From positions 1,550,001 to 1,614,000 of the forward strand of contig JANVFP010000004.1 of the NCBI GenBank assembly GCA_027919835.1: DNA of 64,000 nucleotides. Reading direction: 5' to 3'. A model generated the notes under the pieces. The model worked only from the letters and a program-made list of their open reading frames with translations, was not told the DNA's origin and searched no databases. Origin of the DNA: Lentinula raphanica (taxonomy: Eukaryota > Basidiomycota > Agaricomycetes > Agaricales > Omphalotaceae). How positions within the stretch are numbered: position 1 is the first letter of the stretch; each line of letters opens with the position of its first letter. A program made the translations under genes and the position numbers. This document shows, one piece after another, positions 1-64,000 of this stretch.

Positions 1-2167
1 TCGTCCACGTAGTCATCATCATCGTCGTCATCGTCATTCTCCTCTTCAGGAGACTCAAAACCTTCCGGACACTCAGAACCTGAATGAGCATGAAGACTGT
101 TTCCTGGTTCATTCGTTCCAGGCTCTTCGCTGCTACGAGGTCCATTGTCGGTACCTCCGTTTTCTGGTCCGTCTCCTTTGAGAGAGGGAAGTACACCATG
201 ATCTGTGAATAATGGCGAATCTGCCGATTGTTCATTCCTCGTGCCCTGTCTACCTCGAGACACGGGAGCGCCTGAAGGGGCATCTCCAATTCTGCTTCGT
301 TTGCTGTCGGCACTGCTTGTCGATAGAACTGACTCTGCGCTCCCCTCTTCGCTCACGGTTTCGTCAAAAGAACGCTTGGGACTGCGCTGAACGCGAGGAG
401 GAGGTATGAGATGGGTTAAGTGAGACAAGGTCGAAAGCGGGTCAATCGTGACAGGCAGAGGTGTAGCAGAAAAATCCATGTGTGTCCTCGATGAAAGAGT
501 GGAGGACTCGGAGAATCCCGATGCAATTTGCGATGTGACGTTCGCCTGCGATAGAGCAGTCGATGATGACACTGGCGCGGAAGAGGAATGCAGATTCGGA
601 CTGTAGGACGTAGCCGTGGGAGTGACCTGCATCAGATGTGAAGGATAAGATGGATACACGTAGGGATACGATGTGGAGATGGAGGTATGCGTGACATGTC
701 CAGTTATAGCATCGGTATACGAATCATCCTCTGTCGTAGATTGAGTAGACTTTGGAAGTGTTATTGTCGCGGAAAGGTCGACAGAAGGAGAATCCATGAC
801 GGCATCCTCTGAGTCCGAAGAAGGTTGCTCGGAGCTCGTCGCAGGTGCGGGAGAAGGAGAAGGAGAGACTGGCGGACTATGGGCCACAGAATGAGGTGCG
901 GATGAAGGAAGAGGTATGGTTGACGCGTCGAGGAGTCCATCAGACTCCTCAATCGGAGAAGGAGGGAGACTTGACAGAGGAGATGCCCCTGCCGAAATCG
1001 GGGTAGGAGCTGTCATATAGAGAGTCGGAGGAGCAAGAACAGATCTTGGAGGGATTTTGAGCTTGAATCCGGTGGTTTGCTGTGCGGAAGTGACCGGGAC
1101 TTGTTTATCCTTCGCCTTGGATTTGGGTTTGCTGGAGGAATTAGATGTGGAATTGGATGTAGCTTTCTCCTTCGCTTTCAATCGACCAGCGTCCTTCTTC
1201 TCTTTCTCTCTTCGCTCGCGCTCTTTCTTGCGCGCTTTGGAGGGAGGGAGCTGTTCTTCAGGAGGCGGGGAAGCACTAGAGCTAGAGCTAGCAGTGGGAG
1301 GAGGGGCTGTTTCATGGACACGTGGAACGCCCGTATGAGGACCTCGAAGGTTACGGACGGAAGAGAAATGCTCCCAATCATGATAACTAGAGAAAATGAA
1401 ATGGGAATCGAGGTTTACAAGTTTTCAGAAGGAATGTTGTATATAGAGGTGAGCTCTAAAGGAACAAATGACAAAATGAGGAAGAGACATACGCGACGTA
1501 TATCGTCGAATCTTGATCTTCTACTGGAGATATGGTGGTAGTTTCGTCAGCGTCCAGTTCTTTTGAAGGACCGGAACGCGTGTATATCGAAGGAAAATCC
1601 CCTGCCTTCTTTGAGGGTGATTTCGGACTTTTCGGTTGTGATGGATCACACTGGATCACATAAACCAGTCCTGGTTGAACGACCTTGATATTCCGTTTCG
1701 TGAGGTGAGCAAAAGCTGAGAGTTCCATGTGGCCACCGTAGGTTGCGTTCTGACGCATGCCAGCAACATATGCGCTTAGACCGCCACCCTTCCCTTTCCT
1801 AACGCCACTATCTCCAAACTCATCTACGTCGACGAAACCTTCGTACCGCTCTGGATGTGCCTCGATGAAATCACAGATTTCCCGGCGAACCTCAACGTGG
1901 CGTGAAGGAGAGCCATAGTATTGGTCGGAAAGTGCTCGAAAAAGACAGTTCCCATCTCCAATAGTGGGCGCTGCATATAAACCCAATGAACGAAGTTGAT
2001 CGTTCAACTGTGCAGTGTTTTGCAGAGGGTCGGAAGGTAACAGCTAGACGAAGTTTGCCTTCAACAACAGCCTCAATCTGCACAGGTCCAAGACTCACAT
2101 TGGATCGTCCAGAACTTCTCGTTGCCCTCGTTCTATAAGACTTGTTCTGTTTCTTCGATGAGCCCAT
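1..2167 (-). CDS. OTU-domain cysteine protease, 3' end beyond window
   Basis: Likely deubiquitinase of the OTU family, similar in layout to OTUD3. Three exons on the minus strand: 2167-2099, 2007-1493 and 1386 to beyond base 1. Exon joins keep frame with GT-AG introns of 91 and 106 bp. The catalytic motif GDGNCLFRAL places Asp about residue 41 and the nucleophile Cys about 44; the C-terminal His is in DWEHFSSVR, formed across the second intron. The ATG at 2167 is chosen because it starts the basic segment MGSSKKQNK that joins in frame. After the OTU domain comes a tail of at least 400 residues rich in Ser, Pro and Lys, with no recognisable domain, still open at the window edge. Substrate preference cannot be read from sequence. 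The family assignment is firm; the function of the long tail is unknown. Confidence 0.9.
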
Positions 2168-2614
2168 TTGCTTTCCCCACTTTCCTGTTTTTTTCTGCCT
2201 CGTTGGTTTTGGGGTCCTTGCGTGTAGCAATGAGGACACGACCCCGGACACTATACGCGCCACACTTGAACGGAAGTAACCGCCGAAAAATTGAACTACG
2301 ACCTCACGTGGCTCCACTTATGTAATACATCTTCAAAATCGTCGCGTCGGAGTCGCGTTGCCAATTTTCTTCTGGCTTACTATGGATTTCACAATTTGTG
2401 GTACTAAGTACACCATATACAATCTGGCAAGCCAAGTTAACCATTCATTCACGAACTGTTTACGACCACTCTGAAGTTTGTACACAGTAGTTTACAAAGC
2501 ATCATGGGACCCTCGGTATCACAACTCGTGCCCGTCAGGTTCTGGCTTTACCCAAAGGATTCTTCGTCATGACCGTGAGGACCTCGAAAAGGACCTGGAC
2601 TCGAGTTAGCAGGA
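2168..2614. other. intergenic, OTU 5' side and agmatinase 3' side
   Basis: About 450 bases between the OTU gene start and the stop of the next minus-strand gene. It should hold the OTU promoter and the agmatinase 3' UTR. I see no TATA box or repeat that I would defend. Confidence 0.5.
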
Positions 2615-4295
2615 TCATCTCAATACAAGATCAGCGATACTAACGTCTGCGGCCGCCATTGTGGTAAGCTCTGCATTCGTATCATAGGCTGGTGCGACCT
2701 CTACGAGATCAGCAGACACGATCTGAAGCCCGTCCAACCCTCTGAGAATAGCGCGTAATTCACGCGTAGTCCAGCCTCCAGTCTCAGGTGTACCAGTGGC
2801 AGGAGCGAATGCAGGATCAATGGAATCAATCTGAAAATCGGTAATGTTCAATGTCGCGTAACAAATGGTCGTAAATTCGAACAGGACCCACATCGATTGA
2901 CAGATAGACTGGACGAGTACCGACAGTTTTGTGTATCTTCTTCACGATACCATCTACGCCTAATGATGCAGTTCTTTCAATCAAGGAAGAAACGTTCAAA
3001 TGAATTTCATTTACCTAGTGTATCGATTTCCCGCGCCTCAATGCGGTGAAATCCGACTTCATCATCCACCTCATAATCTTCGAGGCCGGAAAGTGTGGTC
3101 CTGATAGCACCGTGCTGTTTCAAAGGACAAACTAGGATCAAAGTAACTCGAAGGAGGTAGGGGAACAATGAAAGCGACCAGGAATCAGGGAGCGATATAG
3201 AACAAAGACACTTGCAATTGATGATCCATTCTTGATCAGTCCTTCTTGAGAGGCATGCCAGAAGTAGGTTCCGTGGTTGACTGCAGCGGTTTCAGAAGGC
3301 GCGCCTCCGAATACTTTGGGCTTCCAAGTGTCTATTCGTCATGGCTCAATAGAAGTAGCAAACTGATAGAGTCAAAATGTCATACCAAGGTGAGAGTCGA
3401 AATGAATAACGGAGATGGGACCATAAACAGAGTTGATAGAACGCAAAAGAGGTAGTGTGATCGTGTGATCCCCACCTAGAGTGATGATTCGAGGATGATT
3501 TTTGCCATCTAGGGCGATGGTATCAAGAGGTTCACCAGTATCAGAGTCATTGGCGACAGGCATGAATGCAGCTCGTTGGAGGATAGATTTGTGAGCTTCT
3601 TCGATCTGCTTCACGGCATATGCACTATCATAAGGTCTGATGTGCTATTCGGTCAACACAGGGCTTGCATAGTTCGCCACTAGGCACTCACGAGACGGGA
3701 ATATCGCCACAATCAACAATGCGATAGCCTGATTTGAAAGGGTTTGCTTCCAGGGCAACATTGTATCCTCCATAAAGGTTCAAACGACGAGAGCCAGCAC
3801 GAATTCCAGCTGCAAACAAAATTCAATTTGGGTCGACTGAGATTGGGATGGAAGCTTACAAGGACCGAATCGTGCGCCGGGCCTATAGCTGGTTCCAGTA
3901 TCCTACATAGACACCATGACGTTTATTACATGAAAATAAGCATGAGAAATATTATCGCAGACTTACAAATGGTGCGCCTAAAAAAGCGATATCGATGGGG
4001 ACATCTTGCTGTCTGGAAAGACACTGTACCCAAGGAAGCTTGGCAAAGGTCGTGATACCAGAAAATATGGCATTCGCCGTTACTGAGTGGTACTATAGGT
4101 CAGCGCAAATGTCGGGGAACGACTCTCGGAAAACGGAGTACCTTCACCAGTGTTTGTCTGATACAAAGGCGCTTCATAAGGAAATTTGACGTAGTCCAAG
4201 GGAATTTGTTCAGCATGATTGTGATCATGGTGTTGTTGGGCCGAACCAACCACAGTAGTAAGTAAGAGTGTAAGAGCTGAAAGTAAAGACTTCAT
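2615..4295 (-). CDS. secreted agmatinase-type ureohydrolase
   Basis: Arginase/agmatinase-family binuclear manganese enzyme that would release urea from a guanidino substrate; agmatine is likely but arginine or a related compound is not excluded. The start at 4295 gives a hydrophobic signal peptide of about 20 residues, then a His-rich stretch (HHDHNH), so an extracellular or vacuolar enzyme is inferred. Metal-binding motifs are all present: GGDHTI, HFDSHLD (rebuilt across an intron near 3607) and [13 protein letters not shown] (rebuilt across the intron 2891-2831), followed by TGTPE. At least seven short introns; all joins I checked keep frame except one donor near 3212, which is uncertain. 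Ends at TGA 2617-2615. Next to it, divergently, is a MATE exporter. Family assignment strong, substrate inferred. Confidence 0.85.
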
Positions 4296-4682
4296 TGTAG
4301 GGCGGTCACTTCGCCACCTTCCTTTCATGCATTTATAATGTCTGGAGGGAAAGATCTCATGGCAGGATCCGGAAAAGAGTGTCAGAAATCTACCCAGAAT
4401 CTGAAGCGTGCTTGCCTTGAGGCGAATGGGTTCCATGATTCTGACATACTAGGAACTTCATGAGAATGGATCCGGTGGAGTTTTTTGGGTCAAATGCGGG
4501 AAAGAGATAGCAGAAAATACATTCGTAGACGCTGTATCTGCCTCGAGGAGTTCTCGATGGGGTTTATGGGTACTCGTGGCTTGAGCTGACGGAAAAGAAC
4601 AGAATTCTTCCTGCGAAATTCAAACTCTGAACCAGAAAAGACGGAAGAAGGCGACTCTGACCTGTTCGATTCTGCCCCTGCT
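4296..4682. other. divergent promoter region
   Basis: About 390 bases between two divergent starts (ureohydrolase and MATE exporter). It probably contains both promoters. No clear TATA, operator or repeat was identified. Confidence 0.4.
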
Positions 4683-6608
4683 ATGTCTTCTACAACGGAA
4701 ACTGATCCCTTGCTAGCAGAGAACGTTCGGTCTTCAAGCTACAATGTCGAAAATTCGATCAATAGACCTACAACATTCCACCCTAGTGCCGGGAGCCTTT
4801 CAGAGGAGGACCGAATTAATGGCAGCACCCAGCAGCCACTGAGCGATATCAAAGAGACGTCTAAGCTCTTCTTTCCACTCGTCGTTGATTCCATCCCAGG
4901 CAGGTTCATCGACTTGTGAGACCGTCATACCTTTTTGACCATGGAGGATGTCAATGGCAGTAATCCTCTCGTATGTTCTACAAAACTCCATTCAAACTAG
5001 CAGCATAGTGATCACCGGACGCTTGGGACCGCATGAGCTGTCTGTTGCAGCTTTCTCATTGATGCTTGCCTTCGTCACTGGCGAGTCATTATTTTGCTAT
5101 CGATCTCGGAGTGATCCTAGTATTTGCTTCATCTACTAGGATGGTGTGTCGCACTAGGGGGAACAACAGCTCTGGATACGCTTGGCTCTCAGGCGTTCAC
5201 GGGTAGTACTCGTCCCACGGACCTTTCGATCCACCTTCAGCGTTGTATCCTGTTGTTGTGGATTTTGCTGATCCCAGTTTGCGCATTGTGGGCCTTCATG
5301 GAACCTGTACTACTTGCTCTCGGTCAACAGGAGGACCTCGCTCGGGATGTTCAAAAGTTCCTCCGCCTATTGATCACCGGAGCTCCCGCTTACATAGGCT
5401 TCGAGAGCACGAAAAAATATTTGCAGTGTCAAGGTGAGGCCCCATTCTCTCTGCTAATAAGTTACTGAATGTTATCTTACCTCAGGTATTATGCGTGCCT
5501 CGACGATTGTTCTCTTCCTTGTTTTCCCTGTCAATATTGGATTGAACATCGGTCTTGTGCATTACAGCTCACTTGAGCTTTTTGGATCGCCGATCGCTCT
5601 TTCCATCACCTATTGGTTGGCTTTTGTGCTATTATGTATAATCACCTCCTTCTCTCCAACCCATCGCCGCAATGGGACATGGGGAGGTATGCAGTATCGT
5701 GCGGTTCTTCGATGGAAGAGTTGCATGACCTTCTTGAGACTGGCGATACCTGGAATACTCATGGTCGGCACTGAATGGTTAGTGTGAGTCATGTTTGATG
5801 TATGTGCATGTTTGAACACACAATACAGGGCGGCCTTCGAGATCGTTGCTCTCGCGGCCGGGCGGTTAGGAGGTCTTCCTCTCGCTGCTCAGTCTGTGAT
5901 AATGACGCTCGATCAGAGTTCGTGACCTTTTGTGCCGAACCTTCCTGAGCCTCATCCTGATTTGTACACAGTTTTGAATACTTTACCTTTCGGCATTGGC
6001 GTCGCGGCTTCCACCCGTGTGGGCAATTTCATCGGCCTTCGCTCTGCAGCAAGTGCCAAGCACGCTGCTCACGCCGCCGCATTTCTGAGCGTTATTATGG
6101 GTGCTGTAGTGATGGCGTCTTTGATGTTCACAAGAGAAGTATGAGTCGACCCACAGCACAAAACCACTATGCATGCTCACAAATTCTTACTTAGATCATC
6201 GGTCGCTTGATGAGCGACGATGTGGCTGTCATTCAACTAGTCAGTGTTGTAATGCCCTTCGTGGCTTCGTTTCAGATTGCAGATGGGCTTGCCGGCTCTT
6301 GCGGTGGATCTCTTCGAGGTCAAGGCCGCCAACACCTTGGTACCATTTTCAACTTCGTTGCTTACTACATTCTCGCCCTTCCACTCGGCATTTATCTAGC
6401 GTTCGAGTCACACTATGGCCTGAAAGGACTTTGGATTGGCCAAGTCGTTGGATTGACGGTAGTTGGAGTCGGAGAATATTTGACTATCTGGCTTGGTACA
6501 GATTGGAATCATGAGGTCGCAAGAGGTGTACAGCGGAATCTAGAAGAGGCAAAGAGGCAACGGTTCGGACAATTGTCAAATGCAGAGGAAGAGGGCTACA
6601 ATGATTAG
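4683..6608 (+). CDS. MATE family multidrug/toxin efflux transporter
   Basis: Integral membrane antiporter expected to export organic cations or metabolites using a proton or sodium gradient. The N-terminus is a 70-residue hydrophilic cytosolic segment with a DPLL acidic-dileucine-like motif, followed by about 12 hydrophobic segments. Family landmarks seen include [50 protein letters not shown] and [12 protein letters not shown]. Exons join in frame from ATG 4683 to TAG 6606-6608. Two introns near the 5' end, 4900-4960 (donor GCAGGT) and 5081-5139 (donor GCGAGT), appear to be GC-AG introns because only these boundaries restore the conserved frame. The C-terminus is hydrophilic and Glu-rich. 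Complete, no break seen. Substrate unknown. Confidence 0.9.
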
Positions 6609-6673
6609 TTAACATTATCATCATATTTTGGCAAACCAAAGAAATACACACTTGTTCACAGAAAACCGGAACT

Positions 6674-8882
6674 CTAAGAGTTCTGAGTAGGAGATTTCTG
6701 TTCTTCTCCTTCTCCTTCGACGTTTTTGATAGGCCCGTGGAACCAACTTTTAGCGGAGAAAATCCACCACGCTGCTGCAAAAACAAAGACTGCTCCCATG
6801 ATTACAATAGCATAGTCTGTCGAAAAGACATTCTCAGGAAGCATTCCGATATAGGATTCAAAATGACCAGAACACTTACTCATGTCTGAGCCGTTGGTGC
6901 TTGAGCTGGGAGGGAACAACAAGAACACAACGACAAAGCATACCCAAGCCACAGCGATCCACCCAATAGGTTTTGAGAATCGTCCAAGAGTAAAGGGACC
7001 GGGTGTAATCTTATCCCGACCACCGATGACAGATAGAAAGATAGGGAACGTATATGATGTATAGAGACCTATAACAGCAGATCTAGAAATTGAAGTGCGA
7101 CTCAGTACAGATATTGAGAGATACATGCGGAAACATATACCCAGCTAGCGAGTTCAATGCAGTGACCGAAAATCCAAGGACTCCACATATACCTGCCACG
7201 AGCATCACAAGCCATACAGCATTTACTGGTGTTTGAGTATAGGGATTGATTTGTTTCCACCAACGAGAACCCGGAAGAGCATTATCACTATCAGTTATCA
7301 AGAATGTCACAAGGAGGTATGATGTATACATGTGCCATATTGAAACTTACCGCGAGAATGCGAACACAACGCGAGAAGCGTCTACACCTTGGGCGGCACC
7401 AGTAACATACTTGGTGAAATTGTGAGGCAGTTTGATGCGAGGAGGGGTTTTTCAATTACCTGGACGACGATGATCAAGCTCCATATTGCCAACATCCCCT
7501 TCTTCCCAAGCACGTTCAGAAAGACTTGCCCCATTGGTAGCGGTAGTTCTGATGATAGCAGAGCACTTATTGAAGGTGTAACAAATGAGACCACAATTAA
7601 AAGAATCCATCCAAGACTGGCAGTTGCGCCTACGCCAACGAGAATTGCGATAGGGGCAGCTCGAGCCGCACCGGCCACTTCTTCCGAAATATGAGCAGCA
7701 GAGTCGTCTGTGAGATGTTCCAGCATCGAAAGGATTGAGATTGAGTGAGAAACAAAAACGTACATACTCACATCCAGTCAAAGTCCACATGGGAGCAGTG
7801 AACGATAGTATGAAAGCCCAGCCATCTGTACGGAAATAGAGATCGAACCATTACTTATTAAAGGTAAGGTCAAACTCACTGTTAGACCATCCAGTATTGT
7901 TCTCGAAGAGCGTGAAAGCATCACGAGTCGACACTTTGTTATCCGAAACAACAAGCAGGGCAATTATGGCAGCAAGTGTAGTTCCAACTGATTCATCCTC
8001 ATAGAGTGGGTTTCAAACCAGCCAGTATATTTTGAACAGTACCTACCATTGATGAGCACATAGAATATATTGAGCCTGGCCAACACGCTTGTCGCAGCAG
8101 AACAGACAATGCCATGCGAGAACAGGATGGCTAGCAAAATTCCGTAGGTGGCTCCAGAAGACAGGACGACGGAACCATCTGAAGCAACAGAGACGGCGGT
8201 GGTAATCATCTGAGCGCAGGTGAAGTCGATGGAGCAAACCAAAGTAGTTTGTCCAGTGATATTAGCCCAGCCTATAATCTGGTATAGGATTGACTTGCTA
8301 GAGAAGACATAAACAAGAACAAACCCGTAATCCAACTGGCAAGTGCCGAATATCTTTGGGGTGCAAGCTTAGCGGCGAAGTAATATAACCCAGCGCTCGT
8401 CCTATGCAGATATGAAGCAATTAAGTATATTATTTGATAGAGTTCGCACTCACGGCATTGCAGAAGTCAATTCTGCCATAGATAACGCGACGGTGAGCAC
8501 GAAAAGACTTGGAATGAGCCATCCAAAAACCATTCCAACATGACCACCTAATAGACAGATATAAAGTCCTCACATTCGATATGTGACTGAGAAAGCACGA
8601 ACCGCTTTCCAAACCAAAAGTCAATGTCGAGGATACGGAGGCAATAACCCCCATTATAGAGAAAGCGAATGCCACAGTTTCGATGAGCTTTGAACGTAAA
8701 TTATAAGCAACAAAGAGCACTATGCAACCAAGTACCTGGCTCACCGAAAATTCTCTTTTGAATTCACTCTTGTACCCAAGCTTTGCAAGAAGTTGATCAT
8801 CCGCATGTCTGAGGGATACGTTGTCTTTCTCGGGTTGAATGACTTCTGAAGATCTATACTTTTCGTCTTTAAAGATATCCAT
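6674..8882 (-). CDS. APC-superfamily amino acid/GABA-type permease
   Basis: Plasma-membrane permease of the fungal amino-acid/choline/GABA transporter family (Uga4/Hnm1-like). A hydrophilic 45-residue N-terminus ends in FKREFS, then about 12 membrane segments follow over many short exons. Family features: MAELTSAMPTSAGLYYFA, ITGWANITGQ, HISEEV in the middle loop, FAFSRD before the amphipathic PLPGSRW-like segment, and a C-terminal cytosolic tail rich in Glu and Lys. ATG at 8882 and TAG at 6676-6674. It is convergent with the MATE gene, with only about 65 bp between the stops. Substrate is not readable; GABA, choline and polyamine-like amines are all candidates. No disruption noted. Confidence 0.88.
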
Positions 8883-9519
8883 GAAGTTGTGACTCTAGTA
8901 CTGAGAAAGGATGGATGAGCGAAATTGGATCGTTTTGGACAACAACAAAGCCGGGCATGAGAAGTCGCGAACCGCAAACTGGGGATATGGATATCAGGAT
9001 GATTGAATTGTGAAGCAGATGCCATATAAAACACGTCTTCTCCCGTCATAGACCAGCGCCATACTGAATTTCAGCTCCTATCGCTGTTCCTGTTGATCGT
9101 GAAGCACGAGCGATTACAAGTAACGAATGCCGGAGCCGCCAAATGGCGAGCCAGTGTTGGACATGATGATGTGCAATGGACAAGGTTAGTGGCACTGGAG
9201 TCTGGCAGTGGTAGTACGCCGTTGAATGGTGTTTGGCTATGCTTGGTGTTCTTTCAAATGGCTTGCCGAAGCGCGGCAAAGTTTCTTTTCTACCACTGAC
9301 GACGAACGTCGTCCTCGTTCAACTTCGAGTGTTAAGCCTTCAATCTCATATCATGCTCTTTTAGATAACCGCATTGATATACATAAGATGAAACAGAAGT
9401 GCAATTGATCAAGTGATTCTTGAACGGTTCTCTTTATAAGAATTCTCTCGAAACGTGAGTAAATTCAAGTGACTCTGAAAAGAGGGCTTATCTGAGTCTC
9501 TACTTTGACCTTCATCCTT
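8883..9519. other. divergent intergenic region
   Basis: About 640 bases between the permease start (minus) and the deacetylase start (plus). Open frames here look like chance. A TATA-like element lies on the deacetylase side. Nothing else supported. Confidence 0.4.
9433..9440 (+). promoter_or_regulatory. TATA-like element of deacetylase gene
   Basis: TTTATAAG about 80 bases upstream of the ATG at 9520, in a plausible core-promoter position. Assigned by sequence and spacing only. Confidence 0.3.
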
Positions 9520-11326
9520 ATGCCTGCTCAGCGCGTTTTGATAGGATTTGGGGTGGACGTTGACGCTGTGGCCGGGTGGTAGGCACTAGTATGCAATAGC
9601 CTTTCTCTCTAAAACTAATCGGTGCATAAGGCTTGGATCATATGGCGGAGAAGGTGTGTCTAAGGTCTTAAGTCTATCTCAATCCATCCCCGCTGAACTT
9701 TACCAATTTAGACTCTCCTTCAGACATTTCGCGAGTGAGTGCAGGCTGATCATGCTCATTGAGAGTATCTAAGCCAACTCCGGTGATTAATAGGGGATGT
9801 TTGCTGGTGAAGTCGGTGTTCCCCGCCTCTTGAAGTTATTTCAGAAGTACAACATAACGACTACTTTCTTCATTCCTGGTAACTGTAACAATCATAGTAT
9901 TCATCAAGCTCTTACTCTATGCCATTTCTAGGCCATAGTCTAGAGACTTTTCCAGAGCAGATGGCTGCAGTGCGCGATGCTGGTCACGAAATGTGAGTAG
10001 CAATATCTATCAAAGTCAGTGAAAGCTCAAGAAAGTAGTGGACTCCATGGCTACTCGCATGAGGTCAGAGAGGACACTGTCAATGAATTTGACGCCAGCT
10101 GATATCCGGCAGAATCCTGTTTCTATGACTCCAGAGCAACAACGCGATGTGCTCGACTACACATACAAGATTCTAACCGACTTCAATCATGGCAAACCTC
10201 CCATAGTATGTTCATTCAGCTCCATTTCTTGTGGTACTGAACACAGGTAAAATAGGGAAGTGTAGCTCCGTGGTGGGAGCAAAGTCAGGAGAGCGTTAAT
10301 CTGTTACTCGAGAAGGGGATCCAGTATGGTAGGCTGATCAACTTGTTCTATTACTTCAGTGTTTACTGACTATCAAACCGTATTCAGACCATTCAGGAAT
10401 GGCACACGAGTATGATTTCCAAAACGCTGCTCTGTTGTCTATCGCTGATTTGAACAATCGTATGACAACAGCTGTCAAGCATACTACATGCGAGATGAGG
10501 ATACATGGACTAAGATCAATTTCCAAGGAGAGGCAGCAACATGGATGAAACCTCTCCGGAAGGGCAAAGAAACTGGATTGGGTTTGTGGCTCCTCTTTCT
10601 CAATGGCAACTGTGCTCACTGTGATGATGACCTTTCAAGTTCAGATACCTGTAAGCTGGTGAGCTGAATGAAGAGCATTCATTCATTTAGATGTTAATAG
10701 TCATTGATGTCCCAGGTACCTTGATGACCTCCCTCCTATGATGTGTGTTCTTTCCTTGTGGTTTGCTCCTTGTCGTCTACAAAGAATCATCTAGGTTCAT
10801 GAAATCAAGTCCTAATTCGCACGGCTGGGTAAGACTAACATGCGATCGCCATGAACTCAAGTCAATCTTTGCTTTTGTCTACAGGTCAACGTTCGTGACG
10901 TAGAACAACTGTGGAAAGACATGTTCACATACCTCTACAGGTACGCTCTCTGAATAGTATTGAACTCAACTCTTGATTCAAACAATCACTCCAGGGAGGA
11001 GACGGAGTTTATCTTCCCCATCACCATTCACCCGGATGTCAGTGGGTATGTACTTTCGATGTAGTCGATCATTCTCATCTTATCGCTGACTATTCAAATA
11101 TTCAAAGACGACCTCATGTACTTCTCATGCTGGTGAGTTTCTGTTTGACCACCTGTTCGAAAACGGAACTGACGGAACGGCGCTTTCATAGGAACGATTC
11201 ATTGAGTGGATCAATACGCACGAGAACGTTCATTGGGTCACCACAGCTCAGATGGCGGAGGAGTTCAGAGCCAAAGTCAAACCGGTCGAAGGGGCGAAGA
11301 CGCCTCGGGGTTTGAAGGAAGTATGA
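9520..11326 (+). CDS. NodB-fold polysaccharide deacetylase, HpPgdA-like
   Basis: Metal-dependent hydrolase of the carbohydrate esterase 4 superfamily, closest by motif to the HpPgdA/allantoinase-like branch that acts on small amides or sugar N-acetyl groups. ATG 9520 starts directly at the strand carrying the first metal motif, [10 protein letters not shown]; the helper motif [12 protein letters not shown] follows, then HGYSHENP, whose HxxxH supplies two metal ligands and is rebuilt across an intron near 10060. C-terminal landmarks [12 protein letters not shown] and EFIEWI-type helix are present. About ten introns; ends with TGA at 11324-11326 after GLKEV. No signal peptide, so probably cytosolic, which argues against a classical wall chitin deacetylase. 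Function class is confident, substrate is not. Confidence 0.85.
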
Positions 11327-11535
11327 ATATGCTGGCAAGATGTCAAGATTTGTGTTTTAATGTTGTACAATCGTTGTTGTGTTTTTGAATGAATGAAAGG
11401 TTCTGATCATGAGCTAGTATGCGCAATCCACTGAAGTCACGCCAGTCACTATCTTTAGTATAGCTTGGACAAGTTGGATTGTTGTCACCAGGCTTCCTGT
11501 TCAGTGGCCACTGGCCATCTTCCCAATTCTAATCA

Positions 11536-13729
11536 ATGGCACACCTACACGACGAGTTGCTTTCGAACTCTTCCCGAGTAACAGTTGATACACGACACGG
11601 TGAAGTCGTCGGAGGTCGAGCAAGCAATGGTGCTGCTGTGTTTCTCGGTGCGTGCTTGATAGCTCGAAGTTATTATGATCATTTCCGCCCTCATATCGTC
11701 GCATCGCCGGAGGGATATGGAATCTGGACCATGCACACAGATCACTGAGTTGACATAATTCTATGCAGAAATACCCTACGCGTTGCCTCCAATTCGATTC
11801 TCAGATCCAAAACATCTTCCTGATGATTATAGATACCCTGAAGGCAAGGAGTATCTAACGGAATCGAGCTGTAAGTACTACCACTTCAGGTGGTCTATGC
11901 GAAGTTGATGCGGATGTTCACATTTCATCGTCTCTAGACTGCTTTCAACCCCATAATGACGGTCAAGCAAGTGGTATGTACCATAAATTATGATGACCAT
12001 AATCATGCTATGTCGCTCACTTGACTCAGGTACTCCCTTCGCTGATAAAGTAGGCTATGGGAAGCCCACGGAAAATCCGTATGTGCTTCACATTGTAACA
12101 TTCACGCCACATCTATTGACAGAATACAGATTGTGGCTTAACATTATTTGCCCGCCCTCCTTCGAACCTGTCAGTGTCCCGGGTGCAGCGAAAAAGTTTC
12201 CAGTCAAGATCTACATTCACGGAGGGCAAGTTTATCCCTTTACTTCCAGGTTGCCGAACTTCCCTTCAATAGGCATCGAGCAGTTTTCTACAATTTGGCT
12301 CACCGCATGGTTTACGAGGACAAGACCAATTTGTTTCTGCTGAGTTTAACGAAGTCAGAGTCAATATTGGCTATCGATTATCGGCATTCGGTTTCCTCGC
12401 AAGCAATCAACCATCTTTAGACGGAAATTACGGCTTTAAAGATCAATGGGTGGCTTTAGAATGGGTTCAGAGAAATATCAGTGCATTCGCGGGCGAGTCA
12501 TTGCCTATATTGTAGCAACTACTATACTCAAGGGTCTGCTTGGATCTGCATTCCAGGTAACCCCGAAGACGTCACACTTCTAGGCCTTTCCGCTGGTAAA
12601 CATCTTAGATGATCTCTTCGTTACAGTGGTTCATCGCTGAATATGTCATGACAGGAGCGCATTCCGTCCACCAAATCTTGCACTATGTTTCTCGGTTGCC
12701 AGAGACAGCAAAATCCCCATTCCAATCTGCTATCCTCATGTCGAATGCTATCATGTATGTCTCGAAATTTTGTCGTCAAGTTGAACGAACTGACTCTGAA
12801 GCCCACAAAGCATAGCGCCCAAAACCCCCTCCGAACTCCGACCCCAATTCGAAGCTCTTTGTCGCGCCTTGAGCCTCGACCCCGACTTGCCTGATATTCT
12901 GACAACCATCCAGGATCCCGCGATAGTCGCTGCGTCCAAAATTTGCGAACTGATTGAGACAGATGCGCTTGGGACAGAATATGGTACATTCCGTGGCTGT
13001 GTGGACGACCATTCCTGGATGGCTGCCTCCCCCGACGTTATGACCTGGCAGCGATCAGGCTCGTTTGCGAGGAACCTTACGAAAAGAGGTGTCAGAAGCG
13101 TAGTAATCGGGGACCTTACGGAGGAATGGTACCTGTACTCCATAGCGAACCCGATTACTACTGCAGCGGACATCACAGTCAACCTGGAACGGTACTATCC
13201 AGTCGATATGGTGGAGAAAATGATGAAGATGTATCGTCGGTTAGGAGAGGATGCAACAACTGAGGATTGTGTAAGGCTTTTTGGAGATATATTGAGTGAT
13301 TGGCAGGTGCATCTACCCGTACGAGTACTAGCGAGGGATCTGCACAGGGCAGGATTTCCGGTACTGAGGTATGAGATAGCTTGGACTCCTGAGCAGCACC
13401 GGCCAGATGGAGGTTTGTCTTTGATGCATTCCCTATTCGCACTGCCCAATTCATTGATTTGTCTCCTAGGCTATGTAACACACGGAAGCGATAGTTTCCT
13501 GTGGCACCTTCGCATTCCAGATCTGGAACCCGAACAGGTTGAACTTGCGAAAATTTGGCTGAAACGGGTCAATGACGAGGTCAAGCAACTGGAACTCGAT
13601 GGAACTTCGTCAAGAAGTATGAAGGAAGTGTTGAAGCTGGGGAAGAACAAGAATATCAGCTGGGCTGAAGATGAGTTGTGGGATGAAAAGATGAGGCTTG
13701 TGAAGATCCTGCAAGGAGAATCAGAGTGA
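11536..13729 (+). CDS. type-B carboxylesterase/lipase
   Basis: Alpha/beta-hydrolase of the COesterase family. Begins MAHLHDELL at 11536, with no signal peptide, then VDTRHGEVVGG and the typical FxxIPYA-like oxyanion approach. The nucleophile Ser lies in GLSAGAHS, rebuilt across an intron near 12597-12653; IHGG forms the oxyanion hole; an acidic residue lies in LTEEWY and the catalytic His in VTHGSDSFLW. All exons can be joined in frame to TGA 13727-13729. The intron 12226-12283 starts GCAAGT rather than GT, a GC-AG intron required by the frame IHGG-FLQ. The last exon (12869-13729) is unusually long for this locus. Complete; the ester substrate is unknown. Confidence 0.85.
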
Positions 13730-13784
13730 TTGCTTCGTGTACAAGTCATGATTGCTGGGTCTATACAGTGTAATCGATTTGTTA

Positions 13785-16015
13785 TTATATCACTTGTCCC
13801 CCGGATTCAGCAAGCCTGGGTTCCCCCTCGGCTTGATAAAGGCCAATTTCAGGGTCGTAAGATATAGCACATCCAACGCTTCCAGCTCCTGTAGAAGGAT
13901 CACATATAAAGTCAACGTTGCGATCGACTCAGAAGTAGATCATCCTCACTCGGTAGCCATTTGATTTTATGACCCATCTTCTCGAGCGCTGCAGCTACTT
14001 CGCCGTTTACGAGTCCTTCCTCCAAATGTGTTTCATTGGGAGCTATCTGATCATGCAATCGGTGATACGATAGTGCTTGTAACGGATCCATCCCATAGTC
14101 CTACACAAGTATGGTTCAGAACTTGGGAGGAGACAATGAAAGTCTATAAAGCATTTACCATGAAGTTGCGCGCCTGTTGAACGTTACAGCTGATGATACG
14201 ACTCCCACCGGCTGCACCTCCAGCATAACGGAACCGCCCTTCGGAGTCCTCGATTATGAAAGGGGAAGAGGACGAGAGCGGACGCTTATTTCCTTCGACT
14301 AGATAGAATCATTCTGATTATCACAACTCAACGAGTACATGAGCAGGAGATCATGCTCATACCATAGTTTGCAGGGGTGGGAAGGTAACCAAAGTGATTC
14401 GATTGACCTAGATATCACGATTCAGGTCAGTTGGGCATACACAACAGTAGGCATACATAATAGTGCTTTCCTTCAACACTGAAGTCTTCTATCGAGTCAT
14501 TTAGCACGATCTCAGAGGAGGGCACCACAATGCGTGAACCCCACCACCTACGACGAAGAAGTAGACCGCAGAGTACTAGATACAAGAGAAAAACTCACAG
14601 TGTAATCGTGGTTGTGATCGAAATCACCAATCCACCAGAATCGACTGCGACAATGTTACTCGTACCATGGTCGGGTTTAACAGTGTTGTCAGATCTAGCG
14701 CCAAGGTAAGAGAGTATCGAACAACAGCTCGAGTTCAATGTACGCACCGATTGATATTATACAGTTCAGACGGCAGTGTGCTATCATGCAGGATCCTTGA
14801 ATATAGATCACGTCCTACTTCAGATTTTGTCCACTCGTCCTGAGCAGCCTCGAGGCCATGAACAAAATTAGGATCACCGAGGAGGGTGCGTTGGGCGTAG
14901 GCGAACTGATGAGCATCGAGATTTCATTTGCGCCTCGGAGCTCACTTAGAAAGTGAGGCGCACCTTCAAGCTCTCTATCATCATGTGAGAATCCTCAACT
15001 GTATCAGGTCCCCCAATACCTGTGTAATTCGAGAGCACGTTCAACGCAAGGAGGAATGCACCCCCAGACGCAGGAGCAGAAGGGCTGGTAATTTTATATT
15101 TGCCCTTGTAATCGATGCTCAGAGGCTGCGTTTCTCGTACTCGGTAATCTAGGCTTGAAATAAGTATAGGCTTCGGCGTAAAGCACGATACGCACTCTTC
15201 AAATCATCCAAGGTCATAACGCCTCCTTCAGCGGCGACAGAATCTACCAAGTCCTTTGCCAACTGTCCATTGTAGAATACGTCAGCACCATTTTCGGCGA
15301 TGAGTTCAAGAGCATGAGCGAGTTTAGGGCGTGTTAGAATGCTGCCAATAGGAAGAAACGATCCGTTTTTGGTGTACATTTCGCGAAGGATAGGATGCTT
15401 CAGGATCCAAGAGTGAGATAAGTCGGAGGTAGCCTTCGGTAAGGTATTGGTTCGGATTAACTGCGTAAGCTCTACCATGTTAGTCAGTGGTATGGAAGAT
15501 GATACGCCGGACGCACACGCATGAGGTCTTCGGTGAAGGGAAATCCATCTCTTGCAAGTTCAATGCTCGGTTGGAACAACCTCTTCCAAGGCAATCGACC
15601 ATATTTTCTATGAAGCTCCTCAAAGCCTCTCAGTTCACCAGGTACTGCGACAGATAGACCTCCAACACCAGTCGCCTCGGGCTTCCCACTGATAAACATC
15701 GCTGAGGTGAGTGCAGCCTTTGATCAGGCAGCAAGATCAATTTTCTTAGCATGAATACAGTGCTGAGTGTACTGTGCATACCGGAGCAGCAGACCTAAAG
15801 TCTATACTTCTATAACCACCATCGGGCTGCCTTACTATAGCGAAACCCCCACCACCGATGCCAGAATGGTATGAAGCAACAGTTCCGACTGCGAGAGTGG
15901 TGGCAATGATAGCATCTGCAGCACTACCACCTTCCCGGAGAATCTGGGCACCAATTGCAGATGCAGATTTGAGTTCACAGGTAACGGCTCCGTGAGGATG
16001 GGAGGGTTTGTTCAT
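13785..16015 (-). CDS. gamma-glutamyltranspeptidase
   Basis: N-terminal nucleophile hydrolase that cleaves gamma-glutamyl bonds, for example in glutathione, after self-processing into two subunits. Landmarks in order: [22 protein letters not shown] with [32 protein letters not shown], then [11 protein letters not shown], where the Thr is the expected autocleavage and catalytic residue, [13 protein letters not shown], and GGAAGGSRI. Starts at ATG 16015 without a signal peptide; the last exon ends GGQVI and TAA 13787-13785. Many short introns. It is convergent with the carboxylesterase, with 55 bp between stops. No disruption seen. Confidence 0.9.
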
Positions 16016-16161
16016 TTCGAACCGAGATCAGGCTGGAGGAGTCGGGACAGGCGCCCTAAATAAGCGCCAATAGTTGTGCCATGTCGCTGGTCAAGCTTCT
16101 CCCAAGGGTTTCCGGCTCATCGACAGAGTTGAATTCCCGGAAATCTGGATACTCTGGCCCC

Positions 16162-16433
16162 TGTAAACGCGCCCTACGCGCATTCACCTGAACTGCTAAG
16201 ACACAGGTCACGCACACGTGACTATTACTATATATAAGCTTCTCCTACGTACATCCTAGATTATTCCTTCTTACTCTCGTACCACTATCTCCCCTGATAC
16301 CTGTACCTCATAACTCTCGCGTACCTCTCCTCAATCTAACTGTGGTCTACTCAAGTATCGCATCTTCGTGAGTGTTCGCACACATAGTGCGCTTCCACTT
16401 TTTTTTTGAGTTTTATAACCACAACTGGTCGTC
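16162..16433 (+). repeat. putative 5' LTR of gypsy-1
   Basis: Region starting TGTAAACGCGCC with a TATATATAAG box at 16229-16238, lying between the host gene and the gag leader. A possible primer-binding site TGGTCGTCG follows at 16436. No second copy exists in the window to prove the limits, because the 3' end of the element is missing, so both borders are guesses. Confidence 0.35.
16229..16238 (+). promoter_or_regulatory. TATA box of putative gypsy-1 LTR
   Basis: TATATATAAG, about 70 bases into the putative LTR and upstream of the gag-pol frame. The position fits a U3 promoter. Confidence 0.4.
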
Positions 16434-17144
16434 GTCGTCATCGGCGGCGACTAACACCCTCACACATCTTGTTTTTAATCTCGCCTAAAGGGCGTAGTCT
16501 TATTCCTTGGTTTCCTCTAAAATTTTCACGCATATAACCATACTTCTCGTGTATAAACTCGCTTCACTTCTCTTCATTCCTGTCGTGCATCGCTCGTTGA
16601 AAAGCCTTGATACATCGTCTCGCCCTTTCGGGTTTCACTGTTTCTGCCCTTCCTCGGGTTCTCTGCGTCCTACGAGGCCTCGCCTGTAGCACGAATCTTG
16701 TCTCGCCTTCTCCCTGCTGGGAGAACGCGCTCATAGCAATCGCGGAGTGGTTCCCACACACTCTTCACGTTACAAGTTCTACCCAGTTCTTGATCACGGA
16801 GTGGTTTATTAACGCACTCTTCTTGTCTTCATCTCGCTGTTTTTATCACTGTTATCATTGCCTATCATCGTGTCCTTGGCTTACCAAGCGATCATCCACA
16901 GAATCTGGCTCCTCGCACTCGCTCAGTCCTCAGTGCCATACCAGGTTCAAGTACACCCGATCTCCCTTCACCTTCTCCCCTGTCTTCCGTGTCGTCGTCA
17001 CCAAACACACCGGAGCCAGAACCCACTGCCGAGAACCTTGATCTTCCGAATCCCGAAGACCAAACCACCGAAGAACTTGATACTTCCAATCCCAATCCCC
17101 AGCTTGACACCTCACCTGACTCCGATTCCGACGACGAATACATC

Positions 17145-20100
17145 ATGTCCTCTCGTCTCAGCGCCAATGGTCGTATCGACTATGGTAATAACAAGAGCAC
17201 TAGTCCGCTTATCAAACAGAAACTCATGTTCGACATCTTCGATTACACGGATCTTCGTGATTCCATCGAGGATTATGCCAAGCAGAACAAACTCACTGGT
17301 CAGTCCGAAATTCGAGATCTCTGGCGCAAGGCGTGGAGAGATTTCAAGGAAGACCGGATGTGGTTTCGTATGCACAAGGACAAACACGATCTCCTTTCGA
17401 ACACGGAGTTCGACTCTATTCTCCGAAGTCGTTTCTTAGGCGCTGTCTGGCCTAGCGACGTCGCTTATCTGCGTTCCAAGTCGAAGATGAAAACCACCGG
17501 TTCGGGTGCCTTCGCAGATTATGTCGGTGAAGTCCAGACACTCAACTGTGAGCTCCAGGGCACCAACTACTTCTTTGATGACAAGCAACTTCTTGCCTTG
17601 CTCTCTGACGGGTTGCTCCGCGCGTTTCGTGAGGACCTTGTCTATGAGAAACTTGAGATTACCCCTTCGACGGACCTAGAGCAGTGGATTACTAGTGTCG
17701 CCGACTTCGAGACCAGATCTAAGTGGCGACATCCCAAGCCCTCGAACACCAACTCCAATGTGCCCCTCGCGGGTTCCTCTTCGTACAATGCCTCTTCTCG
17801 TGATAACTCTCGCTCATCATCTCGCCCGAATACCAATCCTATCTCTGTCGAGGAAATCACCTCGCTGGTCCAGAAGTCGAAGACTTCGAAGAACCCTCAC
17901 TACGCTGGTCGTTTATCGGAAAGCGATAAACGGCTGCTTGATCTCATCGAAGCGTGCTATCGTTGTAGAACTGGCTGGGCAGGTCATCGCTCCACCGATC
18001 CTGCTTGTCCGGGTATCCGTTTGGAGGTTCCTTATTGTCCTCCTACTACTCAGATGATGAACAAGGCCATTGAGATTCATAGGGCAAAGGGTTGCGCTAT
18101 CACGTACAATGCGCTTCTCAAAGCCTTCCCTGAGACTCCTGCCGTGTCGTCTGTGTCATCCCACCCGGGCCTCCCTGTTCTCGACGACATCTCTGCATTC
18201 GATTCCTTGCCTACTGTTCACACGCCTCACCACGTTCCCGCTCCCACTACCGCGGTAGTGAACCCGTATGGTTCCTACCCGGTTTCCGCGGTGATTCCAG
18301 ACTCAACCCTGTACCATGAGAAACCTCTTCGGTCTTACAACGACCATCACTCTTGCCACGCTTCCTCTTCTTCTTGCTCATCCACGCCCTCGGCCAAGCC
18401 TCTCGCTGCTGTCGTTCCTCGTCGCGGTCGCTGGTCAGACTTCGTTGAGACGGAACTCGTTGTCTCTGACAGCGAGGATGAACAACCTTCTACCATCTCT
18501 GTTTCCCCGCCTGCTGTTGACACGAGTGCAGCTCGCCAACGTTCAGTTTCAGAGTCAGCTCCTCCTGAAAAGCGTCGTCGAAGCGACGAGCATGGTACCG
18601 CCATCCCTGTCTCTTCCTCCTCCGCATCTGTCTCTGCGCCGGTTGCTTCGATATCGCCTACCGAAAAGGAATCTCCTGCGGGAGCGGTAGCAGGTGTTGA
18701 CGTAGACCGGGTAAGTCTCGAAATGCCTTTTTTTGAACCCCACCTTCTTTGGCGTGCGCACTTGCTGGGCTCTTCGGAGTCCAGGAGTTGTACCGCTGAT
18801 GTGCTCATAGACAACGGTTGCCCTTTTGTGCTAATTGACACTAACATGGTCTCTTCCTTAGGCTTGAAGTCTCGTCGCCTACACGTACCTCGGTCTATGA
18901 CCCTCGCTATGTCGGACGGCCAGCCTCAAGTCTTCTCTGCAACTCATTACTGTAAAGTCTCGTTACGTGACCCGTCTGATTGGTGGCGCTCACGTACTGT
19001 TCGTGCATTAATCCTACCTTCTCTGTGTCACCCCATGATCCTTGGTCTCCCCTTCTTGTCACATAACTCTCTCGTTATAGATTATTCACTTCGTTCCATA
19101 TCCCCAAAGAATTCTTCGTTTGATTTACTACATCCCGCTCCTCCTTACGCGCCTCCCCCTCCTCCTCCTCCCTTAACCCCTTCTGATCGTCGAGAGCAGG
19201 AGCAGTTGCAGCTCGAGGAGATCCTGTCTTTCAAGAAACGTTTGTTTACTGAATTGAAAGCTTTTGTCCGCGCTAATCCTAAGCGTTTCCGATCTGAACC
19301 GGTCGCGGCTTTTAACGTCGTCGCCGCTGTTAAGGCTCGCATCGAACAACTCGAGCTCATTGCGGCTCGAGAAAAGCTTTCTCAGGAACTCAAGGATGAG
19401 TTCTCTGACGTCTTCGGTGATATACCTCACATTGATGACCTTCCCACTGACATTACTTGCAAGGTCCAACTCAAAGCTGCTAACGTTACTCTTCAGACTC
19501 GGGGTTACGCTTCGCCGCGCAAGTTCAAAGAAGCATGGTCCATCTTAATCCAAAAACATCTGGATGCTGGCCGTATTTGACCCTCTTCATCCTCGTCTTG
19601 CTCGCCTGCGTTTCTTATCCCCAAGGCTGACCCGACTGCGTTGCCCCGATGGGTTAACGACTTCCGCAAGCTCAACGCCAACACAGTTCCGGACCGTCAT
19701 CCTCTGCCTCGCATCGACACTATTCTCGCTGACTGCGGGAAAGGTAAGATTTTTGGCAAAATGGATATGACTGATTCTTTCTTCCAGACGCGCATGGATC
19801 CGGCATCGATTCCCTTGGTCGCTGTGCAGACACCCTTAGGCATGTACGAATGGACGGTGATGCCGCAGGGTCTTCGCAACGCGCCCGCTATTCAACAACG
19901 TCGGGTCACCCAAGCGCTTCGCCCGTACATCGGTCGGTTCTGTCACGTTTATCTGGACGACATTATCATCTGGTCGAGTTCTATCGAAGAGCATCATCGC
20001 CACGTTCGTCTCATCCTCGAGGCACTTCGTCGCAACAAACTCTTCTGTAACGCCAAGAAGTGTATCTTCTTTCAAACCGAACTGGACTTCTTAGGTCATC

Positions 20101-20894
20101 GCATCTCTGCCCAGGGCATCTCCGCTCAAGAGGTCAAGTGCGAGGCTATTCTCAATTACCCCACCCCCACTTCTGCTTCGGAAGTTCGTACCTTCCTTGG
20201 CATGGTACGTTTCATTGCTGGATATCTACATAACCTTGCCGAATATACCGCTGCACTGACTCCGCTCACACGCAAAGAGTATGATCGTCGTTTTCCAGGC
20301 TGGACGCAGGAACACGATATTGCCTTCCAGGCCATCAAGGAACTTGTGGTTTCTCGTAGTGTCCTAACTACGATTGACCACGAGAATCCAGGTAATAACA
20401 AGCTCTTCCTTATCACTGACGCTAGCGACTTTAGGTCGGGTGGTGTTCTCATGTGGGGCGAGTCACTTGATACCGCGCGTCCCGTCTCCTTCGATTCCGC
20501 TCAGTTCTCCAAGGCCGAGCTTAATTATCCGGTTCACGAAAAAGAATTGCTGGCGATAGTCCGTTGTCTGCGCAAATGGCGTGCGGACTGTCTAGGCATG
20601 AAGATCCATGTCCTCACTGATCATCGAACACTTGAAAACTTTTCTACACAAAAAGAGCTAAGTCGTCGTCAACTTCGTTGGCAAGAACAGCTGAGCCAGT
20701 TTGAACTAGAAATTGCTTACATCAAGGGCGAAGATAATCCTGCCGCCGACGCTCTTAGTCGCATTCGCTGCGGCGCACTCCCCTCCGACCCTGAAAATCA
20801 GACTCCTCCTGTTACCCTTGAATCTGCACTTGCCGCGGACGACGACGATGAGATTGATGTCTCCGCGTGGAAGTCCAACCCTTTCCTGTGCGCT
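17145..20894 (+). pseudogene. gypsy-1 Gag-Pol, one internal TGA, no integrase
   Basis: Single reading frame from ATG 17145, open upstream to about 16989, through a Gag domain, a CCHC-like knuckle (CYRCRTGWAGH then a Cys), and a protease with VLIDNGCPF, an Asp-Asn-Gly active site instead of the usual DSG or DTG. RT follows with YLDDIIIWS, then RNase H with LITDASDFRSGG and LTDHRTLENF. TGA at 19578-19580 interrupts the frame at the start of RT, but the same frame continues on both sides; ATTTGACCC reads as a likely CGA-to-TGA change. No frameshift in roughly 1,250 codons. The end at 20894 is the insertion point of the next element. Confidence 0.85.
20890..20894. repeat. target-site duplication GCGCT, left
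   Basis: GCGCT directly before the 5' LTR, matched by GCGCT at 38207-38211 after the 3' LTR. The last T could instead be the first LTR base, giving a 4-bp duplication. Confidence 0.75.
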
Positions 20895-20897
20895 GTT

Positions 20898-20914
20898 GCG
20901 CGGTTTTTCCGCGC
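20898..20914. other. terminal hairpin of the LTR
   Basis: Perfect six-base inverted repeat GCGCGG/CCGCGC around TTTTT, starting three bases inside the LTR and present in both LTRs. It may be part of the end recognised by the integrase; that role is inferred. Confidence 0.6.
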
Positions 20915-22488
20915 AGGCGTGCAATGATCAAAAAGACCAACTTAGACCATTGCATAGTATCAATAAGGACTGTAGTGAGCCCGAACTAGCAGTCAAACTT
21001 GTATCAGTATAAGCTGGGATACAGATCCTTTGGCAGGATCAGCCATGAATATCCACTTAGAGCTATTGCTCGCACCCTTGGTCGGGGATCCTTCAAGAAT
21101 GCTGACTACTGGTACGAGCACACCAAGGGAATACCGACTTAGTATCAAGATCTGCCGGATCGGCACAACTGAGTTTGGTACTTGGCTGTGATGACGGAAA
21201 TTTCACTTGATCTAGCAGATCAGACACGATGAGAACCTATCCGGACGAGTTACCACACGGAAACCCTACGCAAAGTAGCGGAAACCGTCGGAAACATGAT
21301 GATCTAGTATTTCCGTGGCAGTACGGGTGAAACCCGCAGCGGAAACACGCATATGTTCAAGTTCTAAACTGGGATATAGCGTATGCTATGTACAGCTTTG
21401 ACCAGTACTCACGGAGACGCGCGGAAACCTACGGAAAACACTTCTGAAGCATTGATCTGCATTGTCCGCTCCGGAACACCAGGCTATATGCATACCGTTC
21501 GAAAGCTACGGACCAGACCTACCTGATCCGCGAGATCAACCACTGTTATGAGTCTATCTCATTAACTTGGGGAGACCACTACTATTCCGCGGAAGCAAAT
21601 TCGTCGGAAACACTTGAGCAACACAGGCAGGAGCCACTCTGACGAGTTAGGCACCCTAGCATGTGGATGCCGCACAGACCATGGTCGGAACTTGCTTGAT
21701 CTTCTAGATCTGGCGAAAGTACGACGAAATACGGACAAGTTTCATCTTTTTCTCTGTTTTCCTTACTATTTCCTTGCGTGTTTGTATCGTTTCAGTCATA
21801 TTTTACTATTTAAGTGTATATTATCGGACTCCGTCCGTAGAAATAGCTAGATCTACTAGATCAAAGACAAATACGGGTATTGGACTTTTCGTAGTGTACT
21901 TAAAGACCTGTATCCGCACAAATGAAACAAGTTTCGCGCCCAGATCTCTCTGAACTGGTAATCCTTTTCATCCATACGTGGGAGTAAAGGCTTCTAAGCC
22001 GTACCGGACCTTGCAGATTAAGTGTGTTACTTCATCGCGATAAGCCCGACTTTTGAGTGGTTTGACTTGGTGTCTGTCACTTGCTAGTTGAAGGTAGACT
22101 CCGTTCCGGAGATACAGAGGACTTGGTCTCAGGTTGTGCCGAGTGAACGTGCAGAGTTTTGGTGGCTCTGTTCAAGTTGACACGTAGTGATTGGTGATCT
22201 GCGTGATCTTCGAGGTTTTACTGAGAATAGTGATCAGTACTGCTTCACCCGGGAGCGGAATCGATTGGTCTACCATAACGTCTGGTACTCCGTTGCTTTC
22301 CGAGCCTAAAACCCCTTATCCGAGTGGAAGCCACTCAAAACAAACCCCTTAGTCCAGATCTTACGACTGGTATATCCGTGTCACTTCGTTCTGCTGACCA
22401 GTATTGCTGATCTAAAAGATCTTACAAGACTGCGTTCGACTTGAGATATAAGATAGTGCGGAATCTCTGACAACGCCCCACACCTCGC

Positions 22489-22496
22489 TATAAATA
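22489..22496 (+). promoter_or_regulatory. TATA box of 5' LTR
   Basis: TATAAATA about 105 bases before the LTR end, in both LTRs. It fits the start of the genomic transcript roughly 30 bases downstream. Confidence 0.55.
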
Positions 22497-22594
22497 CAAT
22501 TTGATTGACGAATCCGTGAAGTCGTACTCTGTGTTCGTGCTAAGTGACCTGTCATAAGGCATTATACTAAGAACCGACTTTATACCTCGTTATC

Positions 22595-22611
22595 TGGAGC
22601 CCACCGCGAGG
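22595..22611 (+). promoter_or_regulatory. putative primer-binding site
   Basis: TGGAGCCCACCGCGAGG begins immediately after the LTR. The TGG start is complementary to a tRNA CCA end. The tRNA was not identified. Confidence 0.5.
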
Positions 22612-22689
22612 GGTGGAATCTATATTTTGGTCGAACTCGAGAGATCTTCTTGATTTCTCAAAACTACTGCCTTTGATCGAATTTATTTG

Positions 22690-24606
22690 ATCATTAAAAA
22701 TAGCTCCAAGAGCTACTCGGACTTCGAAGAACGCGGGCTCAGCAGATTTCTTTGATCCAGCGATACAAGCTTCAGATCAGCGAAAGCGCGCAACAAAGAA
22801 ACCCTCTGTACCTGTTTACGATCCGAGAAACCTCGGAAGAGCGAGTACTAGCAATCCAGATAACGGGAGAGCTCCTAGACCATCTTCGGAACAACCAGTA
22901 ACGAAGAGATCTAACGTAGTGCCAGGAAACGGTAGACAGAAGGCAGCTACTGTTGGACCAGATCCGCAATCTAGTTCAGATCCTACATTACAACCCGAAC
23001 CATTTGATTTGATACGACTGTTTTTACCCAACAATATGTCCGAAGTACATAACGGAAATGATCAGGGAGCCGCGGGCGCGAATGCTAACGCACCAGCGAA
23101 CCCGGCTGCCCAACAAAAACGACCGGAGGATCAACACGACATCATAAGGATGCTTGGTCCACCTGAACTGACTCCCGCGGAACAAGCAGAGTATAACAAT
23201 ACCAAGTTTCCGCTTACGCACAAAACTGCTATGATCCTGGACTTGGCCAATCCGAGCATGATCCCCGAGTGGGTGAGGTTCTGTTTGAACACGTTCCAGG
23301 CTACGGAAGTTACCTCCGAGAAGGTGAAGATGCAAAAGATCTTTTCTTGGATGACCCTTCAGACCAAGCAGGCTCTCGAGCATCTTCCCGGCGCGCAGGA
23401 GGGAAGGGAAGACGCGGACTGTTTTCTGCGTTCCTTGTGTGAAAGATTCCCGGCATCTCTAGGGAGACCAATGGGTTCGAAGAATACGCTCTTGCAGATC
23501 GTACAGAACTATGCTCCTTTGGGTGTCCGGGACGGAGATAGGTTGCTCGGATATTGTCTGTTGATGGAGGTAGAAGCCAATAAGTTGTTGAAACCGCCTC
23601 CGGCGATAGGAAACACGGAATTGGTGTCTCTTTTCCTGTCAGCATTCGATGACGAGTTACGGAAAGCTGTGAACCGTAAGGTTCAACAGCAAGTACCTGC
23701 TTTCCGCGTAGAGAAACGTCGGGTCGATGATCCATATCTGTTCATAGAGTACAAGGAAGCAGCAGAGGCCGTAGCAAGGCACCCACCCTTGGAATCGTTG
23801 TACCGGACGGTAACAAGTCGGGATGGCGTGGTCTTCAATGCGGAAACCCACTCAAGAGGAGGCGTGTACGTTCCGATTGGTGGTCCTCCGGTGATCAAAG
23901 AAGAAGTACCGGATCTCTCGCATTTCTTCCGGTCTCCAGCTAAGCCGTTGAAGTGAAACGAGAGGCTTCCGAGGAAACGGAAAGAGCACTAGCTGCAAAT
24001 AGGGACCAGTACAGTGTGTTGGTCAAAGATTTGGGAGCACTTAAGGCTACCTACAAAGAGGAACTTGAGACGTTGGCTCAAATGCTGGCTAACATCAAGA
24101 CCGGAAATGTTCAACCTGCGCAACGGGCGCAGCCCCATACTGTCGCTTCTGGTAGTGGTAATCCCGGAAACAGTGGGCCTCCCCGCGGAATCATTAACAC
24201 GAATCCGAATAATGCACAAGGTCAAAGGTCTGAGATGTTGTGTTTCCTTTGTCGGGAACCGAATCATATGATGCAAAGTTGTCCAATGTTCTTGGAACTC
24301 TTAGGGAAAGGTTGGATTATGCGTGATCCGCAAGATCCAAAGCGTCTTAAGTTGAAGGATGGGTCTCCGCTACCGAACAACTTCGGAAGTGAGAGTAGAT
24401 ACCAAAAGATCATGAAATATGGTCAGGCCAAAGGATGGCCCGAGGTTTCGACGATGATGAACGAGATGATCCCGGACAATGAGGATTACTCGGAACAGTT
24501 GGCCGGATCCCCAGCTTGGATGGTCATTGCCAACCTGGCGGAAATGGTGCAAGGGAGATCTAGCAATGGTGTGGCTACGGTGTACACGAACGAGTCGGGA
24601 AACTGA
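22690..24606 (+). pseudogene. Gag of 17.3-kb element, frame-broken
   Basis: Two overlapping frames. The first is open from about 22690, with its first ATG at 23036, and ends at 23956. It carries a capsid-like helical region with WVRFCLNTFQATE and FLRSLCERFP. The second (23953-24606) begins with a likely coiled coil and carries the nucleocapsid knuckle CFLCREPNHMMQSC (CX2CX4HX4C). The frame steps by -1 at about 23953 and again before 24615. The 115 codons before ATG 23036 look like real coding sequence rich in Arg, Lys and Ser, so translation may begin elsewhere or after splicing. Gag would form the particle that packages the element RNA. Confidence 0.75.
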
Positions 24607-24614
24607 GGAATCCA

Positions 24615-26096
24615 ATGATTGAGTTGACCTCTGGGCCGAGGACACGGTCTCAGCAACAGGCAACAACTCATGAGGGTGCCCCAAAGCCTAACTCACCAAA
24701 AGCAATACCTGCCGTCAAGAATAAACGCTTTGACGGGGTACATATACCCATAGATCGAAATAACCCTAGTAAAAACAAAACATCCGAAAAACCGAAGTCC
24801 AATCCGGACAATTCTACGCCTAATCATGACCGATCTGCTGGATCAGACCCCGATTCTTCTCAATCACTGAGGGAAGCTGCTTTGGAAAGGATACAGTCAG
24901 TGACCATTGACGATTTAACGGATGAGAGTGCTTTAGGTTCGGGACGCGAGCCTGATCAGGCAGATCAACGGAAATTGAAGCAAGTACGATTCCGCGATGC
25001 GTCACCTCCTCGTACGGAAAATCCGAGAAGGCCATTTGATGATGTTCAGCCCAGAGAAGTTACACCTCACCCTCGAAATCAACCAAAGCCGGAGAAGATA
25101 CCTGAATCTAAAGGATCTTCGAAGGCACCAAAATACAGGCTGCAGAATGAACTGTTTACGCCTGGTCTAGAGGAAGAGCTTGCTGACCGGATAGTGCGAA
25201 AGACGATTGAATTGACTTCTTCCGAAGCTTTACAGCTTTCGGGGAAGATCAGGCAGATCGTGGCACGAAAGATACGGAATAAGCGAGTACTTCCGCAAGA
25301 TCGAAAGAAAATGCTGCTGAACCTGGCTGATCAACAAGATCTAGCTACGGAAACACTTTCAAATGACGATTCCGAAGACGAACAAGTCATTTCCGTGGAT
25401 GATCTAGCATTACCCGAAGCTTGGGCTTTTGAAAGATTATCTGAGGATCGGGATGGGATGAAAGCAGGAGCGTTTGTTCAAGTAGATCCAGTAGAATCAT
25501 TCTTGAGTGATGTAGACGAGAATGATGAACGACGAGATATGACCATAGTTGCTACCATCGGCAATGGTCTCCGTGCAGTGTGGCCTGTTGTGAATGATCG
25601 GGAAGATCTCGAAGTAGAGAACCTCCTGGACTCAGGATCACAGATAGTCGCAATCGATATGAGCGTGGCGTTAGGCTTAGGTCTAGGTTGGGATCCCGGA
25701 ATCACCATACAGATGCAAAATGTACATGGCGGGATCGCGCGGACCAAAGGTTTAGCTCGAAATGTGCCCTTTCGATTTGGACCAGTCACAGTGTATTTGC
25801 AGTTACATGTCCAAGAAAAGGCTCCCTTCGAAATACTGTTGGGACGTCCGTTTGATGTGTTAACTGAGAGTGTCATTCAGACTTTTGGATCGGGTGATCA
25901 GGAACTTACGATTACGGATCCGAATACTGGAAAACGGTATACCATGGGTACATATCCGAAAGGACATGGACCGAGAGCACCAAGAAGGTGGTGGAACGAA
26001 AAGTATCACAGCCAACTCAACAGTTGCAACCCGAATCAAGACGGGAAGACACTCACGAGGAGGCAGAGAAAGTTCCGCAACCAAATTTTTGAATAA
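24615..26096 (+). pseudogene. protease region of 17.3-kb element
   Basis: A long acidic linker is followed by a retropepsin-like domain: LLDSGSQIVAIDMSVA holds the DSG active site, and EILLGRPFDVL is the typical C-terminal flap-side motif. The frame appears to change twice near the end: near 25985 into a Glu/Gln-rich stretch, and near 26090 at a run of five T into the segment leading to RT. Both fit loss of one base. The protease would cut the Gag-Pol polyprotein. Confidence 0.75.
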
Positions 26097-26097
26097 C

Positions 26098-28367
26098 CTC
26101 TGGGATCTGAGTAGCGACCAGGGAGAGGTAGAAATCGCTCTTAGTGGGTACTGGGATGCTCAAGCGGAAGAGGTGGTTATAGAGTCGAATCAGGTGAAAC
26201 GAGGTACCTTCTCCGATGAAGAATTAGCGGACGTGTATGTACAATGCTGTCTGCCAACGATCGAGAAGTCACACCCCGGAATTGCCGAAACCATATCACT
26301 ATACCTGAACAAAGGTGTAGATCATCAACAAAATCGTGTGATCAACCCATGGAAGGAAGGATTTAGAGCTGATCCGACCGTTGAGGACCTGAAGGAGACC
26401 TTTTACCAGTCCATGACAAAGGACGTTAGGTGGAAGGACTTACACGGGTTAACTCGTCCATATGATAACACGGAAGATCTACCAGATCAAGTAGATCAAA
26501 CAAAAGATGCGGAATTGTCTTCAATGACCCAAGATTTGGAGGCTGCGATGCATCGTGTTAAGCTCTGGGAACTCAAGAACGAGACGATTGACCAGCATAT
26601 ATGCGCATATAATGATGTGTTTTTGCCAGATCAGCCAGTTTCGGTCTTCGGTTCTCGAAAATATAAGCCTGTAGCGGTGAAAGTTCGCCCTGTCAAGGCT
26701 GATTTACCGGAAGAATTCCGTGTGCGGAGACACATTTACGGGGATCCTTTGGCTGATCTACCAGATCTACCAACTCATCCTCCGGAATTCACGCCGGGTA
26801 TTCGGTATACGCAAGAACGGAAAGAGATCATCGAGAAAAACCATGCGGAAGGTTTCCTTACGGACGAGGAAATGAAGCTAGTTCATCATATGATGAAGTT
26901 GCAGGAAATGGGTTTTGCTTGGGAAGCTTCCGAGGGCGGACATTCAGAGAGGACTTCTTTCCTCCCGTGAAAATTCCGGTCATACCTCATGAGCCCTGGG
27001 TCGAACGAAATATTCCAATTCCTCCCGGAATCTTCGAAAAGGTTTGTAAGATCATCAAGGATAAGATTGATGCTGGAGTTTATGAACCATCTTGCTCGAG
27101 TTATCGTTCAAAATGGTTTTGTGTGGTCAAGAAGGATGGAACGAGTCTTCGTTTAGTACATAGTTTGGAACCCTTGAACAAGGTGACCATTCAACACTCC
27201 GGGATTCCTCCTGCTACCGCGGATATTGCTCGTCATTTTGCGGGTCGTGCCTGTGGTGGTCTGTTGGATATCTATGTGGGTTATGATGAACGACCACTCG
27301 ATGTTAGTTCGCGAGATCTGACGACATTCCAAACCCGTACGGACCACACCGTCTCGTAAAGTTGCCTATGGGTTGGACGAACTCTGTTCCGATATTCCAT
27401 GACGATGTAACTTACATGATGCGAGATGAAATTCCGGAATATACTATTCCTTACGTCGATGATGTTCCTATCAGAGGCCCGGGACTCGTTATGAATTACC
27501 GGGTGGCGGATACGAAACTATCCCTGAAAATCCTTTGATCAGACGATTTGTCTGGGAGCATCTCCAAAATGTGAACCGAATCATTCAGCGGATGCGGTAT
27601 TGCGGCGGAACCTTCTCGGGACCTAAAGCATTCCTGTGTTGCGCTGAAACTGTAGTGGTTGGACACCGTTGCACGTACGAAGGACAGAAACCGGAAGATA
27701 GAATCGCAACTACGGTTCTAACTTGGCCTCCGTGCTCTTCTAAGACACAGGTCCGAGCCTTTCTGGGAACTGTTGGTCAGCTCCGGATGTTCATTCACAA
27801 TACGCTAAGAAAGCCTCACCTTTGACCAAATTAACGGCGAATATTCCGTTTGAGTGGAAGGATGAGCATGTCATAGCCATGGACCTGTTGAAAGACGGAG
27901 TCCGTAATGCACCAGCCTTAAGAGTCATAGTATATGACTGGGAAACACACTTAGCAGTGGATAGTTCTTACATGGGTACGGGATTTTACATCTATCAGAT
28001 TGATCCTGTAGATCAGACGAAGATTTACTATAATTACTTCGGATCCATCCCGTATAATGAACGTGAAGCTCGGTTTTCTCAATCTAAGCGTGAACTCTAT
28101 GGTTTGAAGGTTGCTCTCCGAGCAACACACTATCTTCTTTATGGATGTCGGAAACTCACGGTGGAAACGGATGCTAGCTATATTCAAGGAATGCTTGAAA
28201 ATCCGAGTAGTGGTCCAAACGCTACGATCAACCGTTGGATTGAAGATATTCGTAAATTCCATTTCGATTTGATTCATGTCAAAGGAGCAACCTTTGGACC
28301 TGATGGTTTGTCTCGAAGACCTCCGGGAGGTTGGACTACCCCTCGCGGGAAACCGAAGAGGATCTAG
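26098..28367 (+). pseudogene. reverse transcriptase-RNase H, 4 frame breaks
   Basis: RT of the agaricomycete gypsy group marked by LLDIYVGYDER and PYVDDVPIRGP (the YVDD box). It is followed by the thumb-connection sequence VRAFLGTVGQLRMFI and RNase H with LAVDSSYMGTGFYIYQ, SQSKRELYGLKVALR and VETDASYIQGML. Frame changes occur near 26925, 27335, 27490, 27808 and 28340, the last at the border to the next segment, each by -1. At 27335, 27490 and 27808 the local sequence reads as one missing base in or next to a short run. The domain content is complete, so only the frame is damaged. Confidence 0.85.
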
Positions 28368-29980
28368 CAGAAGATGCAGATGACTCCAACAACGTTAGGT
28401 TCTTCAAAGCGGACGAAGCGGATGATCCATTGCCCTTTGAATCATTCAAAGATCATATAGATCCCCGGACAGGATACTTTTGCGAGACCATTGAAGATGA
28501 GTTTGCGGAAGATCTTCAAGTTGCCCGGGAGGAAGAGATCCAGCATGCATTCCTCAAAGAACGTTTAGAGGCCTCGGGAATGCCTTTGACCTCTCAGTTT
28601 CTGCAGTATACTGCGATCCCCGACAATGCTACTTGGGGACCTGATCACAAATATCCGATATCTCATAGATCGGATGGCGGAAATCGTCTAGATCAGCAGT
28701 TACCGGAAATTCGAGCATGGCTTAAGGACCCGAATGCTGAGCAATTCGCGAAGTTGGACAAAAGACAACGAGCGGAAATGGACCGGAAAACACTGTCCTT
28801 TTCAATAGACTCGGAAGGTCGACTGTTCCATCGGAAACCATCCACAGATCAACTGCGTTTAGTGGTTGAACCGGAAAAACGAATGTATCTATTGCACAGT
28901 GCTCATGATGCGTTAGGACACAAGGGCACATATGCGACGAAAGACTTCTTAGAAAAGAGGTTTTGGTGGCCGATCTGGAGAAAGACGTGGAGTGGTATGT
29001 GAAAACATGTCAAGCCTGCCAAGATCGACTTAGGTCTTTGGTACGGATCCCTCCAACGGTGACCTTCACGCCATCCTTGTTCCAAAAGATACATATCGAT
29101 ACTATGGTTATGTCTCCGGCCAGTAATGGTTGCAGATATATCGTTCACGGAAGGGATTCATTGTCGAGTTGGCCGGAAGCTAGGGCACTGAGAGTTGAAA
29201 ACGCGAGATCACTCGCGGAATGGTTCTTTGAAGACATCATATGTAGATGGGGATGTCCGGAAATCGTGGTCTCGGACAATGCACCACAATGAAGCTTATG
29301 TTGAGATGGCTCGAACAGAAATACGGGATCCGTGGAATACAGATATCGCCTTACAATTCACAAGCTAACGGAAAGATTGAGCGTGCTCACTTTGATCTGA
29401 GACAAGCACTTGCGAAAGCGTGTGCGGGAGATCTGTCAAAATGGTACTACTTCTTGAAACCGATACTTTGGGCTGATCGTATTACTGCACGGAGAGGTTT
29501 AGGCTGTTCGCCATACTTTGTAGCTACTGGTACGGAACCTCTGCTACCTTTCGATATTGTTGAATCTACATATTTGGTCAATCCACCAAATTGAATACTA
29601 TCACGGGAAGAGCTACTGGGCTTCCGGGCTCAGGCTCTTTCCAAACATCGTTCCTTCGTCGAGAACATGAAATCACGGATCGACGAGAACAAACGTCGAG
29701 AAGCGAGAGTTTTCGAGGAAAAGTACAAGTACACAATTAAGGACTGGGATTTCAACCGGGAACCTTAGTACAGGTACGGAACACCGCCATCGAGAAGAAT
29801 TTGGATCGGAAAATGTACCTTCGATATCGTGGACCTATGGTTGTCATCCGGAGGACACGAGGAGGTGCATATATCATTGCGGAAATGGATGGCACTGTAC
29901 TTAAAGACAAAGTGGGTGCTTTCCGTGTGATCCCGCATCATGCTCGTTACGAACCGATGAACTGCCGGAAAATATACATG
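28331..29980 (+). pseudogene. integrase of 17.3-kb element, frame-broken
   Basis: Zinc-binding N-terminus with His residues in LLHSAHDALGHKGTY and Cys residues in CQACQ. A catalytic core follows with IDTMVM (first Asp), VVSDNAPQ (second Asp) and ANGKIERAHFD (Glu). The C-terminal SH3-like segment includes [20 protein letters not shown]. Frame steps of -1 near 28965, 29285 and 29755, and an in-frame TGA at 29592. No chromodomain was recognised. This enzyme would insert the DNA copy; as read here it could not be made as one protein. Confidence 0.8.
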
Positions 29981-30381
29981 ATCTGATAGATCTGTCGCCC
30001 GAGCAGTTAGAATCTATGGTACAGGATGAGGAAGACGAACCTGAGGAAGTGGAGGACTTTATTTTCAGTACGGTCCCTCGAATAAACATTTCCGGTGATG
30101 ATCAGTCGAATTCCGTTGAACCACCACTGGTTCCGCCTGTTGAACAGCTTGATCCGGAGGATCTGAAGGCTGCTGAGTCCGAAGATCAAGAGGAAGAGGC
30201 GAATCCGTCCTACCGAATGGTCCACGACGAAGTGGTCACGGAAATCTTTCTAAACATGCCTGATCCAACAGATCAGTTAGTTTGGGGGAGTTTCCGCGAT
30301 GTTTCAACTTATTCTATCTCAATATCACTCGAGGAATTTAGTTGCCACTGGATTACCTCAAAAACTACCAATGATACTTGA
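29981..30381 (+). pseudogene. acidic post-integrase segment
   Basis: Open frame after another -1 step, rich in Glu and Asp (EEDEPEEVEDF), with two palindrome copies at 30150 and 30261 read as Asp-Pro-x-Asp. It ends at 30381. No known domain; probably the C-terminal end of Pol. Confidence 0.55.
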
Positions 30382-30584
30382 CTTGACAAAAGTACAGGTA
30401 TAAAAATAGGCGACAGGGCAGAATGAACATGATCTAGATGGTCAGCCTCGATAAGCACTTGCTTAAGGTGCGGAGCGTGGCCCTTGCATTTCGGGATCCT
30501 CTAAGTCTGTCTGCGCAATTTTAATTACGGGTGGCAGCGACGGTGGTGCGGAAAACACGTACACCTCTTCAACGTCGGCAGGAA

Positions 30585-32465
30585 TCATGGTGGTGTCCTC
30601 GTCTTTGGGCAGAGGTTCACCACCTTCCGAGCAGCCCTGGCGTTGTCGATGATCCGTTGACTAGCCTCCCCACGGTGTGCATAGAAACGAGCTTTCATAA
30701 CACAGTCGAAGAGTTGGGTCGTATGGAAGTTGATGAAGGCATTGTACTGCTCTTCGGTGTACGATTCAACCTCCGGGTTGTGGGCGAGTCCGATGTTGTG
30801 AAGAAGTTGCACGAGATCTCGATGATCTGTATCGTCGGGGGTACCTGTAACGATAATCAGTAACACGAAGCTTGCGGAAGGTCTCCGGACTATGCAAAAC
30901 GAAATTATCTAACGGAAAATGCGTGATCTAGCAGATCAACGAGTTTCCGTAGAAGTCCGTACGAAAAGCGGAAAATGGAAGTGGTACTCACTAGTATCCG
31001 CGAGTTCCAACGAATACTTCACCCTCTTAATCAGATCTTCACCAACAGCACGGGCTGGGAGATCGCGGTTACAGCTGCACAGTACTATGTGCTGAGGAGA
31101 CAGAGCCCGCTCAGTCTCATCACCGTCCGCGGGACCAACATCGCGTTCGGAACGTTTGCGCTTGCTCTTGGTCTTGGAAGACTTCGGAGTGTCATCGTCG
31201 TCACGGTGTCGCGCTTTTTGTTTTGGTCTTAGCCTTCGCAGGAGTAGAATCCTCGACGTCGTCAGCCATCTATGGCACGGGTTAGTCATAAACTTGTCTG
31301 ATCTACAAGATCAGCCACGTACCGAGACATCCTGATCTGCCAGAGCGCGGGTTCGTCGTCAGGGGATTTCTTCTTGCTTTTGGAACGAGTAGAGGGCCTG
31401 GTAGGAGGAGGAGGAGTCGCTTCCGCGTCTTCTTCCCCTTCTCGCCTTTTTCACGTTCCTCCTTGGCGTGCTTGATCCTTTCGTCCATACCAATGATATG
31501 ATCGATGACGAGTTCAGCACGACGAGGCTGGATAAACCGTTAGCAGCTGATCTAACAGATCAAGGTACCATACTTACCGGAGGGTCATACCGCGGAACAG
31601 GAACCCCATACGCAGTGATTCTTGCATTTCAAAGCGTTGCTCGCGTGGACTACGGAAGTGGCCTCGCATGGGAAGTCCGCGGCCTCGTAAATGGTTAGCA
31701 AGTGCGCCTCGAGGACCTTTTGGAGGAGAAGGACCATGTTCTGCAAGATCAGCATCCTGGAACCTTTAGTCAATAAACGAATCTTCGAAACAGTTGCGGA
31801 AACGCACCACCTCGGCCATGAACTTGGCGTCAGCATCGAAACTGCTGGATCTGCTGGATCAGTCGCAACTTCCTTGCCTTTCGACTTGGATTTCGACGGT
31901 CCTTCAGGATCAGCAGGTGGAACACTAGGTCCGCGAGTACTAACGCAGGAGAACCCTGTCTGCCTTGGTCCTCACGGAGCTTTTTGCGACGAAGGTCGTT
32001 CAGCTGAATGTAGAAACTGACGATCTCAGCGTTCTTCCCTCCCTCTTCAGAGAGTTTGGGAAACTGCTTAGGGATCTCGTCACGGATAGTGCGGTACGCA
32101 TTCACGGCGGAAAGTAATTCCTCCGCGAGATTGTCGTACGCCCGCAGATAGTCCTTGTTCATACACGCAGCGTCGCGGGACACTCGAATGAGCTGACGGA
32201 AAATGGTTAGTTTTGTTAGATCTAGCAGATCAGACGGTTTCCGTACCAAATGAGTGTACGCGCAACGGACATCGTTCAAAAAGATCGTTTTGTTGGACGT
32301 GGTGAACTCGACCTTGTCCTTGCTAGAACTGTACTTGGCACCTTGCCAGGCCAGGCTCTTGTCATCGCTAACACGAGCAGCCCAGTACTCCGCGTCGACG
32401 CACCAGTTGGCAAAGTCAGCTTCAAGCGAGATAGGGAGATTGTGGTACTCGTAGTTGGGAGCCAT
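30585..32465 (-). CDS. antisense accessory gene B of 17.3-kb element
   Basis: Opposite strand to gag-pol, reading from ATG 32465 (MAPNYEYHNL) to a stop at 30585. Exon 1 (32465-32247) joins exon 2 (from 32192) in frame over a 54-bp GT-AG intron. Further exons encode helical segments, a basic Lys-rich stretch (HAKEEREKGEKG), a Pro/Ser/Lys-rich stretch, an acidic-basic stretch (RDDDDTPKSSKTK) and a final helical exon with LVQLLHNIGLAHNPEVE. Four introns, near 32220, 31550, 31310 and 30930, each contain one copy of the 15-bp palindrome. Frame breaks near 31960 and 31436, and a less clear one near 31215, suggest damage like that in pol. Family not recognised; a nuclear or nucleic-acid-binding role is only suggested by composition. 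Confidence 0.55.
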
Positions 32466-33278
32466 TTTTCGTTGAGTTGGAGTCGGATCTCTTAGATCAA
32501 GGGCTTTTATACCTTTTCCGATGCTTCGGGTCAGCAGGGGACTGCTGAGCTTTAGTTTGGGGGAGGGGACACACGGTGTTTCAAGAATTTTCGAAATTTC
32601 AGAAATTTTCATGAAAATTTTACGAGATCTAAAAGACCTGTGCTCGTGGACAGCTTAAGCATGCGTACAACGCAAAGACTTAGATCTAAAACCGACGCAG
32701 TTTGCAATTTGTAAAGCCCAATGGATTTAACATGCCATGTGAGGCTGCAACCACCAACTTGATAACCGAAGAAATAACATTGATGCGTCTGATCTAGCAG
32801 ATCAAAATGATCTAGCAGATCAGACTCAGTTCAGGAGGAAAAGACAGCGGAAAAGTAATGCAAAAGACTCAGAAAGGACATAGAGTGTCTAAGGCAGATA
32901 CTTAGAAGAACAACATAGGTCAATGAGCTACTTATAGGGTTCTATCAGGTAGCAGCCAAGGAAAACTTGAAGCATTAATTTATAGGCTGGGGAAGGGAAA
33001 CCTCAGAAGACATCTTAGGAGATATCTCAAGTGTCTTGAAGTTTCAACTTAGGAATTCTGCAAGAGATCTCAGACCAAGGAGTAGAAGACAAGATTGAGC
33101 CCACATGGGCATTGACATTCCAAGCAGAAGGCTACTAGCTAGCTAGAGACCAAGAAGGGTACTATATACTGCAAGACAAAGTACAAGTTGTGAGGTAGAA
33201 TTAGTCTGGCTCGAGAGAGAGTCCGATCACTAATCTACGAGGGCAAAAGTCCGGAAATTGCATAAGTCCATGGCTACC
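32466..33278. other. spacer between the two antisense genes
   Basis: About 810 bases, AT-richer than the genes. It contains a palindrome at 32485-32499 just upstream of gene B and a tandem pair at 32790-32804 and 32808-32822. It probably holds the promoter of gene B and the 3' end of gene A. No protein was recognised. Confidence 0.5.
32790..32822. promoter_or_regulatory. tandem pair of perfect 15-bp palindromes
   Basis: Two identical TGATCTAGCAGATCA sites with 3 bases between them, about 330 bases upstream of the antisense gene B start. This is the densest pair in the element, placed like a double operator. A binding protein is inferred, not known. Confidence 0.55.
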
Positions 33279-36046
33279 CTACTTACGAGACTGGGGCGAT
33301 CTCAGCGTTGTGGGAGGTTCGAGTTCTACCGGAACGTCTTCGTCGGTATCATCCCCCGCTATTTCCTCCTCTTCACTATCGTCGTGCTCAGCTACCAAAG
33401 CCTGTGCCACCGAGGTCCGGGAAGTTCCTTCTTCGACGTCCATCTCGTCGTCGGCTGTAGTTGACGCGGGAGGCGTGTGAAATTTAGACTCGGACGAATA
33501 ATTGCTTGGTACGGCAGCTGCAGGACGGCGGCGTGAACGGAGGATTGGCTCTGGAGGTAGCAAAGTGGCGACGGGAGGAGAACGAGGAGCTGAGGACGGA
33601 TCAGCCACGGAAGTGGCAACCAAGGCCGGAATAGAGGGCCCAGTAGAATCATCGGCGGGAAACTCATTAGATCGAAGGAATTCTTCTAAACGAGCCGTGT
33701 CGTTGGGGTCCACCAGGAAAGATGAGAGGTTGCACGCGGAATCCCAACCAAAGAAGGTGGCCAGCCAAGTGAGCAGGTCGTAATCCAAGGGGAGATTCGG
33801 ATTGTCGTCCGCCCATTTAGACAAGACCACGTTAAAGTCGAACCCGTTTGTACGAATATCTTGCAGATTAAGGGCGAGGCGACGACGGACGTCACCAAAG
33901 ATAGTTTCGAAGGAGGACATGATGTGACCCATCTCTTCAAGGGTATCGCGGAACCGCTCTAAAGAACCGGAATAACCTGGAAAGCGTTAGAACAAAAGCA
34001 TAGGTCGAAGAATGGAAACCACCTTACCTGCAGGGTAACCCTGGATGGTGTTGTGTATGGCGAGAAAGCGATCCCGGTGTTCGTCCAAACCCAGGCAGCT
34101 GGGGCAGTTGCGGTGTGTACGATCGCAGTGACCGCAGGGCCCGCCGATTTTAGTACCGCCCTCACAGACGACGCCCCGGCTAAGGCATGACAAACAGTTG
34201 TTGGGAGAAAGCAAGGCTTCAGGAGAAGGAAGAGTGGTGCTAGTGGATGACTGTAGAGGTCGAGAAGCTAGATAGTTATATCGACTTAAACCCTGTAAGG
34301 AGAAAGAGGTGTCGGCAGAATTTATGAAGGCTCCAAAGTTCTTCATCTCGTCGGAAAGTTTCCATTTGGGTCGACGAAGGAACGGTAGCTTGGGAGCGCG
34401 AGGGTTCTGAGCGACAGTCTTGCGAATCAGCTCGGAAAAGGGAGCCTTGGGTTTAAAATTCGGGTTGGTCAGGAAGCGGGCATGAGTAGACGTTCGGGAA
34501 TCGTCGCCGGTAAAGTAATCCGGTTCCCCCTCTTGAATGCGGAAGGGTTCCTCGTCTTTGGGAGACGATTCCTCCAGAGCTGGGACCAGGGACTCCGCGC
34601 GAGCTTTCCCAGTGGATTTCTGGGTGCGACGCTTCTTAGTCGGCGGGGCAGCGGTGGAAGAAGAAAGGGCAATGCTGGGTGGAGAATGTTCGCGTTTATG
34701 AACGGAAGACGGAGCAGGAACTTTTCGAAACTCCTCAGGGATTTTCGGTTTCGCCTTGGCGGCACGCGCAATGCTGGGACGAATGACTAACACATCAGGA
34801 GACCCCGAATCCTTGAACACGTCGGTTGCCGTGAGGTCTTCCTCCTCAACATCCTCAACAATGGGATCTGGAGTGACTGGAAACTTCGCAGGGGGACGAC
34901 GAGACTGGGGCGAGTTGGTAGTCAGCGGCTGACCTGTGGGTTGGTCAAAGTCTGGTGAAAGGGGACGCAGGCGTCGTTTGGGAACCGAAGAAGAGGAAGC
35001 CTGGGGTGCTGGCAAAGGCACTGCAAATGCCGGGTCAGGAAGAAGAGCTCGTTTAGAGGCAGGATGGACGATCTGGTCGACACGGGAACCCTGACTGGCA
35101 ACAGTAAGGATGAGTTGTCCCTCCCTGGTCAAAGAATCAAACGGTATAGGAAGAGCGAGGTCCTGGAGTTCAAAAATTTTGGTAATATCCTCCTGAGCAA
35201 GGACTTTAGCCAACCTGGATTAAGGAGGAAGGGCGAATGGCTTACCAGCAGACGATCGCGAGTTTTAAGACTCATACCCGGGCCGTCTCTAATCCTGGCA
35301 TCGTATACTCGTTCAGCGTACTCGGCCTCGGACAGATGTTCTTCGCAAAATTCGCAGATGAGGATGACTAGGAGAGGCGCGACGAGGGGGCAGTTACTGT
35401 GACCGTGCCAAAATAACTGGTAGTATTGCTACCGAGAGGGATGAGCAAGGCGATGGGAACAAAATAGGTCGAGGAGACTTACCAAGCTATGTGAAAAGTT
35501 GGGGAGGCTGGTGAATTTTAAAAGGCGACGATGGATCTCACTCTTAGCGAGATGGCCACGGATAATTCGCGAAAAACCGCGCTGCAGGAAGGCTAGGGCT
35601 TGATAAAGTTGAAAGGCCTCGCCTGTGGAGACGGACCCGGTCGCGAAAGTGGTACAAAAGGAGGTCAATTGGGAAGGATAAAAAGTCTGAAGCGGAGTCT
35701 CGCCGGAAACTTGGTCCAAGAGCTCTTTAAAATCGACATCTTCCGGATGGGAATAGCGTCTCAGGCTAAACGCCGGACTGGCATTGTTGGGTTTGTGTTT
35801 CCAGCGGTTGACGAGTATTGAGCATTCCTCAGCGGATGCTGGAAGGAATAGGGCGTCTGAATCGTTGGCAACCTTGCCCAGCTCTCGGACCGAGCGGTCG
35901 AAATGAACGTGATGGACGGCGTCGAGGTCCAAAGTATCCACAGGACGAACTGAAAGCTTCTTCCGCGGGTAGGGCACAGTAGAAGGAGTGGTAGTTAACT
36001 TGGGGAGAGGCCGCTTCGACGAGGAGCCTTTGGACGAAGAAGCCAT
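33279..36046 (-). CDS. antisense accessory gene A, Cys-rich protein
   Basis: Minus strand from ATG 36046 (MASSSKGSS) to a stop at 33279. Exon 1 (36046 to about 35485) joins a middle exon, starting LFWHGHSNCP and containing ICEFCEEHLSEAEYAERVY, then a 1.2-kb exon (35213-34025) and a last exon (from about 33985 to 33279) over the intron near 34024-33986. The large exon is Pro/Ser-rich with a basic patch PPTKKRRTQKS that resembles a nuclear localisation signal. It ends in a cysteine cluster, CLSCLSRGVVC, GPCGHC and NCPSC, likely to bind zinc. The last exon is helical then very acidic. The join into the 1.2-kb exon leaves one base unexplained. No family name assigned. Confidence 0.6.
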
Positions 36047-36490
36047 CGTGTCGAGATGGCGGACAACGATGGGGAGAAGGAAGAACGAACTTAGAGAAAT
36101 TTTTCCAAGTCCGATTGAACCTTTGTCAGCACTTACTAATCCCAGGCCTAGGCATAGGGATAGTATGTAAAATGTTGAAAAGAAGTCGTTTCGAGGAAGT
36201 GTGTATGTGATGTGATAGAATTGGAAGCGTGATTTACGTCATGATATCACACTCGGAAATTAAGCGCCGATAACAAACCGAGGACTTAGCGTCTTCGACA
36301 AGAGGACAGCGGAGTTGTCGGTACGGGTGCTAAGATCAACGGATCAACTTGATCTGTTAGATCACCGGGTATAAGCAAGTCAGAATGTTGCGGAAAAAGT
36401 GATTGATCTGTCGGATCAGCTACAGTACCACTCCTTTCAAGGGATACGAGCCTACACTACCCATAGCAATGACCGGGGACGGTCAGATCT

Positions 36491-36506
36491 TTAGTTTGGG
36501 GGAGAT
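36491..36506 (+). promoter_or_regulatory. polypurine tract of 17.3-kb element
   Basis: TTAGTTTGGGGGAGAT directly before the 3' LTR. It fits the primer for plus-strand DNA synthesis and confirms that the element is oriented plus, so genes A and B are truly antisense. Confidence 0.7.
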
Positions 36507-38206
36507 GTTGCGCGGTTTTTCCGCGCAGGCGTGCAATGATCAAAAAGAACAACTTAGACCGTTGCATAGTATCAATAAGGACTGTAGTGAGCCCGAACTA
36601 GCAGTCAAACTTGTATCAGTATAAGCTAGGATACAGATCCTTTGGCAGGACCAGCCATGAATATCCACTTAGAGCTATTGCTCGCACCCTTGGTCGGGGA
36701 TCCTTCAAGAATGCTGACTACTGGTACGAGCACACCAAGGGAATATCGACTTAGTATCAAGATCTGCCGGATCGGCACAACTGAGTTTGGTACTTGGCTG
36801 TGATGACGGAAATTTCACTTGATCTAGCAGATCAGACACGATGAGAGCCTATCCGGACGAGTTACCACACGGAAACCCTACGCAAAGTAGCGGAAACCGT
36901 CGGAAACATGATGATCTAGCATTTCCGTGGCAGTACGGGTGAAACCCGCAGCGGAAACACGCATATGTTCAAGTTCTAAACTGGGATATAGCGTATGCTA
37001 TGTACAGCTTTGACCAGTACTCACGGAAACGCGCGGAAACCTACGGAAAACACTTCTGAAGCATTTATCTTCGTTGTCCGCTCCAGAACACCAGGCTATA
37101 TGCATACCGTTCGAAAGCTACGGACCAGACCTACCTGATCCGCGAGATCAACCGCTGTTACGAGTCTATCTCATTAACTTGGGAAGACCACTACCATTCC
37201 GCGGAAGCAAATTCGTCGGAAACACTTGAGCAACACAGGCAGGAGCCACTCTGACGAGTTAGGCACCCTAGCATGTGGATGCCGCACAGACCATGGTCGG
37301 AACTTGCTTGGTCTTCTAGATCTGGCGAAAGTACGACGAAATACGGACAAGTTTCATCTTTTTCTCTGTTTTCTTTACTATTTCCTTGCGTGTTTGTATC
37401 GTTTCAGTCATATTTTACTATTTAAGTGTATATTATCGGACTCCGTCCGTAGAAATAGCTAGATCTACTAGATCAAGGACAAATACGGGTATTGGACTTT
37501 TCGTAGTGTACTTAAAGACCTGTATCCGCACAAATGAAACAAGTTTCGCGCCCAGATCTCTCTGAACTGGTAATCCTTTTCATCCATACGTGGGAGTAAA
37601 GGCTTCTAAGCCGTACCGGACCTTGCAGATTAAGTGTGTTACTTCATCGCGATAAGCCCGACTTTTGAGTGGTTTGACTTGGTGTCTGTCACTTGCTAGT
37701 TGAAGGTAGACTCCGTTCCGGAGATACAGAGGACTTGGTCTCAGGTTGTGCCAAGTGAACGTGCAGAGTTTTGGTGGCTCTGTTCAAGTTGACACGTAGT
37801 GATTGGTGATCTGCGTGATCTTCGAGGTTTTACTGAGAATAGTGATCAGTACTGCTTCACCCGGGAGCGGAATCGATTGGTCTACCATAACGTCTGGTAC
37901 CCCGTTGCTTTCCGAGCCTAAAAACCCTTATCCGAGTGGAAGCCGCTCAAAACAAACCCTCTAGTCCAGATCTTACGACTGGTATATCCGTGTCACTTCG
38001 TTCTGCTGACCAGTATTGCTGATCTAAAAGATCTTACAAGACTGCGTTCGACTTGAGATATAAGATAGTGCGGAATCTCTGACAACGCCCCACACCTCGC
38101 TATAAATACAATTTGATTGACGAATCCGTGAAGTCGTACTCTGTGTTCGTGCTAAGTGACCTGTCATAAGGCATTATACTAAGAACCGACTTTATACCTC
38201 GTTATC
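36507..38206 (+). repeat. 3' LTR of 17.3-kb element
   Basis: 1,700 bp, same ends and internal features as the 5' LTR, including the terminal hairpin, the palindrome at 36820-36834 and the TATA box. Roughly 20 single-base differences were noticed between the two copies. Confidence 0.92.
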
Positions 38207-38211
38207 GCGCT
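38207..38211. repeat. target-site duplication GCGCT, right
   Basis: Copy of the left duplication. It shows a single integration event joining gypsy-1 on the left to Plavaka-derived DNA on the right. Confidence 0.75.
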
Positions 38212-39175
38212 GCTCCCTATTCCCGCTTTTAGGCACAAATCGCAGGAGATACGAGGGGTCTTGGACAATCGAATGTTCCATTGCTGCTTAGACATCGTGC
38301 TACGGCCCTTAAAAGTAGCAGCTGCTGTCGGTGTTATGATGGCAGACCCTGTCGGTCAAGTGAGATGCTGTCACACTCCTTGTGCCGGCTGGATAGTCGA
38401 TAGTCCAGAAGCAGCCCTCGTCAGCTGTGTGGGCGGCGGAGGAAAGACCTCTCCCTTCACGACCGCCATCTATACAGACTACGGTGACCCTGTCCATCAT
38501 CCCACTCGTTCCGGCAACTCCACTCTAGCTAAGATTGACGCACTTGCTACAAAAGCTGACCCACATGACATTGAAAGGTACTGGCCCTTTGCTCAGAAGA
38601 GTCGAACCAACGGCGTCGTCGATCCATGCTGGCGGGACTGGGCGTCATCCGATCCTTCGGAGTTCCTCCATCCAGAGATTCTTCACCACTGGCACAAGTT
38701 CTTCTTTGATCATGATCTAAAATGGTGCATCAATGTTATTGGTGCTGAGGAAATTGACTTTCGGTACAGTCTTGTGCAAAAGAGGCAAGGGTTTTGGGTC
38801 TTTCCTGAAGGAATCTTGCGGCTCAAGCAGGTTACCGGACGAGATCAAAGGGAGATTCAACGCTACGTTGTCACTGTAGTCGCCGGTGCTACATCGAACC
38901 GATTTCTCTTGGCCATTCGAGCGCTTTGTGATTTTCGATATGCTGGGCAAGCCCCTCGGTTCAACGATACCACAGCTGTCCGCGTCCAAAGAGCTCTTGA
39001 CGAGTTCCACGAAGTCAAGGACGAGGTTTTAAAGCTTGGCGGTCGACTTAACTCCAAAGGTGAACCCCTGCATCAGCAAAAACATACTTTGCTTGAAGCT
39101 CCTATAGGCTACTTCAAACTACCTAAAGCCTTGTGGCCACCTAAAGCCTTGAAGGCATGCAAAGATACCCCCTAA
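38212..39175 (+). pseudogene. Plavaka transposase fragment
   Basis: Open frame through 38212-39175 matching the middle of Plavaka-family transposases (CACTA-like fungal DNA transposons): LDIVLRPLKVAA, GGGGKTSPFT, HPEILHHWHKFFFDHDLKW, LKQVTGRDQREIQRYVV and FRYAGQAP. The N-terminal part is missing at the LTR junction and the frame diverges after GGRLNSKGEP, ending at 39175. It is a different subfamily from the complete copy at 55937-59332. The frame has survived without stops despite truncation at both ends. Confidence 0.8.
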
Positions 39176-40251
39176 TTCTTTAAGAACCTCAAATCATAAA
39201 AACTAGAATGAATTCATTTGATATTAACCTAAAGCAATTTGTAGTGATGTTAATTACTATGAAAGTGTTACAAAGTCTGTGTAATATTTTTAGGAGCTTT
39301 AAAATGCTAGAGAGTATTCAAATTTGATTGTTATTGCTTTTTATAGCTTAATGATTCTTTCAGATTCTTTTAAGTGAAGCTAAAGCATTCAATTATTATT
39401 CACAAGAACTTCAAGGTATTTATATTTAACTCTTGATACTTATCTGTCCCATCAGATACTTTTGGATATTTTTAAAGTACTCAATTCTATTTTATTGGGG
39501 TTAGAAAATCTTTGAACCAATTTTCAAGGACTCGAGGCCTTTAACAGTCACTTTCAATGTCTTCAAATTGCTTTGAAAATACCTTCATATAATTTTCAGG
39601 TATTCAAGAATGATGCTGATTCTTTAAAGTGCTTTACATGTCTTCAACACTCTTTCAATCTTTTTAGTGCTCGTTCAGCATCTTTAGCGCTCCTTTGGAT
39701 CTCTTTCAGCAGCTTTGGCGCTCTTTCAGTGTCTTTGGCTGTCTTTCAGCATCTTTGGCGCTCTTTCAGTGTCTTTGGCGCTCTTTCAGTGTCTTTGGCT
39801 GTCTTTCAGCATCTTTGGCGCTTTTTGATGAAGTTTTAGCTCCTTGGTAAGTTTTCTTACCACTTTCTATTCTCAAAAGTAGAGTTCCATTAGTGTCTAG
39901 CTTCCTTTTGATCACTTTCAAAACCCTTTAGACCTTTTCATTGTATTCTAAGAGTACCTTCTAGAATCTCAAAGCACTTCTCATACTTTCAACCTTTTCG
40001 GGAGTACTTTGAATACATTACAAGCAGCCTATACGTGACTCAACGCTATATAAATTTCCTTGAGAGCATTGTCTATATTCTCCAGTATCCTTGAGGGGAC
40101 CTCAAAATCATAGCGATAGTTATTCAGACTCTGAGAATCAATGCACACATCCAGAAGGTAACCCAGTTATTATAGACAGGGGGCTACAAGAACTATGATA
40201 GCGCTACATATACGGACCCGAGACTTGAGATTGCAATACTGAAAGATGTCC
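39176..40251. other. AT-rich gene-free stretch with relics
   Basis: About 1,075 bases, markedly richer in A and T than the rest, with no supported gene. It has an internal minisatellite and looks like decayed transposon-derived DNA following the Plavaka fragment. Confidence 0.5.
39661..39826. repeat. 20-bp minisatellite
   Basis: About eight head-to-tail copies of a 20-bp unit of the form CTCTTTCAGTGTCTTTGGCG with variants (GTCTTTCAGCATCTTTGGCG). Variants alternate in a 60-bp pattern at the right end, suggesting unequal exchange or slippage. Confidence 0.85.
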
Positions 40252-42744
40252 TTAATCCCCTCTGCCTGCTACTTCCTTTCCCTTGCCCTTGACGTCAATA
40301 CCTGCTTCCTCTCCTACTCTATCCTTGTCGAAACTGTCCGCGGCGTTGATGGTATTGCTTTCGCTACCTTTGTTGGGTGTACCGTCATTGTCCATGTCCA
40401 TGTCGCTTCCGTGAGCTCCGCCATTATTACGCCCGTTGTCGTTCTCCTGATCGTTCTCGTTGCCGCTGCCATTGTCGCCGTCGCTCCCGTGGTCGCTGTC
40501 GTTGTCGTCACTGCCGTTGTCGCTGCCGTTGTCGCTGCCTGTGTCGCTCCCTTTGTCACTTCCACTCGCGTTGCTACTACTGTCGTCATTGTCGTCCTGC
40601 GGGTCTTTCAGACTTTGACGTGCTCTGCGTCTTGCTTGAGCTTCAGCTTCGAGAGTATCGTAATCGTATTCAGGAATTTCATCATCGCCGAAATCGTCGG
40701 ACCTAAAGAATAGCGTTAGAAGACGCTGTAGGAGAAGCTGCTGTACTCACATCATTTCATTGTAAAGGTCTATCTCCAGATCTTCGAGATAGGTCTTTGC
40801 CTTTTTCTTCGCGATCTTGATTACTTTCCACAAGTTTCGATATCTACCCTTATCAGAACTCCAAGAATTGTTAGATATCGATGAGACTTACGTGTCTTCC
40901 GCGTTGGGTCGCGTTAAATGGATCTTGACCCTTGACCCCCCCTGCCATTCCCTTATCCCATGGTCAATCTATAAGAGTATTCATGTTCAACTCTCGAACG
41001 ATCATAAAGAACAAAGCTTACTAAGGCAGTGATCATTACAATCAAGCGTAAAGGTACTTTCCTCTGTTTCTTCATGTGTTTGATAAGAAAGATATCCTGT
41101 TGAGACGGAGAGTCCACAAAGTAGGCGCGCAGTATCTGCCCAATCAGAGGAGTGGAAAAAGGACCGCCTGTGTAAGTACGTGCCTATGTCATTGCTAAGG
41201 GTTAAGCGCGAGAAAGTGAGGAGAAGGATTCTTACATCCAAGTCCACCTCTTGGTGGTATCTGTTTTTGTGTAACAGCCACTTCACTCTATCAGCCTACA
41301 AAAGATCGAGATGAGGAAACAATGATGGACCATTGAGTTAGAGAAGATGCTTAACGACTGCTTCTCGTGCCTCTTCTTCTTTAGATACCGAAAGGCGATA
41401 GAACTGGGCGACGAGAATGCGAACAACTTTATTGATATCCGAACGGACCTGAGACGAGCCATAATTCATCTGACAAATTCACTCTTAGTATGGTATAACC
41501 TGAGATAGAGAGAAGATGAGCCTCACGATTTTGAGAAGAGCCTTGACCTCGTTAGGATCCGGAGAAGATGTGATTTCTTTCAAGCTTTGTAGTACTTCTC
41601 TATTTCCCATCTTTCCCAACTCCTCGGTGAATAGGTCCAGATTTGGTTCCTCCTCCTTTGGCCACATGTCATGTATACATATGGCCAAACGTACGCTACT
41701 CTTTCCTAGACGTGGAAGATCGACATTATCGAAGTCGGATTCGAGGACTTTCGAACTAGAATCGTTCTTCTTCTTCTTCTTCTTCTTCTGGGTCTTCGCA
41801 GGCTTGGTCGCGTCCTTAACGATCATCTGAAACGGACGAAGAGACGAACATGAAATGACACAAGTACAAGCAGTAAAAAGACACTAACGTTATCATCCGG
41901 GCTGTGTCCTACGTCCATGTCATGACTAGAGCTCTCCTCTTCTGAATGCATGTCTTCATCTTGATCACTTCCGAATTTGACCTTGTTCCTCTCTTCTTCT
42001 GCCAAAACAAAACCGGACTCAGGCAAAGCGAAGATTTTGAACGATAGAGAACTCTTACCCGAGTCGAATATTTCAATCGCCTCGTCTCCTATCTCTATAC
42101 CTAGTTCATCGTCGCTGAGAGTGATACCTGATGCAAGAAATCCGAAAGTTAATCGAAGAAATGATAGCTATTGAAAAACATTGACCTTTGTTCCCTTGAG
42201 GTTCTTCTTTCGGAGGGGCAACGTTATCAAGAGTAGACATGTAGTGTCCTTGCGTATCTTTCGGGTCTTTGGTCTTGGTAGGCTTTTTTCGTTGTAGCGA
42301 AGAGGATTTGGAGGCAGAGCTAGAAAGAGGTACGACCGTAGGATCGGAAGGAGACTTGCCGTTCTTTGTCTTCTTCTCCTTCTTTGAGTTCGAGGCTTTC
42401 GAAGTTGAAGCCTTCGAAGACGAATTTGAGGCTTTAGGAACCGAAGTCAGAGCGTTACTTGAACCCTTGTGAGTGGAAGGCTTTGAAGTCGAAGCCCTTG
42501 TGGTTGAAGACCTTAGGGTCGACGACCTTGAGCTCGAATCCTTCGTGGTCGAATCTTTGGCGGTCGAAGCCTTTGGGGTCGCTTTCGAAGTCGCCTTCGA
42601 ATTCACCTTTGAAGTTGAATTCTGGAACGAGTCGGAACCTTCTGTAGCTAGGTCCTTGTCTCTCGTGTCTTTTTCTTTCTTTCGTTTAGCATCAGGGCCT
42701 TCGGGGAGAGCGTTCTTCTCTGACTTAGTTTTACGCTTGGTCAT
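40252..42744 (-). CDS. DUF6532-like protein with low-complexity ends
   Basis: Spliced minus-strand gene, ATG 42744 to TAA 40254-40252, with about nine exons that I could join in frame. The first 190 residues are almost only Ser, Thr, Lys and Ala in SKASTSK-type repeats. An acidic segment and a run of Lys follow, then a globular part: KSSVRLAICIHDMW, NKVVRILVAQFYRLS, DRVKWLLHKNRYHQE, RSFFHSSDWADTARLL, VPLRLIVMITAL and GIREWQGG. This order resembles DUF6532, a family expanded in agaricomycetes and of unknown function. The C-terminus is an acidic GSDNGSD repeat tract, which produces a Val/Ala-rich shadow frame on the plus strand. Often found near mobile DNA; role unknown. Confidence 0.65.
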
Positions 42745-43680
42745 GGAGGAACTGAAGAAAGCGCGATCTCAAGGTGTGATCGCGCTTTCTCAACCTAATC
42801 AATAGGTCACGTGCTGATTATCTTGCCGGCGTCTAAAGGCTCGGGTCCTGGTCTTCGTGGTAGTTGCTGGGTAAGGCGCTGTATTAGTCGTAAGGAGTAG
42901 AGTTGAAAAGAAATCAATGCGAATTAGTAGTTCGTAGGTGGGTAGGTGTAGAGTCAGTAGCAAGGTAAGCTGTAAAGGTAGGCGAAGTAGAGGCTGTAGT
43001 AGTTGCTGTAGGTGTAGTAGTATCGGACGGTCATTGCTAGGATGGACATTCCTGTCAGTCAAACAGGACATTGTAACGGGGTTGGTGAAGAGCTGGAAGA
43101 GGAAGAACTAGAACTATAATGGGCCTTGTCAAGTTGTATTGGACGGGTATCAGATAGGGGACAAGGGAGCATTGATGTCAGGAAGAGCCATTTAATTGAG
43201 ATGGAACGCTCTCACTATGCACTGGGGTGAACTGGTGAGTCGTCAAAGACATGGGTCTCCACATCTGTATTGAAGCTCTCTGGCTATGAGGGCGAGCCGT
43301 ATCTGATACAGAAACAGAAATCATGAACATCAGGGTGTCGAATGTGAAGAACTGGAGCGGACCTCGATATTAAGTAGTCGAAATCCTGGTACTGGAGAGG
43401 TACCGTTCATGCAACGAGGCGCGAGACGTGTGTACAGCGACGATATCGAGTAGTTATCGAAGTGTAACTTGAAGAAAAGCCACTACCTGCCGTCCTCAAG
43501 TCAGAGAACTGTAATGCAGAAGAAGAAACACACATACCTTAACGCAGTAAGCTGTTTACATCATGAAGTGTGTGCATTGTAAAGAACGTGCTAGAGATGT
43601 ATATGAAGAAGACAACAGTCAGTCTCCACCACTGAGATGAAGCACGAGCTTCTAGATGGTTTGTCCATCCTCGAGTTGCG
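42745..43680. other. gene-free region between DUF6532 gene and ubiquitin array
   Basis: About 935 bases, the upstream side of the DUF6532-like gene and the downstream side of the ubiquitin array. It includes a low-complexity tract of GTAGTAG-like triplets near 42900-43020. No gene or RNA is supported. Confidence 0.5.
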
Positions 43681-46371
43681 AAGATCAGACGATAAGTTGG
43701 TCAGGTGGGATACCTTCCTCCTGAATCCTGCCCTTGACGTTGTCGATTGTGTCTGATCCACAGAGACGAAGGACGGAGTGCGAGGTCAACTCTTTCTGGA
43801 TGTTATAGTCGGAAAGGGTAAGCCCATCTTCAAGCTGTTTGCTAGCGAAAATGAGTCGTTGCTGATCAGGTGGAATACCCTCCTTATCTTGGATCTTGGC
43901 CTTGACGTTGTCGGGTTGACTCTTTCTGGATGTTGTCGTTCGTCCTCGAGCTGTTTGCCTGCCAGCGAAGATGAGTCGTTGTTGGCCGGGTGAGATACCC
44001 TCTTCATCCTGGATCTTGGCCTTCAAGCTACCGTGTCCGAAGACCGTTCGACTTCCAGAGTAATTGTTTTACCCGGGAGAGTCTTGACGGATATGTGCAT
44101 GCTTCCATGCAGACGAAGACCGGGTGAAGGGTGGACTCCTTCTGAATGTTGTAGTCGGACAGGGTACGTCCATACCCCAGCTGCTTTTGACGATGTAGAT
44201 GGTGTATGATGATTTGCCCTCAAGCGATTACACTCTGAATGAATCTTAAGATTTACATACCCCCGCGAAGACGCAGGTCGAGATGGAGGGTCGAGATGAA
44301 GGGTTGAGTCTTTCTGGATGTTGTGATCAGAGAGGGTACGTCCGTCCTCGAGCTGTCTGCCTGCGTGCGAAAAAGAGTTGTTGTTGACTGGGTGGGATAC
44401 CCTCTGTGTCCTGGATCTTGGCCCTCAAGTTCTCTATACTGTCCGAAGACTCTGCTTCCAAAGCAATCGTCTTACCCGTGAGGGTCTTGACGAAGATTTG
44501 CATGCCTTCACGGAGACGAAAGACCAAGTGAAGGATAAACTCCTTCTGAATGTTGTAGTCGGACAGGGTCGCACAAAGATAAGACGTTGTTGGTCAGGAA
44601 GCATCCCTTCCTTGGCTTGGATCTTGGCCTTGACGTGATAGATCGTGTCAGATGGTCTTGCCAGTCAACGTCTTCACGAAGATCTGTATACCGCCACGAA
44701 GTAGGAGTACCAAGTAAAGGATAGACTCTTTCTGGATGTTGTAATCAGAAAGAGTGCGGCCGTCCTCGGGGTGCCTTTCAGCAAAGATCAGACACTGTTG
44801 GTCTGGAGGAATTCCTTCCTAATCCTGAATCTTAGCCTTGACATTGTCGATAGTGTTTGAGGACTAGTCCTATAGGGTGATGGTCTTTCCAGTGAGCGTC
44901 TTTACGAAGATTTGCAAACTGGTAGATGTGTTGAGAGTTAGTTTAATTTGAGGCTGGTAACAAGACGATGATACCTGCAAAGGCCCCTCTGCCAGCACGT
45001 CCGAGTGCTACTAAAGCCAATCCTAAGGTGGTCCTATGACCAGGTACAAGGCGATCTCCAGGATAACCGTATCACGATATAGATGGTGTACAATGATTCG
45101 ACCTCGAGCGATTACCCTCGAGGGTCTGGATGAAGATCTGCATACCCCCACGGAGACGAAGGTCGAGATGAAGGGCCGAGTCTTTCTGGATCGCTGAGGT
45201 CAGAGTGGGTACGTCCCTCCTCGAGCTGTTTGCCTGCCTGCGAAGATGAGTCATTGTTGGCTAGGGTGGGATACCCTCTTTGTCCTGGATCTTGGCCTTC
45301 AAGCTACCATGTCCAAAGACTCGACTTCCAGGGTAATCGTCTTACCCGTGAGGGTCTTGACGAAGATCTGTATGCCTCCACGGAGACTAAGGACAAGGTG
45401 AAGGGTAGACTCCTTCTGAATGTTGTGGTCGGACAGGGTACGTCCATCCTCCAGCTGCTTTTGACGATCTCCAGGATAACCGTATCGCGATGTAGATGGT
45501 GTATGATAATTCGACCTCGAGGGTCTTCATGAATCTTGGATTTGCATCCCCTCACAGAGACGAAGGTCGAGATGGAGGGTCGAGATGGAGGGTCGAGATG
45601 GAGGATTGAGTCTTGGATGTTGTAGTTAGTGAGGGTACGTCCGTCCTCAAGCTGTTCGCCGGCGAAGATGAGTCGCTATTGGGCGGGTGGGATACCCTCT
45701 TTGCCCTCGATCTTGGCCTTCAAGTTGTCTATAGTGTCCAAAGACTCGAATTCCAAGGTGAGCGTCTCACCTGTGAGAGTCTCGACGAAGATCTGCATGC
45801 CTCCACAGGGACGAAGGACCAACTTGTGAAGGGTGGACTCCTTCTGAATGTTGTAGTCGAACAGGATCACGCAAAGATAAGACGTTGTTAGTCAAGAGGG
45901 ATCCCTTCCTTGTCTTGGATCTCGGCCGCGCCATTGTCGATCGGGTCAAATGTTTTGAATTCGAAAATGATGGTCTTGCTGGTCTTGCCGGTGGACGCCT
46001 TCACGAAGATCTGCATACCGCCACGAAGTCGGAGCACCAAGAAAAGGGTAGACTCTTTCTGAATGTTGTAATCAGAAAGAGAGAGGCAGTCCTCGAGTTG
46101 CTTTCCAAAATAATTGGACGATGTTGATTTCTAGGAATTCCTTCCTGATCCTGAATCTTAGCCTTGACGTTATAGTGTCAGAGGAAAGATTTACAATCTG
46201 GTAGTGTGTTGAGAGTAAGTTGAGTTTGTGGCTCGTAACAAGATGACCGAAGCGAATCCTCAGTAGTCCTGCGACCAGGTGCAATACGATCTCCAGGGTT
46301 GTCGATGGTGTATGATGATTCGACCTCGAGGGTAATCGTCTTACCCGTCAGGGTGTTAAAGAATGAGGGTC

Positions 46372-46797
46372 TTAACGGAAATCTGCATACCCCCACGGAG
46401 ACGAAGGTTGAGATAAAGCGTTGGATCTTTCTAGATGTTGTAGTCCCAGAGGTTCGTCCTCGAGCTTTTTACCTGCGAAGATGAGTCGTCGTTGGTCTGG
46501 TGGGATGCCCTCATTGTCCTGGGTCTTGACCTTCGCGTTGTCTATCGTATCTATCGGATCCGGATCCGAAGACTCGACTTCCAAGGTAATCGTCTTACCC
46601 GTGAGGGTCTTGACGAAGATGTACATGCCTCCACGGAGACGAGGGACCAAGTAAAGGGTGGACACTTTCTTGATGTTGTAGTCGGACAGGGTACGACCAT
46701 CCTTCAGTTGCTTTCCCTTAAAGATAAGACGTTGGTCAGGAGGGATCCCTTCCTTGTCTTGGATCTTGGCCTTGACATTGTCGATTGTATTGGACAT
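46372..46797 (-). pseudogene. best-preserved ubiquitin pair in the array
   Basis: One open frame holding the C-terminal three quarters of one ubiquitin, ending PRLRGG, fused to the next unit ([20 protein letters not shown]). A short Asp/Pro insertion lies before [20 protein letters not shown]. The Lys48-region residues are retained in the first unit ([12 protein letters not shown]). The frame then departs. A two-unit translation product is possible but no promoter or start context was found. Confidence 0.7.
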
Positions 46798-47431
46798 TTC
46801 GACTTCTTCGAGTGATCTTGGCGGTCAGAAGTCGGAGCACCAAGTGAAGGGTATACTCTTTCTGGATGTTGTGATCAGAAAGAGTGTGGCCGTGCTCGCG
46901 TTGCTTTCCAGCAAAGATCAGACACTGTTGGTCTGGAGATATTCCTTCCTAATACTGAATCTTAGCCTTGACATTGTCGGCAGTGTCAGAGGACTAGACC
47001 TAGAGGGTGATGATCTTTCCAGTGAGCGTCTTTACAAAAATTTGCAAACTGGCAGATGTGTTAAGAGTTAGTTCAGTTTGTGGCTCGTAACAGGATAATG
47101 ATACCTGCAACGGCTCCTCTGCCAGCACGTCCGAGTGCCACTAAAGCTAGTCCTATGACCAGGTGCAAAACGATCTCCAGGATAACCGTATCACGATGTA
47201 GATGGTGAATGATGATTCGACCTCGAGGGTCTGAATGAAGATCTGCATACCCCGCCCCCCACCCCCACGGAGACGAAGGTCGAGATAAACGTTTGAGTCT
47301 TTCTGGATGTTGTAATCATAGAGGGTACGTCCGTCCTCAAGCTATTCGCCGGCGAAGATGAGTCGCTGTTTGGCGGGTGAGATACCCTCGTTGTCCTGCA
47401 TCTTGGCCTTCATGTTGTCTATCGCGTCCTA

Positions 47432-47578
<147 letters not shown>

Positions 47579-48589
47579 TCAGGAGGGATCTCTTCCTTGT
47601 CTTGGATCTTGGCCTTGACAATGTCGATCGTGCCAGACGTTTCGTTTTGAGAGTGAAGGTCTTGCCGGTCAACGTCTTCACGAAGATCCGCAAACAGCCA
47701 CAAAGTAGGAGCCCCATGTAAAAGGTAAAATCTTTCTGAAGGGATTCCTGCCTACATTGTCGATAGTGTCAGAGGACCCGACCTCGAGAATGATGGTCTT
47801 TCCAGTGAGAGTCTTTTCGAAGATTTGCTGCTGGTAGAGGTGTTGGGAGTTAGTTGAGTTTGTGGATCGTAACAAGACGGCGATACCTTCAAAGGTTCCT
47901 CTACAAGCACGTCTGAGGGCTACTAAAAGTAATCCTAACGTCGTCCTACTACCAGGTGCCGTTGTCGATGGTGTATAATCTCGAGGGTAATCATCTTATC
48001 TGTGAGGGTCTTCATGAAAATCTGCACACGTCCATGGAGGCGAAGGTCGAGATGAAGGGTTGACTCTTTCTGTTTGTAGTAGGTAGAGAGAGTGCAACCG
48101 TCCTCGAGCTGTTTGCCTGCGAAGATGAGTCGTTGGTGGTCCGGTGAAGTCACCTCTTTGTCCTGGAGCTTGACCTTCACGTTGTCTATCGAGTACAAAG
48201 ACTCAACTTCCAAGTGATCACCTCATGAGGGCCTTGACGAAGATATGCATGCCTCTACTACGGAGACGAGAGACCAAGTGAAGGGTGGACTCCTTCTGAA
48301 TGTTGTAGTCGGACAGGTCCACTCAAAGATAAGACGTTGTTGGTCAGTAAAGACCCCTTTCTTGTCTTGAATCTTGGCCTTAACGTTGTCGATCCTGTCG
48401 GACGTTTTGACTTCAAGAGTAATGGTCTTGCTAGAGATCTGCATACCGCCACGAAGTCGGAGCACGAAGTGAACGGTAGACTCTTTCTGGATGCTGTGAT
48501 CGGAAAGGGAGCAGCCGTCCTCTATTTGCTCTTCAGCAAAGATCTAACGTTGTCGATAGGTCTTCATGAAGATTTGCATACTGGTAGAT

Positions 48590-48730
48590 GTATAGAGAGT
48601 CAGTCAAGTTTGTGGCTCGTAACAAGCCAGCGATACCTGAAAAGGTTCCTGTCCCAACGTCTGAGTGCTACTCAAGCTACCCAAGGTAGTTCTACGACCA
48701 GGTGCGAGACGATCTCCAGATTACCGTTTG
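48590..48730 (-). repeat. spacer unit of the ubiquitin array, upstream-most copy
   Basis: Encodes GDRLAPGRRTTLG-like residues, then an apparent intron (donor GTATCGCT, acceptor CTACCAG) leading directly into MQIFMKT. Related copies recur four more times downstream in the array. Closest to the break made by the gag-only element. Confidence 0.6.
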
Positions 48731-48756
48731 GAGATGGAATAAGAGGAATCATCTCG

Positions 48757-48761
48757 GCAGG
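48757..48761. repeat. target-site duplication GCAGG, left
   Basis: GCAGG immediately left of the LTR at 48762, matched at 54075-54079. Confidence 0.85.
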
Positions 48762-49555
48762 TGTTAAGAGTCGGATTATTTCTTAATAGCCTTCTAGAAT
48801 ATATTCGTAATCACCAGGAAGTAACTTATCCTGGGGTTATTGCTGAATAATAGCTGCGAGGGGTCTTCTTCCAAGGGATGTTACGTCCTGAAAGGAATAT
48901 CGAACTATATCGGCAGAGTTACTTGACTGGAAAAGCGTCAGGCAAGTAGTGTCGAAGGATAACTGCGAGGGGTCTTCTCTCAAGGAATGTTACGTCTTGA
49001 AAGGAAAATCGAGTTATATCGGCGAAGGACCTTGACTGGAATAGCGTCAGGCAAGGGTACTTGACTGGAAAAGCGTCAGGCAAGTATTGCAATAAGAATT
49101 GAGATGTCGTCTCCCAAGGTAATCTGTCGTCCTGGAAGGTAATCCAACCAATACTGCAATCTACTCGGCTGGAAAAGCGTCAGACGAGGCTTCAAACTAT
49201 GTGGTAGCTTGGTATGTCACTGGATATGCACAGTGGTGGCAACACAATATGTGTAATTCCCAAATATACTCTGGATGTAGGTGAAGGTTACAAAATAACA
49301 AGTCTAAAGGTTGTTTGTAAGTATTTGGTAATCCTTTTATAGTATATACTGTGGGAAAGGAATGCCTAAATAAGAAGGAAAGTGATTATCCCAATTGGGA
49401 ATTGAGAAGTATATCTAATCTGTATTATGTAAGCAGTAATTTTTCGAAATTGTCAGTCATGATCAAGTGTTAGAACAATATTATGAGTCTCTGCCATAAG
49501 TGTCTTCAACTAAACAAAGTGTTCTTTTGCCAGTCTGAAGTTTCACTTCCTAACA
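48762..49555 (-). repeat. 3' LTR of gag-only element (left copy)
   Basis: 794 bp, bounded by TGTTA and TAACA. It contains four 25-base hairpins at 48922-48946, 49031-49055, 49060-49084 and 49163-49187, embedded in a repeated block of about 110 bases with conserved GTTACGTC and TATATCGGC words. Confidence 0.92.
48922..49187. other. array of four covarying hairpins in the LTR
   Basis: Each hairpin has stem CTTG-A-CTG against CAG-G-CAAG around a constant nine-base loop GAAAAGCGT (one copy GAATAGCGT). The fourth copy has CTCG-G-CTG against CAG-A-CGAG: the paired T-A becomes C-G on both sides, and the central mismatch is swapped from A/G to G/A. This compensatory change supports a selected stem in RNA or single-stranded DNA. 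The same array is in the right LTR at about 53441-53706. Confidence 0.7.
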
Positions 49556-49572
49556 GTACATCCCTCCCCAAT
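49556..49572 (-). promoter_or_regulatory. polypurine tract of gag-only element
   Basis: Read on minus, ATTGGGGAGGGATGTAC abuts the 3' LTR. It fits the plus-strand primer and confirms orientation. Confidence 0.65.
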
Positions 49573-49597
49573 AGAACCGAGCCCTCGAGGTTCAAGG

Positions 49598-52500
49598 TTA
49601 ACCAACCTCCACTGGATCCATGTCCATGATTGCTGCAGTGTCTTCATTAATAGTAACAATATCTTGGGACATGGGTAATTGGTTATTTGCAATTTGACTC
49701 TGATGACTGTTGTCAATTATTTGTGAGTTGTCCAGCTCAGTAACATGTGGTAGGAGTGCATTATTAGCATTGGAGTGACGCCAATTTCCCAGGTTTATGT
49801 TGGGTATTGAGGATGAACCAATATTGGTAAATGCCTGCTTGGCTCCATCTAGAACCAACAATTCATCTACCACACCTGCAAGAGTTGCTGGAATTTCACC
49901 ATGATCCACCAGGTGATTGTGAAGATTATTTTGAATCTGTTTCAATAACCTCCATCGTAATGCTTCATCATCATAACTGGTCATTAATGCAATATCTTCA
50001 AACCTTACCCAGAAATCACCAAATGATTCACTCCATGCTTGATTGTATTCATCTAGCTTGGACTGTGCTTGGATAGTTTCATAATGAAGACCAAACATTT
50101 GTCCAAACAAAATCACAAACTTGTCCCAGTTATCAAGTTCAGCAACTTTGTATCCAGCTCTTTGCCTTCGCATCAAATTTTGATAGTACCGTTTTGCTGG
50201 TCCACTCATGTATGATGCAGCAAATGAAACTCTGGAAATATCATTGGAGTAAATTCGAGGTTTAGCTGTGAAGAAATTTTCACAGTTTTCCTTGAACTCC
50301 CTCCATGCTGTTCGATCTTCACCAGAGAACATTGTTGGTTTGTTGATATCCAACTTTGACTCTCGGTTCATCTCATCACGTTCATATTCCTGTAACTGCT
50401 TTTCCAAATCTCTAGTGTAGGAGTCTTTGTTGTTACTTCTCCTATTCTGGCAGTCACAAGTGTTATGACCATCTCGACCATTGCGACCATCTTGGCCATC
50501 TCGACTCTTCCTACAGCGGCATTGCCCATTATTTTGCCCCTGGCATTCACACCCTTGATGGTGTTTGGGTTCATTGTTGGATTTATCTTTGTCATCACCC
50601 TCATCATTATTTTTGTAACCATCATCTCCACCGGGGTTTGGAGGTTCTCCACCTCCACCACCTCCAGCAACAGAGTGTACAGATGGTACCAAGTTCTGGA
50701 ATCGTTGACCCTGTGACCTGCTGTGATTGGAATTTGTATAACTAGATGGATGAGTGTCTGGTTGAATGACACAACCTGTGGAATCATGCTCTTCAAAGGA
50801 ATACTGCTGGGTTATCTTTGGTGATGAATTGATGGGTGAATGCTGACTTGGGGTTTTATAATAGTGTGCTGCAGTAGAAGGATACTTTTCTTCATCATGA
50901 TTCTCTTGGTCTTCCAAGACTTGTGCACAGAAATCTCTTATTGGTGTTTTGATATTTCCTTCTCCATATTCTTTTCTCTTATTGAGAACATGGGGATGAC
51001 TTGATGTTCTTGCTCCAGGACCATTACCATCTTGTAATGGATTTACATACTTGATAGTAGGATCCTGTCTTTTCCTATGAGGTGAAACATCTTGGTGGAG
51101 AATATTGGAATCATTTCGAGTATCGGTTGTTCCAGGATTGTCCACCAATGCTTCTTGCTTAGCAGAACTTTCTGCTGCATTGTATTCTGGAACCTTGCCT
51201 TTAGTCTTTTTCCACCCAGTAACCCTTTGTTGTCTACGGTTTGTAGCCTTCTGGGTTTCACTCATTTCAACATCTCTAAGAGGTTCACTCGATGGATCAT
51301 GCCCAATGGGTTCCTGCTGTGGGGGATCACTAGGGACACTCTCAATAGTGGGTCCTTCCTCAATTGTTGTTAAGCGAGGAGGCTCTATGAACTGCTGTGA
51401 AGGGAGTGTACCAGTGGTCCTTCTTGAGTTTCCATGGTAATGTTGTATACGAGGGATATTACTGGATTGTGGTGTTATTGTCTGGTTAGGCACTTGCTGT
51501 GAGTAATTTTGTATCCTTGGATTCCATGGTGTATCCTGACGCATTCGACTTCGAGGTTCATCACGTAAGGTTTGCCAGGATTGGGTAATATCAATGCTCT
51601 CTTCCCATGGTAGCATCTCGGAATACTGGCTGTTATGATTACGGTGTTGTTCATCATAATCATTCAAGGATTGGCGTGATGAAGGTGCTGAGGAATATAC
51701 TGAACGGACATCAGGATTGTTGATGAGAGCATCAAACTCGGGTTTATGTGTCTGTTCCTCCAAATCCAACAGTTTATCAGCACTATCTCCTTGTTGAAGA
51801 GACCGTACTAGATCTGGTGTCACTTCATCATCAGTGAGCTGAACAATACGACGCAATAGCCTCAACAACCCAGCATAAGTGTGGTTGTCAACACGGAAAC
51901 CTAAGGAGTCCAACAGTTCACGAGCTGGGTTGACAATTTTCAATAACCCAACTTCATGTGCAATGACCTCTTGTTCATCTTGAGGACTACTCTCCAGGTA
52001 TTCGATACGATTCGGATAGTCTGGTATGAATGTCTCCATGCGCTCGAAAGGTAGATGATCCACCCTTAGATATGATGACCAGGTATCTGTATCATTGATA
52101 TAACTGATGTAATCAGGTTGGGCAATGATAGTTGACAAATAATTTGTCCGTTGAGTGACCTGTGGCATCCGTAAAGCCTGACGGATGTTGTCTGACAAAC
52201 GTTCTTCAGGGGTGTTCATGATTTGTCGGAACAACCGTAACCAACCCACTGCAGTCAATGTTCCTTGATTCTCAATACCAACATTGATCAACAAGGTACG
52301 AGCAAGGTTTGCATAGTGGTGAAGGAGACGTTGATTACTAGCATGGTTGGATGAAAGTGAAGACCTCGAGTGTGAGGAATGGTCCTCAGAATGACGACGA
52401 CGAGCCATACGTCTGACAGGTGTGTCGGGAACGTGTAGATTCCTTGAGTGTAGTGGGGACTCACCCATAATCTCCCGATATCCATCAGAGTATGAACGGA

Positions 52501-53251
52501 ATTGTGGAGTACGTCCAGCAGCATTGTCATGGACAAAAGGTGTTGACTCTGCAAGAGGACGACCTAAGGGACGATGACGACCAAGAGGAGGATCATCCAG
52601 GATGATGTTAGACCTACTGTTGTTCTCTTGTTCAATCTCTCGTAGGTGTTCATGAAACTCCTCTGGTGTTGGTGGGGTTTGGTAAGGTTGACTAGTGGAT
52701 CTATTCAGTGTTTGTTGGGGTGGGGTACCTGTTTGTGATGGTACATCACGGCCCTGCATAGACCCTGAACTAGGTTGACGAGTAGGGATATCTTGTTGTT
52801 GAGGAGGATGATGTCCAGCATTGGCAGCAAGCTCAGCAAGTAACATCTGACCTTGGGTAGGCAACGTCGATGCTGGTCTCCTGGGAGGAGTATTAGCAAG
52901 CTCCATCTCAACAGCCAAGTTATCCTGTCCAGGATTGTGTCGGATAGGGATCCCAACAGACTCTGGAGTATAGTACTGGTGTTGGAAAGAACGTTCTAGA
53001 TGTGGTGGGGCAGAACGTTGAGGTTGTGTTGAACGATGAGGAAGAGGTGACAACGAACAATTATGAGGTGCATGTCCTAGTTGTCGACCTCGCTCTGGAA
53101 AGTGTAAAGCAGTGTTGGCAGTAGTGTCCTGCAACTGTGCTGGTGTAACACGAGTGATGTTACGTGAATTAGGGGTAAGGACATGGAAGGAGTAAGGGGT
53201 GTACCGGATGTCCTCCTCGATGTCCTCGGTGATGAAAGTTCTCGTAGCCAT
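49598..53251 (-). CDS. Gag polyprotein of gag-only element, intact
   Basis: Uninterrupted 1,217 codons starting 29 bases inside the 5' LTR border. Residues 1-300 are disordered and rich in Gln, Pro, His and Arg. Two related helical modules follow at about 313-365 (LLINVGIENQGTLTAVGWLR) and about 440-485 (LLDSLGFRVDNHTYAGLLRL), an internal duplication. A Gly-rich hinge lies near 860, then a cluster of three Cys-x-Cys pairs (CECQ, CRCRKS, CDCQ) near 900-925. The Ty3-type capsid region is at about 970-1130, with FSGEDRTAWREFKENCENFF, AASYMSGPAKRYYQNL and WVRFEDIALMTSYDDEALRW. No CCHC knuckle follows the capsid; the Cys cluster lies before it. The protein should form particles that use enzymes supplied in trans. 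Confidence 0.9.
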   Translation of the reverse strand: MATRTFITEDIEEDIRYTPYSFHVLTPNSRNITRVTPAQLQDTTANTALHFPERGRQLGHAPHNCSLSPLPHRSTQPQRSAPPHLERSFQHQYYTPESVGIPIRHNPGQDNLAVEMELANTPPRRPASTLPTQGQMLLAELAANAGHHPPQQQDIPTRQPSSGSMQGRDVPSQTGTPPQQTLNRSTSQPYQTPPTPEEFHEHLREIEQENNSRSNIILDDPPLGRHRPLGRPLAESTPFVHDNAAGRTPQFRSYSDGYREIMGESPLHSRNLHVPDTPVRRMARRRHSEDHSSHSRSSLSSNHASNQRLLHHYANLARTLLINVGIENQGTLTAVGWLRLFRQIMNTPEERLSDNIRQALRMPQVTQRTNYLSTIIAQPDYISYINDTDTWSSYLRVDHLPFERMETFIPDYPNRIEYLESSPQDEQEVIAHEVGLLKIVNPARELLDSLGFRVDNHTYAGLLRLLRRIVQLTDDEVTPDLVRSLQQGDSADKLLDLEEQTHKPEFDALINNPDVRSVYSSAPSSRQSLNDYDEQHRNHNSQYSEMLPWEESIDITQSWQTLRDEPRSRMRQDTPWNPRIQNYSQQVPNQTITPQSSNIPRIQHYHGNSRRTTGTLPSQQFIEPPRLTTIEEGPTIESVPSDPPQQEPIGHDPSSEPLRDVEMSETQKATNRRQQRVTGWKKTKGKVPEYNAAESSAKQEALVDNPGTTDTRNDSNILHQDVSPHRKRQDPTIKYVNPLQDGNGPGARTSSHPHVLNKRKEYGEGNIKTPIRDFCAQVLEDQENHDEEKYPSTAAHYYKTPSQHSPINSSPKITQQYSFEEHDSTGCVIQPDTHPSSYTNSNHSRSQGQRFQNLVPSVHSVAGGGGGGEPPNPGGDDGYKNNDEGDDKDKSNNEPKHHQGCECQGQNNGQCRCRKSRDGQDGRNGRDGHNTCDCQNRRSNNKDSYTRDLEKQLQEYERDEMNRESKLDINKPTMFSGEDRTAWREFKENCENFFTAKPRIYSNDISRVSFAASYMSGPAKRYYQNLMRRQRAGYKVAELDNWDKFVILFGQMFGLHYETIQAQSKLDEYNQAWSESFGDFWVRFEDIALMTSYDDEALRWRLLKQIQNNLHNHLVDHGEIPATLAGVVDELLVLDGAKQAFTNIGSSSIPNINLGNWRHSNANNALLPHVTELDNSQIIDNSHQSQIANNQLPMSQDIVTINEDTAAIMDMDPVEVG

Positions 53252-53280
53252 TATAAAACAACAACGGAGACTTGTTATTA

Positions 53281-54074
53281 TGTTAAGAGTCGGATTATTT
53301 CTTAATAGCCTTCTAGAATATATTCGTAATCACCAGGAAGTAACTTATCCTGGGGTTATTGCTGAATAATAGCTGCGAGGGGTCTTCTTCCAAGGGATGT
53401 TACGTCCTGAAAGGAATATCGAACTATATCGGCAGAGTTACTTGACTGGAAAAGCGTCAGGCAAGTAGTGTCGAAGGATAACTGCGAGGGGTCTTCTCTC
53501 AAGGAATGTTACGTCTTGAAAGGAAAATCGAGTTATATCGGCGAAGGACCTTGACTGGAATAGCGTCAGGCAAGGGTACTTGATTGGAAAAGCGTCAGGC
53601 AAGTATTGCAATAAGAATTGAGATGTCGTCTCCCAAGGTAATCTGTCGTCCTGGAAGGTAATCCAACCAATACTGCAATCTACTCGGCTGGAAAAGCGTC
53701 AGACGAGGCTTCAAACTATGTGGTAGCTTGGTATGTCACTGGATATGCACAGTGGTGGCAACACAATATGTGTAATTCCCAAATATACTCTGGATGTAGG
53801 TGAAGGTTACAAAATAACAAGTCTAAAGGTTGTTTGTAAGTATTTGGTAATCCTTTTATAGTATATACTGTGGGAAAGGAATGCCTAAATAAGAAGGAAA
53901 GTGATTATCCCAATTGGGAATTGAGAAGTATATCTAATCTGTATTATGTAAGCAGTAATTTTTCGAAATTGTCAGTCATGATCAAGTGTTAGAACAATAT
54001 TATGAGTCTCTGCCATAAGTGTCTTCAACTAAACAAAGTGTTCTTTTGCCAGTCTGAAGTTTCACTTCCTAACA
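53281..54074 (-). repeat. 5' LTR of gag-only element (right copy)
   Basis: Same 794 bp as the left copy, with one difference seen, at about 53583 (C to T within a hairpin stem). Immediately inside, on minus, the sequence TAATAACAAGTCTCCG does not start with TGG, so the usual tRNA primer site is not evident. Confidence 0.92.
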
Positions 54075-54079
54075 GCAGG
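54075..54079. repeat. target-site duplication GCAGG, right
   Basis: Second copy of the duplication, proving integration of the gag-only element as a unit. Confidence 0.85.
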
Positions 54080-55160
54080 CCTCCAAGGTCCGCCTCCTGA
54101 AGACACTGAAGAACGGATGGAACTATCCTCCAAAGCCCGAAGTGTGACTTCTTGAGCTCGGAGGCGTAATATTCGTTGCCTTTCAGCTGTGGTCCTGCAT
54201 GTAAAATCAGATGCTGCACTAATAAGGATATAGCTTGAGCGCCTTTCAGAGACTACCTTTCTGAAGTTTTTCAATCTGAAACTTACCGTTGTTTCTCAAT
54301 CCAGAGCGAGCAAAAACGAGTTTTGATCTAGCACTAATCACTAGCTTTATTGATGAAGCTGAATGTACAGCTCGCAGCGTATTCGGGAGTCTACAATGAG
54401 AACGTCGAGCTATAGTCAAAGCAAGGAAAAGGGAGTGGACTGACGGTGTAAACGGTGAGTGGCGCCGGATTGAGGTAATGAGTCACCTCTCTTTAGTAGC
54501 AAGCGAGTCTTCGTAAACCTTCCAGACATACACCAATGATTCCGTATAGCACGCGCGTCTTGTTCACTGGCCTCGAGGCTCATGACCTTGGCATTGCATC
54601 GGCCACCATGTTGCTGTTGACAGATATGAGCCAAAAGCAGTGAACATACAAGTGAATATACGCACGCTAACAGGCAAATCCCCACCAGGTGCAGAGCCTC
54701 GCACAGTGAAAATGATCGCAGAATCTTGGTCCTTCCTCTTGTCCGTCACTAGGATGATAAGGCCGGATTAAACGAACTGCACCACCATCTCCGCCGCCTC
54801 CACCCTTCCCATCACCACAGACGTGAAGTCGCTGAACCATTCCAAAGCAGTCACAGCAGCAGAGCAAGACTTGTGATGCTGTTGACCTTTGTCAAGCAGA
54901 GGTTGGGCACGCCCTGTGACATCCACGAGGAAAACACCTTTGGCTCGCTCGTTGTAACGCTAGGAAGCATCCTGAGGCTGGATAGGTTGTGATTGATATT
55001 TCACTTGACGACCGACAAAACGTCGGAACAGAGCGGTGATGACTGCGTAAACAGGATCTCGCCCATCTACGTCGATCTAGCCAGGATAAGTCAACCGGAT
55101 CACCCTCTCGACAGTAAAGCGGTTCTGCATGATCATTGAGATGCCCAAGATGAAGCGGCT
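54080..55160 (-). pseudogene. unrecognised coding remnant upstream of ubiquitin array
   Basis: Minus-strand coding-like segments with possible introns: LRNNGPQLKGNEYYASELKK spliced over the intron near 54288-54196, QDSAIIFTVRGSAPGGDLP near 54700, and RDPVYAVITALFRRFVGRQ near 55060 with in-frame stops around it. The gag-only element cut this segment within its last codons, next to the first array spacer. I do not recognise a family and cannot tell whether it belonged to the polyubiquitin gene or to a separate gene. Confidence 0.35.
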
Positions 55161-55268
55161 ATATTTCAATGGCTCGTAAGAGGAGTATTGCAATAACAGA
55201 TTTCATGAACTCACCCTCTCCGTGTCATTCCAGCCCAAGTTCGCTAACTCTATCAATAGCTAATTCCG

Positions 55269-55487
55269 TTGCATTCGTTGCTTATACGTTCTCCTTCGCT
55301 CAGAGGATTAAACCCTGTCCATCAGCCCTCCATCGTCGTTCCCACCAAAGACTCGTTTCTACAACTCGCAAGCGGAGAGATTTTCTATGACTGGATGTGT
55401 TCACGTTTGTCGAAGGGACCCTTCTTGTCTAGACGGGCAGCAAAGAGGTGGCAAGATTATCTTGAAAGCTTCCTAGAGTACCTGTGA
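55269..55487 (+). other. possible plus-strand exon, unrecognised
   Basis: Open frame ending at a TGA, with a coding-like end (GEIFYDWMCSRLSKGPFLSR, then RWQDYLESFLEYL). No start or neighbouring exon could be assigned. Could be a remnant or chance. Confidence 0.25.
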
Positions 55488-55936
55488 CGGTACCACTACC
55501 TTGCCACTACCAATCCGAGTTGTAGTGAAGGCAGAAACAGAAGTGTTGGCTTCGCGTGAACGTGTTCTCTAAACGTAAGGTCGTATAAGATGATACAGTT
55601 GCAATAGAGGGTCTGTCGGGTAGCACAAGCGGGCGTTGAGTGTGAGTAGATGACTTGTTGATTGCAGAAATATAGTTGCGAAGGAGGATGTAGAACTAAG
55701 AATGGACGGACGGAACGAAGACAGACGGAACGAAGACGGACGGAACGGAATGTAACAGGTTGATGAATTCTCACGCAAGCTTGTTTGGGAGAGAAGTCCT
55801 GAGAAGTCCATGTGGCTGTGAAGATTTCGGAGAGGGAGACGTCTTTCGAGGTCAAGAATATAGAGTTGAGACTGTATATCACAAACAGAGTCAAGAAGCT
55901 GAATAAGTGCCAATTTGATGTAATTGTATGTCTCTA
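55488..55936. other. region downstream of Plavaka transposase
   Basis: About 450 bases after the transposase stop, expected to contain the 3' UTR and the left terminal inverted repeat of the element. A three-copy 15-bp tandem repeat (GGACGGAACGAAGAC type) lies at about 55704-55752. CACTAC words occur at 55491 and 55502, but I could not match them to a right-hand inverted copy. Confidence 0.4.
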
Positions 55937-58900
55937 CTAATATATGGTCTGATAGGCATATTTCGTCTGTAGATTGTTAACGAAGAACGAAGAACATTTA
56001 TCCAGAATGTTATCAGAGTCCCAGTCCTTGTCCCAGGATGTTCTACTAGGTACCAGCATGCAGTTCTGTCTGATGTTCGAAAGGGGAATGACAGCCCCTT
56101 GAGGCACACCATTTGAATCTATGGCAGGCTCTACTTTGTACATACCAGTAGCTTTATCTGGTGAAGGTTTGAATCGGGAATACCAAGTCACATAAGCCAG
56201 ATGTTCCTTGGGCCAGTAAGCGGGAGTATTCACTAGGAATCCGCTATCATTTATCATCTGAGGAAGGCGAAAGATAACGCGCAGACGGGCAGCTCTGCAT
56301 CCTAGATCAACCAACTTGAATCAGTACAGTGATATCTTCAACGGATAATACACTATTCTTCACCTCGAACAGCCGTAGATTGTGCTTCATCTTGCTCTAG
56401 TACTAGAACAGTATCGAATCTTGAGGTTCTATCATGAAACGAAAGGGGGCGAGCCTTCATAAGAGCCTTTTCCGGTTCGTCTAAAACTGTTGGTGGTATC
56501 AGCCCTACATTGTGCCAAACTTCCAGAGTATCGAAAGGTATTTTCTCTTTCAAAACAGTAGCTTTTTTCCCTTGTTTATTCTGAGGAAGACAGTCGTTCA
56601 AAAAAAGCTTTAGAGCTCCAAGAAAGCCCGGCGCCCCGTGTAAGAGAGTAATCGCAGATAGAGTTTTCTTTGGCTCGGTCGGATTTTTGGCGAGGCTCAG
56701 CAGAAGCTTAGCAGAGTCTTTCTTTGGTCCGGGTACGAGTCCGGACGAAGACCTAGTTTTGAGTTTGAGTTTGTGAATTTCTTCTTCCTGGTCAACGTTA
56801 ACACCTATAGGACCCTCTTGGTTCTCCTGACCATCAGAAACTTCCAGCTTCCTAGAGGCCCAAGATTGGTAGAAGTCGAAGGAAGCGACTTTTTCCTGAC
56901 GCGAAATGAACTTCACCATTTGAGGAAAGACATCTCTTTTGTTGCTCGCCCTCCAGCCCTCTTTAGCGAAATCGATATGAAGTCGTTCAAATGCCTCTGT
57001 GTTGCAGTTGTCAGTGGTTCCTATCCACCTGATAGAGTCGACGTAGTGGAGGAGTGAATGAAATTTCGGGATATTAAAATGTTCTTTTGCTCCCTGATCG
57101 ATAAAATAATCTCTGTATTTATGCCAGGTATCCAGTTCATCTTTCATGTATTGTAGAGTGTCCTGGTCATGAGAAGGATATTGAGCGAGTTGGATAAAGT
57201 GAAGAAGCGATCGACAGGCAGTGATCCCTTTGGGGTCCATTTTCCCCACTAGACAACCTAAGAGAATACGTCCGATGTGTTTACGTTCCGTTCCTGACAT
57301 CTGAGTAAGTCTGGAGATTCCTTTGGGGAAATGCCTAACCCCAGGCGTAGGAGGTAATCTTCTGATGCGTTCATCCAGCTCTTCCTCCCCAATAACATGT
57401 TGTACCCATGTGATCAGATACTTGAAAACTCCCTGGTACAGTTGATGAAGGACATCGGGAGCTATACATAGGTGTATGTCGGTGACAGTAGGAGGGAACC
57501 CAACCCAGAACGGATCGTAATTCCCCCCGGCGATGTCATCAGCCATTGTTCTAGAATGAACACTTCGACCGCCTCCATGAGCTGCTTCCTGAGCCGCTGT
57601 AATTTTTTCGAACGTCCAGCGCTGAGAACGTAGCTCTCCTGCAGTGGGTAGATCCAGTTCCTTTGCTTTTCTCTTGCATTTGGGACAAGTACCGTATTTG
57701 GTACAGGTTACAAGACATTGTTCAGGATAGTCGCAAACGTAGGTGGCCAGCAAGGGATAGACTCGTCGAACAGCTCCATCGCCTCCGACCATCTCTACTC
57801 CAGGACCGGCAGGGTTCCCTGCTTCTTTCAAAGACTCTAATACCAGAGCCATAGATTTATGGAACAATTGGTAGTTACGAAGTTTAAGTTGGGTATTGGA
57901 TAGGCCTTTCTTGACGATTTTATCCACTGAAAGATAGGCTATCAAGATGCAAGCTCTGGACCCCGGCTTACGACGTATGTCTTTGGGAATATTTCCGATC
58001 GTAAGATAGACTGGATACGCCGATTTACTTCCCGAAAACTGGGTCAGCTGAGTTTTATCGGTAGCCAGAATAACGGGTGCGACAGTGCCTGTCCTAGAGA
58101 TACGTTCCTGGAAAACGGACTTAATGGACACTTCAAGAGGACAGGAATGAACGTTGCAAACCTGGGCCTGGTTCCAGAAATTTCCCGTCCACATTTCAGA
58201 AAAAATCCTGTCTTCTTTCGAGCAGTTGGAATTCCTGAAGAGTTTTGCGGGCTTATACACCAGGTGTTCTGCCAAAGAAGGATCGCCCCAGAGAGCTTTG
58301 ACAGCTTCGACAGGATCTCTGTATCGCACCGTAAACTCTTCTCCGGGACGGTCCTTGAAGGACAGTTGTTTCACGAACCAACTGCCGCCACGTTCCGGTA
58401 TTTGATCTACCTTGTTTAACATAGATCTGGCATTGTCGAAAGAGAGACCGAGCTTCTCTTTCACCTGAAGAGGCCTAAATTTCAGTTTACAAAACGAAAA
58501 CAACAATACGCACCTGAGGGATCTTGAGCAAGCGATTAAAAGAGCTTTGAGACACCTTTTCTTTTACGGCCCACTGCGAAATTTCCCAGTCCAGACGCGA
58601 AGCGAAAGGATGGTAAACATCCGACTTTCTCTCCCCAGCGGAGATTTCCTTCCAACGTTCATGAACATTTTTCTCTATTCTCAACACCTTTCCAGCATCA
58701 GAATCCCATTTCCACACCCATGTATCTTCATCTTCTACCAAGGAGCGGTTCATAGGCTGAGCCGTTGCTGAAGGGGTGCTATGGCTGTCAGAGGCTGCTT
58801 CACCTTCTTCCTCAGGGAGAAAATTGAAGAGGCTATCAACCCCTTCAACATCGGCACCAAACAGTTCCTGCAATGAAGTGTTCATCGCGAGATGAAGGAA

Positions 58901-59332
58901 TTCTTCTTCATTAAATTCCTCGGAAGATTGGGAGGAACACAGGATTTCGCCCTCCGTATCGTCGTCAGGATAACCTGCCGCGCTGGTTTTGGAATCTACA
59001 TCCATCGCTCGATCAGAGAGGAAGTCGTCGTCGTCGTCGTCATTGTCTTCCAATTCTAGAATTTCTACCGAGGGAGTCTTCGGAGGAGCTGGAGGGTGAC
59101 TAGCTAGAACTCGCCTCTGGATGTCAGGGAAAATGTCACCAACTACATGAGGGGAATGGTCTATCTGAGCCCTAGTTGCTTCCTTTACAGCGTTCTTGAA
59201 ACGCTGGTTTAGTTTTCTATCTTGCCTGGTTCTATATTCCACATGCGAGTCATCTTGCTTTTGTTTGATGTGAGAGGAGCAATCCTGCGGTCGTGTAAAG
59301 TATTTATTGCAGACAGGGCACGAATGATCCAT
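55937..59332 (-). CDS. Plavaka-family transposase, apparently complete
   Basis: Three exons: 59332 to about 58514, about 58462-56364, and about 56315-55937, joined in frame over GT-AG introns near 50 bp. The N-terminus has a C2H2 finger, CPVCNKYFTRPQDCSSHIKQ. The body matches Plavaka transposases: FPPTVTDIHLCIAPDVLHQL, HFPKGISRLTQMSGTERKHI, FNIPKFHSLLHYVDSIRWIG, TDNCNTEAFERLHIDFAKEG and SNKRDVFPQMVKFISRQEKV. The C-terminal exon carries the typical HLAYVTWYSRFKPSP and GAVIPLSNIRQNCMLVPSR. About 1,100 residues without a stop. It would move this CACTA-like element by cut and paste. The ends of the element were not located. Confidence 0.88.
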
Positions 59333-59378
59333 GGCAGACCTAGAGGGGGGATCAGCAGGAAGAGTCTTGCTAGAGAGA

Positions 59379-59628
59379 GAAGAAAGGGCAGAAGAGAGTG
59401 GGAACCACGAGGCCTCCTAAACACAAGGGTAACACGTTTCGTGAGACCGTGAATCTAATAGGGTTCGTATATGATCGAAAAGACCTAAGGGGTCACAAAT
59501 TAGCATGAAGAGGAAGAGGTTTGTTGGGAAAAGGGCAGAAGAGAGAGCGGGAACGACGGCCAGTACAAGGGATACACATTTTTTGGGAACATAAGCCGAG
59601 TAAGGCTTGTATATGATTGCAAAGAGAG
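59379..59628. repeat. imperfect direct duplication upstream of transposase
   Basis: Two diverged copies of about 105 bases (59379-59486 and 59526-59628) share GGGCAGAAGAGAG, GGGAAC, ACAAGGG and TATATGAT blocks in the same order. They lie just upstream of the transposase ATG and could be promoter or subterminal binding repeats. Confidence 0.55.
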
Positions 59629-59660
59629 ACTGATACATAGACAACAGGTACTGCAAAAAA

Positions 59661-61178
59661 TCAAGGAGAAACATCCCGAAGCAACTCTTGAGCCAATCTG
59701 AAGCGCTTGCCCACCATGTCATCGGTGAAAGACAGACCGTCGTTGTTGCTGCGACATCCTACATTCACCTCTCTATATTCCAAGACATGTTTCAAATGCC
59801 AGAGGGTATGGACGCCGCAGTCGAAAGCATTAGGTTGAAATGGCACCTAAGGGGAGTTAAGGAAGGAAAGAGACGTCTAAATAACAGGTCTCGTACCTTA
59901 CTATGGGGATCGCAGACCCAAGTTGATTGAGGGTTGTTCGTCAAGCAAACTGACTCCCCTCTCATGGAGGCAAGAATTTCCGTCAACCACATGAGGACCT
60001 AGCTAGGGTTTGAGACCAGCAAGAAAGAGACTAAGAGTCGCGCCTTACGAGCATGATATTGGTATTTTTGCGCTTTGAGATTGGCTTCTGGCGGTTGACG
60101 ATGCAGGTCTCTTGAAGACTGTCATAGATGTCGATCCTTTTCAGGACAAAGTCAATCCTGACCGAGTACCAGTGGGACGATCCCTCATGAATAGGAATAA
60201 AGATCGTATCCCAATTCTCCAAGTCTAGAAATCTCTGTAGAAAGTCAGTAGAAGTACTGGATCCAACGATATTTTATTAACTTACCTGTCGTCTAATAAC
60301 GCAACGTTTCACCCTATTCTCGTCTTCGACAGTAAGATATCTTTTGGCCACAAGACAAGAAGTATTGTCTTGGAACAGACAAGTTCCCGCGAAAAATGTT
60401 CCGAACCCTAATGTATTACGAGACCGGAAACACCATTTATCGATAAAATAATTGATGATCTCGTCGTTGAGCCAACGACCGGGGCCTAGAGTCGAAAAAT
60501 CACGGAACGAGATGTTGGGTACGGTTTTCCAGAATTCTTCCGGGCGGTTTCTAGTCTACTTAAAATCAGGACATGATTGTAGAGAGTAGAGTGGAGAATT
60601 ACCTCGTTCATTAAATCTGTGAGCAAATTCTCAACTTTGGTGGGACACTCGTCTAAGAGTTTCCACCAAGCAACTTCAATATAGGTTTTTCTGCGCTGGA
60701 TTTCTTTGAGAAGGAATTCGAGGTTTCTGAGGACGATTAAGGCTAGATTGTCGGAGGGGAGAGCGTCGTGGTAGCGTGTGCTAATGAGAAAGTCATTTCT
60801 CATTGTCGATACGGAGGAAAGCTGGCGAGAGAGGTCCTGGATTTGGTTCATCTGAGAATCGAAGTAAGAATATGCCCCAGTAGTAGAGCAGCTGAGCGAG
60901 GAAAGGACAGGATAGAGCTGATCCAGAGCGTTCTGATAAGTTGAGTTGTTTGCAACGGTAGAGACAAGGCTGAACGAAAGAAAGGGAAGATATGCTTGAC
61001 AATTGGTGACCAAGGTGGATATCTTGAGAAATTGACGGCGGTTGCAAGAGCAGACGTAGCCGAAAGGATGACAGTGTCGGCCAGAGGGTTGATGATATTT
61101 CTTCCTAGAGGTTCTGTGTTCTCAGCATATAACTTTCGCTGGAGCCCAAGATTTTCACCGCTCACCTGGTCAACATGA
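59661..61178 (-). CDS. Ulp1-like C48 cysteine protease of Plavaka element
   Basis: Minus-strand spliced gene directly upstream of and parallel to the transposase. A helical N-terminal half contains QLSSVSTMRNDFLISTRYHD. The protease domain follows: TLGPGRWLNDEIINYFIDKW, catalytic His in EGSSHWYSVRI, Asp in RIDIYDSLQ, Gln and Cys in VPFQPNAFDCGVHTLWHLKH; it ends DVSP and TGA at 59661. Introns near 60290, 60048 and 59880 keep frame. A single-base loss may occur near 60550 between the halves (run of A), unless an intron lies there. The 5' exon is unresolved. Ulp1-type proteases accompany several CACTA-like and related transposons; removal of SUMO-like modifiers is the known family activity. Confidence 0.75.
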
Positions 61179-61860
61179 AAATTACAGCTATAGAGATCCG
61201 CCTTCGTAGAATTACAGTGTTGTTGAGCTCAAAAAAAGGCAGAAGAAAAATAGGTGGTGGCTGAGGTTGAACAACGCGTGGACGAAAATCGTGGCCTGGG
61301 AGTTCGACGTTGAATTCACGTAAAAGGCACGCTCTAGAAGCGGCCGTGCGGCTTTCCTTATCCAGCTATGCTCACTATCTATATCTTATCTATCGACGAC
61401 GTCGTGAAATTTAATTCATGCACGGTGGTTCCCTGCTCATGAAGATCAACGGTAGATGGGAGCTTTGGTAACGTCAAAAGGTTGCTTGTACTAAGGAAAT
61501 ACAACTATACAGAAAAAGTCCTTGCACAGATCCCTAATACAGAAGGACTTGAATTATTCGAATCACGGTCCCACTAGAAATGTTAGACCAGCTCGAGTTG
61601 CGTTCAACGCGATACGAGTGAAATGCAGCACACGCACGCCAGATTGTGAGCGAGGTAATAAGTATCAGTGATCATGGATATAGTGGAAGAACCTCAGAGA
61701 GACTGAGAGTCGGACCGTGAGACACATCAATGCATCTTTGGCACGGCTCGGAGAGGCAAAGTTGAACATTTAGACTTTAGTTACTCCCCTCCATCATAGT
61801 GAACTATCTTCATTGCTTGTAGCAAGAACAATCTCGACTCGTTGGTACCCTCTGTCGTAT
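61179..61860. other. intergenic, possible right end of Plavaka element
   Basis: About 680 bases with no supported gene. The right terminal inverted repeat of the Plavaka element should lie here or just beyond, but I could not identify it. Confidence 0.4.
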
Positions 61861-62547
61861 ATGGCTTACGTGCTCGTTAACCAGAACCCCTTTCGGAATT
61901 CCAGAGAGGATCTTCCTTCTGCTCAGGCTGCCATTTGCCGACCGTCCGAAGCAACTCCGACTCTCGAAATGCGTTACTACTCCAAACATTCCCAACTGAA
62001 AACTCTGTCTTTTAAAACTCTGAGGATCAGAAGGAAGAAGTCAGGTATCTATCATAACGAATCGTGTTAAATATTTCTTTGCCTTTAAGCTAATGACCTT
62101 GAACTTGAACAGTCCAAGCGAGGGAAGGTTATAAACGGTACTATCTTAAAACCAGGTACAGAAACATATGGATACACAGAGCTCCAGGTAGTGATTGTTC
62201 TCTTAACCTTGCGGGACGGACTGTCCTGATTCTGGCCTTCAGTACTAGAGATCCCTACTGCGCCTCCTACACCTACTCAAGATAAACTGCCTGAGGGAAG
62301 GGCCCTACGTCGACATGATACCCTATTCTTCGAACCTCCCACTACTATGGATTTCAGTCATGTGAAGAAGGGAGACATTCACAGTTTGAGAGTTGAAGTG
62401 CCTGAAGGCGACGCCGAGGTCTCTCTTCAAAACTCTCCTCTGGTACTCTCGAATATTCCCCTCGAACAGTTTCTTAGACAGCGACTCGTACGCCGAAGAA
62501 GAAACCCTTTCTTCGCTGAGACCTTGGGGGATATTAGTAGTGGTTGA
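61861..62547 (+). CDS. small spliced hypothetical gene
   Basis: Three exons join in frame over GT-AG introns: 61861-62044, 62113-62187 and 62243-62547, from MAYVLVNQNPF to DISSG and TGA. The product would be about 187 residues, basic in the middle (LRIRRKKS) and near the end (LVRRRRNPF). No family recognised. The clean splice grammar argues for a real gene; short length and lack of homology argue for caution. Confidence 0.4.
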
Positions 62548-63400
62548 GATCGATAAGTTGTTGAATTCTATGCTATCTTGCTTCATCCAGTCCTTAGCTC
62601 GTCCATTACCATCCTTTGCTCAGCCCCCTATCCTTTGCACACTATCTAGCTGCTCATTTTGATTCCTGCAAAACCTTCTACAATAGCTGCGATATATTTG
62701 ATATATAGTATATACAAGGTTAGATTATATTACCGATTGTCCTGCGACAGTGCCATCCGTTACCATCCTTCAACTAAGAGCCCCTTTTATCGGTTTGGAC
62801 AACGATGAAACATCGATCATCGTTATGGTGCAGATTCAAGAAATGAATCTAGTCTCGGGATTTGAAAGAGACGATGTCTCGGTTCCATCTTACAATGTCA
62901 AGGATGTCTCCTTAAAATGTTGCCCCCGCTTCTGGAAAAATTCCCCGCCTCTTTCTGACCTGCTTTGCCCACCTCTACCGCCACTACCCGGCCCTTCAGT
63001 GTTGCCTTCAACGTGGTTTCCCTCAATTTCATTGTCGTCGTCGTCCTCTGCATCGTCTGCGAACTACTTCCAGCTTCCACATTGAGCGAGAACGACGAGA
63101 GGACTGTGCCTTTTCCTACTAGCGCCAGACAAAGAGTGGGAACAGATAGAATTACCGGTGAATTTACAAAGTGTACAAGGGTGACGAATACAACAATCTA
63201 AAGCTCCATTCTCAGTCCAGCAGATAAGGATGCTTGGGGTATTCATGGTGAAGAGCCGGGGAAGATGTCGATCCACGTCCGGGTTTACCTCTATAACAGT
63301 AACCAGGAAACGCCCAGTTACAAGTAGAAAGATCGTTATTGAAGAACTAGATCAGGGATGGTGCACAAGTATATATCTGTGAGCGCAAGGAAGACATACC
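62548..63400. other. poorly resolved region with minus-strand coding hints
   Basis: On the minus strand an acidic then Gly/Arg-rich frame runs near 63075-62900 (DDAEDDDDNEIEG, GGRGGQSRSERGG) and a Cys-containing frame near 63276-63100 (CCIRHPCTLCKFTG). These may be 3' exons of a gene entering from the right or a separate remnant. Not resolved. Confidence 0.25.
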
Positions 63401-63960
63401 CATTTCATACGAGGAACGTATAGTTCCGCTGTAGGCGTGCATAGAGCTCTGGGGCGCAAAACTTGAGGCATTTATCTCGGGAGCTCGCATGATATGGTAT
63501 TAAGGAAAGGTGCTGCCAACATGTTCGTGCCCTGGACGTAGGAGAATCCAATTGATCAGGTCCTTGTGCATCTTCTGGAGGATAAGGGATTGCAACGTTT
63601 ATACGCATTGATATGACGTGCCATGATTTCACCAGCAAACATCGCAAACATTGGACAAGCATTCGCTAGCGCAGTCGTTTGCTGAAGCTTTCGGTTTGAT
63701 GCCAATGTTCTTGGAGGAAGAAATGACGGGACTTACCTGAACGTATCGATAGAATCGTTTCTTCAATTTCACAAAGGCGTTCAACGTACGGGAGGTGCGC
63801 ATCAGTGACGGATGTGTTGTTGCCTTGGAGGAGGTCCTTTACTATATACCGAGGCCGCAGCGTATAGGATCCTGTAGAGTGAATCATCAACCAAAAGGAG
63901 GCATGTTTGAATTTGCAGGAGTTGAAAATATTTATCCAGACGTCTCATTTTCTTCGAATT
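63400..63960 (-). pseudogene. TBC-domain (Bub2-like) GAP gene, frameshifted
   Basis: Minus-strand fragments match the order of a Bub2-like Rab-GAP domain protein: an N-terminal MRRLDKYFQLLQ, then SYTLRPRYIVKDLLQG, then FSYVQGTNMLAAPFLNTISC and DKCLKFCAPELYARLQRN. They lie in different frames with stops between, and the segment between the APFL motif and DKCLKF is far shorter than in the family, so part is deleted. Bub2 acts in mitotic exit and spindle-position control in yeasts. This copy looks dead. The identification rests mainly on the YVQGTNMLAAPFL motif. Confidence 0.5.
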
Positions 63961-64000
63961 CGAGTCGTCGTCAGTCAGCGACAAAAAATCTTGAATTTAA

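Follow-up and report, generated by a model that had tools for sequence, protein, structure and literature searches.

A palindromic word dispersed through one LTR retroelement family of Lentinula raphanica, and its candidate element-encoded binder

This locus raises the question of whether a retroelement can carry, scattered along its own sequence, a code of binding sites for a protein that it encodes itself. We analyzed a window of 64,000 nucleotides (the whole stretch of DNA that was studied) on contig C4 of the 49.06-Mb genome of Lentinula raphanica, a fungus related to the shiitake mushroom. The original prediction was that a 15-bp palindrome, TGATCTNNNAGATCA, marks one retroelement in this window throughout, that it looks like a dispersed binding-site code comparable to the VANC system of plant VANDAL elements, and that two antisense accessory genes are candidates for the binder. 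An LTR pair, pol domain matches (protease, RNase H and integrase zinc-binding) and antisense ORFs between pol and the 3′ LTR are all present, which identifies the element as an LTR retrotransposon with antisense accessory genes. Its order is LTR, gag-pol pieces, the two antisense spliced genes B and A, and LTR. The LTRs are 1.7 kb each and near-identical, and GCGCT flanks the element at 20890-20894 and 38207-38211, with the precise LTR ends uncertain by 1-2 bases. The gag-pol of the window copy is split over several frames, whereas in other copies frames stay open for as many as 1,458 aa at this integrase. The features are as follows, a site being an occurrence of GATC-N5-GATC, the core of the palindrome.

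20894..38206, + strand: LTR retroelement copy; gag-pol on the + strand, genes A and B antisense; pol frame-broken here
20894..22594, + strand: 5′ LTR, with 7 sites
21208..21222, no strand: perfect site in the 5′ LTR
24324..30275, no strand: 14 sites in gag-pol, 12 of them in the Asp-X-X-Asp frame
30814..32822, no strand: 10 sites in the gene B region, including 5 perfect matches to the predicted palindrome
31216..32465, - strand: antisense gene B, starting at 32465; homology with related gene models traceable to about 31.1 kb
32193..32246, - strand: gene B intron holding a site, TGATCTGCTAGATCT on the minus strand
32790..32822, no strand: three overlapping sites in 9-bp steps, upstream of gene B
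33282..36046, - strand: antisense gene A, encoding a Cys-cluster protein; variable between copies, no sites
36341..36418, no strand: three sites upstream of gene A
36506..38206, + strand: 3′ LTR, with 6 sites

The element is repeated in the genome. At least 45 matched pieces of the gene B region were found (40 of 88 candidates were scored), and the 23-base context of the 5′ LTR site recurs at 141 places genome-wide with up to two mismatches. The window copy sits inside another pol-bearing element (16794-20927, two long ORFs) that is without GATC-N5-GATC. The LTR sequence reads TGTTGCGCGG...CGTTA (20894, 22592 and 38204; loci L031-L055), and CG adjoins both LTR ends in the flanks of those loci that were inspected, which suggests an insertion preference at CG. 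Elsewhere in the window, a 109-bp tandem unit at 48850-49055 recurs at 53369-53574, on the other side of a 1,243-aa antisense ORF; these units are possibly the ends of another element.

When up to two mismatches were allowed, TGATCTNNNAGATCA had 42 matches in the window, 38 of which lie inside the element, a count in which LTR sites appear twice because the LTRs are near-identical. Shuffled sequence predicts 5.24 matches for the whole window, and the maximum of 100 shuffles was 11. The eight perfect copies that had been predicted were recovered (21208, 30924, 31299, 31548, 32790, 32808, 36350 and 36820), seven at the positions given and one corrected from 31309 to 31299. The roughly twenty copies thought to carry one or two changes became 30 inside the element, 17 with one mismatch and 13 with two. 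The claim that the family is missing from the other 46 kb holds for perfect copies; four matches, all with two mismatches, do occur in the 46.7 kb outside the element. The core is more discriminating. With only one LTR counted, the LTR and the internal region together (15.6 kb, 170 GATCs) hold 34 GATC-N5-GATC, against 1.85 expected from GATC density, and the 46.7 kb outside the element (230 GATCs) holds none. It is also the top over-represented gapped tetramer pair in the element. Across the 34 sites the base preferences extend symmetrically beyond 15 bp to TGnYTGATCTRnYAGATCARnCA, a dyad of roughly 23 bp (symmetrized counts of the arm bases, naive p about 1e-5 and 1e-6); apart from these symmetric arms, the flanks of the sites are unrelated. 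Some cores are chained in 9-bp steps (26476/26485, 32791/32800/32809 and 36342/36351). As regards other repeated words, CGGAAA recurs with a bias to one direction, being found in the LTR (21195-21605) 8 times forward and 3 times reverse, in the internal region 37 times forward and 9 times reverse, and in the 46.7 kb outside the element 18 and 9 times, respectively; it may be a second dispersed word.

The 34 sites divide into 7 in the LTR, 14 in gag-pol, 10 in the gene B region and 3 upstream of gene A, so that 20 of them stand outside gag-pol. Those in gag-pol lie mostly between the domain matches, with one (28002) within the RNase H match. The word is thus present in LTRs, coding regions, introns and spacers as predicted, but not quite throughout, since no GATC-N5-GATC was found in the gag stretch 22595-24300, in 26900-28000 or in the gene A block (32840-36300), a stretch of 3.46 kb for which the expectation is about 9.7. 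GATC density in this block is 3.2 per kb, compared with 4.9 outside the element. Among 30 loci (the window copy being L001), only 5 sites were scored in 51.7 kb beyond 32840; four of these are the 32791-32809 cluster displaced by indels, and one is a poor match. The tandem-repeat listing of the window showed no tandem array inside the element. Two possible origins of the sites were rejected. Neither a coding origin nor the insertion of a small palindrome explains them, as sites are also present in LTRs, in introns of gene B and in upstream regions, and those that vary most between copies do so by single bases.

The association with this family held up across the genome. Perfect TGATCTNNNAGATCA occurs at 347 places, compared with 1 for the reversed pattern, and among the 50 listed places, which cover C1 and part of the contigs up to C5, 48 are in the LTR element family: 17 in LTR context and 31 that either are internal sites of located copies or have an LTR site some 470 bp away, the spacing seen in the window. 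The other 2, C2:1050059 and C2:1503826, stayed unassigned. The element therefore shares with VANC systems a short word that is enriched within a single TE family and scarce in the rest of the genome. The bare core by itself carries a large genomic background, with 3214 GATC-N5-GATC and 1838 GATC-N6-GATC against 846 and 489 for the respective reversed patterns; a focal copy on C1 (521-541 kb) nevertheless holds 39 GATC-N5-GATC, compared with 22 in the first 520 kb of that contig.

Copies of the family share site positions, so that the check on conserved positions does not refute the original view, but its support is weak: measured against local controls, variation at the sites is barely lower than around them. 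An initial estimate, in which paired GATCs mismatched at 1.3% and the background at 4.3%, was rejected as inflated because it included the divergent gene A block. With that block left out, local controls applied and 29 of 40 pairs having enough coverage, mismatch at paired GATCs was 1.40% against a local background of 2.56%, and 146 of 2000 shifts were as low. A sign test (26 lower, 3 higher) was discarded, as it was biased by unequal window sizes. Fully invariant sites numbered 20 of 29 against 11.0 expected (0 of 3000 shifts), and 24 against 19.3 (p 0.03) when single-copy changes were ignored, while mean polymorphic columns at sites gave non-significant values (p 0.09 and 0.10). By region, p was 0.08 for the 5′ LTR and 0.002 for the 3′ part, where the signal is located; the gene B region showed no excess of site conservation over shifts (p 0.63). 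Isolated GATCs, with 0.85% mismatch against 1.33% for paired ones, are not more variable, and GATC ranks 32nd of 227 tetramers. Overall, the sites are weakly more conserved among copies than their local surroundings. Mismatch is higher in CpG columns (3.3%) than in other columns (1.8%), which is consistent with methylation of the family.

Most telling is a related family in the same genome. A sister group, with an integrase 67-68% identical to the focal one, has antisense A homologues; 1.4 kb of one copy (L061) was read as sequence, and elsewhere pattern positions were used. L061 holds a gene B homologue (33% identity over 73 residues), so that both A and B are present and diverged in the sister family. 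No TGATCTNNNAGATCA with up to three mismatches was found in the 1.4 kb of L061, an absence that is weak on its own because 0.9 would be expected by chance, and the perfect focal word was not found in C1 394-411 kb, which spans the sister copy. L061 has 19 GATCs, eight of them within AGATCT. A dispersed sister word to which L061 pointed, AGATCTANTCR, has 522 genomic matches against 173 reversed, and occurs seven times in the same copy outside L061 (C1:394672, 395329, 395893, 399158, 400770, 400784 and 410810), compared with about 0.16 expected at the genome-wide rate, the limits of the sister copy being estimated. At the orthologous gene B intron, the focal family has TGATCTGCTAGATCT and the sister GACTAGATCTATTCA; AGATCT is found in two more candidate introns of gene B in the sister, where all introns were placed by eye. 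The two words share AGATC and differ in arms and geometry; with four or five GATC-N5-GATC in the sister copy as well, they look related. Two other forms were rejected as the dispersed word. GARTAGATCTAYTC has 12 genomic places, 11 of them 4.2-7.3 kb downstream of a sister-type integrase, and thus looks like one shared site per copy, as does the inverted pair AGATCTAYTCR-NNN-YGARTAGATCT (23 places). Related families carrying different words, a feature of VANC systems, were therefore found for one sister family, on the basis of 1.4 kb of sequence plus pattern positions.

We were also interested in whether gene A or gene B might encode a binder. Gene A is a variable cassette: between copies that match at 93-97% over 29.3-33.1 kb, identity of the A proteins falls as low as 37-41%, and alignments break around the cassette (33100-36040; loci L001-L030) near 32.8-33.25 kb and near 36.0 kb. 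A polypurine-tract-like sequence, TTAGTTTGGGGGAG, stands near the pol end (30276-30290), between genes B and A (32551-32565) and directly before the 3′ LTR (36490-36504); L061 of the sister family has the middle form as well, and the first form occurs in 23 of 61 loci. These tracts divide the element into modules of gag-pol, B and A, and swapping of the A block might be guided by them. Zn2Cys6 fungal transcription factors have the spacing C-X2-C-X6-C-X(5-16)-C-X2-C-X(6-8)-C. This six-Cys spacing, which forms a conserved cluster in protein A, was found in 44 of the 73 proteins examined (7 of the 73 are gene B proteins, and others are partial). Searches of Pfam gave no match and no recognized DNA-binding domain in A or B, with 0 families at E up to 5 for the A proteins P0041, P0060 and P0071, and a profile of A matched no PDB chain. 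The predicted structure of A (P0041, from another copy) is confident over residues of about 45-310 and largely helical; its fold search gave no significant match (best E 1.4 in PDB and 0.065 in BFVD). The predicted structure of B was unusable (pLDDT 37). Matches to the A cluster domain covering at least 100 residues form two groups, of 48-100% and 33-37% identity, which run parallel to the words. A alleles with a 48-54% identical Cys-cluster domain (for example, at C1:592939-598274) keep the same word, so divergence of A alone does not move the word. In an alignment of seven focal-type proteins, B shows 61-94% identity (the lowest value coming from an odd gene model); between the focal and sister families its identity is 33%, also parallel to the words. 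Because of its Cys cluster, A is tentatively and only slightly preferred over B as the candidate binder.

Several other explanations for the word must be weighed. A host factor, such as a transcription, insulator or silencing protein, may bind the sites, with the element either exploiting this factor or being policed by it. Host zinc-finger proteins do bind repeated sites in LTR elements: the Su(Hw) insulator of Drosophila gypsy is one clustered block of binding words bound by a host protein. This precedent, in which the likeness is repeated binding words inside an LTR element, favors a host factor, as does the lack of a recognized binding domain in A or B. However, the sites described here are spread along much of the element, and host DNA has few of them. 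With 48 of the 50 perfect sites listed lying in the family, host genes make hardly any use of the word, and another word is found in a related family that shares the nucleus. We regard a host factor as the most serious rival, though less likely than a self-encoded binder. The difference between sister words also speaks against a centromere or chromosome-architecture signal of the CENP-B-box kind on a centromere-seeking element. Copies do cluster on several contigs (for example, C24, C25, C26 and C31), but many LTR copies are scattered over contigs, and we regard this explanation as improbable.

The palindromes might instead act in RNA as hairpins for packaging, dimerization or stability, since a short stem is possible at each site and sites occur in the transcribed region and the LTRs. 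None of five flanking or inner position pairs was complementary above column shuffles (p 0.39 to 0.98), with GATC itself fixed, and the gene B introns, read on the antisense strand, also carry sites. The hairpin was rejected because complementarity is no more than column composition gives, and its probability is very low. Scarcely more probable is that the word has no binding function and was spread by drift, codon bias or small insertions. The weak conservation among copies and the single reading frame of 12 of the 14 gag-pol sites would agree with this; the 20 sites outside gag-pol and the excess of 34 over 1.85 expected would not, nor would the single-base differences at the sites that vary most and flanks that are unrelated save for the symmetric arms.

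Our study has shown a family-specific dyad word dispersed in unrelated contexts, with a different word in one sister family. From the comparisons above, there is perhaps an even chance that TGATCTNNNAGATCA is the core of a dyad for an element-encoded DNA-binding protein that marks its own family, the word diverging with the protein. We infer the identity of the binder, its dimerization and the effect of binding (anti-silencing or transcriptional control). The roughly 23-bp dyad would be bound, probably as a dimer, by a sequence-specific protein encoded by the element itself, most likely by antisense gene A or B. Sites in LTRs, gene B introns, coding linkers and the regions upstream of A and B would let this protein recognize the members of its own family and determine the state of their chromatin or transcription, and the clusters upstream of A and B may serve autoregulation. 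Between sister clades, the word would diverge together with the protein. We count in support of a self-encoded binder the enrichment and family specificity, the symmetric arms, the clusters upstream of A and B, the lack of hairpin covariation, a sister family with its own word, an orthologous intron carrying each family's word, A and B both present and diverged in the sister, and the raised CpG mismatch. Counted against it are the lack of a recognized binding domain in A and B, a word unchanged across A alleles and the weak site conservation.

VANC proteins bind words specific to their own VANDAL family, mainly in non-coding tandem repeats, and related VANDAL families carry different words, according to the available portions of these reports (PMC5735166; PMC10398659). 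A 2026 meeting report also cites, in the part available, unpublished work pointing to co-evolution of VANC structure and target (PMC12859917). The present element resembles VANDAL21 and VANDAL6 of Arabidopsis in that a short word is concentrated in a single TE family and seldom found in other TEs, that related families have different words, and that the element encodes accessory genes with conserved and variable parts, as far as those portions describe them (PMC5735166; PMC10398659). In contrast, VANDALs are Mutator-like DNA transposons, whereas here an LTR element has protease, RNase H and integrase zinc-binding matches. The VANDAL word, as given in the same portions, is non-palindromic, lies in same-orientation tandem repeats that are mainly non-coding, and has proven binding (PMC5735166; PMC10398659); the word described here is a dyad for which no tandem array was found, 14 of the 34 sites are in gag-pol, and binding is putative. 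Since the tandem-repeat and host-element features are absent, the system is VANC-like in logic and not a member of VANC. A sister family with a different dispersed word matches what a VANC-like system predicts. The original view of a dispersed binding-site code is thus well supported as regards a dispersed, family-specific word, and partly supported as regards self-binding and the VANC parallel; lifting of silencing by the element's protein might be suggested by analogy only. Antisense additional ORFs between pol and the 3′ LTR are found in plant Gypsy elements such as Grande, RIRE2 and Retand, where the consulted part of the source calls their roles undetermined and reports one such protein to be nuclear (PMC7264820). 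Our element has antisense genes at the same position, and the likeness rests on position; unlike here, no dispersed word is described for the plant elements in that part of the source (PMC7264820).

In our searches of open-licence papers, no case was found of a dispersed self-word or self-marking code in a fungal or other LTR element. We tentatively suggest, at somewhat less than even probability, that a VANC-like code arose independently in a class I element, with an antisense-encoded dimeric protein and a 23-bp dyad placed in the LTRs, introns, promoters and coding linkers of its family, and that sister families of the same nucleus changed both protein and word so that each clade would regulate only itself. 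If true, this would be a self-marking code in an LTR retrotransposon, something that until now has been described for a DNA transposon of plants, and would provide a candidate job for antisense accessory ORFs. The presence of two clades with two words in one genome makes co-divergence of protein and DNA testable by simple binding assays.
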